Shown in pieces: positions 1 through 43,774 of a stretch of 43,774 nt of DNA. Position 1 is the stretch's first letter. The number at the start of each line of letters is the position of its first letter. The notes below the pieces were generated by a model, which was not told where the DNA came from, searched no databases, and saw only the letters and a list, made by a program, of their open reading frames with translations. Where the stretch lies: assembly GCA_030653175.1 (NCBI GenBank), contig JAURZV010000014.1, positions 1-43,774 of the forward strand, in the 5' to 3' direction. The stretch comes from Methylobacter sp. GTDB lineage: Bacteria; Pseudomonadota; Gammaproteobacteria; Methylococcales; Methylomonadaceae. Position numbers and translations under genes: made by a program.

Positions 1-81
1 CACGAAAGACACGAAAAGCACGAAAACCCCATAACACGATTCTTTCGATTGATTTTTTCGTGCCTTTCGTGATTTTCGTGG
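1..81. repeat. Imperfect inverted repeat of CACGAAA units
   Basis: The left arm is a run of CACGAAA-like units (1-26) and the right arm (about 55-80) is its near reverse complement, so the segment can fold into a long imperfect hairpin. A related element lies at 22183-22233. It looks like a dispersed intergenic repeat. The rest of 81-398 holds one weak short reading frame (147-284, minus) and the leader of the next gene. Confidence 0.6.
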
Positions 82-146
82 ACCCTGTTTTTTTTACGGA
101 TCAGATTCTTGATGGGATGTTCTTTCTCGGGAATCACCTAAGCTCT

Positions 147-284
147 TTATGTCCATCTTTTCTTCCTTAAATCATATCTTAGATTCAACTCATAAGTGCA
201 ATCCGTATGGTGTATCAGTATAGCGTAAGGAATACCTAAACTCTGAATCCGTGCGTCCTCCCACAGCTCGTCCGCATCAGCCAT
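147..284 (-). CDS. Possible 45-aa hypothetical protein or gene remnant
   Basis: A short minus-strand reading frame starts at ATG 284 and ends at TAA 147-149. The peptide is charged and protein-like (MADADELWEDARIQSLG at the start, then IPYAILIHHTDCTYEL) rather than low complexity. I see no clear Shine-Dalgarno sequence. It could be the tail of a decayed gene, since the frame stays open only five codons upstream of the ATG. I do not recognise the family. Confidence 0.22.
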   Translation of the reverse strand: MADADELWEDARIQSLGIPYAILIHHTDCTYELNLRYDLRKKRWT

Positions 285-398
285 TAAGTCAAGGTTAAGC
301 TACGACAGTTATATTATTCGCACATCATTTCTGCTTTTTATTCCATTTCGACTTTTACCTAAAGAAGAGATGGCCATTCAATTCAATCAGGAATATCT

Positions 399-1688
399 AT
401 GGAAACTCAACCGAACTGGTTAACCTCTATTGATAGGATAGTCGATATGGGCTTGAGCCATGGATTGGCGCAGCGCACAACTGAAGACGAAGCGTTCAAT
501 GGACGCACCATTTGTTTAAACGGCAGGCATGTGCTGAATTTTGCTCTTTGCAGTTATTTGGGACTAGAGCAGGATTCCCGTCTCAAGCGCGGAACTATTG
601 ATGCCGTGACCCGCTACGGCACTCAGTTCGCTATCTCAAGAACCTATATGTCGGCAACGCCTTACACGGAATTGGAGGCGCAACTTGAAGAATTATTCGG
701 GGGTCATGTTCTGGCGGCCCCAACCACGACATTAGGGCATATCGCCGCCTTGCCGGTGCTCATTCAAAAAGGCGATGCAATTATCATCGACCAGATGGCT
801 CACAACAGCATGCAAACAGCTGCAAAGTTGCTACAGGCGGAAGGGGTTCCGGTCGAAACGCTACTTCACTGCAACCTGGAGTTGCTTGAGGAACGAATTA
901 TCGCTCTTGGCAAACGGTACCGCCATATCTGGTACCTGACTGACGGCATTTACAGCATGTTTGGAGATCGGGCTCCGGTTAAAGAATTAGGCACGTTATT
1001 AAACCGCTACGAGCAACTGCATCTGTACTTTGATGATGCGCACGGCATGAGCTGGATCGGCAAACATGGCAGGGGTTATGTTCTCGATTGCCTGCCCATT
1101 CAAGAGCGGATGGTTGTTGCGACATCCTTGTGCAAGGCTTACGCTGCCGGCGGCGGGGCGCTCATTTTTCCGAATGCACAGATGCATCGGCACGTTAAAA
1201 ACTGCGGAGGGCCTATGATTTTTTCAGGCCCTATCCAGCCCCCAATGCTGGGCGCAGCGATTGCTTCGGCTCGCATCCATCTTTCACTGGAGATTGATTG
1301 CCTGCAACAGGAACTGCAAGATCGCATTGCGCTCTGTAATCGGCTGCTTAAAGTATACGAAATACCTGTAGGATGCAGTTCTCAGTCGCCGATTTTTTAT
1401 ATCAAGTTAGGACTTCCCCACGTTGCCGGCCAAATGGCCAAATACCTGCTTGATGAGGGTTTTTACACTAATCACGCTGTTTATCCGGCAGTATCCCGGC
1501 GGAAATCGGGTATCCGGTTCACTTTAACGCGGCATCTGTCTTTTGATGATATCCACGGTCTGATTGCGGCAATCGCCCGTAACCTTCCGAAGGTTCTGGA
1601 AAAAAGTCCAGAAAGGAAACAGAAAAATGTGTTTCGTCATAACAAATATCAAACAGCTGAAGTCGCAACTCTATACACATCAATTTAA
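399..1688 (+). CDS. PLP-dependent alpha-oxoamine synthase family enzyme (BioF/KBL/CqsA-like)
   Basis: A 429-residue fold-type I PLP enzyme. The DDAHG motif near residue 210 supplies the Asp that contacts the pyridine nitrogen and the following His. The segment SLCKAYAAGGG near 245 carries the expected Schiff-base lysine. The NFALCSYLGL segment near residue 48 matches the N-terminal substrate region of alpha-oxoamine synthases. Members of this family condense an acyl thioester with an amino acid (8-amino-7-oxononanoate synthase, 2-amino-3-ketobutyrate CoA ligase, serine palmitoyltransferase, the autoinducer synthase CqsA). No biotin, heme or sphingolipid gene is adjacent, so the substrate is not assigned. 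A CAGGA motif lies just upstream of the ATG. The C-terminal 35 residues are basic and extend past the usual family end. Confidence 0.85.
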   Translation: METQPNWLTSIDRIVDMGLSHGLAQRTTEDEAFNGRTICLNGRHVLNFALCSYLGLEQDSRLKRGTIDAVTRYGTQFAISRTYMSATPYTELEAQLEELFGGHVLAAPTTTLGHIAALPVLIQKGDAIIIDQMAHNSMQTAAKLLQAEGVPVETLLHCNLELLEERIIALGKRYRHIWYLTDGIYSMFGDRAPVKELGTLLNRYEQLHLYFDDAHGMSWIGKHGRGYVLDCLPIQERMVVATSLCKAYAAGGGALIFPNAQMHRHVKNCGGPMIFSGPIQPPMLGAAIASARIHLSLEIDCLQQELQDRIALCNRLLKVYEIPVGCSSQSPIFYIKLGLPHVAGQMAKYLLDEGFYTNHAVYPAVSRRKSGIRFTLTRHLSFDDIHGLIAAIARNLPKVLEKSPERKQKNVFRHNKYQTAEVATLYTSI

Positions 1689-1723
1689 GCTAAGCACTAC
1701 ATGATACTGTTTGTCGGGTGACA

Positions 1724-1812
1724 CGAGTGCAAGCTTTGCTTGCCGCATTAACAATGCATCGCGTAACTTGCAGGCACCAAAAGTAGGCGCTTTAGGCGAA
1801 GCCTGCACTCCA
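1724..1812. repeat. Intergenic repeat with GAGTGCAAGCTTTGC / GCGAAGCCTGCACTCC ends
   Basis: The left end (1724-1744) contains GAGTGCAAGCTTTGCTTGCC and the right end (1795-1812) contains GGCGAAGCCTGCACTCCA. These arms are complementary and form a hairpin with about 50 bases between them. A second copy with a much shorter centre lies at 2798-2842. It sits between the convergent ends of the PLP enzyme and the PEBP gene, where it could also act in transcript ends. Confidence 0.65.
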
Positions 1813-1849
1813 TTCTTAAGTTGATGCGTATGAAACGGTAGCCACCAAA

Positions 1850-2416
1850 CTAACGCTGATAAGTGCCAATCAGTTCTGCCTGTCCAATAATATGCCCGGC
1901 CATTGCCGCTTCCAGCTTGGCCTTATTGGGCTGATGCAGGTCGGGCAACTCAATATTCAGGGCATAAAGTTTATGAAAATACCGATGCCTGCCGACAGGC
2001 GGACAGGGGCCGCGATAACCCGTCTGTTTCCAATCGTTTTTACCTTGTTGAGTGCCTATTGGTAAATCCCTTACAGTAACGGATTGAGGTAATCCTGTAA
2101 CAGTCGGTGGAATGTTATAGAGCAGCCAATGCACCCAGGTCATTTTGGGTTTGGCGGGGTCAGGCGCATCGGGATCGTCAACGATCAACACCAGACTTTT
2201 GGTATTTTGCGGAAGTCCCGACCAGCTTAAAGCGGGCGAACTGTCGTTGCCGTCACAGGTAAAAACTTTGGGAATTTCTCCCTGATGGGCAAAGTCCGGC
2301 GATTTGAGGATCAAGGTTATGTTTTGCTCTCCTTCAGCCAAAATGACTGTAGTAAAAAAGATGCTGAAAACTAAACAAATTAAGCGAATAAAAATAGGCT
2401 GCTTGATTGAATTCAT
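1850..2416 (-). CDS. YbhB/YbcL-family (PEBP, Raf-kinase-inhibitor-like) exported protein
   Basis: A 188-residue protein. The first 27 residues form a signal peptide (hydrophobic core FIRLICLVFSIFFTTVILA). The mature part is a phosphatidylethanolamine-binding-protein fold of the bacterial YbhB type. Visible hallmarks are FTCDGNDSSPALSW near residue 50, VDDPDAPDP near 78, TWVHWLLYNIP near 93, and GYRGPCPPVGRHRYFHKLYAL near 133, which together build the anion/ligand pocket. The bacterial family's role is poorly defined; eukaryotic relatives bind phospholipid or protease targets. The start at 2416 is supported by a GAGGTGATCA leader. It is monocistronic, with repeat arrays on both sides. Confidence 0.9.
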   Translation of the reverse strand: MNSIKQPIFIRLICLVFSIFFTTVILAEGEQNITLILKSPDFAHQGEIPKVFTCDGNDSSPALSWSGLPQNTKSLVLIVDDPDAPDPAKPKMTWVHWLLYNIPPTVTGLPQSVTVRDLPIGTQQGKNDWKQTGYRGPCPPVGRHRYFHKLYALNIELPDLHQPNKAKLEAAMAGHIIGQAELIGTYQR

Positions 2417-2447
2417 TGATCACCTCAAGGGTAAAATTGTCGTTGCC

Positions 2448-2617
2448 GGTTCCCAATCTCCAGATTGGGAACCTTGAGGGCGAAGCTCCAGCTTCGCGAA
2501 ACAGGAAGCTGGAGCCCTTCGACAAGGCTCGGGACAGACTTCCAAAACTGAATCCCCAAGCTTCAAAGATTGTGAAAATATTAAGAATTCGGAGTACAAA
2601 CCCAGGTTTGTACTCCG
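2448..2617. repeat. Cluster of near-perfect palindromes upstream of the PEBP gene
   Basis: Three hairpins follow one another. 2448-2473 has arms GGTTCCCAATCT/AGATTGGGAACC around CC. 2480-2497 has arms GCGAAGCT/AGCTTCGC around CC. 2590-2617 has arms CGGAGTACAAACC/GGTTTGTACTCCG around CA. Between them, 2513-2532 carries CCTTCGACAAGGCTCGGGAC, a relative of the element inserted inside mnmA. The segment has open frames, but they only translate repeats. Confidence 0.75.
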
Positions 2618-3096
2618 ATACTCAGCTAAAAAATCAATAATTTAAAAAATAAGAAAAAGATTTTTAAGACGGTTCTTACAATACTTTCACAGTCTCTTGA
2701 GCTTGGGAACTAGCGAACCTGTCAATCGACAGCGTTTTCAAATTCAGTTAATTACCAAAATAGCCACTATGCCCATTGAAACTATGGTGTGACGGGAGGA
2801 GTGCAAGCTTTGCTTGCCAATGCAGGCGAAGCCTGCACTCCAGCGACGACAATGTTGTTTTTATTACTTAAATGTTGTTTTTATTATTTAATGGTGGCAT
2901 AGCCTTTTAATAGTTACTAACTAATCAAAATTGAAACCGCTGTAACTCTACAAATTCGTGTCCATTTTTTAAACCTTAAACCAATTCCAACTGCCTGACA
3001 ATTGTAGAAAAGACCTACAGACAAACAACTTTTCATTGGTTTAAACTCCAAACTCTACAGCCGATTCTTGCGCGGTAAAATCAGGAGGTTGTGAAT
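2618..3096. other. Intergenic region upstream of pcm, with a repeat at 2798-2842
   Basis: No convincing gene. 2798-2842 repeats the element seen at 1724-1812: GGAGTGCAAGCTTTGCTTGCC is followed by GGCGAAGCCTGCACTCCA, and here the arms nearly touch. The stretch 2697-2712 holds a degenerate GAGCTTGGGAAC fragment of the palindrome family. The final bases hold the Shine-Dalgarno sequence for pcm (AGGAGG, 3083-3088). A promoter must lie here, but I cannot place it with confidence. Confidence 0.5.
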
Positions 3097-3843
3097 ATGA
3101 GAAGAGTAAAACATCTAATTTTTTGGCTTGTGGTCATCGGCATTATTTTGCTGTTGTTTTCCACCCATGTCATAGCTGAAAATGATTTTCACCGGCAACG
3201 ATATGCGTTGGTGGAGATCATCAAGGCCGAGGTGATGACGGCTCGCGGCTTCCTGAATCAGGAATCGCTCGATGAGCGGGTTATCGATGCCCTGCTCAAG
3301 GTGCCAAGACATGAATTTGTCCGCGATGCCGAACGTCCCTATGCGTACGCAAACAGGCCGCTCCCTATCGGTCATGGACAAACCATTTCCCAGCCTTTTA
3401 TCGTCGCGATCATGACCGATCTGCTTAAACTGAAAAAAACCGACCGGGTTCTGGAAGTCGGCACCGGATCAGGGTATCAGGCAGCTATTCTTGCCGAACT
3501 GGTCGATAGCGTCTACACCATAGAAATTGTTGAACCGCTGGCTAAACGGGCCGCAGAAAACCTTAAACGAACCGGTTATGACGCCGTTCATACCCGAATC
3601 GGCGATGGTTATTACGGCTGGGAAGAAGCGGCGCCTTTTGATGGTATTGTCGTTACCGCCGTTGCAAGCCATATACCGCCGCCGCTGATTAAACAGCTTA
3701 AACCCGGCGGCCGCATGATCATCCCGGTCGGCGCTCAGTTTATGACGCAGTATCTGGTTTTGGTGACTAAAGATGCTAATGAAAAAGTCACCACTCGCCA
3801 AATTCTGCCGGTCAGTTTTGTCCCGCTCACCGGCAAGCATTGA
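3097..3843 (+). CDS. pcm: Protein-L-isoaspartate O-methyltransferase-like protein with an N-terminal export/anchor segment
   Basis: Pcm transfers a methyl group from S-adenosylmethionine to L-isoaspartyl residues in damaged proteins. The protein has the SAM-binding motif VLEVGTGSGYQAA near residue 120, the family segment GHGQTISQPFIVA near 93, and the C-terminal PVGAQ...FVPL region. ATG 3097 is preferred over GTG 3091 because AGGAGG at 3083-3088 is 8 bases from the ATG and only 2 from the GTG. Unlike the classical cytosolic enzyme, it starts with KHLIFWLVVIGIILLLF followed by a polar break, which looks like a signal peptide or membrane anchor. It may therefore act in the periplasm. The next gene starts 7 bases after the stop, so the two are probably co-transcribed. 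Confidence 0.92.
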   Translation: MRRVKHLIFWLVVIGIILLLFSTHVIAENDFHRQRYALVEIIKAEVMTARGFLNQESLDERVIDALLKVPRHEFVRDAERPYAYANRPLPIGHGQTISQPFIVAIMTDLLKLKKTDRVLEVGTGSGYQAAILAELVDSVYTIEIVEPLAKRAAENLKRTGYDAVHTRIGDGYYGWEEAAPFDGIVVTAVASHIPPPLIKQLKPGGRMIIPVGAQFMTQYLVLVTKDANEKVTTRQILPVSFVPLTGKH

Positions 3844-3850
3844 CGGGGAA

Positions 3851-6277
3851 ATGATGATGAAGCCACATTTATCATTGTTGGCCGCTGTCGCTATTATCTC
3901 GGCCTCTGCCCTGGCCTATGAAGTTTTATTGATGCGCCTGTTTTCGATTATTCAGTGGCATCATTTCGCTTACATGATGATCAGTCTGGCGCTGTTGGGC
4001 TATGGCGTTAGCGGCGTATTCCTGGCGCTGAACCGCGACCGGCTGGTGCAGCTGTTCCCATCTGTGATAATGACCAATATGTCATTGTTCAGCCTTTTTG
4101 CACCCGTCTGTTTTTTGCTGGCGCAGCAAATCCCTTTTAATCCGGCGGAAATGCTATGGACGCCCGTGCAGTTGCTTTATTTATGCGGCATTTACCTGAT
4201 TCTGGTGTTACCCTTCTTTTTCGCGGCCAATGTTATCGGTTTGTCGCTTTACCAATACAAGAGCCAAGTATCTTCCATCTATGCGGCCGATCTGTTTGGC
4301 GCGGGCCTGGGCAGTGTCGGCGTTATTTTGCTGCTGTCCATCGTGTTTCCCGAAAAGATATTATCCGTGTTGATGCTGTCGGGAATACTTGCAACCCTGC
4401 TCGTGTCGAGCTATACCTTTAACGCCCAAAAACACTGGACCATCGCGTCCGTTATCATCGGGCTGGCAGTTATTTTCACCCCGACCGGCTGGATGACGCT
4501 GAAGGTTTCGCCGTATAAAAGCCTGAACCAATTACTGCAAGTGCCGGGCACAAAAATCATAGACCGGTATTCTAGTCCGCTGGGTTTGATCAGTGTGGTC
4601 AAGAGCGAGATTACCCCGTTGCGTCATGCGCCCGGCCTAAGCCTTAATGCCTCGACAGAACCGCCCGAGCAGCTTGCCGTGTTTACCGATGCGGACAATA
4701 TGACCGCAATTACCCGCTATAACGGCAAGCCTGAAACGCTCGGCTACCTGGATCAAACCACGTCGGCCCTGCCCTATCATCTAAAACAATTATCCGACAT
4801 CCTGATTCTCGGGGCCGGCACCGGCAGCGATGTTTTGCAGGCCAACTATCACGCCATTAAGCGCATCGATGCCGTTGAACTGAACCCGCAAATCATCGAT
4901 CTGGTTCAGCGAAAATATGCCGATTTTGCAGGTTATCTTTATTCCATCGCCCATGTTAATGTCCATATTGATGAAGCCCGCGGCTATCTTGCAGCAACGG
5001 ATAAAACCTATGACCTGATCAATATTTCATTGCTGGATGCGTTTGGCGCATCGGCGGCGGGTCTTTATTCAATGGCTGAAAACTATCTGTATACCGAACA
5101 GGCCATACGGGAATATCTGCGCCATGTAAGCCCGGACGGTTATCTCAGCATTACCCGCTGGATTAAAATGCCGCCGCGCGATGAACCCAAACTGTTGGCT
5201 ACGGTCATTAACGCGCTTAAAGATGCCGATGTCCGGCAACCCGGCCAACAGATAATCATGATACGCGGCTGGCAAACCAGTACCTTAATCGTAAAAAACG
5301 GCGCACTATCCGCCGATGAAATCAGCCGGTTAAAACAGTTCTGCAACGAACGCAGCTTTGATTTGGTTTATTATCCCGGCATATCGGAATCGGAAGTCAA
5401 TCGCTTCAATATCCAGCAGCAGCCTTACCTGTACGAGGCAGCTGTGGCTTTATTGGGCGATCAAAGCCAGGCATTTATTGATGCTTATAAGTTCAATATC
5501 GAAGCTGCGACCGATGACAGGCCCTACCTGTTTCATTTTTTTAAATGGCGAACCCTGCCCGAGATTTGGTCGTTATTGGGTACCGGCGGAAGCTTCTTGC
5601 TGGAAAGCGGCTATTTATTATTAATCGCTGCGTTAGTGCAAGCGATACTCGCCAGCCTGTTACTGATAGCGCTGCCGCTGTGGCTTTGGAAAAGCAAGCT
5701 GGGCATCGAGCCTGGATCGGGAAACCATCTGCATATGCTGGTATATTTTTTCTGCCTGGGTTTGGCATTTTTGTTCATTGAAATCGCCTTTATCCAGAAA
5801 TTCATCCTGATTCTGCATCATCCGCTTTATGCCATTACCGTCGTGCTGAGCACCTTTTTGTTATCTGCCGGTGCCGGTAGCTATTTCTCGACCAAACTGT
5901 CATCCAGTTCTGAAAAATCGGCGTTTATGCTGCCGATGGCGGCGATTGCATTGCTCAGCATCGGTTACAGTCTGGGCTTTGAATCCATCACCGGATTTTT
6001 GCTGAAGACAGGTAGCTTAAGCCGCTACCTGTTTTCGATAGTTTTGATAGCGCCGCTGGGTTTTTGTATGGGCATGCCGTTCCCCATGGCGCTGGCTAAA
6101 ATCAGTCAAATCACCCCGGCGTTAATCCCCTGGGCTTGGGGCATTAACGGTTGCGCCTCGGTCATCAGCGCAATACTGGCAACCCTGATTGCGATGCAGT
6201 TCGGCTTTACCGTATTGATCTTTCTGGCGGTTGTTTTGTATGGGATTGCGGCGTGGTGTTTTCCCAGGCTGTTTTAA
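3851..6277 (+). CDS. Membrane protein with a spermidine-synthase-like domain
   Basis: About 808 residues. An N-terminal block of roughly seven membrane segments (residues 1-220) precedes a soluble spermidine/spermine-synthase-like Rossmann domain. This has a nucleotide-binding motif ILGAGTGSDV near 318, an acidic VELNPQ near 342, and a DEARGYL...LLDAFG segment near 375-395. A second membrane block (about 585-808) follows. Such membrane-embedded aminopropyltransferase-like proteins are widespread and mostly uncharacterised, so a polyamine product is not proven. The start was chosen at the ATG ATG ATG cluster 7 bases after pcm, behind GGGGAA. An open frame continues upstream into pcm but lacks a signal there. 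Coupling to an exported Pcm-like methyltransferase suggests a shared envelope role. Confidence 0.8.
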   Translation: MMMKPHLSLLAAVAIISASALAYEVLLMRLFSIIQWHHFAYMMISLALLGYGVSGVFLALNRDRLVQLFPSVIMTNMSLFSLFAPVCFLLAQQIPFNPAEMLWTPVQLLYLCGIYLILVLPFFFAANVIGLSLYQYKSQVSSIYAADLFGAGLGSVGVILLLSIVFPEKILSVLMLSGILATLLVSSYTFNAQKHWTIASVIIGLAVIFTPTGWMTLKVSPYKSLNQLLQVPGTKIIDRYSSPLGLISVVKSEITPLRHAPGLSLNASTEPPEQLAVFTDADNMTAITRYNGKPETLGYLDQTTSALPYHLKQLSDILILGAGTGSDVLQANYHAIKRIDAVELNPQIIDLVQRKYADFAGYLYSIAHVNVHIDEARGYLAATDKTYDLINISLLDAFGASAAGLYSMAENYLYTEQAIREYLRHVSPDGYLSITRWIKMPPRDEPKLLATVINALKDADVRQPGQQIIMIRGWQTSTLIVKNGALSADEISRLKQFCNERSFDLVYYPGISESEVNRFNIQQQPYLYEAAVALLGDQSQAFIDAYKFNIEAATDDRPYLFHFFKWRTLPEIWSLLGTGGSFLLESGYLLLIAALVQAILASLLLIALPLWLWKSKLGIEPGSGNHLHMLVYFFCLGLAFLFIEIAFIQKFILILHHPLYAITVVLSTFLLSAGAGSYFSTKLSSSSEKSAFMLPMAAIALLSIGYSLGFESITGFLLKTGSLSRYLFSIVLIAPLGFCMGMPFPMALAKISQITPALIPWAWGINGCASVISAILATLIAMQFGFTVLIFLAVVLYGIAAWCFPRLF

Positions 6278-6402
6278 AGTATAGGTAACCAAGCTAATTA
6301 AACAACATTCCGGCCCTCTTTCCTCTCGAAGAGAGTTTGATTGAAAAGAGCAAATGATTCTTTATAACCTCGGTTACCTATAACATCACTTAACTGCTTA
6401 AA

Positions 6403-6429
6403 GAAAAGGGCGAATCATTCGCCCTTTTC
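6403..6429. terminator. Bidirectional hairpin terminator
   Basis: A perfect stem (arms GAAAAGGGCGAAT and ATTCGCCCTTTTC) lies between the plus-strand spermidine-synthase-like gene and the minus-strand smbP gene. T-rich flanks on both strands allow it to end transcripts from either side. Confidence 0.85.
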
Positions 6430-6451
6430 CTCTGAAGCTATATTATTAATA

Positions 6452-6787
6452 TTATTTGTTGCCGGCCTTAAGGTGCTCTACAGCTGCTTCAGCATGTGCA
6501 GTAGCCTTGCCTACATGACCTAAAGTACCGTGATCAATGGCTTCTTGCAATTCTTTAGAACCAGCTTCTATATGGTTTTTTGACACACCCTTGGCTACTA
6601 TGGCGGCTGACAGTGCATCTTCCAATGCCGCCTTTGCGTGTTCGACCAAAATCGGAGTATGGCCTGCTTTACCGTGAACTACCGCCTGATTGGCGTGTTC
6701 CAGTGCTGAAGCGGCATTTTCTTCAGCAAAAACAGAAGTACTTAAAAGAAGTAATAAGCCTGCACATACGGATGCTAGTTTTTTCAT
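6452..6787 (-). CDS. smbP: Small periplasmic metal-binding protein, SmbP-like
   Basis: A 111-residue protein with a clear signal peptide (MKKLASVCAGLLLLLSTSVFA). The mature part of about 89 residues is entirely helical-looking, Ala-rich and His-rich, with repeated H-x-x-x-A/E spacings (ALEHANQAVVHGKAGH, VEHAKAALEDAL, ATAHAEAAVEHLKAG). This matches SmbP, the small copper- and other-metal-binding four-helix protein described from Nitrosomonas europaea. The likely role is periplasmic metal buffering. The start is supported by a GAGGAGAG leader. It is a single-gene unit ended by the hairpin at 6403-6429. Confidence 0.82.
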   Translation of the reverse strand: MKKLASVCAGLLLLLSTSVFAEENAASALEHANQAVVHGKAGHTPILVEHAKAALEDALSAAIVAKGVSKNHIEAGSKELQEAIDHGTLGHVGKATAHAEAAVEHLKAGNK

Positions 6788-7006
6788 AATTCTCTCCTCA
6801 CATTAATGTTTGTCTATATTTGATTGTCGATACCGTTTTTTTAAAAATTATTTATTTTTCTTTTAAAAAACGCTTATGGATCGACAATTATATTTTTACC
6901 TCATGTAATTTATTTTGCAATACCCATAAATTTGATACAGGCAAATGCATTAAAAAACAGTTGAAATACCAACAAATACGACATTATGAAATGATCTTCT
7001 TAAACA

Positions 7007-8227
7007 CTATGAATCGCGACTTTCCTTAGATTCAGCGCCATGTTGTGCTAATAGAATACCGACAAAAAAGGCGAGTAAGTTGCCTTCAGGAAAAGTTTTA
7101 AAATGGGAATTAAATAAGCTGGAGGCGCACACGGCGACCAGAAAACTCGCAGCGATTGCGCCATAGGGTTGATTGTTCAGTCCCTGACGAATGGCCGTAT
7201 AAATATAGGCAAAAAACAGCAATAACCCTATCAACCCATTTTCCAGCCAAACAAACAGATATTGATTGTGCGGGTCTGACGTGGGGCTTCCGCGCCAATC
7301 TGAATATTGCGCAGCTGCATAAGGACCATAGGTCGTTTTAAATGATGAAGTGCCGTAACCCAACACGGGATGTTCTTTAATTAACAAAAGGGTATTTTTT
7401 GCAAAAATAACCCTTATGCCTATAGAGGTCAATTCTCCGCTGGTTTGATATGCGGCTTTTTCCGTTAATCCCGTCTGCGTTCGTTGTTGTAAGGTCGATG
7501 AGCAAAGTATCGCTACAAGCATTACGCTACCGGTAACGGCAATTATCGGTAATAATTTTTTATATCCATAAACGCAGCCGGCTGCGAATATCACTGCAAA
7601 TGGAAATGCCACATAACCGCTACGCGCCGGACTGATAAAGAAAATATTCAATGTAAACAAGGCAATAACACCATAAAGCAAGTATTTATTTTTTAGAGAA
7701 AGTTGTTGTTTTAATAAAAAAATACAGCAGATGATCGCTGCAATAAAAGCCATGCTTTGCGAGGCATAATTGGTCATAAAAATACCGGGTTCTCGTCCCG
7801 GCCTTATCACCAGATCAGTCAACCATAGCGGCACTGCGATTAATCCGGCAATTATCATGACAGCTAAATAACTGCCAATAAACAAGCGCTTCCAATGAGT
7901 TTGATAAAACAAGCCTAGTAACACGAAGGTGAAGGCTAACTTTTTCCAGCTTGATAAGGTGCCAATCTTTTCCATCCAATTGGTCTCTGCGTAGAGAGTG
8001 CCTATTAATAACCACGCAAAAAACAGCAACAACATTTTACCTGCGGGCTGTTCAGCAGATACTTTTAAACTTCGGAATAGTTCTCCTGAAATTAACCAGG
8101 TCAATAACATGGCAATGCTGGTAACGCTGGTTACTGCAGTGGACATAGGCGCGGCTATGGCTGTGATAATGGCCAACCAACGACAAAGAGTCAGCGATTT
8201 TTCGCTAATAATTGAATAAGACAACAT
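7007..8227 (-). CDS. O-antigen ligase / Wzy polymerase family membrane protein
   Basis: A 406-residue polytopic protein with about 10-12 hydrophobic segments. The large loop near residues 290-330 carries HPVLGYGTSSFKTTYG and DPHNQYLFVWLENGLIG, the signature region of the Wzy_C/O-antigen ligase family, with the conserved His and Arg/Asp environment. Family members move undecaprenyl-linked polysaccharide onto lipid A core, polymerise it, or glycosylate proteins. No other polysaccharide gene is adjacent, so ligase, polymerase and pilin-glycosylating roles cannot be separated. It is an isolated minus-strand gene. Confidence 0.85.
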   Translation of the reverse strand: MLSYSIISEKSLTLCRWLAIITAIAAPMSTAVTSVTSIAMLLTWLISGELFRSLKVSAEQPAGKMLLLFFAWLLIGTLYAETNWMEKIGTLSSWKKLAFTFVLLGLFYQTHWKRLFIGSYLAVMIIAGLIAVPLWLTDLVIRPGREPGIFMTNYASQSMAFIAAIICCIFLLKQQLSLKNKYLLYGVIALFTLNIFFISPARSGYVAFPFAVIFAAGCVYGYKKLLPIIAVTGSVMLVAILCSSTLQQRTQTGLTEKAAYQTSGELTSIGIRVIFAKNTLLLIKEHPVLGYGTSSFKTTYGPYAAAQYSDWRGSPTSDPHNQYLFVWLENGLIGLLLFFAYIYTAIRQGLNNQPYGAIAASFLVAVCASSLFNSHFKTFPEGNLLAFFVGILLAQHGAESKESRDS

Positions 8228-8383
8228 AACTAAACTCTACCGCCACAGTTAATAAATAGTTTTACGCTTGAGATTTTTGCTGTTTTCATCGCCCTCTCCA
8301 TGACAGGTAATTTATTGATTTTCAAAATATAACTATGACCCAGTGTTTTAAGCTGTCTCATAGCGACGATTCCCAAAGGTATC

Positions 8384-10906
<2,523 letters not shown>

Positions 10907-10914
<8 letters not shown>

Positions 10915-11368
10915 GGTCAAGATCGATAAATGATTTAAGCAAGGATAAGGGGTAGCGTTGCCCGCTGAGATATTCGTCTATACTGATAAGCACTAATGGA
11001 CTGCGCAAACGATGCCGCTCTGCTTCAATTTCATCGCGCGTTAACCAGTGAGCGGCGACGATGCCGTCATCCAATTGTTGCGTTGGGTTGTGTGAATGGC
11101 AGCGACCGGAAAAACAGACTCTGACAAAGCTGGGAAAGTCAGGATTTTTTCGCCAAAGTTGAATGGAAACAATGTGCTCAGGTTCAAACTGCCAGGCGGT
11201 TTCTTCCAGTACTTCACGTTTGACAGCAGCAATCAGGTCCTCACCTTCTTCAAGATGCCCGGCAGGCTGATTGAATTGAAGTCCATTCGAGGTTTCTTCT
11301 TCTACGAGTAAAAATCGCTGGTCTTGTTCAATAACTGCGGCAACTGTAACGTGTGGCTTCCAAACCAT
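10907..11368 (-). CDS. nudJ: Nudix hydrolase, NudJ-type phosphatase
   Basis: A 153-residue Nudix protein. The Nudix box runs from GHLEEGEDL to REVLEETAW near residues 37-59; the final Gly of the consensus EEXG is Ala here. The N-terminal [11 protein letters not shown] and [13 protein letters not shown], and the C-terminal [21 protein letters not shown], match E. coli NudJ closely. NudJ hydrolyses nucleoside tri- and diphosphates and HMP pyrophosphate. The position directly upstream of mnmA, with overlapping ends, is conserved with E. coli. Confidence 0.92.
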
Positions 11369-11565
11369 TACTGAATTCCAACTGTGAAAGTTAATATTTT
11401 ACTAGATTTGGAGATATTATGCTGGTAAAAAAGACACAGAGACGAAAACACAAGGTACTTGTTAAACTTTCGTATAAATCTTGTTTATTTTGTTGTAAAC
11501 ATAAGTGTTGAAATTCACCAAGATTGGCACTATGTTAGAAGCTTAAATATTTTATTATTACAATT
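11369..11565. promoter_or_regulatory. Divergent intergenic region between nudJ and clpS
   Basis: The two genes diverge across 197 bases, so the promoters of both the nudJ-mnmA group and clpS-clpA should lie here. The segment is AT-rich. I can see no unambiguous -35/-10 pair and no strong Shine-Dalgarno sequence before the clpS ATG. Confidence 0.4.
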
Positions 11566-11889
11566 ATGCCCGATTTTGATCCATTCAAAGATAGAGATGG
11601 CGGTTTGGCTGTTCAGGAAGCCAAACCTAAGCTGAAGAGACCGCCTTTATACAAGGTGATCTTGTTAAATGATGATTTTACGCCCATGGATTTTGTAATT
11701 GAGATTTTGATGGATTTTTTTGCCATGTCTGAAGAAAAGGCGACTCAGGTGATGCTGCAAGTACATACGCAAGGGGTTGGTGTATGCGGAATGTATTCTA
11801 AAGATGTTGCTGAAACCAAAGTATATATAGTTAATGACTATTCACGAGAACATCATCATCCGTTGATGTGCTCGATGGAAGAAGTGTAG
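11566..11889 (+). CDS. clpS: ClpAP adaptor protein ClpS
   Basis: A 107-residue adaptor that binds the ClpA N-domain and delivers N-degron substrates to ClpAP. The conserved core YKVILLNDDFTPMDFVIEIL (near residue 28) contains the Asn-Asp-Asp pocket that recognises N-terminal residues. It is followed by the family segment VHTQGVGVCGMYSKDVAETK. A flexible Lys/Pro-rich N-terminal tail precedes the fold, as expected. clpA begins 12 bases downstream. Confidence 0.97.
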   Translation: MPDFDPFKDRDGGLAVQEAKPKLKRPPLYKVILLNDDFTPMDFVIEILMDFFAMSEEKATQVMLQVHTQGVGVCGMYSKDVAETKVYIVNDYSREHHHPLMCSMEEV

Positions 11890-11901
11890 GTTGGAGAGTG
11901 T

Positions 11902-14175
11902 ATGTTAAGTAAAGAACTTGAAATTACGTTAAATAATGCCTTTAAAAATGCGCATGATAAACGGCATGAATTTATCACGGTTGAGCATTTGCTGCTGGCA
12001 TTGCTCGAAAATGCGTCTGCGCAGCCGATTTTGATAGCATGCGGCTGTGACATTAAGGCGCTACGCGGCCAGTTGACGCAATTTATTGATGAAACCACAT
12101 CGCTGATTCCGGTGGGCATCCAGCGGGAAACCCAACCTACTTTGGGGTTTCAGCGGGTGCTCCAACGTGCTGTTTTTCATGTACAGGCATCCGACAAAAA
12201 GGAAGTTTCCGGCGCCAATTTATTTGTAGCCTTATTCAGCGAACAGGATTCCCACGCGGTTTATCTGTTAAATAAACAGGATATTTCAAGACTGGATGTG
12301 GTCAATTATCTGGCTCACGGCATTTCAAAAATTGATCCTGAAAATGATTCGGCAAACAGCCGGTCACCGGAATCAGGCAATCCTGATGCCGAAGCTTCGG
12401 GCAGTCCACTGGATAAATACACCACCAATCTCAATGAAGAAGCATTGAAAGGTCGAATCGACCCGTTAATCGGCAGAGACTTGGAGGTTGAACGTACTAT
12501 TCAGACGCTTTGCCGTCGTCGCAAAAATAATCCTTTACTGGTCGGTGAAGCGGGTGTTGGCAAAACGGCTATCGCAGAGGGCTTGGCGAAACGGATTGTT
12601 GAAGAGCAAGTGCCGGACGTTCTGATGAACAGCGTGATTTATTCGCTGGATTTGGGCGCACTGGTTGCCGGCACCAAATACCGGGGTGACTTTGAAAAGC
12701 GGCTTAAAGCGTTGTTAAATCAACTCAACAAGGAACCTGATTCGATCCTGTTTATTGATGAAATCCACACCATTATCGGGGCTGGTTCTGCTTCCGGCGG
12801 AGTGATGGATGCGTCCAATTTGATTAAGCCGGCGCTGGCTTCCGGACAGTTACGCTGCATAGGTTCCACCACTTACCAGGAGTATCGCGGTGTTTTTGAA
12901 AAAGACCACGCCCTTGCGCGGAGATTTCAAAAAATTGACATACTTGAGCCTTCCGTTGAAGACACCATCCTGATTCTAAAAGGGCTTAAATCACGTTTTG
13001 AAGAACATCATGACGTTAAATATTCCTCTGAAGCATTACGTGTGGCCGCGGAATTATCGGATCGTTATATTACCGACCGGCATTTGCCCGATAAAGCCAT
13101 CGATGTTATTGATGAGGCAGGTGCAAAACAACGTATGACAGCCGAGGCTGATCGCAAACAACTTATTGATGTTGCCGAAATAGAAGATATAGTCTCCAAA
13201 ATCGCCCGAGTGCCGGCAAAATCGGTGTCTTCCAATGATATAGACAAACTGGCTAATCTGGAAAAAAATCTGAAAATGCTGGTCTTTGGACAGGACGAGG
13301 CGATTTCGGCACTGGCATCAGCAATTAAATTATCCCGCGCAGGACTTAGGGATACACAGAAGACTATCGGTTCATTTCTTTTTGCGGGGCCTACAGGCGT
13401 AGGAAAAACCGAAGTGACGCGGCAACTGGCCAAGGTGTTGGGCGTGGAGTTGATTCGCTTTGACATGTCCGAGTACATGGAGCGCCATACCGTTTCCAGA
13501 CTGATAGGTGCGCCTCCAGGCTATGTGGGCTTTGATCAGGGCGGTTTATTAACCGAACAGGTAACCAAGCATCCTCATGCAGTATTGCTGCTGGACGAAT
13601 TGGAAAAAGCCCACCCTGATGTATTCAACCTGTTATTGCAGGTGATGGACCACGGCTCATTGACCGACAATAACGGCCGCAAGGCGGACTTCCGTAACAT
13701 CATTCTGGTGATGACCACCAATGCAGGAGCGGAAGAAGGCAGTCGCGCCTCTATTGGCTTTACCCATCAGGATCATGCCACCGACAGCTTGAAGGTTATC
13801 GAAAAAGGCTTCTCGCCCGAGTTTCGCAACCGTCTGGATGCCATCATTCAGTTTAAACCATTGGATATTTCAATTGTCGGACACGTGGTTGATAAATTCA
13901 TCTTTGAATTGGAAGCCTTGCTGGCAGACAAGCACGTAACGCTGGCATTGGATGCCGATGCCCGGTTATGGCTGGCTGAAAACGGCTGCGACCCAAAAAT
14001 GGGAGCCAGGCCGATGGCGCGACTAATTCAAGAGAAAATCAAAAAACCTCTGGCTAATGACTTACTTTTTGGCGAATTGGCGCACGGCGGACATGTGCGA
14101 ATTTACGTGAAGGATAATGAACTGAACTTCGCTATCGAAAGCGCTGAGTTGATTGTTCCTGAAGCCAATTTTTAA
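11902..14175 (+). CDS. clpA: ATP-dependent Clp protease ATP-binding subunit ClpA
   Basis: A 757-residue AAA+ unfoldase that partners with ClpP. An N-terminal Clp-N repeat domain (residues 1-140) is followed by a linker, then two AAA+ modules. Walker A motifs are GEAGVGKT (about 215) and GPTGVGKT (about 496), with Walker B segments ILFIDEIH and [13 protein letters not shown]. Length matches E. coli ClpA (758). There is no ClpB-type middle coiled coil. A GGAGAG leader lies 6 bases before the ATG, and clpS is immediately upstream, so it is co-transcribed. Confidence 0.97.
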
Positions 14176-14241
14176 TTCGGCGGAGTGCAGTGACTGGTTT
14201 TTAATACGGCGGTCGAGCCGTACTGGCTATTCAAGGAACTT

Positions 14242-14271
14242 GCGTTAATCCTGTTGACACAGGATTAACGC
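14242..14271. terminator. 12-bp perfect hairpin spanning the infA stop codon
   Basis: Arms GCGTTAATCCTG (14242-14253) and CAGGATTAACGC (14260-14271) enclose a 6-base loop. The infA TAA (14265-14267) lies inside the arm that is transcribed first. No T-run follows on the minus strand, so it may be a processing or stability hairpin rather than a classical terminator. It lies between the convergent ends of clpA and infA. Confidence 0.6.
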
Positions 14272-14483
14272 ATACGGAATGTGATACGACCTTTGGTTAA
14301 ATCGTAAGGAGTCATTTCAACTTTAACACTGTCTCCGGTAAGAATTCGGATGTAATGCTTACGCATTTTTCCTGAGATATGTGCAGTCACAATATGACCA
14401 TTTTCCAGTTCGACACGAAACATGGTATTAGGAAGAGTGTCAATCACCTTCCCTTCCATTTCAATTTGATCTTCTTTAGCCAT
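14265..14483 (-). CDS. infA: Translation initiation factor IF-1
   Basis: A 72-residue OB-fold protein that binds the ribosomal A site with IF-2 and IF-3. The sequence [20 protein letters not shown] and the ending KGRITFRMR are near-canonical for proteobacterial IF-1, and the length is the usual 72. It converges on clpA, the same neighbourhood as in E. coli, where infA lies downstream of clpA with aat nearby. Confidence 0.98.
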
Positions 14484-14594
14484 TTATAATAATCCAGGTA
14501 GTTAAAACCGCCAATAATAACATAAGCGCGTTTTTAACAACAGAAGTGTGTAAGGACGATAGTACATTTGTTTTTTAAGACCCTCGTTGTCTAC

Positions 14595-14680
14595 ATGAAT
14601 GCAGGAGGTAGAGCAACGCATGGAGCGGTTGCCGAGAGCTACTTTAGGCGATGCAGGAGCAGCTGTCGAGGAACTGAAGC
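14595..14680. repeat. Intergenic repeat (GCAGGAGGTAGAGCA ... CTTTAGGCGATGCAGGAGCAG)
   Basis: This segment between infA and def shares GTAGAGCA and CTTTAGGCGA(T/C)GCAGGAGCAG with 28225-28290, and part of it with 1784-1800. It is non-coding here; any open frame across it has no support. Confidence 0.55.
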
Positions 14681-14684
14681 TTTC

Positions 14685-15221
14685 TCACGCATGCATGTCA
14701 TCACCCAATTTAACGTACTCACTTTCTGCAAAAATATCCGCATTATTCTCAACCCTGTCCAGATAAGTTTTACCTTCCAGGTGATCAATTTCATGCTGGA
14801 AGATTCTCGCCACAAACCCGCTTAACTTTGATTCCACCAAACCACCTTGTTGATCGGTATAGCGAATCATTATTTCCTGATACCTCGGCACTAAAGCGCG
14901 TATCCCTGGAATACTCAAACAGCCTTCCCAGCCCTTTTCTTGTGTTTCCGACAAGACCTGAAAACAAGGATTAATCATCACCGTCGGTTCCATCAATGGC
15001 GCCGATGGATAACGGGGCGTAGGCCGCGACGCAATAATGATAATCTGTTTTGATTCGCTGATCTGGGGCGCTGCAATGCCAACTCCCGAAGTCGTTGCCA
15101 AGGTACTTTGCATCGCTTCGATTATTTGCCGAATTTCAACATCATGCACATCGGCAACGGCTTCGGCTTTTTGTCTGAGCACCTTGGCCCCTAGTTGGGC
15201 AATTTCGCGCATCATAGTCAT
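14685..15221 (-). CDS. def: Peptide deformylase
   Basis: A 178-residue Fe/Zn metalloenzyme that removes the N-formyl group from nascent chains. All three family motifs are present: GVGIAAPQ near residue 47, EGCLS with the metal-binding Cys near 98, and QHEIDH with the two metal-binding His and the catalytic Glu near 141. Its ATG overlaps the ppk stop in an ATGA arrangement, so the two are translationally coupled. It is not next to fmt, unlike the classical def-fmt pair, so a second deformylase may exist elsewhere. Confidence 0.95.
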   Translation of the reverse strand: MTMMREIAQLGAKVLRQKAEAVADVHDVEIRQIIEAMQSTLATTSGVGIAAPQISESKQIIIIASRPTPRYPSAPLMEPTVMINPCFQVLSETQEKGWEGCLSIPGIRALVPRYQEIMIRYTDQQGGLVESKLSGFVARIFQHEIDHLEGKTYLDRVENNADIFAESEYVKLGDDMHA

Positions 15222-17305
15222 TGCAATTCATGCATAAGCACAGTCTGAGCCTGAATCGGTTCCTCAGCCTCGGCTTTTTGCAACCGCTGATAGCTGCCAT
15301 CCGACTGTAAGAGCCAGGCCTGGGTATTATCTTTTAAATACAAATTCAAGTCCTGCAAAATCCGGCTTTGCAATTTCTTGTTTTCAATCGGAAAACAGAT
15401 TTCCACACGCCGGAACATATTGCGATTCATTAAATCTGCGCTGGACGCGTAAACTTCCCTGTCGCCGCCATTTTCAAACGCATAAACCCGTGCATGCTCC
15501 AAGAATCGCCCGATAATGGATCGCACCTCTATATTTTCAGATACGCCCAAAACGCCGGGCCTTAAGCAACATACGCCCCGGACAATTAATTTAACCTCAA
15601 CCCCGGCCTGTGACGCACGGTAAAGAGCCCGAATAGACTGCTCTTCAACAACAGCATTCACTTGAATAATTATTTTTGCCGGTTTTCCATTTTTGGCGTG
15701 AAGTATTTCCCTCTCAATCTTATCCATCAGTCCGCTATGCAAGGTAAACGGCGATTGCAATAATTTATTTAACCTGGTCACTTTTCCCAAACTGGTCAGC
15801 TGAGCAAATACACGCCGGACATCTTCGCCTAATTCTTTATCGCAGGAAAACAAGCCATAATCCGTGTAAATCTGTGCTGTTTTGGGATGATAGTTCCCGG
15901 TACCCAAATGCACATAATTACGCAATTGCTTGCCCTCCCTTCTTAATACCAGACACATTTTGGCATGAGTTTTATAGCCCACCACGCCATAAACCACATG
16001 CACGGCGGCTTCTTGTAATTTGGAGGCCAAATCGATATTGGCTTTTTCATCGAATCGCGCCCTTAACTCGATAACCACCGTCACCACCTTGCCGGCTCTC
16101 GCCGCCTTGATTAAGGCGCTGACAATAGGCGAATCGGCTCCGGTACGATAGAGCGTTTGCTTGATAGCCAACACGTCAGGGGAAACCGCCGCCTGACGAA
16201 TAAACTCAACGACCGGTGAAAAGGACTCAAACGGGTGATGCAGTAAAATATCGTGGCGTTTAATTGCCGCAAATATGTCTTTGCTGCGTTCCAGTTGTTG
16301 CGGGACAACAGGCTTAAAGGGGGGGAATTTAAGGTCAGGCCGACCGACCAGATCATTAATTTCCTGAATTCTGTTGAGATTGACCGGTCCGTCAACCAAA
16401 AACAAACGATCACGGCTCATTTCAAAACGATCCAGCAAAAATGTGACTGTTTCATCCGGGCATTTGGCGTCAATCTCCAGACGAACTTCATCGCCGTAAT
16501 TCCGCATAGCCAGTTCACCTTCCACGGCAAGCAATAAATCGTCAATGGCATCGTCATCGACAAAAAAATCACTATTCCGGGTGACTCTGAATTGATAGCA
16601 GCCTTTAACATTCATGCCATTGAATAACTGATCTACAAAAGCATGAATAATTGATGATAAAAATACAAAATCCGTCGTTCCGCTACCCGTTTCCTCGGTA
16701 GGTAATTGAATGATGCGGGGCAAAGCTCGAGGTGCTTGTAAAATAGCCCGGCCGCTATTTCTGCCGAAAGCATCTTTTCCGGTCAATGAAATAATAAAAT
16801 TTAAACTTTTGTTGAGGATGCGTGGAAAAGGGTGCGCGGAATCCAGTCCAACCGGCGTTAAAATCGGCAACAACTCATCGTTAAAATAAGCTTCCAGCCA
16901 TTTGAGCTGGGCTTCGGTCCATTCCTTACGGCGAATGAAACGAATATTTTCGTGGGCCAGTTTTGGAATCAAAATCTCGTTAAGGACTTTATATTGTTCA
17001 TCAACCAGCTGATGAGCATGGACGGCAATCAGCTCCAACTGCTCATTAGGGGTTAATCCATCCGGGCCGACGGCTTTTGGATCGATGGTCGCCATCTGGA
17101 TAACACTGGCCACACGAACCTCGAAAAACTCGTCAAGATTGGAACAGGATATGCACAAATAATTAAGCCTCTCAAGCAGCGGCACTTTTTCATCTTTCGC
17201 CTGCGCCAGAACCCGCTTGTTGAACTCCAGCAGGCTCTGTTCACGATTAATATAAAGCTCCGGTTTTTGAAGATCGATTATCTCTTCTGTTTCGTTTATG
17301 TCCAT
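15218..17305 (-). CDS. ppk1: Polyphosphate kinase 1
   Basis: A 695-residue enzyme that reversibly makes inorganic polyphosphate from ATP. It begins with the N domain (INREQSLLEFNKRVL), followed by the head domain and two phospholipase-D-like C domains. The autophosphorylated His lies in VGYKTHAKMCLV near residue 435. The HLGTGNYHPKTAQIYTDYGL segment and the C-terminal RVEICFPIE match PPK1. Length is typical (688 in E. coli). No exopolyphosphatase gene follows; def does, by ATGA overlap. Confidence 0.97.
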   Translation of the reverse strand: MDINETEEIIDLQKPELYINREQSLLEFNKRVLAQAKDEKVPLLERLNYLCISCSNLDEFFEVRVASVIQMATIDPKAVGPDGLTPNEQLELIAVHAHQLVDEQYKVLNEILIPKLAHENIRFIRRKEWTEAQLKWLEAYFNDELLPILTPVGLDSAHPFPRILNKSLNFIISLTGKDAFGRNSGRAILQAPRALPRIIQLPTEETGSGTTDFVFLSSIIHAFVDQLFNGMNVKGCYQFRVTRNSDFFVDDDAIDDLLLAVEGELAMRNYGDEVRLEIDAKCPDETVTFLLDRFEMSRDRLFLVDGPVNLNRIQEINDLVGRPDLKFPPFKPVVPQQLERSKDIFAAIKRHDILLHHPFESFSPVVEFIRQAAVSPDVLAIKQTLYRTGADSPIVSALIKAARAGKVVTVVIELRARFDEKANIDLASKLQEAAVHVVYGVVGYKTHAKMCLVLRREGKQLRNYVHLGTGNYHPKTAQIYTDYGLFSCDKELGEDVRRVFAQLTSLGKVTRLNKLLQSPFTLHSGLMDKIEREILHAKNGKPAKIIIQVNAVVEEQSIRALYRASQAGVEVKLIVRGVCCLRPGVLGVSENIEVRSIIGRFLEHARVYAFENGGDREVYASSADLMNRNMFRRVEICFPIENKKLQSRILQDLNLYLKDNTQAWLLQSDGSYQRLQKAEAEEPIQAQTVLMHELQ

Positions 17306-17353
17306 GTTGTGCTCAGATTCAAAATCAGTTGGTATTATGTTTGTGTGTGCTCA

Positions 17354-18268
17354 TCAACTAAATCCTCTTTTCCCCTGCAAGCCTCCGGTATGCACTGCAA
17401 TAATACGCTCACCGGGATTGAAGTAGTGTTTTTTGATTAAATCGTAGACGGCGTACATCATTTTGCCGGTATAGACCGGTTCAAGAGGAATTGTGGTTTT
17501 TAATTCAAAGTCGTCAATAAATGCGTTTAACCCGGCATTGGTTTTGGCGAAACCGCCAAAATGGTAATCCAAGTTTATCTGCCAGTTATTACGGGATTGT
17601 GACAGTATGGCGTCAACCTCCGCCGTTAAGAAACCCGCGTTTTTTAACGCCGCAAATCCCAGCACTGACACTTGTTCCGGAACTGCTTCAATAATACCCG
17701 CCAAAGTCGTTCCGGTTCCACAGGGTACGCAAAGTGTGTCATATGGAATTCCTATTTCGGCAACCAGTTCAGCTACACCTTTCAACGCCAATGCTTGCGC
17801 CCCGCCTTCAGGCAACCAGTATTGCCGAGGCTTTAAGCCGGCCGGGAGCTGATGCGGCGTATGCCAGTTCTTATATTGCCTGAGCAGCCTGTAATCGGCG
17901 CGGGATACAAATTTCAGCTCCATCCCCCAATTTTTCATATCCTGCAAAGTCGGAGTCAATATTTCCGGTTGTTCGCCGCGAACAAGCCCGACGGTTTTCA
18001 ATCCTAACACCTTACCTACATAAGCCAAAGCATGCAAATGATTGGAATAAGCACCGCCCATGCTGATCAGGGTATCCGCACCTAACGACAGTGCATGATC
18101 GAGACTATATTTAAGCTTTCGCCATTTATTGCCGGAAATCACAGGATGCAGTAAATCGTCCCGTTTTATCCACAGTTCGATTTGGTATTGCGCAAGCAGC
18201 GGATCATCAATCTTTGTTAGAATCGACGGATTGAAGGTTTTTTCCAGCTTTATGAGTTCGAGGTGCAT
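17354..18268 (-). CDS. D-cysteine desulfhydrase / ACC-deaminase-like PLP enzyme
   Basis: About 304 residues of the fold-type II (tryptophan synthase beta) PLP family. The Schiff-base lysine lies in SGNKWRKLKY near residue 47, with GGAYSNHLHALAYVG near 77 and the phosphate-binding PCGTGTTLAG near 185. The C-terminal VYTGKMMYA and HTGGLQG are typical. Members degrade D-cysteine to pyruvate, sulfide and ammonia, or open 1-aminocyclopropane-1-carboxylate; the substrate cannot be read from sequence. The ATG at 18268 gives a start only 3 bases from the divergent SRAP start. A TTG at 18298 would overlap it. No clear ribosome-binding site supports either. Confidence 0.85.
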   Translation of the reverse strand: MHLELIKLEKTFNPSILTKIDDPLLAQYQIELWIKRDDLLHPVISGNKWRKLKYSLDHALSLGADTLISMGGAYSNHLHALAYVGKVLGLKTVGLVRGEQPEILTPTLQDMKNWGMELKFVSRADYRLLRQYKNWHTPHQLPAGLKPRQYWLPEGGAQALALKGVAELVAEIGIPYDTLCVPCGTGTTLAGIIEAVPEQVSVLGFAALKNAGFLTAEVDAILSQSRNNWQINLDYHFGGFAKTNAGLNAFIDDFELKTTIPLEPVYTGKMMYAVYDLIKKHYFNPGERIIAVHTGGLQGKRGFS

Positions 18269-18270
18269 GT

Positions 18271-19020
18271 ATGTGTGGACGTTATAACTTGATCGCAACC
18301 GGGCAGCAGATTATGGATCATTTCAGATTACTGAGTTTACCCGCACACAATCCTGACTACAACATTCCGCCAGGACAAAAAATTCTCGCTATCGTGCAAC
18401 TGGAAGACGGCAGCAACAGGGCTGTTAACCTACACTGGGGATTAATTCCATCTTGGTCGAAAGCTTCCGCTCCTGCTCACGCCCCTTACCTACATCCTGT
18501 AGGCAAAGACCGTGCAATTTCCAGTCACTTGATCAATGCCAGAGCGGAAACCCTGACTGAAAAACCGTCGTTTAAAAATGCTTACCAACATCGACGCTGC
18601 CTGATTCCTGCTACCGGTTTCTTTGAATGGCAGGCTACCGACGCCGCGCCAGCTCCCGGCCGGCTTGCGGCATACACACCATCCCTGGCGATAACCGGCA
18701 AACAGCCCTACCATATACACAAACCGGATAATGCCTTGTTCGCTTTTGGAGGTATTTGGGAACATTGGGAACATGATCAGGAAACGGTTTATTCATGCGC
18801 TATTATCACCACCGTTGCCAACGACAAAATAGCGCCTATTCATGACAGGATGCCGATGATTATTACGCCCGATGATTACAATCGTTGGCTGGACAAAAAA
18901 ACCGCAATTGTCGAGATAGCTGATTTTTTAGCTGCCGACGCCTACCGCAGCATGCAGATTACCCCGATCAGCACACGGGTCAACAATCCCCTGCATAATG
19001 ATGAAAGTTGTTTAAGGTAG
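18271..19020 (+). CDS. SRAP (YedK/HMCES-type) abasic-site-binding protein with two repeat-derived inserts
   Basis: SRAP proteins crosslink covalently to abasic sites in single-stranded DNA through Cys2. The start MCGRYNL gives Cys2 directly after Met, and GAGGTG lies just upstream. Other active-site segments are INARAETLTEKPSF near residue 90, the CLIPATGFFEW segment, and IHDRMPMII near residue 190. Two stretches are absent from E. coli YedK. Residues about 64-79 (ASAPAHAPYLHPVGK) and about 124-140 (AAPAPGRLAAYTPSLAI) both coincide with repeat DNA found elsewhere in the window. The inserts flank the active site but keep all catalytic residues. It is divergent from the desulfhydrase-like gene. 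Confidence 0.9.
   Translation: MCGRYNLIATGQQIMDHFRLLSLPAHNPDYNIPPGQKILAIVQLEDGSNRAVNLHWGLIPSWSKASAPAHAPYLHPVGKDRAISSHLINARAETLTEKPSFKNAYQHRRCLIPATGFFEWQATDAAPAPGRLAAYTPSLAITGKQPYHIHKPDNALFAFGGIWEHWEHDQETVYSCAIITTVANDKIAPIHDRMPMIITPDDYNRWLDKKTAIVEIADFLAADAYRSMQITPISTRVNNPLHNDESCLR
18463..18510 (-). repeat. Repeat inserted in frame in the SRAP gene (GGATGTAGGTAAGGGGCG type)
   Basis: Read on the minus strand it contains GCCTACAGGATGTAGG, an imperfect palindrome, then GTGAGCAGGAGCGG. Its layout and the GCAGGAGC end resemble the intergenic repeats at 14595-14680 and 28225-28290. It supplies about 15 residues that E. coli YedK lacks. The match to the intergenic copies is partial. Confidence 0.5.
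18644..18692 (-). repeat. Repeat family A copy inserted in frame in the SRAP gene
   Basis: On the minus strand the unit reads GGGATGGTGTGTATGCCGCA then AGCCGGCCGGGAGCTGGCG. It matches 22985-23033 in lpdA at all but about five positions, and the two units at 25773-25874 in aceE at roughly three quarters of positions. Confidence 0.85.
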
Positions 19021-19031
19021 GGTTTATGTAG

Positions 19032-19120
19032 GTTGGGTTGATGCTGTTTCAACCCAACATTTACAGTCAGTGTGCCGGAAACGCCTGTTCTCGCTGTCGC
19101 TCGAACAGGCTTATTCCGGC
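19032..19120. terminator. Two hairpins between convergent SRAP and glucan synthase genes
   Basis: 19032-19058 has arms GTTGGGTTGA/TCAACCCAAC with a 7-base loop. 19074-19120 has a nested stem, GCCGGAA..GCCTGTTC pairing with GAACAGGC..TTCCGGC. The second abuts the stop codon of the minus-strand gene. Together they probably end both transcripts, although neither has a classic T-run immediately after it. Confidence 0.6.
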
Positions 19121-21751
19121 CTACTTTTTCTTCTTGTATTTGGATTTAGCAGCCGGTTTCTCGGCAACCAGTTCGGGTTTATAGGCTTTATAGTCCGGCG
19201 CAATGCTGATCAATAATGTCAGCAAGGCCGCAACATAAGGGACTGCTTGTACCGAAAGAATGGCTATCCATAATTTGCCGCTAAAATTGTCAAAATGCTC
19301 CAAAGAAGCCATCATCCCGATAGCCACACTCAACAATATCAACAATAGCAGTTCCTGCCGGATGGTGACCAACCCGACGAATAAAGGGCTGTGTTTTTCA
19401 AACTTGGGGGTGCGCATAAACGGTTTGCCCGACGTAAACAAACCCTGCACGGTACCCTTGGCAACCGTATGAGTTAAAGCCAATCCCGACAGTGATGCGC
19501 CCAATGATTGCCAGATGGAACACGGTACACGGGCCTGATATAACCATAAGCCACGGATAATTTTAAAACTGAATATTCCCACCGTCGGCAATAAAAAGGC
19601 ATTGGCAGGAAGTTCACTGTGTATCGGATCGTAAAGAATAACGGCAGTTAGGATCAAACTGGTGATGGTAAATAACAACGCCAGCGCATCCGAAAACCAC
19701 GGCAGCCATCCGGCAATAAAATAATATTTCTGGGCGGGTGTCAGCGTGGGCTTTTTAGAGGGTAAAAAGCTGCGCCAATGTGCCTTGATGATTTGCATGG
19801 CGCCATAAACCCAGCGATAGCGCTGAGTCATGTAGCCTGACATAGTGTCGGGCATAACGCCTTTTCCAAATGAATCCTTGACGTAAACCGAATCATAGCC
19901 CGCTTCATACAGACGTAGACCTAACTCGCTGTCTTCACAAATACACCATTCCGACCATTTACCCACTTCCAGCAACGCAGACTTTCTGATCATGGTCATG
20001 GTGCCATGCTGAATAATGGCGTTGTATTCGTTTCTTTGCACCATGCCGATATTGAAAAATCCGGCATATTCCCAATAACAAAAGGACTTGAAAGCGCTTT
20101 GATCGCGGTCGCGATAATCCTGAGGCGATTGTATAAAACCGACATTTTCATTGTCGAAATAAGGCACCATGCAGTTAAGCCAGTCCGGCGACAGAATGTA
20201 ATCGCTGTCGATTACGGCGATAATCTCGGCATCGGGAGCCGTTTGTTCAAGGGCATGATTGATCGCACCCGCTTTAAAGCCCGGCCAGTTTTCCAGATGG
20301 AAGAATCTAAACTTTGGCCCCAGGCGTTCGCAATCGGCACGCACCGGTTCCCAAACCGCAGGGTCCTTGGTGTTGTTGTCCATCACCAGCACTTCCAGAT
20401 TGGGATAATCCACTTTGTCCAGAGCCTCAAGCGTCATGCGCACCATATCGGGCGGCTCATTATGGATGGGTAAATGCAGGGATACCTTGGGATATTTAAA
20501 GTCAGGGGATGGCATAAGCGGCTGAAAAGTCCTGGCCGTTTTTCGGTGCCAGATGACTTCGGCTATTTCCAGACTTTCTATTAATAAGATGACTGCCGCC
20601 ATGACCTGCATCAAAATAAGGATGCCCCAAAAGACCATGGTAAGGTTGGTTTGGTATTGCTGGGCGCCAATCGACACAGACCAGAAAATCGTGGATGCCG
20701 CAAGATTGGCAATCAAACCGAAAAACAGTAAACCGGGTAATTTTAAGCTGCTGCGGGTAAATAAAAACAAACCCATTAGAACGACACTGAAAACAGCCGC
20801 GCCGGTTGCCCAATGTTCCCAGTTGGGCATGGCAATAACATCGCTGTCCATAGGATATTTGGGCTGCCGGTCAGCATTAAAAATACCCCAATAAGCTCCC
20901 GCCGAGCCTTCCAAAGACATTTTCCAGGGTTGATCAAACGCCTCTACAATATAATAAGTGACTTTTTCAGCATCAGCCCGATTGAGAAATTCGCGCAGAA
21001 ATTTTGCCTGATTGGATACCGATGCCGTCGCATGTTTAAAAGGTTGTCCGTCTGAAGGCCAGCCGACCTCGGTAATGACGATAGGTTTATTGGGATAAGC
21101 TTTTTGCACGTCATGGTAACGGTCGAAAACATAATCCACTGCATCTTCGGCCGCTATACCTTCCCAATAAGGCAGGATGTGCACGGCTATAAAATCGACT
21201 TCGTCAACCAGCTTGGGGTGAGCAATCCACATATCCCAGGTTTCTGACGTGCTGACAGGTCGCCAGGTGTTTCGCTTTACTTCGCGAATATATTCAATCA
21301 AAGCCTCTTCCGAGACATTCTTACGCAACAGCACCTCGTTGCCCACCATGACGCGAACGATGTTGGGGTTATTCTGACGACTGACATTAATTAAGGTTTC
21401 GATTTCTTGCCGATTCTTCTCAAGATTATCGCCAATCCAGGCACCCACTGTCGTATTCAGATTATGCTTGGCGGCCAATTCAGGAACCTTGTCCAGCCCT
21501 TTAAGCACACTATAAGTACGAACGGCGTGAACCTTATTGGCAAGCAAACTCAAATCATGGTCAATATCGGCTTCGCTGGGAAAGGTATTGCTCTTTTGTG
21601 TGTCCTGCTTTCTCATGGGATCGAAAGTGACCCCCATAGTGGTTTTGGTCCAAGGTTGCAATTGCAAAGGATTGTTAACATAACTCCAAATACTGAAATT
21701 AATGAATACGAGTAGAGCGAGTGCAATGACAGTAACTATCTTGGTTTTCAT
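19121..21751 (-). CDS. NdvB-like membrane beta-glucan synthase (GH17 fused to GT2)
   Basis: An 876-residue fusion. After an N-terminal membrane segment (VIALALLVFINFSIWSYV), residues 35-310 form a periplasmic GH17-type beta-1,3-glucanase/transglucosylase domain. It contains VMVGNEVLLR near residue 135 and ITEVGWPSDG near 225, the regions of the two catalytic glutamates. Four membrane segments lead to a GT2 domain (about 425-650) with VIDSDY, CICEDSEL and the QRYRW processivity motif. C-terminal membrane segments and a Lys-rich tail follow. This architecture and length match Pseudomonas aeruginosa NdvB, linked to cyclic beta-1,3-glucans. Likely products are beta-1,3-linked, possibly cyclic, periplasmic glucans made from UDP-glucose. 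Confidence 0.88.
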   Translation of the reverse strand: MKTKIVTVIALALLVFINFSIWSYVNNPLQLQPWTKTTMGVTFDPMRKQDTQKSNTFPSEADIDHDLSLLANKVHAVRTYSVLKGLDKVPELAAKHNLNTTVGAWIGDNLEKNRQEIETLINVSRQNNPNIVRVMVGNEVLLRKNVSEEALIEYIREVKRNTWRPVSTSETWDMWIAHPKLVDEVDFIAVHILPYWEGIAAEDAVDYVFDRYHDVQKAYPNKPIVITEVGWPSDGQPFKHATASVSNQAKFLREFLNRADAEKVTYYIVEAFDQPWKMSLEGSAGAYWGIFNADRQPKYPMDSDVIAMPNWEHWATGAAVFSVVLMGLFLFTRSSLKLPGLLFFGLIANLAASTIFWSVSIGAQQYQTNLTMVFWGILILMQVMAAVILLIESLEIAEVIWHRKTARTFQPLMPSPDFKYPKVSLHLPIHNEPPDMVRMTLEALDKVDYPNLEVLVMDNNTKDPAVWEPVRADCERLGPKFRFFHLENWPGFKAGAINHALEQTAPDAEIIAVIDSDYILSPDWLNCMVPYFDNENVGFIQSPQDYRDRDQSAFKSFCYWEYAGFFNIGMVQRNEYNAIIQHGTMTMIRKSALLEVGKWSEWCICEDSELGLRLYEAGYDSVYVKDSFGKGVMPDTMSGYMTQRYRWVYGAMQIIKAHWRSFLPSKKPTLTPAQKYYFIAGWLPWFSDALALLFTITSLILTAVILYDPIHSELPANAFLLPTVGIFSFKIIRGLWLYQARVPCSIWQSLGASLSGLALTHTVAKGTVQGLFTSGKPFMRTPKFEKHSPLFVGLVTIRQELLLLILLSVAIGMMASLEHFDNFSGKLWIAILSVQAVPYVAALLTLLISIAPDYKAYKPELVAEKPAAKSKYKKKK

Positions 21752-22330
21752 TTGGGTGCTCGGTTATTCCGCTGGACTAAGAAAAATAATATTTGATTGA
21801 GGATTAAAATTTTGTACGGCTTGTACTGTAAACTTCTGCTTACGTCTATTTACCTACAGCCATGTAAGCAAGACGTTATATATCCAAAAAATACCGCGCT
21901 CTTAACATTCGGTAGCAAAGAAGGGCCATATTTTTTCAGAATTAAGCAACAAGATGCAGACTTGGTGGATATTTTACACAGGTTCTAAAGCCAATAAGGA
22001 TTTATTTACTTCTCAAGGCCGCTGAAAATCCAGCCTTATCTCGACCTTTAAATCCGGCTGTTTGTTAAAGGCAACATTCCATATTAAAGAGCCTGGGCTT
22101 CTTATCTACATCCATATAGGTAACAATACTTTTAAGCGTAGCTTCTCATTAATAACAGGTTAAAAAACTTAAAAAGATTATCAACACGAAAACACGAGGA
22201 AATAAAGCTTCGTGTTCTTCGTGTCTTCGTGGTGAATAAAGGCTTTTAATTACCTGTTTGCTAGCATTCCGTGCATAGCCGATTTGGTTCCTAATGTTGC
22301 CTGTGGGTAATGAGAAGTTACTTTTAAGCC
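21752..22330. other. Long intergenic region with a CACGAA-type inverted repeat
   Basis: I see no convincing gene in these 579 bases; a 63-codon frame at 21797-21988 has no family match that I recognise and no good leader. At 22183-22233 the arms AACACGAAAACACGAGGA and CTTCGTGTTCTTCGTGTCTT form an inverted repeat of the same kind as at 1-81. Confidence 0.55.
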
Positions 22331-23815
22331 TTATTTTTTAATATAAAGATCGGTAATCGAGCCGGTGATCATTTCGGCGGCGAAGGCGAAGGTCTCGGAT
22401 AACATTGGATGTGGGTGGACAGTCAAACCGATATCTTCGGCATCGGCGCCCATTTCCAGAGCCAGTACCGCTTCGGCAATTAATTCACCGGCATTGGGAC
22501 CGACCATGCCTGCGCCGAGAATTCTGCCGGTTTCCTTTTCACAGAGTATTTTTGTCAAGCCTTCCTTGCGTCCCAGACTTAATGAGCGCCCACTGGCCGC
22601 CCAAGGGAAAACCGCTTTGTCATAGTCTATACCCTGCTGTTTAGCCTGATTCTCAGTCAAACCCATCCAGGTTACTTCCGGATCGGTATAGGCAACAGCT
22701 GGAATGGTTAAGGCATCGAAGCCCGCTTTTAAACCGGACGCAACTTCGGCGGCAACTTTGCCTTCGTGAGAAGCCTTGTGAGCCAGCATGGGGTTTCCGG
22801 CTATATCGCCAATGGCAAAGATATGCGGAACGTTGGTTCGCTGCTGCTTATCGACAGCAATAAAACCGAGTTCATCGACATTGACTCCCGCCAGCTCAGC
22901 ACCGATCAACTTACCGTTAGGTTTGCGTCCTACGGCTACCAAGACCGCATCGAATATGGCCGAATCCGGCGCGCTTTTACCTTTATCGCCAGGGATGGTG
23001 TGTATGCCGTCAGCCGGCTGGGAGCCGGCACGGTCGAAGGAAACTTTCAGGCCGTCTTCGTGCTTTTCAATTGAGGCAACCCGCGTTTCCAGCCAGATGT
23101 TTTTATATTGCTTTTTAATACGCCGGTACAAAGGAGTAACCAAGTCGTTATCGCAACCCGGAATGATCTGATCCATCAGTTCGACCACGCTGATTTCCGA
23201 CCCAAACGCATGGTAAACCGTGGCCATTTCCAAACCTATAATGCCGCCACCGACTATCAACAGTTTTTTGGGGATTTCTGTTAATTCCAGCGCATCGGTC
23301 GAATCCCATAAACGCGGATCATCATTTGGGAAAACCGGGATTTTAGTAGGATGCGATCCGGCAGCAATAATCGCCTGATCAAAATTGACGTTTTGTATGC
23401 CTGTTTCGGTTTTCACCTCGACCATGTGGTCCGTAGTAAATCGTCCCGTACCTTGGACCAAGGTTATTTTGCGCTGCTTTACCAAACGGGCAAGCCCATC
23501 AACCAGCGTATTGGTAACACTTTCTTTCCAAGCCCGAATTTTATCTATATCAAGAGTCGGTTTACCGTAATTGAGGCCGTGTTGTTCGAACTCATCGACT
23601 TCGTGAATAATCTGTGCGACATGCAGCAGAGCCTTGGACGGAATACAGCCGACATTAAGACACACTCCGCCAAGGCCCGGATAACGCTCGATCAATACCA
23701 CTTGCTTGCCTAAATCGGCAGCGCGGAATGCCGCCGTATAACCGCCGGGGCCGCCGCCCAATACCAGAACCTCTGCATGTATCACAGACTCGTTAATCGC
23801 TGGATTAGCATCCAT
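22331..23815 (-). CDS. lpdA: Dihydrolipoyl dehydrogenase (E3) with a repeat-derived insert
   Basis: The E3 flavoprotein reoxidises dihydrolipoamide on AceF with NAD+. After a short N-terminal extension come the FAD-binding GGGPGGYTAAF (near 20) and the redox disulfide GGVCLNVGC (Cys52 and Cys57). The NAD-binding GGGIIGLEMA and the C-terminal catalytic HPHPMLSE (His469, Glu474) complete it. Residues about 261-277 (RAGSQPADGIHTIPGDK) have no counterpart in E. coli Lpd and are encoded by repeat family A (22985-23033). They sit in the loop before FDAVLVAVGRKPNG. It is the third gene of aceE-aceF-lpdA, separated from aceF by 152 bases that hold another inverted repeat. Confidence 0.96.
   Translation of the reverse strand: MDANPAINESVIHAEVLVLGGGPGGYTAAFRAADLGKQVVLIERYPGLGGVCLNVGCIPSKALLHVAQIIHEVDEFEQHGLNYGKPTLDIDKIRAWKESVTNTLVDGLARLVKQRKITLVQGTGRFTTDHMVEVKTETGIQNVNFDQAIIAAGSHPTKIPVFPNDDPRLWDSTDALELTEIPKKLLIVGGGIIGLEMATVYHAFGSEISVVELMDQIIPGCDNDLVTPLYRRIKKQYKNIWLETRVASIEKHEDGLKVSFDRAGSQPADGIHTIPGDKGKSAPDSAIFDAVLVAVGRKPNGKLIGAELAGVNVDELGFIAVDKQQRTNVPHIFAIGDIAGNPMLAHKASHEGKVAAEVASGLKAGFDALTIPAVAYTDPEVTWMGLTENQAKQQGIDYDKAVFPWAASGRSLSLGRKEGLTKILCEKETGRILGAGMVGPNAGELIAEAVLALEMGADAEDIGLTVHPHPMLSETFAFAAEMITGSITDLYIKK
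22985..23033 (+). repeat. Repeat family A copy inserted in frame in lpdA
   Basis: The unit reads ATCGCCAGGGATGGTGTGTA then TGCCGTCAGCCGGCTGGGAG. It is about 90% identical by eye to the SRAP copy at 18644-18692. The lpdA gene reads it in a different frame from aceE and SRAP, giving AGSQPADGIHTIPG instead of an APVPDSLAAYTPS-type peptide. Confidence 0.85.
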
Positions 23816-23874
23816 ATTATTCTTCCTGATTAAAGTAAAGTTAAGTAACTACTCAGTGTGATCAAATATAATGG

Positions 23875-23960
23875 AACGCGGATGACGCAGATGGATATGA
23901 TGAACACAGAGTGTTCAAGAAAAATCTTATCAAATCATAATCATCAGCGTCATCAGCGTT
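23875..23960. repeat. Inverted-repeat element between aceF and lpdA
   Basis: Left arm AACGCGGATGACGCAGATG (23875-23893) pairs with right arm CATCAGCGTCATCAGCGTT (23942-23960) at 17 of 19 positions, with 48 bases between. It could tune lpdA expression relative to aceEF. Confidence 0.7.
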
Positions 23961-23967
23961 CTATTTT

Positions 23968-25251
23968 TTAAAGTAACAACCTGCGAATATCGCCCAAATA
24001 CTGTTTAATGGCGGCCATGAAACGCGCGCCCTCTACACCGTCAATCACCCGATGGTCGTAAGTCAGATCAAGCGGTAACATCAGGCGCGGCACAAACTCC
24101 TTGCCTTCCCATACCGGTTGCATTTTGGCTCGGGTAACGCCGAGTATAGCCACTTCGGGAGCGTTGACGATAGGCGTAAAAGCCGTGCCGCCGATACCGC
24201 CGAGACTGGAAATAGTGATGCATCCGCCTTGCATTTCAGCAGGCATCAACTTGCCCAGCCGGGCTCTGTTGCTTGTTTCAGCCAGTTCGACGGATAATTC
24301 GTTGATGCCTTTACGGTTGACATCGCGTAACACCGGCACCACTAACCCGTTGGGCGTATCGACCGCAATACCGATATTAAAATATTTCTTTAATATCAGT
24401 TTTTCGCCATCGGCAGACAGTGACGCGTTAAATTGCGGAAACTGTTCCAGTGCGGCAACCAGCGCCTTGATAATAAATATCAGGCCGGTAATTTTAATGT
24501 CATCCTTGGATTTTTCGGCATTCAGCGCATTGCGGAACGCTTCCATTTCGGTAATATCCGCTTCGTCATGGTATGTGACCATCGGCAGATTCAGCCACAC
24601 GCGACTCAAATTCTGCCCGGTCAGCCGCTTGATTTTATTGAGTTTCTGCTCTTCTATATCGCCGAATTTTGAAAAATCGACGGTCGGCATGGACGGAATT
24701 CCGGTGCCGCTTTGGGCTACGCCTTCAGTCATAACCTTCTTGACGAAGTTTTTCACATCGTCTTTTAAGATACGCCCCTTGCGACCGCTGCCGGTTGTTA
24801 TTTTATGTATATCAACACCCAGCTCGCGGGCAAAAAGCCGGACACCGGGTGCGGCATGGGCCGCCCTTGCTGAACCGTTGTCAGCCAAGGTTTCCGGCAA
24901 TGGTTCGGGTTTAACAACGACCGGTTCACTGACGGGCTCCACCCGTGCAGGCGCAGGCGCAACTGCTTCCTGTACCGGCTGTTCCGGTTTTGCAGCACTA
25001 GCCTCTTCGGTACTTGCCAATACCGTCGCAATCAACGTCCCTTCAGAGACTTTATCGCCGGGCTTGATAAACAATTCCTGCACCGTACCCGCCGCGCTGG
25101 AGGGTAAATCCATGCTGGCTTTGTCGGTTTCAAGCACAGCCAGGGTTTGTTCCAGCTTTACCTCGTCGCCCGGTTTAACCAATACGTCGACCACATCAAT
25201 ATCCGCGACATTGCCGACATCAGGAACCTTAATTTCAATTAGAGCAGCCAT
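23968..25251 (-). CDS. aceF: Pyruvate dehydrogenase E2, dihydrolipoyllysine acetyltransferase
   Basis: A 427-residue core of the pyruvate dehydrogenase complex. It has a single lipoyl domain with the lipoylated lysine in ETDKASMDLP (Lys44), an Ala/Pro/Val-rich hinge (about 85-128), a peripheral-subunit-binding domain (about 131-168, GVRLFARELGVD...GSGRKGRILKDDV) and the acetyltransferase domain. The catalytic motif is DHRVIDG (His400, Asp404). E. coli AceF has three lipoyl domains, so this is a short version. It begins 16 bases after aceE ends, in one operon. Confidence 0.96.
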   Translation of the reverse strand: MAALIEIKVPDVGNVADIDVVDVLVKPGDEVKLEQTLAVLETDKASMDLPSSAAGTVQELFIKPGDKVSEGTLIATVLASTEEASAAKPEQPVQEAVAPAPARVEPVSEPVVVKPEPLPETLADNGSARAAHAAPGVRLFARELGVDIHKITTGSGRKGRILKDDVKNFVKKVMTEGVAQSGTGIPSMPTVDFSKFGDIEEQKLNKIKRLTGQNLSRVWLNLPMVTYHDEADITEMEAFRNALNAEKSKDDIKITGLIFIIKALVAALEQFPQFNASLSADGEKLILKKYFNIGIAVDTPNGLVVPVLRDVNRKGINELSVELAETSNRARLGKLMPAEMQGGCITISSLGGIGGTAFTPIVNAPEVAILGVTRAKMQPVWEGKEFVPRLMLPLDLTYDHRVIDGVEGARFMAAIKQYLGDIRRLLL

Positions 25252-25267
25252 TTTTCAATTCCTTCCG

Positions 25268-28048
25268 TTAAATTAGCCAGGGAGCTGTTACATCGGGGTT
25301 TATGCCGTATTTGGCAATAGCCACATCCACTTTGGCGGCATCGAACTGCCCCAGGTCTGCCAGGCTCTTTAGCGCCGCAATGGTGACATGGTAGCGGTCT
25401 ACCTCAAAAAACCGGCGCAGGTTTTCGCGGGTATCGGAACGGCCGAAACCATCGGTGCCCAATACTGTATAAGGCGCGGAAATTAAGCTGCGAATCTGTT
25501 CGGCAAAAGCGCGGGTGTAATCGCTGGCGGCAATCACCGGGCCTTGCGCATCGGCAAGACAATGCGCGACATGGGATTGTTTGGCTGTTTCGGTTGGATG
25601 CAGACGATTCCAGCGTTCACAGGACTGACCGTTTCTGGCCAGTTCGGTAAAACTGGTGCAGCTCCATAAATCGGCTTCCACGCCCCAGTCATTGCGCAGT
25701 AATTCAGCAGCCGCTTCGACTTCACGGAAAATCGTTCCCGAACCCAATAACTGTACGCGAGGTCCTTTCTTTATCTCCATGGATGGAGTGTATGCCGCAA
25801 GACTGTCGGGAACAGGCGCGGCGATCTCCATGGATGGAGTGTATGCCGCAGGACTGTCGGGAACAGGCGCGGCGTTAGCGCCTTTTTTGAAGCTGTACAT
25901 GCCTTTGAGTATATCCAGCTCCACACCTTTAGGCATCGCGGGATGAGCATAATTTTCGTTCATCACGGTGATGTAATAAAAAACATCTTCCTGTTCGACA
26001 TACATGCGTCGCAAACCGTCTTGAATGATCACCGCCAGTTCATACGCATAGGTCGGATCGTAGGACACGCAGTTGGGTACGGTTGCCGCCATCAAGTGAC
26101 TGTGTCCGTCTTCATGTTGCAGGCCTTCGCCATTCAGCGTGGTTCTGCCCGCCGTGCCGCCCATTAAAAAGCCGCGTGTGCGTTGGTCGGCGGCCGCCCA
26201 TATTAAATCGCCAACCCGCTGAAAGCCGAACATCGAATAATAAATAAAAAACGGGATCATCGGCACGTTATGGGTTGAATACGAGGTACCCGCCGCAATC
26301 CAGTCGCACAAACCGCCCGCTTCATTGATACCTTCCTGCAATACCTGTCCGTGTTTGTCTTCCTTGTAAAACATCAGTTGATCGGCATCTTGCGGGGTGT
26401 ACAACTGACCGACCTGCGACCAGATGCCCAGTTGCCGGAACATGCCTTCCATACCGAAAGTTCTCGATTCGTCGGGAACAATCGGCACGATACGTTTACC
26501 GATGTTTTCATCTTTGGTCAGAATGTTAAGCAGGCGCACGAAAGCCATGGTAGTGGAAGTTTCCCGGCCTTCGCCGCTGGCTTCCAGCAACGGCTTGAAA
26601 TCACTCAATACCGGCACATCCAGCGCATAAGATTTTGCCCTTCTGGCGGGCAAATGGCCGCCCAGTTCGCTACGACGCTTCTGCATGTAAGCCAGTTCTT
26701 TTGAACCTTCGGCAAAACTGAGATAAGGCAGGTCATGCAGCTCTTCATCAGTAACCGGCAACGCATAACGACTGCGAAAGTTACTTAACGAACTGGGACT
26801 CATTTTTTTCTGTTGATGAGAGATATTCTGGGCTTCTCCTGAATCGCCCATGCCATAACCTTTAATGGTCTTAGCCAGAATGACGGTGGGTTGGCCTTTA
26901 TGGTTTACCGCTGCATGGAAAGCGGCAAAAACTTTAACCGGATCATGTCCGCCGCGATTAAGTTCATAGATGTCACGATCCGACCAGTCGGAAACCATGG
27001 CTTTTAATTCCGGGGTATTAAAGAAATGTTCGCGCACATAGGCGCCGTTTTTAGCTTTAAAAGTTTGATAATCGCCATCGACACAGGACATCATACGTGC
27101 CGCCAGCAGCCCGTCTTTATCGCGAGCCAGCAACGCATCCCAACGCTGCCCCCAAACCAGCTTGATCACATTCCAACCGGCGCCGCGAAATTCACTTTCC
27201 AGTTCCTGAATGATTTTGCCATTGCCGCGCACCGGTCCATCGAGACGTTGCAGATTGCAGTTGATAACAAAAATAAGATTATCCAGCTTTTCCCGTCCGG
27301 CCATACCGATGGCGCCCAAAGATTCGGGCTCATCAGTTTCACCATCGCCAAGAAAGCTCCAGACCTTGCGGTTTGAAGTATCGGCAAAACCGCGATCCTG
27401 CAGATAGCGCATAAAACGAGCCTGATAAATAGCCATAATCGGCCCAAGCCCCATGGAAACCGTCGGGAACTGCCAGAAATCCGGCATCAGCCAGGGATGA
27501 GGATAAGACGACAAGCCGTTGCCGTTCACTTCCTGACGAAAGTTATCCATCTGTTCCAGCGTCAATCGTCCCAGCAAAAACGCGCGGGCATAATCACCCG
27601 GCGTTAAATGACCTTGAGTAAAAATCAGATCGCCGTCATGTTGATCTGAAGGCGCATGCCAGAAGTGGTTATAACCCACGTCATATAAAGTAGCCGCCGA
27701 AGCAAAACTGGCAATGTGCCCGCCGACGTTGGTGTGCTTATTCGCCCTTAACACCATCATCATCGCATTCCAGCGTACATAAGCGCGAATATTGTGCTCT
27801 ATATCGATGTCACCGGGAAACTGCGCCTGTTGTGCAACAGGAATGGTATTGATATAGGCGGTATTGGCGCTGAAGGGAATGTCGAATCCTGCATGCCGGG
27901 TGACCTCAACCAACCGCTCAATCAGGAAGTGTACACGCTCGCTGCCGTCGTGTTCCAACACGGCTTGCAGCGCTTCAATCCACTCCCTGGTTTCTGCTGG
28001 ATCGACGTCATTCTGTCCGGTGATTTTTGAGATTAAACTATTGGTCAT
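25268..28048 (-). CDS. aceE: Pyruvate dehydrogenase E1 (homodimeric type) with a tandem repeat-derived insert
   Basis: This 926-residue ThDP-dependent E1 decarboxylates pyruvate and acetylates the AceF lipoyl group. The ThDP-binding motif GDGETDEPES...NCNLQRLDGPVRGN is near residues 230-275. The homodimeric-type features LMGGTAGRTTLNGEGLQHEDGHS and LGTDGFGRSD are intact. Residues about 725-758 hold two copies of a 17-residue unit (AAPVPDSxAAYTPSMEI) with no counterpart in E. coli AceE, encoded by tandem 51-base repeats at 25773-25874. It is first in aceE-aceF-lpdA. No pdhR lies upstream. Confidence 0.97.
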   Translation of the reverse strand: MTNSLISKITGQNDVDPAETREWIEALQAVLEHDGSERVHFLIERLVEVTRHAGFDIPFSANTAYINTIPVAQQAQFPGDIDIEHNIRAYVRWNAMMMVLRANKHTNVGGHIASFASAATLYDVGYNHFWHAPSDQHDGDLIFTQGHLTPGDYARAFLLGRLTLEQMDNFRQEVNGNGLSSYPHPWLMPDFWQFPTVSMGLGPIMAIYQARFMRYLQDRGFADTSNRKVWSFLGDGETDEPESLGAIGMAGREKLDNLIFVINCNLQRLDGPVRGNGKIIQELESEFRGAGWNVIKLVWGQRWDALLARDKDGLLAARMMSCVDGDYQTFKAKNGAYVREHFFNTPELKAMVSDWSDRDIYELNRGGHDPVKVFAAFHAAVNHKGQPTVILAKTIKGYGMGDSGEAQNISHQQKKMSPSSLSNFRSRYALPVTDEELHDLPYLSFAEGSKELAYMQKRRSELGGHLPARRAKSYALDVPVLSDFKPLLEASGEGRETSTTMAFVRLLNILTKDENIGKRIVPIVPDESRTFGMEGMFRQLGIWSQVGQLYTPQDADQLMFYKEDKHGQVLQEGINEAGGLCDWIAAGTSYSTHNVPMIPFFIYYSMFGFQRVGDLIWAAADQRTRGFLMGGTAGRTTLNGEGLQHEDGHSHLMAATVPNCVSYDPTYAYELAVIIQDGLRRMYVEQEDVFYYITVMNENYAHPAMPKGVELDILKGMYSFKKGANAAPVPDSPAAYTPSMEIAAPVPDSLAAYTPSMEIKKGPRVQLLGSGTIFREVEAAAELLRNDWGVEADLWSCTSFTELARNGQSCERWNRLHPTETAKQSHVAHCLADAQGPVIAASDYTRAFAEQIRSLISAPYTVLGTDGFGRSDTRENLRRFFEVDRYHVTIAALKSLADLGQFDAAKVDVAIAKYGINPDVTAPWLI
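25773..25874 (+). repeat. Tandem pair of 51-bp family A repeats inside aceE
   Basis: Units 25773-25823 and 25824-25874 differ at a single base. Each holds the palindrome CTCCATGGATGGAG, then GTGTATGCCGC and GGGAACAGGCGCGG. Being 51 bases (17 codons), each keeps the aceE frame. They align with the SRAP and lpdA copies. Confidence 0.9.
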
Positions 28049-28567
28049 TGATTGATCCTGTTACGGCGGATATGCATGGATTAAAAATGTAGGTTGAGTT
28101 TACCCATAGGGCACAAGAGCGTAGCATCGGTAATTGCTTCATGCATCGCCTCGGCAATAGCTCCCTGCATTGCTCTATCTCCTGCATAACCCACATAAAT
28201 GCGGGCAATGCAGATATTGCATAAGGCCATGGATGGCCTGTAGTAGAGCACCAACAGTAGGCGCTTTAGGCGACGCAGGAGCAGTTGCCGATGAGCAAAT
28301 ATCTGTCCATGCAGTCGTAACCCGATATTTTACTGAAATAGTGAAAGCAAGGCCAGAAATGCTCTAATTATTGCGCATAGTATAAACAATGCGAGGGGGG
28401 CAATGCACCCGTTTTAGTCATCTTGATGCTGAAAGCGGGATGATGAATTCGAGTTTTACTGATCGGATGTTTGTTTTTTTGCGACCTGGCGGTTTATTAT
28501 AGATAAAGCTGCCTCAAACCAGAGCAGACGGACTTTCACCCCGAATCACTCACCTTACCGATAAAAC
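28049..28567. other. Divergent intergenic region between aceE and uppP, with repeats
   Basis: This region must hold promoters for the aceE operon and uppP. At 28225-28290 lies a repeat related to 14595-14680, starting with the palindrome GGCCATGGATGGCC and ending CTTTAGGCGACGCAGGAGCAG. The stretch 28110-28220 shows further degenerate copies of GCAAT/GCATTGC motifs. No gene is supported, and the uppP ATG has no strong Shine-Dalgarno sequence. Confidence 0.5.
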
Positions 28568-29395
28568 ATGGATCTTATATTAACGATTAAAACTATCATT
28601 CTGGGCATTGTTGAGGGCCTGACCGAATTTTTGCCGGTTTCCAGTACCGGGCACTTAATTCTGGTTGGCGACTTGCTGAATTTTAATGATGACAAAGGCA
28701 AGTTATTTGAAATTGTTATTCAGGTCGGCGCTATCATGGCGGTGTGCTGGGAATATCGCGCCAAAATCGCTGCCGTTATTATGGGCCTGCCCAATCAAAA
28801 GTCGGCGCAAAAGTTCGCCTTTAACCTGATGATTGCCTTCGTACCCTTAGCAAGCCTGGGTTTACTGTTCGGCAAATACATCAAAGCCGTGTTATTCAAG
28901 CCTATTCCGGTGGCTCTTGCGTTTATCGTTGGCGCTTTCGTAATTATCTGGGCGGAAAAACGGGAACATAAAATCCGTATCTTTGAGGTCGAAGATTTGA
29001 GCCCATTGGATGCGTTAAAACTCGGTATCGCACAGGCTTTCGCGTTGATTCCGGGAACTTCGCGTTCCGGCGCAACCATCATCGGCGGTTTGTTATTCGG
29101 GCTTTCGCGCAAAGCCGCAACTGAATTCTCTTTTTTTCTGGCAATTCCCACACTGATTGTCGCCAGTATCTATGATTTATATAAACACCGCGATTTATTA
29201 GATCTGGCAACCGACGCCCCCTATTTTGCCGCAGGACTGGTCGCCGCATTCCTCAGCGCGCTGTTGGCAATCAAGGCGTTATTGCGTTATATCAGTCATC
29301 ATGATTTCATTATTTTTGCCTGGTACCGCATAGTCTTCGGCTTGCTTGTTATTGCCACGTCATACAGCGGCCTGGTGCAATGGACAGTTGATTAA
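28568..29395 (+). CDS. uppP: Undecaprenyl-diphosphatase (BacA family)
   Basis: A 275-residue integral membrane phosphatase that recycles undecaprenyl pyrophosphate for peptidoglycan and O-antigen synthesis; overproduction gives bacitracin resistance. Both family signatures are present: [17 protein letters not shown] near residue 17 and [13 protein letters not shown] near 161. About eight hydrophobic segments are visible. A hairpin terminator follows at 29496-29528. Confidence 0.96.
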
Positions 29396-29495
29396 TATCG
29401 GTTATTCAAAAAAGGCATGCCTTCTTACTAAGCTTGGTCGGCGTATTCGACAAGCCAATTACACATCAAACACTCCAGCGCCTTAGCCTGAACAT

Positions 29496-29528
29496 AAAAA
29501 AGCCCTATATTTGCATATAAGGCTTTTT
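29496..29528. terminator. Hairpin terminator shared with the tRNA-Asn remnant
   Basis: AAAAAGCCCTATAT and ATATAAGGCTTTTT pair around a short loop, with T/A runs on both sides, so it works in both directions. It is closely similar to the tRNA-associated terminator at 36966-36998 (AAGCCCTACAT...ATGTAAGGCTTT). Confidence 0.8.
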
Positions 29529-29534
29529 ATTTAC

Positions 29535-29567
29535 TTGCTTCGCCGGACAGGCCCGAATGATTAACAG
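29535..29567 (-). other. Decayed tRNA-Asn 3'-end remnant (old attachment site)
   Basis: On the minus strand, CTGTTAATCATT (anticodon region with GTT) is followed directly by CGGGCCTGTCCGGCGAAGCAA. Compared with the better copy at 37006-37053 it has lost about 15 bases of the variable/T-arm region and changed several others. Both copies sit next to the same kind of terminator, in the same orientation. Confidence 0.65.
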
Positions 29568-29691
29568 TAAAACGAATGCCGCCAGTGGGCTACAAAATGG
29601 AGTTAAGATCAGCTTAACTTTGCGCCCGGAAAAATATTGACACCTCACATAGACAAATAAGACCTGTAAGCGTGTTTCGTTTTAGCAAAAT

Positions 29692-30033
29692 TCAGATAAC
29701 AATTAAATCCTTGATCTTCATTTCTGAGCCCTGAATGACTTTAACAAAAGGGCTGCCGCAATAGACACAAGTATCGTATAAGGTTCTCATTTCTGATTGC
29801 TGTTGGCATTGCTGACAAATCCCAAGTCCATTGAGTTCGGAAATAATCAACTCGGCATGTTCCGCCAACGAATCTTTCATGACGACATCAAAACAGAAAC
29901 GTAATGCGTCCGGCTCAACATTGGAAAACCGGCCTATTTCCAAAGTCACTGTGATTACTCTACTGAATCTTTGGCTCAGCGCATTTTTTTCGAGAATTTC
30001 CCGCACACTCTCAAGTAGCGATAGTTCATGCAT
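29692..30033 (-). CDS. hypA: Hydrogenase nickel incorporation protein HypA
   Basis: A 113-residue nickel metallochaperone that, with HypB, delivers Ni to the hydrogenase large subunit. It begins with MHELSLLESV, giving the Ni-binding Met1-His2-Glu3. It has the two zinc CxxC motifs, CQQC near 74 and CVYC near 91. HypB and HypCDEF are not in the window, so maturation needs genes elsewhere. It is the last gene downstream of the hydrogenase block, on the same strand. Confidence 0.95.
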   Translation of the reverse strand: MHELSLLESVREILEKNALSQRFSRVITVTLEIGRFSNVEPDALRFCFDVVMKDSLAEHAELIISELNGLGICQQCQQQSEMRTLYDTCVYCGSPFVKVIQGSEMKIKDLIVI

Positions 30034-30305
30034 GACTATCCCTGCCCTCCACTTTTCGAATTATTGTCCACATGGGTGGGACGGGTTTATTGATGTGGAT
30101 TTTTCAGGGGTATCATTTTCCCATCCGGCCTTGTCGCGCTTTCCTGTCAAGATGAGTGATCGACAAATACGCACCAAAACCATGTCTACCGGAAATCGCA
30201 TCCTATTGGTATCAATCATCGTTTCACGCCAGCCATTCAAAGCAGACCGGCATAACCGATTCCGGCCCCCCCTGCACTTAATACGACAGAACCCCATTCT
30301 TTGAT
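30034..30305 (-). other. 272-base gap between hypA and the signalling gene
   Basis: An 82-codon minus-strand frame (30061-30309) spans it, but the peptide is Arg/Cys-rich, matches nothing I recognise and has no clear leader. It is most likely non-coding, or the remnant of a lost gene. Confidence 0.35.
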
Positions 30306-31715
30306 TCATTCGACAACGCCATGATCAATCCAGCGCCTCTGAAATTCATCTGCAGGCAGCGGAGGCGAGAGATAATATCCTTGAATCTCATCGCAGCCGT
30401 AAGACTGTAACAGCGCCAACTGGGATTCGGTTTCTACGCCTTCGGCGACTACCTTCATATTCAAAACTTGCCCCAAGGATATGATAGTCTTGATAAATGC
30501 CGCCTCGTTCGAGGCGGGGTCATCGATATAAGCCTGAACAAACGATTTGTCTATTTTAAGCGTCTGAATAGGCAATTTTTGCAAATAGGATAAAGACGAA
30601 TAGCCGGTGCCGAAGTCGTCCATGGCGATGTGAATACCGCGCTCTCGGATTTGCTGCAATCGTTCGGTCGCTTTTTCGATGTCGAGCATGACCAAGCCTT
30701 CGGTCACTTCCAATTCAATCCATTCGGGATTGGTACCGGTTTCGGCCAGAATGCAGTCGAGAACAGCAATAAAATCATCGGCCAGAAGTTGCAGCGGCGA
30801 GAGATTGATAGCGAGTCGGAAACCTGTCAGCTGGTTGGCCCATACCTTGGCTTGCAAACAGGCTGTCTTCAGTATCCATTGCCCGAGCGGAATGATTAAA
30901 GCTGTTTCCTCGGCGATAGCGATGAAGCGGTCCGGCGGTATAATGCCGAAGCCGGGACGTCTCCAGCGGATCAGCGCTTCGGCACCGGTTATTCGGTTTA
31001 AGGCGCTATCGAATTTGGGCTGGTAATAAAGCTGGAACTCTTCCTGTTCTATGGCCAATCGCAATGCGTTTTCCAGTAATAGCCTCTGATGTGCCGCCTC
31101 GTTCATGCCCGCTTCATAGTACTGAAACAGGCCTCGGCCTTTCGCTTTGGCCGCATACATGGCAGTATCCGCATGCTTGGTCAGAGTGTAGAAATCATTG
31201 CCGTCATCGGGAAAGATGGCGATGCCGATACTGACGCCGACAAAAACCGTGTAGTCTTTAATTTGCACCGGTTTTGTCATAACACCGATCAGATTTCTGG
31301 CAAGTTCGGTGGCGTCGGTGATGCCGATTAAACCGGGCAGGATGATAGTAAACTCGTCTCCGCCCATACGGGCAACGGTGTCCGTTTTTCGTAAGCAGCT
31401 TTGAATACGCGTTGCGATGATTTGCAATAAACAGTCGCCGGCCCAATGGCCGAGCGTATCGTTGACGCTCTTGAAATGATCCAGATCAAGAAAAAACAAT
31501 GCGAGACGGGTGTTATTACGTTGTGCCAAACAAATTTCGTGCTCAAATCGATCCTTGAACAGAGACCGGTTGGGAAGACTGGTGAGTACATCGTAGTACG
31601 CCAGCTGTTTGAGTTCCTGTTCCGTTTGTTTCTGGTGGCTGATGTCCGTGGAGATCGCCACATAATGAGTTAACCGGCCCCGTTTGTCAGTGACGGCGTT
31701 GATGCTGAGCAGCAT
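30306..31715 (-). CDS. GGDEF-EAL part of a frameshifted Rieske-PAS-PAS-GGDEF-EAL protein
   Basis: The C-terminal part makes and/or degrades cyclic di-GMP. GGDEF is intact (residues 118-122 of this frame), with an inhibitory-site RKTD (109-112) exactly five residues before it. The EAL domain has EALIRW (246), ELEVTEG, DDFGTGYSS (366), KIDKSFV and AEGVETE, so its metal-binding and catalytic residues appear complete. The frame stays open upstream of the ATG 31715, and the peptide IWDRRKNGEFCPMLLS joins it logically to the preceding PAS domain. The real protein therefore starts at 32920, with a frameshift at the C5 run 31756-31760. ATG 31715 is probably not a natural start. Confidence 0.85.
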   Translation of the reverse strand: MLLSINAVTDKRGRLTHYVAISTDISHQKQTEQELKQLAYYDVLTSLPNRSLFKDRFEHEICLAQRNNTRLALFFLDLDHFKSVNDTLGHWAGDCLLQIIATRIQSCLRKTDTVARMGGDEFTIILPGLIGITDATELARNLIGVMTKPVQIKDYTVFVGVSIGIAIFPDDGNDFYTLTKHADTAMYAAKAKGRGLFQYYEAGMNEAAHQRLLLENALRLAIEQEEFQLYYQPKFDSALNRITGAEALIRWRRPGFGIIPPDRFIAIAEETALIIPLGQWILKTACLQAKVWANQLTGFRLAINLSPLQLLADDFIAVLDCILAETGTNPEWIELEVTEGLVMLDIEKATERLQQIRERGIHIAMDDFGTGYSSLSYLQKLPIQTLKIDKSFVQAYIDDPASNEAAFIKTIISLGQVLNMKVVAEGVETESQLALLQSYGCDEIQGYYLSPPLPADEFQRRWIDHGVVE

Positions 31716-32920
31716 CGGGCAGAATTCGCCGTTTTTTCGGCGATCCCAGATTTCTCCCCCTCATTCAATAGCGATTGCCACAGGTGTTTGTAAAACGGCT
31801 TATTGTGCAGTTTCGACTTCAATATCCGGGGGTTTCGGCCCAGTACTTCGGAACGCTCATAGCCGGTGATTGCGCAGAATGCCGCATTAACCTCCATGAT
31901 GGTGCCCTGCGGATCGGTGATAAAAATTGCCTCGCTACTATTTTCGAAGACTTTGGCGCTCAGTTGCAGCTGAGTTTCCCGGTTTTTTAATTCGGTGATA
32001 TTCAAGGCTGTCACAACTGCGCCTTCCAGTTTTCCCTGCTCCGAATGCAACAAACTGCTCTTTAACCAATAGATGGATTTTATGTTGCACCTGTTTTTGC
32101 CCAAGAGCTCATGTTCACCGGTATAGTATCCGTTAAGCCGAACGGTTTCCAACAGCACGGATCGGATCGGCCAGGGCAAACCCGGCAATTGCCCTGTGAG
32201 GTGCTGTTGTTCGAGAGGAGTCAGCAATTCGTCGATACAGGTTCCCAGCAATTCAGCTTCAGTAAGCCCGAGTTCGCGCTCCACCGCCGTATTCAGCCGG
32301 AGAATCCGGCCTTCCGTATCAATGACGATCAGGAGATCGTCAATAGTATCCATGACGCGGTCAACAAAGCGACTGAGGGCATGCTGCTGACCCACCTTTT
32401 CTTTGAGTTTTATCTTTTGCTGCTCCGATTCGCTGAGCGTGGCATCCATGCTTTGGGTGATGACGCGAATTTGCTTTTCCTGTTTCAGATTGGCCAGCCG
32501 CAGTTTATCGATTTCCTCTCGCAGTTGAAGCACTGTTTGAGAATCCTCGCTGCCGGAGATATTTTCGATCCGATTTTCAGCTGTTCCAAACAGGCTGATT
32601 TCGTTCAGGGACACCAAAAATTGACCGTCGTGTTCTTGGACACGAAATTTTGAAATTTTCAAATCGATGCGTCGGCTGTGCGCCGGACAAACAAGGATAT
32701 TTTCATTGAGCAGCGGACAATGCGTCAGATCGCAACCTTCATGAGGGCATAGGGCCGGGACGGCCTGAAATTCGCCCTGAATGTTGAAAATCAGAATATC
32801 GATAGAGCGATGCTCGCCGGGTAATCGTAAGCGGCCTTTCCAGCGCGGTGGATCAGCCAAGTCGAGGAGCATTACCGCTTCGACGATGACATCACGAAAA
32901 TTTGGACTTTGACGGCTCAT
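31670..32920 (-). CDS. Rieske-PAS-PAS part of a frameshifted cyclic-di-GMP signalling protein
   Basis: The N-terminal part has a Rieske-type [2Fe-2S] domain with C58-P-H60 and C78-P-A-H81, the full ligand set. A coiled coil (about 128-165) follows, then PAS1 (about 168-295, DDLLIVIDTEGRILRLN) and PAS2 (from about 300, SSEAIFITDPQGTIMEVN...ITGYERSEVLGRNPR). The natural product ends near NEGE; the last 30 residues are out-of-frame translation past a G5 run on this strand. Its ATG overlaps the TGA of the hydrogenase endopeptidase gene (ATGA), tying it to the hydrogenase operon. An iron-sulfur domain directly fused to PAS-GGDEF-EAL suggests redox input from the hydrogenase. Confidence 0.85.
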   Translation of the reverse strand: MSRQSPNFRDVIVEAVMLLDLADPPRWKGRLRLPGEHRSIDILIFNIQGEFQAVPALCPHEGCDLTHCPLLNENILVCPAHSRRIDLKISKFRVQEHDGQFLVSLNEISLFGTAENRIENISGSEDSQTVLQLREEIDKLRLANLKQEKQIRVITQSMDATLSESEQQKIKLKEKVGQQHALSRFVDRVMDTIDDLLIVIDTEGRILRLNTAVERELGLTEAELLGTCIDELLTPLEQQHLTGQLPGLPWPIRSVLLETVRLNGYYTGEHELLGKNRCNIKSIYWLKSSLLHSEQGKLEGAVVTALNITELKNRETQLQLSAKVFENSSEAIFITDPQGTIMEVNAAFCAITGYERSEVLGRNPRILKSKLHNKPFYKHLWQSLLNEGEKSGIAEKTANSARCCSASTPSLTNGAG

Positions 32921-33369
32921 TCCGACAAAAGATCTCGTATCAATTGGACGGTTTTGGGTACGGCCTGTTCGGTTTTATCGGACAGACCGGGGGAAAAGGG
33001 GGTGACGGCGGCTATTTCGACACCCACGATCAGAATATCCGGCAGTGGTTCCCGGATGACTTTAAGTGCCTCCAGCAAATACGGAAGTCCCAGACCATGA
33101 CCGGTGAGCTGCTGCGGTCTGTCGGCCAAATCTTCCGGCCTCAACACGCAAATCTCACCGACATTCCCGAAGTTGGCCATGGCATCGACCAGAATCGCCT
33201 GACTGCAATTCTCAAGAAACCGGAGCGCATTGAGTCCGGCGATGCCCGCATTGAACACTTCGACATCTTTCGGCCACGTCAACCGGCGAAGCTCTGCGTA
33301 GATGCGGCTACCGAAGCCGTCATCCCCGTGCAGTTCGTTGCCAAAACAAACGATATTGCGTGTACCCAT
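32917..33369 (-). CDS. Hydrogenase maturation endopeptidase (HyaD/HoxM family)
   Basis: A 150-residue protease that trims the C-terminal peptide of the large subunit after the Ni-Fe centre is built. It begins NIVCFGNELHGDDGFG, with the Glu and Asp nickel-sensing residues. It has VDAMANFG near 63 and a His in the TGHGLGLPYLL segment near 90, matching the family. The start lies 3 bases after the large-subunit stop, and the end overlaps the Rieske-PAS gene. The large subunit has a cleavable tail, so this protease has a substrate in the same operon. Confidence 0.92.
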   Translation of the reverse strand: MGTRNIVCFGNELHGDDGFGSRIYAELRRLTWPKDVEVFNAGIAGLNALRFLENCSQAILVDAMANFGNVGEICVLRPEDLADRPQQLTGHGLGLPYLLEALKVIREPLPDILIVGVEIAAVTPFSPGLSDKTEQAVPKTVQLIRDLLSE

Positions 33370-33372
33370 AGC

Positions 33373-34911
33373 TTAGGGCCATACGGTGATGCGTTTACCC
33401 GTGTCGAGTAGATGCACGGTGCAGACCAGACAGGGATCATGGGAGCGGATAATATGGCCGATTTCCACCGGGTCGTCCGGATCGTCAACGGTCAAGCCAA
33501 TCAAACTGCTCTCCCAATGCCCGTGCCGGCCTTCGCTGTCTTTGGGCGATGCATTCCATGCGGTTGGCGTAACGACTTGATAGCGGCTAATAACGCCGTC
33601 GGTGATTTGCACCCAATGACCCAGTGCGCCGCGCGCCGCCGTTACCAGCCCAAAACCTTCCCCGTCGGGGATTTCTTTCTCGTCGGGGGAGATCATGTGC
33701 GGCTGGTTAGGCTGTGCGGCCAGTTCGTGCAGCGTTTCCCGCATTTTATGCAACAGCCGGGCAGTGCGATGTAAGCGGGCGAACTGGCGCAGCCAGGCAT
33801 TGCCCCCCTCCGCCTGATATAACGAGCGGATCAGCGGCTCGCCGTCGATTAAAGCATCTGCCAGGGGACCGGTTTGCACGACCTTGTTCTGATAGCGGGG
33901 CGCTTTGCACCAGGTATAGCGGTCGGAATGGGGTTGATAATCAGGGATGGTTTGCCCCTGAAACGGATGGCGTCCGCCCGAGTATGGCTGAAACCAGGAA
34001 TAGCGCACATGCTCGGTAATTTCGGCTTGCTCGAAAGGCTCGATGTCGCCGGTATCGCCATTGAGGAAACCGGCTCTGAACAAGTGCTTGCGATGCGGAG
34101 GAAAAGTCCCGGCATCGTCCGGGTCGTCATAAGCGCCATAGCTGATCATATGCGGAGTGCCGAACCCTACGTGTTGCAGGCCTATGTCACGGCTCATCAG
34201 CGTAAACAGTCCGATGGCGCTGTCTGCATGAGCATCCTTCGCCGTTAGCCAAGTGAAGAATTCGTCGGCGGATTGTACTGCCAGCCAGGCATCCAGATCT
34301 GTTCCGATGATGGTCTGTTCAAACCATCGGGTTAATTTGTTGAGAATGGACAGGCTGTCGATAATGTGGCGACTACTCGCAGGGGTAGTCACACCGCCCG
34401 GCAGCATATAAGACGAGTGCGGCCACTGACCGCCAAACAGCGCGATAATTTCGACGATATGACGCGAATATTCGAGAGCGCCACGGTGAACCAAGCCCTT
34501 AAACGGCAGAAAAGCTGCCCGCGCTTTTTCATAAAACGGCCGACGGATATATTTGGAGTGGCAAAAATCGGCAGTGAAGAACATAAACGATTGCCGCAGA
34601 TCGCTTTGCACCGTCTCGGCCATCAAACACAGATTGCGGATGCGAATGGCCGTGGGCGGCACGGGAATGCGGCCGATATGTTCCAGTGCAAGCACCGCGG
34701 CATTTAATTGCGCAGTGCCGCAGATGCCGCAGATACGGGGCGTAATCACCAGAGAGTCCTTGGGCTTGCGGCTTATGAGGATTTGTTCGAACCCTCTATA
34801 GAGGGAACCGATACAACGGGCATCGACGACTTTGTTGTCTTCCAGTTCAAGTTGGAAATCGAGATCGCCCTCGACCCGGTTAAGGTCGATTTGAATGATT
34901 CGTCTGGCCAT
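33373..34911 (-). CDS. [NiFe] hydrogenase large subunit
   Basis: 512 residues. The four Cys ligands of the Ni-Fe centre are in RICGIC (Cys61, Cys64) and DPCLVCTVH (Cys494, Cys497). The proton-transfer glutamate is in NRVEGD near residue 14. A C-terminal tail of 12 residues follows His500, which the adjacent endopeptidase should remove. ATG 34911 was chosen because it lies just after the small-subunit stop; the longer open frame overlaps that gene and is not hydrogenase-like. The segment TAWNASPKDSEGRHGHWE is family-typical. With a Tat-less small subunit this indicates a group 2-like cytoplasmic enzyme. The cleavable tail separates it from classical regulatory HoxC/HupV proteins, which lack one. 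Confidence 0.93.
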   Translation of the reverse strand: MARRIIQIDLNRVEGDLDFQLELEDNKVVDARCIGSLYRGFEQILISRKPKDSLVITPRICGICGTAQLNAAVLALEHIGRIPVPPTAIRIRNLCLMAETVQSDLRQSFMFFTADFCHSKYIRRPFYEKARAAFLPFKGLVHRGALEYSRHIVEIIALFGGQWPHSSYMLPGGVTTPASSRHIIDSLSILNKLTRWFEQTIIGTDLDAWLAVQSADEFFTWLTAKDAHADSAIGLFTLMSRDIGLQHVGFGTPHMISYGAYDDPDDAGTFPPHRKHLFRAGFLNGDTGDIEPFEQAEITEHVRYSWFQPYSGGRHPFQGQTIPDYQPHSDRYTWCKAPRYQNKVVQTGPLADALIDGEPLIRSLYQAEGGNAWLRQFARLHRTARLLHKMRETLHELAAQPNQPHMISPDEKEIPDGEGFGLVTAARGALGHWVQITDGVISRYQVVTPTAWNASPKDSEGRHGHWESSLIGLTVDDPDDPVEIGHIIRSHDPCLVCTVHLLDTGKRITVWP

Positions 34912-34913
34912 GG

Positions 34914-35855
34914 TTAAGTATCCATCGTCTTGTTCAGCACCCGGTCTGGAGCCGCATCGTGAGCCAGACTTTTGTAAGCCATGTAATTGGCCCGTTCCAC
35001 GCCCAGAGGCAGATGTACCGGAATGGTGCCGATTTTTTCGGTGAGGAACAGATCCTGAGTCAGCGGAAATTCGGGGGAAGTACAGCCGAAACACGGCACT
35101 CCTGCCCGTGTCTTGCTACTGCGACCATTCCAGAGCTCGGTATTGCAAATGGCCATCGTGATCGGTCCCTGGCAACCCAGATTAAAGAACATGCAGGCCT
35201 TATCGCCGAACTCGGTGTCTTCTATGTCGTACTCATGATATTCGGTGCGGGTGCAGCCCTGATGCACAGTGCTATTGAAAAAAGCCTTGGGGCGATTAAG
35301 ATGATCGAGTTCTAGTGGCAATCCGGAAGCCAGCATGGCCAACGTTTTGGTCATCGCATTGGGGTGAGCGGGGCAGCCCGAGATATTGATGACCGGCAGG
35401 CCTTTGCGAGATCGCCATTCGGGTGGCAATAACCCGCCGGGAGATTGTTTGTCGAACTGCAAGCCGAGACAGTCGGTCGGGTTGGGCGGCGCGGCATGGA
35501 CACCGCCGAATGAGGCGCAAGTACCCAGAGCGACCACGTATCCAGCCTTTTCGACCAGTTCACTGACCAGGCTCATTTTGGAGCGTCCACGATAGGGATC
35601 GTACATGCCTGAGCCATTGGGGCCGGTGATGATGCTGCCTTCAATGCATAAAATGTCGAGGGCTTGTTGATCAGATTTGATCTCCTCGATCAAAGTGTCC
35701 AGTCGGCTCGTGGGCTCTATGGACAGGGATGGTTGCCAGAGCATCTCGATGCTGTATTCATCCACGAGTTCTTCCAGCGATGGGCTGTCCGCGCATAAAA
35801 TCGACATGGTGTCGCCGCCGCAGGAACCGGTTTGTAGCCAAAGTAGTGTCGTCAT
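34914..35855 (-). CDS. [NiFe] hydrogenase small subunit, group 2-like, with CxxD at the proximal cluster
   Basis: 313 residues carrying the electron-transfer Fe-S clusters. It begins TTLLWLQTGSCGGDTMSIL with no Tat signal, so it is cytoplasmic, as in HoxB/HupU and cyanobacterial HupS. The proximal-cluster motif, usually CxxC, is Cys12-Gly-Gly-Asp15. The other expected ligands are present: GTCASFGG, SGCPAHPN, HQGCTR, FNLGCQGP and the CNTELW...VPCFGCTSPEFP medial region. No C-terminal membrane anchor is visible. A TGAGG leader precedes the ATG. It is first in the operon small-large-endopeptidase-Rieske/PAS/GGDEF/EAL. Confidence 0.93.
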   Translation of the reverse strand: MTTLLWLQTGSCGGDTMSILCADSPSLEELVDEYSIEMLWQPSLSIEPTSRLDTLIEEIKSDQQALDILCIEGSIITGPNGSGMYDPYRGRSKMSLVSELVEKAGYVVALGTCASFGGVHAAPPNPTDCLGLQFDKQSPGGLLPPEWRSRKGLPVINISGCPAHPNAMTKTLAMLASGLPLELDHLNRPKAFFNSTVHQGCTRTEYHEYDIEDTEFGDKACMFFNLGCQGPITMAICNTELWNGRSSKTRAGVPCFGCTSPEFPLTQDLFLTEKIGTIPVHLPLGVERANYMAYKSLAHDAAPDRVLNKTMDT

Positions 35856-36517
35856 AAAAACCTCAGTGATGTATCGTAGTTCATGGCGGCGTTGTTGAAT
35901 AAATGCGTATTATCTAAGTGAAAGCCACCACCTAACCGGTGCATATCGCTATCAGGGAAAGCACATCAAAATAATAAACAATTCAAAACATACACATAAA
36001 ACTATCGGAATCAATTTGCAAGCAAAGCACATCACTGATTGATTCTTCGATAAATCAAACAGTCAAAGGCAGCCGCCCTGATGTTACCACCCTATCCGAG
36101 CGTAAAAGCAGGACGCTATGTTACCCCCTATCTCTTTAGTTGTCGTCAAATTCGCTTGTTGGGCCGGAGCGGTTCATAGCACGATTTATAATGTTATTAG
36201 TGTTATCGGGCGATGATCTACAGGCGCTTATTGAAAATTGCGAAATCAATTCGTGGCAGTGGGACACTGGGAATGAGGCATTACCTAAATTACCGTTTCA
36301 GGAAACATGATAAATACTGTGGTATGGATTGTTATCCACATTTTCTTGTTTAACGGTAGTTAAAAATTGTCAGGAGTGTATGCCAAATTAGAGATAAAAA
36401 TTCAACTCATTGTTTTTAAAAATACTCATATGAGTACCCTAAAAAATTAAAAGGTTAACCTGATGATAATATCCACTATTTTGCCAGCAAATCGCAGAAT
36501 CTTTGCAAGGAGATGGG
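35856..36517. other. Region upstream of the hydrogenase operon
   Basis: About 660 bases with no confident gene; the promoter of the hydrogenase operon should lie here. 35888-35907 (GGCGTTGTTGAATAAATGCG) resembles the terminal repeats of IS5/IS903-type elements, but I find no transposase or partner end. A 39-codon frame at 36191-36310 (plus; MLLVLSGDDLQALIENCEIN at its start) is protein-like but unrecognised. The region looks like decayed mobile DNA. Confidence 0.45.
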
Positions 36518-36721
36518 ATGGAATTACAAAAACTATCCCTGGAAATTGACACCTTGACCGACACCGATGGCGCATCAAGCCTGCTTGCAATTCCGGCAGC
36601 AACTTTGATCAAATGGCGCTCAACCGGCGAAGTACGAATCCCCTATGTCCGAATCGGGCGGCAGATCAAATACCGTACCAGTGACTTAAAGGCATTTATC
36701 GAAACCAGTACCGTCAAATAA
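36518..36721 (+). CDS. Small helix-turn-helix (AlpA/excisionase-like) DNA-binding protein
   Basis: 67 residues. The segment TDGASSLLAIPAATLIKWRS, then IPYVRIGRQIKYRTSDLKAFIE, is the winged-helix pattern of MerR/AlpA-type (HTH_17) excisionases. The ATG at 36518 has AAGGAG five bases upstream, better than TTG 36503. No integrase of its own lies next to it: the hydrogenase block is to the left and the tRNA fragment to the right. It may be the surviving control gene of an older island. Confidence 0.75.
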   Translation: MELQKLSLEIDTLTDTDGASSLLAIPAATLIKWRSTGEVRIPYVRIGRQIKYRTSDLKAFIETSTVK

Positions 36722-36965
36722 TCATAGCCCCCGTTTTTTATAAAAACGATTGATAATCTGGTTCTCTCTCACTTAACAACGATCATTAGCGTTCGAATGC
36801 AGCCATGTCTTCAGCAGGCTCAAAAAAGAACTGCTAAACAAAACGGTACTTAGGCGCATACCCAGCAGGTAAATAGAAAATAATTATTGATTGATTTTGA
36901 AGCGAAAACCATTGTAGCAGACCGTTTTAAAGTTGCCCTGAGGTTGCCCAGAAAAATATTAAGCA

Positions 36966-36998
36966 AAAAAAAGCCCTACATTTTCATGTAAGGCTTTG
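36966..36998 (-). terminator. tRNA-Asn-associated terminator
   Basis: On the minus strand AAAGCCTTACAT and ATGTAGGGCTTT pair around GAAA, followed by a run of T. It directly follows the tRNA-Asn 3' fragment and closely resembles 29496-29528. Confidence 0.85.
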
Positions 36999-37005
36999 AT
37001 TTATC

Positions 37006-37053
37006 TGGCTCCCCCGGACGGGCTCGAACCGCCGACCTAATGATTAACAGTCC
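37006..37053 (-). other. tRNA-Asn 3' fragment (attachment site)
   Basis: On the minus strand, GGACTGTTAATCATTAGGTC starts in the anticodon arm (anticodon GTT). It continues through the T arm GGTTCGAGCC to the acceptor end GGGGGAGCCA with encoded CCA. Upstream of it the sequence is not tRNA-like (AT-rich), so the 5' half is missing. This is the pattern left when an element integrates at the 3' end of a tRNA gene. An intact tRNA-Asn is expected at the far right end, outside the window. Confidence 0.85.
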
Positions 37054-37068
37054 TATTAATCCAATAAT

Positions 37069-37150
37069 CAGCAACAACCAGCAACAAACAATAATAAATA
37101 ATTCAACAACTTAACTGTTTTGTCTTGTTGTCCATTATTGCCATTTATTG
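37069..37150. repeat. Short direct repeats next to the attachment site
   Basis: CAGCAACAA occurs at 37069-37077 and 37079-37087. CCATTATTG (37132-37140) is followed by CCATTTATTG (37141-37150). Closely spaced direct repeats between att and int are what arm-type integrase or excisionase sites look like; binding is inferred. Confidence 0.45.
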
Positions 37151-37249
37151 CCCTTTTTTATATTCAATTGCTCCAAAAGTGCGCCAAGAGTTATAATAAA
37201 AACCCAGAGACAAAGCGGCCTTCAAGGTTTTTTTATTAAAGGGGTTTGT

Positions 37250-37438
37250 ATGGCACACATTAAAAAACGCTTAGCTAAAGATGGAACACCCGGCTACACA
37301 GTTCAAATTAGGTTAAAAGGTTATCCACATCAAACTGCAACATTTAGGCGGTTATTAGATGCCAAAAAATGGGCGTTAGTTACTGAGGAGAAAATCAGGG
37401 CGGCGCGTGTTAAGGCATTAATGGAAGCTGAGTTTTAA
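37250..37438 (+). CDS. Free-standing integrase arm-binding-like (AP2-type) domain protein
   Basis: 62 residues. It closely parallels the first 60 residues of the neighbouring integrase (AKDGTPGYTVQIRLKGYPHQ here, AKDGTKRYRAEVRLKGYPAQ there; then ATFRRLLDAKKW and ATFKRLTDAKKW). It then stops, with no catalytic part. The ATG at 37250 has AAAGGGG about five bases upstream, so it is probably expressed as a small protein and not simply a broken integrase. It could compete with integrase at arm sites or act in excision. The leader (37209-37228) shares ACAAAGCGGCCTT with the region before the integrase (37455-37474), so this looks like a local duplication. Confidence 0.7.
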   Translation: MAHIKKRLAKDGTPGYTVQIRLKGYPHQTATFRRLLDAKKWALVTEEKIRAARVKALMEAEF

Positions 37439-37578
37439 TTTACTACCACTACAAACAAAGCGGCCTTGCAGGTGTACCACCACCAAACAAGGCCTTACCG
37501 ATTCACTTAACAAGCAGGGTTAAGCAATGGCTGAATACATCATATCAAAAAGCCGGTTGCTATCCCATAGGGGCAATC

Positions 37579-38646
37579 ATGGCAACTATCACAGAACGCA
37601 CAGCTAAAGACGGAACTAAACGCTATAGGGCGGAAGTTCGTTTAAAAGGCTATCCAGCACAAACGGCAACCTTTAAGCGGCTAACTGATGCGAAGAAGTG
37701 GGTGCAAGACACCGAGAGCGCAATTAGAGAGGGGCGGCACTTCAAAACCGCCGAAGCTAAAAAACACACCTTTGCAGATTTAGCCGATAGGTACATCAAG
37801 GACATTTTACCAACAAAGCCAAAACAGGCGCGGCAACAAAAGCAGCAGCTCGAATGGTGGAAGGACAAGATGGGGGCTTATCTTCTTTCGGATGTAACGG
37901 CGGCAATGATTGGACAGTACCGGGACGAATTAGCAAGCGGCGCAACTACACGCGGTGAACATAGGAACCCGGCCACAGTAGTGCGATATTTGGCGGCTTT
38001 GTCCCATGCTTTCAGTGTTGCGGTGAATGAGTGGGAATGGCTGGAAGATTCACCCATGCGTAAGGTTAAAAAGCCGACTGAATCAAGGGGGCGCGTTCGC
38101 TATCTTGATGACGACGACCGAGCAAAATTATTGCAAGCCTGCAAAGAATCACCAAACCCTTTGCTTTATCCGTGCGTTATTGTCGCATTGTCCAGCGGCA
38201 TGAGACAAAGCGAACTGATGGGGCTAAATTGGAGGGATGTAAACCTTAAGGATGGTTTTTTAATTCTGCACGAAACCAAAAACGGCGAACGGCGGCGCGT
38301 CCCTTTGTCTGGCCTAGCATTATCACTATTACAAGAACATGCCAAAGTCCGGCGGCTTGATACCACGCTGTTATTCCCAAGCGACAGAAACCCACAAAAG
38401 CCGATTGATTTACGTAAGGCCTTTGCAAGTGCGCTTAGGGTTGCTGAGATAACGGATTTTACATGGCATGACCTTAGACATTGCACAGCGTCTTATTTAG
38501 CCATGAATGGCGCTTCACTGGCCGAAATAGCCGAGATTCTAGGCCATAAAACCTTAAGCATGGTTAAGCGTTACGCCCACTTATCAGACGGCCATGTGTC
38601 CAGCGTGATTGAAAGCATGAATGCTAAAATATTCGGGGGCGTGTGA
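37579..38646 (+). CDS. Tyrosine-type site-specific integrase
   Basis: 355 residues. An AP2-like arm-binding N-terminal domain (1-60) is followed by a core-binding SAM-like domain (about 65-155, HTFADLADRYIKDI) and the catalytic domain. Catalytic residues are all visible: Arg in GMRQSEL, Lys in ETKNGERRRVPL, His-x-x-Arg in WHDLRHCTAS, His in EILGHKT and the nucleophile Tyr in VKRYAHL. It should act on the tRNA-Asn 3' end 500 bases away. The next gene overlaps its stop. Confidence 0.95.
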   Translation: MATITERTAKDGTKRYRAEVRLKGYPAQTATFKRLTDAKKWVQDTESAIREGRHFKTAEAKKHTFADLADRYIKDILPTKPKQARQQKQQLEWWKDKMGAYLLSDVTAAMIGQYRDELASGATTRGEHRNPATVVRYLAALSHAFSVAVNEWEWLEDSPMRKVKKPTESRGRVRYLDDDDRAKLLQACKESPNPLLYPCVIVALSSGMRQSELMGLNWRDVNLKDGFLILHETKNGERRRVPLSGLALSLLQEHAKVRRLDTTLLFPSDRNPQKPIDLRKAFASALRVAEITDFTWHDLRHCTASYLAMNGASLAEIAEILGHKTLSMVKRYAHLSDGHVSSVIESMNAKIFGGV

Positions 38647-39431
38647 TGAAGAACGCAAAAGACTATATCGAAGTAACCGCGCCGAACGTTCAAAGAATTA
38701 CAAGCCTTGCCTATTGGTTGACACCCGAAGGACTTGATGACCCGATAACAGCCGAAATGTTGCAACGGGCAATCAAAATGGGAACGGATGAAGAATTTAA
38801 CGAAGCGTTTGACGGAGCAACAAGAGCCGAAGCCGCTAAGTACCTTGAACAGTGGGAGCTTTGCTATATGTCGTATTGGGGCGCGCCTGAACTGGTAAGA
38901 GCAATAACCTTGTCTTCTACCCGTAATGAACCGTTGGCATTGAGAGCCGTTATTTTGGCGCAAAGCATGGGCGAATTGCCGGAAGTGTTCACACCCACAA
39001 CAGGTATTAAATGGGCTATGGCAAGAGGTTATCTGATTGGGAGCATTTGTAAAATGGTTGGAGTACAGCCCGGAAATTATGGACACCCAAGCAACCCGCT
39101 ATCTATTGATGACACCGACCACCTTAACCCATCAATTCAAATCAAAGCCGATGGGGATGCTGGCGCGGTTGATGATGCAGGAACAAAGCCGAATGAGCGA
39201 GAACTAACCGCTTGGTTAAGAGAAGCTTGGATTAAAGAGGGGAAGCCCGGAGGAACGGCTTTCTTTAATGGGTTAAAAAAATATGCAGGGGGATATGGAA
39301 GCCCAATTACTCAATGCTATACAGCGGGAAAAAACGCCGGTTTTAAATGGATAACCAGCGCAGGAACAACCGGAGAAATGCCAAAAAAGACATTGTTAAA
39401 CAAGGTAGGCATATTCAAGCGCACACCATAA
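38646..39431 (+). CDS. Hypothetical protein of the integrative element
   Basis: About 261 residues, starting inside the integrase stop (TGATG), so probably coupled to int. I do not recognise the N-terminal two thirds, which look helical and acidic with no signal peptide or membrane segment. The C-terminal 75 residues (RELTAWLREAWIKEGKPGG..FFNGLKKYAGGYGSPI) look like a small winged or DNA-binding domain with Lys-rich edges, but this is only an impression. A GTG at 38643 is a possible alternative start. Confidence 0.7.
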   Translation: MKNAKDYIEVTAPNVQRITSLAYWLTPEGLDDPITAEMLQRAIKMGTDEEFNEAFDGATRAEAAKYLEQWELCYMSYWGAPELVRAITLSSTRNEPLALRAVILAQSMGELPEVFTPTTGIKWAMARGYLIGSICKMVGVQPGNYGHPSNPLSIDDTDHLNPSIQIKADGDAGAVDDAGTKPNERELTAWLREAWIKEGKPGGTAFFNGLKKYAGGYGSPITQCYTAGKNAGFKWITSAGTTGEMPKKTLLNKVGIFKRTP

Positions 39432-39579
39432 CAAAACAGTGTCAATAGCAAAAAACAGGCAAAATTCCCGATAACATTCCCGATTATGTTCCTAGTTTTC
39501 CCGGTTGAAGAATCGGGAAAAAACAGGGCTTTAAATACTCATACCGCAACGATTCGCGGTGTAACCGGAGTATTTAAAA
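39432..39579 (+). promoter_or_regulatory. Regulatory region with CCCGAT repeats and a hairpin covering the ribosome-binding site
   Basis: ATTCCCGAT occurs twice (about 39464-39486) and is mirrored by GAATCGGGAA (about 39510-39519), suggesting an operator or processed hairpin. At 39533-39575 a second structure pairs AAATACTC with GAGTATTT and ACCGC with GCGGT. The GGAG Shine-Dalgarno of the next gene (39567-39570) lies inside the right arm, so folding would hide it. Confidence 0.55.
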
Positions 39580-39792
39580 ATGACAGTTCAAACAGCATGG
39601 GCTTACTTAACAGTCCAACAATTCACAGCCAAGCATACCGCCTTTAATACGGGCGGCCTACGCGCCCTTATCTTCAATGAACACACCAACGGCCTAGCCA
39701 AGTCCGGGGCTATTGTTCGCATTGGTCGTAAAGTCTTAATTCGGGATGATTTATTTTTCGCCTGGGTCGAATCACAAAATAAGGCTGCCTAA
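39580..39792 (+). CDS. AlpA/excisionase-like regulatory protein
   Basis: 70 residues. LTVQQFTAKHTAFNTGGLRALIFNE, then SGAIVRIGRKVLIRDDLFFAWVE, is a small winged-helix pattern often found as the first gene of P4-like and related integrative elements. It likely controls excision or the downstream operon. It is first in a chain of tightly spaced or overlapping genes reaching 42757, and its leader contains the hairpin described just upstream. Confidence 0.75.
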   Translation: MTVQTAWAYLTVQQFTAKHTAFNTGGLRALIFNEHTNGLAKSGAIVRIGRKVLIRDDLFFAWVESQNKAA

Positions 39793-39794
39793 TC

Positions 39795-40094
39795 ATGGGC
39801 GGCTTATCAAATAAATCAGCTTGGACGGCGCACGAAGTCAAACAGCGGCTTGAAGCAGGCGAGGAACTTTCAACGCTAAAGCAAACAATTGACGCGGGAG
39901 GCTGGCGGTTATCGGCGGCTATTCACGTATTAAAGCGAGATTTTAAACTTCCGATTATAAGCTACCGGCGCAAAGGGTTTGGGCGGGTGGCGTTTTATAG
40001 ATTGGTTCGATGTATGCATCAAACGGCACAAGAGGATATTTTCGAGCAGAGCAGCCACCCCCAAGCGACGAACTTAGGGGGCGGTAATGCTTAA
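39795..40094 (+). CDS. Small hypothetical protein with a possible helix-turn-helix
   Basis: 99 residues, two bases after the preceding stop. SAWTAHEVKQRLEAGEELSTLKQTI, then RLSAAIHVLKRDFKLPI, could form a helix-turn-helix pair, and the Arg/Lys-rich YRRKGFGRVAFYRL could be a wing. The C-terminus is polar and overlaps the next start by 8 bases. Function is unknown; replication control or repression fits the location. Confidence 0.6.
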   Translation: MGGLSNKSAWTAHEVKQRLEAGEELSTLKQTIDAGGWRLSAAIHVLKRDFKLPIISYRRKGFGRVAFYRLVRCMHQTAQEDIFEQSSHPQATNLGGGNA

Positions 40095-40386
40095 CAAAAA
40101 ACTGAATGTTGATTATATCAAACGCTCACTTTCACCGTTTGACTTTTACCGGCATGAACTACCCGGCGCAACGCTCAAAAAGCACGATTGGAATGATGGT
40201 GGCTTATGTTGCTTTCATGCAGACAATAAACCCGGTTCATTCCGTGTAAATCTGACGACAGGCGCGTTTAAATGCTTTTCATGTGGGATTGCTGGTGGTG
40301 ATGTTATCGCCTTCACTATGGCCGTGTATGGGCTTGAATTTGTCGAAGCACTGGCAAAACTGGCTGATGACTGGGGTTTAATATGA
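40087..40386 (+). CDS. CHC2-type zinc-finger primase-like protein
   Basis: 99 residues. The zinc-binding pattern C41-x2-H44-x18-C63-x2-C66, in CCFHADNKPGSFRVN...FKCFSCGIAGGDVIAF, is that of DnaG-type primase N-terminal domains that read template DNA. The protein stops after this domain. Catalytic functions are on the separate Toprim-DUF3987 protein two genes downstream. Both ends overlap neighbours (ATGA with the next), so a split primase made in fixed ratio is plausible. Confidence 0.85.
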   Translation: MLNKKLNVDYIKRSLSPFDFYRHELPGATLKKHDWNDGGLCCFHADNKPGSFRVNLTTGAFKCFSCGIAGGDVIAFTMAVYGLEFVEALAKLADDWGLI

Positions 40387-40577
40387 GTATCAGATTAAGA
40401 ATATTGGCGGAATTGTTATCAGATGATTTGAGTGAAAAAGGAGTTATTGCACAGGATGACGAGCTTTTAAGCTTAACCCTAACAATAACGAACCATGCAG
40501 GAACTAAGCAAACGGTAATTATTGCTGAATCGTTTACAGGTAACGGCTGGGAAATTGACGGGGAGTTGCTTATATGA
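40383..40577 (+). CDS. Small hypothetical protein between primase-like genes
   Basis: 64 acidic residues, MSIRLRILAELLSDDLSEKG then a predicted beta strand-rich part. It overlaps both neighbours by ATGA, so it is translated with them. No family is recognised; it could bridge the zinc-finger and Toprim-helicase proteins. Confidence 0.6.
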   Translation: MSIRLRILAELLSDDLSEKGVIAQDDELLSLTLTITNHAGTKQTVIIAESFTGNGWEIDGELLI

Positions 40578-42757
40578 ACATCCCAAGCACCCACAACGGC
40601 AAACCATTGATTCATGCTTGGACTTATTGCGCTACGGATGGCGCGCCCTTCGGGGCTGTCGCAAGGTATCAGGACGGGGGCGGTAAAAAGGATATTGTCC
40701 CTTACTTCAAACGTAATGGCGCAACCTGGGCGGCTGGTATCGAGTTAAACCCACGGCCTTTATTTGGGCTTGATAAGTTGGCGGCACATCCAAAGAATAA
40801 AGCTGTTTTTATCGTTGAGGGCGAGAAAGCGGCGGCAGCCTTGCAGAGTGTAGGCATTGCAGCCGTTAGCAGTCTTGGAGGCTCACAGGCGGCAAAACAG
40901 GCTGACTGGACACCTTTAAACGGTTATAAGCTGGTGTACCTGTTACCGGATGCAGACGAGCCGGGCGAACATTATATGCAGGACGTTTACCGGGCGTTAA
41001 TGGCCTTAGATTCACCGCCACAATGTAAGGTGGTTGTATTGTCCGGCTTGCCTGTTAAGGGTGATGTAGTGGACTGGGTGCAATCCTTAATAAACGACTG
41101 GGACGGCTACAGTCCTATTGATGAAAGTTTGCATGAAGCATTAAGGGAGGAACTACGGGCAGAGCTGAAAAACGCCGAGCCAATACCGAGTGATTGGAAT
41201 TTAGCGGTTTTAGCTGGTTCATGCTCTGGCGTTTTTGACTGGGAAAAACCCGGAGAAATTGAAACTAAAACGCCACCCGTTCAAGCACTACAATCTGAAC
41301 TGATACCAGAACCGTTCCGGCATTGGCTGGCTGATGTATCGCACAGGATGCAGACACCCCCCGATTTTGCGGCAATATCGAGTATTGTTATTGTTGGCTC
41401 AATCATTGGCGCGGGGTGCAGTATCAGGCCTAAAAAGCTGGATGATTGGGAAATCATACCGAATGTATGGGGCGCGGCAATCGGGAGGCCTTCGGTTGTA
41501 CTGAAATCCCCAAGCATGAAAGAACCTATGAGCTTACTTGAACGCCTGCAAGCTGAATACGGCGAACAGTACGAGCAGGACAAAGCCGGGGCTGAGTTCG
41601 ACAGTCTGGCAAACAAAGCCATGATTGATGATGTAAAAGGGCAGCTATCCAAAGCGGCGAAGGGTAAGGGCAAAGATGGCGTAGTAAAAGGTGATGACTT
41701 GCAGAAGTTAAAAGCTGATTACATGGAGTTATCAGAGAACGCCGAACCCGAAGCCACCCGGCGACTATTCAAAACTAATGAAACCAGCGTACAGAGTATG
41801 ACGGTTTTACAGAACCAGAACCCGCGCGGCCTGTTGACATTCAGGGATGAATTAACCGCCTTATTGGTTAAATGGGATAGGGAGGACGGAGCAGATGAAC
41901 GCGCCTATTTTCTGGAAGGCTGGAATGGTAACGGTTCTTATACTGATTTTAAGATAGGGCGCGGCCTTACCGAAGCACCTAATATTTGTATCAGCCTGTT
42001 AGGTGGCATACAGCCGGACAAGTTAAGGCGGTATCTGTATCAAGCACAGAATGGCAGTAATGACGGCCTGATGCAACGCTTACAGCTTGCCGTGTGGCCT
42101 GATGAACCGGAACGCTGGCAGTTAATAGACACCGTACCAAATAAGGCAGAGAAGCGGCGAGCTTTCGATATTATGAAGGCATTGGCTGAACTGGATTTTA
42201 TCGGATCCGGTGCGGTTCAATCTGAGTATGACGACCGACCTTACTTTCGTTTTAATGATGCGGGGCAGTCAATTTTTAATGAATGGCTGACGGAGTTACA
42301 AACCGTCAAGATTCAACAAGAAACTAACCCCTTGATGGTTGAGCACTTCGGGAAGTTCCGTTCATTGATGCCTTCATTGGCCTTGATATTCCACTGTATC
42401 GACATTGCAGACGGTAAAGCGCAGGGCAATGTATCAGCACAGGCGGCAATGCTGGCGGTTGAGTGGTGTGTTTATCTGGAATCACATGCAAGGCGAATTT
42501 ATGCAATGGCTGAGAGTCCAGAACATGAAGCGGCGGTAAGGCTGGCGGATAAGATAAAAGCCGGGGGGGTGTCCAGTCCATTCACCACCAAAGCCATTTA
42601 TGATAAAGGCTGGCATGGGTTAAAGGATAAGGCAGAAGTAGAAGCGGCCTGTAATATTCTGATAGATGAAAGCTGGCTGATGATGCAGAGAAAACCGAAA
42701 CCAGCCACCGGACGACCACCTTTACCAGAATATTACATTAACCCCTTTTTTCTCTAA
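40574..42757 (+). CDS. Toprim plus DUF3987 replication-like protein
   Basis: 727 residues. The N-terminal Toprim-like domain (about 70-170) shows FIVEGEKAAAAL and LLPDADEPGEHY, the Glu and Asp-x-Asp that bind Mg in primases. From about 250 the DUF3987 helicase-like region carries a modified P-loop (GRPSVVLKSPSMKEP, near 305). DUF3987 proteins are the usual replication protein of many integrative elements. With the CHC2 finger protein upstream it would make a split primase-helicase. A pair of inverted repeats follows the gene. Confidence 0.85.
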   Translation: MNIPSTHNGKPLIHAWTYCATDGAPFGAVARYQDGGGKKDIVPYFKRNGATWAAGIELNPRPLFGLDKLAAHPKNKAVFIVEGEKAAAALQSVGIAAVSSLGGSQAAKQADWTPLNGYKLVYLLPDADEPGEHYMQDVYRALMALDSPPQCKVVVLSGLPVKGDVVDWVQSLINDWDGYSPIDESLHEALREELRAELKNAEPIPSDWNLAVLAGSCSGVFDWEKPGEIETKTPPVQALQSELIPEPFRHWLADVSHRMQTPPDFAAISSIVIVGSIIGAGCSIRPKKLDDWEIIPNVWGAAIGRPSVVLKSPSMKEPMSLLERLQAEYGEQYEQDKAGAEFDSLANKAMIDDVKGQLSKAAKGKGKDGVVKGDDLQKLKADYMELSENAEPEATRRLFKTNETSVQSMTVLQNQNPRGLLTFRDELTALLVKWDREDGADERAYFLEGWNGNGSYTDFKIGRGLTEAPNICISLLGGIQPDKLRRYLYQAQNGSNDGLMQRLQLAVWPDEPERWQLIDTVPNKAEKRRAFDIMKALAELDFIGSGAVQSEYDDRPYFRFNDAGQSIFNEWLTELQTVKIQQETNPLMVEHFGKFRSLMPSLALIFHCIDIADGKAQGNVSAQAAMLAVEWCVYLESHARRIYAMAESPEHEAAVRLADKIKAGGVSSPFTTKAIYDKGWHGLKDKAEVEAACNILIDESWLMMQRKPKPATGRPPLPEYYINPFFL

Positions 42758-42765
42758 AACACGCC

Positions 42766-42838
42766 TACCTTGAACCAGCTAAACCAGCTAAACCCCCTTT
42801 TAGATACTTTAGCGGGTTTAGCTGGTTCGGGGTATAGG
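42766..42838. repeat. Inverted and tandem AACCAGCTAAACC repeats
   Basis: AACCAGCTAAACCC (42782-42795) is the exact reverse complement of GGGTTTAGCTGGTT (42814-42827). A second, shifted AACCAGCTAAACC precedes it (from 42773), and the outer parts (GCCTA/TAGGC) also pair, so two alternative stems are possible. It lies between the replication gene and DUF5681 and could be a terminator, a regulatory switch or part of an origin. Confidence 0.7.
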
Positions 42839-42881
42839 CATTTTCAAGAAAATAAATCTGAAATAAACAGGAATCGAACAG

Positions 42882-43283
42882 ATGAAAGAATCAACAAAGT
42901 TTCAGCCGGGCGTGTCCGGCAATCCCAAAGGAAAGCCAAAGGATAAAACACCGGCCACCCTATTAAGAAAATCTATCGCCGAAGCGATGCCGGAAATTAT
43001 CCTAACCCTGATTGAACAGGCCAAAGCTGGCGATGTGGCAGCGGCAAAGTGTTTGCTTGATAGAGTGTGTCCAACACTGAAACCCCAAGCACAGCCGATA
43101 TGCCTACCTGTTAATGGTTCATTGGCTGAACAGGGCGGTGAGATTATCCGGGCAACAATGAAAGGACAAATTCCACCGGACATAGGAGCGCAGTTAATAA
43201 CGGCATTATCGAATCAAGGAAAATTGGTTGAGTTGCAAGAACTTACCCGGCGGATTGACGAATTAGAGCAGGTCAAGAAATGA
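42882..43283 (+). CDS. DUF5681-domain protein
   Basis: 133 residues. The N-terminal FQPGVSGNPKGKPKDKTPAT is the DUF5681 signature, a basic motif seen in phage and element proteins, some beside DNA-packaging genes. The rest is helical and ends in a coiled-coil-like Leu/Glu-rich stretch (VELQELTRRIDELEQVKK). Its function is not established. The next small gene overlaps by ATGA. Confidence 0.82.
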   Translation: MKESTKFQPGVSGNPKGKPKDKTPATLLRKSIAEAMPEIILTLIEQAKAGDVAAAKCLLDRVCPTLKPQAQPICLPVNGSLAEQGGEIIRATMKGQIPPDIGAQLITALSNQGKLVELQELTRRIDELEQVKK

Positions 43284-43417
43284 GCAGCTTAAAAGGGCGT
43301 TTAAACGCATTGGAACGAATCGCAGAAGATGCATTACCGCTCCTGCCTGGTGTGGTTTTGTTTCGTGATGGAGAGCTGACAGAGGCGAACAGCATTTTAA
43401 CTATGCCATGCCGGTGA
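43280..43417 (+). CDS. Small hypothetical protein (45 aa)
   Basis: ATG overlaps the stop of the DUF5681 gene (ATGA). The peptide begins MSSLKGRLNALERIAEDALP and ends at TGA 43415-43417. It is amphipathic and may form a short coiled coil. It overlaps the next small frame by 10 bases. Its reality rests on coupling alone. Confidence 0.5.
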   Translation: MSSLKGRLNALERIAEDALPLLPGVVLFRDGELTEANSILTMPCR

Positions 43418-43569
43418 CTAAAAAACTGTTGTGTGACCCAGATAAAAAATTATGTGACCCAGTTGTGACCCAGCAAAGCCGCGCCGGTGATGGTGGTGAC
43501 CCTTGTGACCCAATAAACTCATCTGTAATAAAAAATACAGTTTCCAATGAAGTACCGGAGTTCATCTAA
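43408..43569 (+). CDS. Small hypothetical protein with repeated Cys-Asp-Pro (53 aa)
   Basis: The frame starts at ATG 43408 and stops at TAA 43567-43569. Cys-Asp-Pro is encoded three times (LCDPDKKLCDPVVTQ, PCDPIN). This results from a DNA repeat, TGTGACCCA, present four times. The protein may be incidental to iterated DNA sites. It overlaps the next frame by one base (TAATG). Confidence 0.4.
   Translation: MPVTKKLLCDPDKKLCDPVVTQQSRAGDGGDPCDPINSSVIKNTVSNEVPEFI
43432..43512 (+). repeat. Iterated TGTGACCCA direct repeats
   Basis: TGTGACCCA occurs at 43432-43440, 43453-43461, 43464-43472 and 43504-43512, with a partial GGTGACCC at 43495-43502. Gaps are 12, 2 and 31 bases; the first two start-to-start distances are 21 and 11. 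Directly repeated sites like these can be iterons for replication or regulator binding. Confidence 0.65.
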
Positions 43570-43664
43570 TGAATATACTCAGTGAAATTGAGGCGGCCGG
43601 ACTGGTCGTTTACCCTAGTCCGTATTGCATAACCGGAGTCCCGACCAACACAACGAAACATTAA
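43569..43664 (+). CDS. Very small hypothetical protein (31 aa)
   Basis: Begins MNILSEIEAAGLVVYPSPYC and ends at TAA 43662-43664, overlapping the previous stop. It resembles the start of short element proteins that continue further, so it may be truncated. Confidence is low because of its size. Confidence 0.35.
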   Translation: MNILSEIEAAGLVVYPSPYCITGVPTNTTKH

Positions 43665-43686
43665 TTAAACATTGTTATATTAACTT

Positions 43687-43718
43687 TAATGCCGGTATCT
43701 AAATGTATACCGGCGTTA
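43687..43718. terminator. GCCGGTAT hairpin
   Basis: GCCGGTAT (43691-43698) pairs with ATACCGGC (43707-43714), extended by TAAT/GTTA. It ends the chain of small plus-strand genes and precedes a new start at 43737. There is no T-run, so it is either a weak terminator or an operator. Confidence 0.5.
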
Positions 43719-43736
43719 GTATACAATTAGAAGCCT

Positions 43737-43774
43737 ATGAAAATGACAACAAACAGAAGATTAACCTTGCTGGC
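43737..43774 (+). CDS. Start of a further gene cut by the window edge
   Basis: ATG at 43737 preceded by AGAAG opens a frame MKMTTNRRLTLL that runs off the window. Too little is present to name it. Confidence 0.35.
   Translation, partial: MKMTTNRRLTLL

What the first reader, a model, noticed from the sequence alone, without database searches (positions are those of the whole stretch)
30306..35855. Hydrogenase operon wired to a Rieske-PAS-PAS-GGDEF-EAL protein: a candidate H2-to-cyclic-di-GMP redox relay
Seen: hydrogenase small subunit (no Tat signal), large subunit, endopeptidase and signalling gene follow each other with 2-3 base gaps or an ATGA overlap. The signalling protein has a complete Rieske ligand set (C58-x-H60, C78-x2-H81), a coiled coil, two PAS domains, GGDEF with an RKTD inhibitory site, and an EAL domain with its key residues. 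Known: cytoplasmic group 2 hydrogenases include H2 sensors (HoxBC/HupUV) that signal through a PAS histidine kinase, and from memory some group 2 hydrogenases have been proposed to act on c-di-GMP. Inferred: electrons from H2 oxidation pass from the small-subunit clusters to the Rieske centre, whose redox state sets c-di-GMP synthesis or breakdown. Direct fusion of a Rieske domain to GGDEF-EAL is an unusual design.
Basis: partly seen in the sequence, partly recalled or inferred. Interest (0 to 1): 0.88.

Follow-up and report, generated by a model that had tools for sequence, protein, structure and literature searches.

The report
Rieske-bearing hydrogenase-linked c-di-GMP sensor, broken copy
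In many methane-eating bacteria a hydrogen-handling enzyme is encoded right beside a signalling protein that carries its own iron-sulfur (Rieske) domain, which suggests a hydrogen and redox sensor that sets a common bacterial lifestyle signal; in this particular genome the signalling gene is broken.

Summary
The operon is real: hupS, hupL, protease, then a signalling gene with Rieske, coiled coil, two PAS, GGDEF and EAL. Relatives are intact. In 17 of 17 relatives the gene directly follows hupS-hupL-protease, with C-x-H-x17-C-x2-H exact in all 17. The Rieske part folded alone matches Rieske proteins.

The H2/c-di-GMP idea is not new: HydDB lists group 2c hydrogenases as 'diguanylate cyclase-linked (putative)' (PMC5037454), and this most likely is that group. 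New here: a Rieske domain in 19 of 38 readable loci of this hydrogenase type, 11 Rieske-less GGDEF-EAL relatives, 2 with GGDEF alone and 5 with a hybrid histidine kinase; one is cut off. Hydrogenase plus coiled-coil-PAS partner is the constant; output and Rieske vary. Most likely a sensory hydrogenase acting through coiled coil/PAS1, with the Rieske centre as redox gate or electron acceptor. Electron transfer is inferred, untested.

The parts
34914..35855 (-). hupS, [NiFe]-hydrogenase small subunit, 313 aa, no Tat signal; proximal-cluster motif C12-x2-D15 (Asp where HoxB-like small subunits L115 and L116 have Cys)
33373..34911 (-). hupL, large subunit, 512 aa; L1 RICGIC, L2 SHDPCLVCTVH followed by a 12-residue C-terminal extension
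32917..33369 (-). HycI-type maturation protease, 150 aa
31670..32920 (-). front part of the broken signalling gene: Rieske, coiled coil, PAS1 and a truncated PAS2, 416 aa, out of frame at its end
32609..32893 (-). Rieske domain, residues 10-104; ligands C58, H60, C78, H81
32345..32542 (-). one long helix (coiled coil), residues 127-192
   Evidence: helix predicted; aligned with Rieske-less partners
32000..32344 (-). PAS1, residues 193-307
31756..31757 (-). point at which the window is ten bases shorter than four relatives, inside PAS2; the frame shifts here
30306..31715 (-). rear part of the broken signalling gene: GGDEF (about 31134-31601) with I-site RKTD, and EAL (about 30360-31070), 469 aa
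29692..30033 (-). hypA, nickel maturation factor, same strand, 272 bases downstream; next to the operon in at least 4 of the 17 relatives (in two of them on the other strand)

Best explanation
A group 2c-type cytosolic [NiFe]-hydrogenase that works as an H2 sensor. HupSL is matured by its own protease and docks on the coiled coil/PAS1 stretch of the partner encoded after it. Reduction or turnover with H2 changes the coiled coil-PAS state and so the balance of c-di-GMP synthesis (GGDEF) and breakdown (EAL). In the Methylococcales branch the partner carries an N-terminal ferredoxin-type Rieske domain that most likely takes electrons from the HupS clusters, or is set by another cell redox couple, and so gates the signal: an H2-and-redox sensor rather than a pure H2 sensor. 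Shown: gene order, domains, ligand conservation, predicted Rieske fold, shared coiled coil-PAS front, varying outputs. Inferred: docking, H2 dependence, electron transfer to the Rieske centre, direction of the c-di-GMP change. In this genome the gene is broken, so the pathway probably does not run as one protein here.
Against: The window's own copy is frame-shifted and its genome has no second match to the Rieske region at E 1e-5. 11 Rieske-less GGDEF-EAL and 5 kinase partners show that the Rieske is not needed for coupling. No residue pattern in HupS or HupL goes with the Rieske beyond control splits (HupS 4 positions against 2 and 9, HupL 3 against 6 and 4). No complex was modelled. PMC12810054 (passages) states that, to its authors' knowledge, there is no evidence for metabolic use of H2 from axenic Methylobacter. 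Foldseek E-values for the Rieske model are modest (best 4.1e-3, none at 0.001).
Confidence: 0.55

Rival explanations
1. Direct electron relay: H2 electrons reach the Rieske centre and its redox state alone sets the GGDEF-EAL output.
For: Ferredoxin-type Rieske fold with ligands conserved in 17 of 17; HucE of the related group 2a also bears a Rieske-like motif and is needed for H2 oxidation in M. smegmatis (PMC6883350, passages).
Against: Rieske-less partners in 11 loci and kinase partners in 5 go with the same hydrogenase type and front end, so signalling without the Rieske must be possible.
Confidence: 0.25
2. The Rieske domain senses oxygen, nitric oxide or the cell's redox state independently of the hydrogenase; the two inputs merge on PAS/GGDEF-EAL.
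For: The Rieske is a separable N-terminal add-on, joined by the least conserved linker (identity 0.34); methanotrophs live at oxic-anoxic borders (general knowledge).
Against: All 18 strong Rieske hits among 200 relatives are beside hupL, so the domain goes with the hydrogenase.
Confidence: 0.25
3. An uptake hydrogenase whose electrons leave through the Rieske protein into metabolism; the c-di-GMP domains only tune or place it.
For: C-terminal extension and protease point to a catalytically mature enzyme; the nearest solved structure is the respiratory Huc.
Against: Partners without a Rieske (19 of the 38 readable, one of them cut off downstream) offer no such electron exit; the readable outputs are all signalling domains.
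Confidence: 0.12
4. The split gene in this window is an assembly or sequencing error and the strain is intact.
For: Only this one of 18 Rieske loci is split.
Against: Ten bases are missing at one point, which is not a typical homopolymer miscount.
Confidence: 0.2

Closest known systems
[NiFe]-hydrogenase group 2c, 'diguanylate cyclase-linked (putative)' (HydDB, PMC5037454, passage; Greening et al. 2016 not held, known only as cited)
   Same: Cytosolic HupSL followed by a diguanylate cyclase/phosphodiesterase. PMC4853749 (passages) places Thiomargarita HupSL in group 2c on the strength of Methylobacter tundripaludum as top match, and PMC12810054 (passages) reports group 2c in Methylobacter; the window's HupL is 97% identical to that of the M. 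tundripaludum SV96 locus
   Different: The passages read name no Rieske domain; sister loci carry a hybrid histidine kinase instead of a cyclase
Regulatory hydrogenase HoxBC/HupUV with HoxJ (group 2b; recalled)
   Same: Cytosolic hydrogenase beside a PAS signalling protein
   Different: The HoxBC-like large subunits L115 and L116 (my label) end at CTVH and their small subunits have a proximal Cys; here a 12-residue extension, a protease and Asp
Huc, group 2a, with HucE (PMC6883350, passages)
   Same: Best PDB match of both subunits (3.1e-84 and 2.9e-97); a Rieske-motif protein in the operon
   Different: HucE is a separate NifU-like plus Rieske-motif protein needed for H2 oxidation; Huc has Asn where this has Asp; Huc-type rows are a separate branch
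Rieske ferredoxins of dioxygenases
   Same: Fold and ligand pattern
   Different: Here fused to coiled coil-PAS-PAS-GGDEF-EAL, and apart from 12 Rieske proteins without this fusion taken from Methylococcales (98/100)

Membership tests
[NiFe]-hydrogenase group 2c | Placement apart from groups 2a and 2b in a large-subunit tree | tested here: met
   42 rows of this type apart from three Huc-type and two HoxC-like rows (98/90, which warns of long branches). The group labels of the five are mine, by motif; the HydDB classifier itself could not be run
[NiFe]-hydrogenase group 2c | L2 motif SFDxCLVCTVH (consensus quoted in PMC4853749) | tested here: inconclusive
   Window SHDPCLVCTVH, one letter off; the same His as in Thiomargarita, which that paper calls 2c; the kinase/GGDEF sister clade has SFDPCLVC
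[NiFe]-hydrogenase group 2c | Gene next to a diguanylate cyclase/phosphodiesterase | tested here: met
   17 of 17 relatives; the window too, though its gene is split
[NiFe]-hydrogenase group 2c | H2-dependent change of c-di-GMP | not testable with these tools
   Needs the bench; HydDB's wording for the whole group is 'undetermined role'
Regulatory hydrogenase group 2b (HoxBC/HupUV) | Large subunit without C-terminal extension, no protease needed (recalled) | tested here: not met
   12-residue extension and adjacent HycI-type protease; lack of the extension seen in L115 and L116
Group 2a uptake hydrogenase (Huc/cyanobacterial HupSL) | Groups with Huc-type sequences, proximal Asn as in Huc | tested here: not met
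   Separate branch, Asp15 instead of Asn; cyanobacterial sequences were not in the tree
Rieske [2Fe-2S] domain | C-x-H ... C-x2-H ligand set and Rieske fold | tested here: met
Rieske [2Fe-2S] domain | Binds a redox-active cluster | not testable with these tools
   Needs spectroscopy
Bifunctional GGDEF-EAL protein | Catalytic motifs of both domains | tested here: met
   GGDEF 16 of 17 and I-site 16 of 17 (L047 lacks both patterns), EAL 17 of 17; further EAL-domain patterns missing in L043 (EGVE), L048 (KID) and L051 (cut by the contig end); the window's rear ORF has GGDEF, I-site, EAL, DDFGTG and EGVE. Activity not testable

The most novel reading that the evidence does not exclude
A two-input receptor: a sensory [NiFe]-hydrogenase docked on a coiled coil-PAS stem plus a built-in Rieske redox centre that together set c-di-GMP in methanotrophs, with nature having swapped the output (GGDEF-EAL, GGDEF, histidine kinase) and added or removed the Rieske in sister lineages, so that hydrogenase plus coiled coil-PAS is a general H2-input module.
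Probability: 0.4. Interest if true: 0.78.

Novelty: new variant of a known kind. Interest (0 to 1): 0.55.

Why it matters
Group 2c hydrogenases have been listed since 2016 with an undetermined role (PMC5037454). A conserved operon with a Rieske domain in some lineages, none in others, and a kinase in yet others gives natural domain-deletion and domain-swap pairs that make the H2-sensor idea testable in named methanotroph strains (M. tundripaludum, Methylovulum, Methylomonas). If true, attachment or dispersal of methanotrophs could answer H2 at oxic-anoxic borders.

Tried and rejected
Residues in HupS/HupL that go with the Rieske: no excess over control splits. Origin of the Rieske: the HupL tree needs two changes and puts L146 (G570) deepest in the GGDEF-EAL clade, but one Rieske clade is not rejected (p-AU 0.11 for HupL; 0.305 for the partner), so one gain, two gains, or an ancestral Rieske with two losses stay open. 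The Rieske-only tree does not resolve L146. Fold search with residues 1-310 returned PAS or LOV proteins in the rows shown, so the Rieske part was folded and searched alone. Rows dropped: five of the 31 HupL hits were left out of the 40-locus tally because they look Huc-type (L112-L114) or HoxC-like/other (L115, L116); 20 of the 23 hits (E 4.3e-103 to 2.7e-117) were not mapped; the thresholds differ (1e-60, 1e-100, 1e-130). Four named loci (L057, L065, L066, L070) belong to records outside the 17 relatives and are not in the tally; three have hupL beside the gene. L072 and L073 match only PAS or GGDEF-EAL and show no hupL in the fetched stretch. Alignment A1 leaves out L045 (17 rows of 18, undetermined bases). 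The tree (47 rows) leaves out L150; one search uses 40 of these (L115, L116, L105, L106, L109, L050, L162 left out); one search uses 10 of the 17 relatives, L146 and 8 Rieske-less partners. Pfam was run on 8 of the 17 relatives' partners. Phyla other than Pseudomonadota were not searched with HupL. Paper searches for a Rieske/cyclase/hydrogenase report; judged by listings, except PMC6883350, PMC12810054, PMC4853749 and PMC5037454, of which passages were read.
Full report
What is there. On the - strand, hupS (34914-35855), hupL (33373-34911), a HycI-type protease (32917-33369) and a signalling gene (from 32920) follow each other with gaps of 2 and 3 bases and a 4-base overlap. Pfam confirms each. 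The signalling gene encodes a Rieske domain, a long helix, two PAS domains, GGDEF and EAL, but not in one frame: the ORFs are 31670-32920 and 30306-31715. Aligned with four relatives, the window is ten bases shorter within PAS2, which shifts the frame. Its genome has only this one match to the Rieske region at E 1e-5. So the gene in this genome is broken, unless the contig is wrong there; intact copies are common among relatives.

Who else has it. The window lies in a genome of 4.0 Mb of the same genus as the M. tundripaludum SV96 record. Among 200 relatives searched with residues 1-128, 72 (own counted) match at E 1e-5; 18 of them (own counted) match at 2.1e-21 or better, with long frames (765-1027 aa; own 434); the other 54 match at 2.5e-9 or worse, mostly in short frames of about 110 aa. 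In 17 of the 17 relatives the order hupS-hupL-protease-partner is the same, on one strand, adjacent. A scan of genome contigs returned 21 loci; 18 are this family, and 17 of those 18 have hupL just upstream, the 18th starting inside the gene; 14 of the 18 are the same records as among the 17 relatives. They are Methylobacter, Methylovulum, Methylomonas, Methylomicrobium, Methylocaldum and an unnamed Methylococcaceae.

The hydrogenase. Best PDB matches of both subunits are those of Huc, group 2a. In a tree of 47 large subunits the window's type is apart from three Huc-type rows and two HoxC-like rows (these labels are mine, by motif). It has a 12-residue C-terminal extension and a protease; the HoxC-like L115 and L116 end at CTVH. 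At the second ligand place of the proximal cluster it has Asp (Glu in L108), Huc-type rows have Asn, HoxC-like rows Cys. PMC4853749 assigns Thiomargarita HupSL to group 2c with M. tundripaludum as its top match (passages); PMC12810054 reports group 2c in Methylobacter (passages); HydDB calls 2c 'Diguanylate cyclase-linked (putative). Undetermined role. May sense H2 and regulate processes through cyclic di-GMP production' (PMC5037454, passage). The link itself is therefore known as a proposal.

What varies. Searching the large subunit in 200 relatives gave 31 genomes at E 1e-60, in 369 genomes of the class 23 at 1e-100, in 398 of the phylum 7 at 1e-130, in 48 of one class 6 at 1e-130, all among those, in 39 of one family 6 at 1e-130; the own genome is counted. 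Of the window's type (E 1e-150 or better, plus L071) there are 40 loci: 26, 6, 7 and L071. The partner can be read in 38 (G176 and G963 end at contig ends). All 38 have a PAS signalling protein with a front like the window's: Rieske-GGDEF-EAL in 19 (18 Methylococcales, own broken copy included, and G570 of another class, L146), GGDEF-EAL without Rieske in 11, GGDEF alone in 2, hybrid histidine kinase in 5, cut off after PAS in 1 (L071). Pfam was run on 25 of these 38; the rest rest on BLAST matches and motifs. A coiled coil was predicted structurally only for the window; elsewhere it is inferred from alignment. In L108 and L161 the partner starts within a few bases of the protease end, leaving no room for a Rieske domain. 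The fronts of the two partner groups match over PAS and the start of the coil. Kinase and GGDEF-only partners form one HupL clade with L110 (100/99), GGDEF-EAL partners with L071 and L162 another (100/99). Whether the Rieske was gained once or twice, or lost, is open.

Reading. A constant hydrogenase plus coiled coil-PAS front with interchangeable signalling outputs is what an H2 receptor would look like. The Rieske domain is an add-on whose ligands are kept in one large branch and in one distant genome. The simplest account is a redox gate or electron acceptor on the receptor; that it takes electrons from HupS is inference. Results against: broken copy here, Rieske-less relatives, no Rieske-correlated residues in the subunits beyond controls, no complex model, and no reported use of H2 by axenic Methylobacter (PMC12810054). 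In ten paper searches neither the listings nor the passages read showed a Rieske-GGDEF-EAL protein beside a hydrogenase; the library lacks most subscription papers, and Greening et al. 2016 was not held.

Noticed in passing
window 25773-25874, 22985-23035, 18641-18697: A repeat of about 51 bases lies inside coding frames: two tandem copies in a pyruvate dehydrogenase E1-like gene, one in a dihydrolipoamide dehydrogenase-like gene (names recalled) and an inverted one in the gene at 18271-19020, without breaking the frames.
   Followed up: partly
window 37148-43774: What looks like an integrative element begins 1.3 kb upstream of hupS: phage-type integrase, CHC2 zinc-finger protein, DUF3987/Toprim protein, DUF5681; no tRNA found in the window.
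   Followed up: partly
L111, L148, L150, L151, L152: Hydrogenases of the same type followed by a PAS hybrid histidine kinase rather than a cyclase; in L150 a gene that reads like a response regulator follows. The name 'diguanylate cyclase-linked' does not cover these.
   Followed up: yes
HupS residue 15 and equivalents: The second proximal-cluster ligand place is Asp (Glu in L108; no match to the pattern in L147) in loci of this type, Asn in Huc-type, Cys in HoxB-like small subunits; what this does to the cluster is not known here.
   Followed up: partly
L044 2596-6429 and L061 2769-6602: A second large GGDEF-EAL-like gene (1277 aa, 43% to the window's rear ORF) is divergently placed just upstream of hupS in Candidatus Methylobacter oryzae.
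   Followed up: no
L116: In G024 hupS and hupL are about 7 kb apart with other ORFs in between.
   Followed up: no
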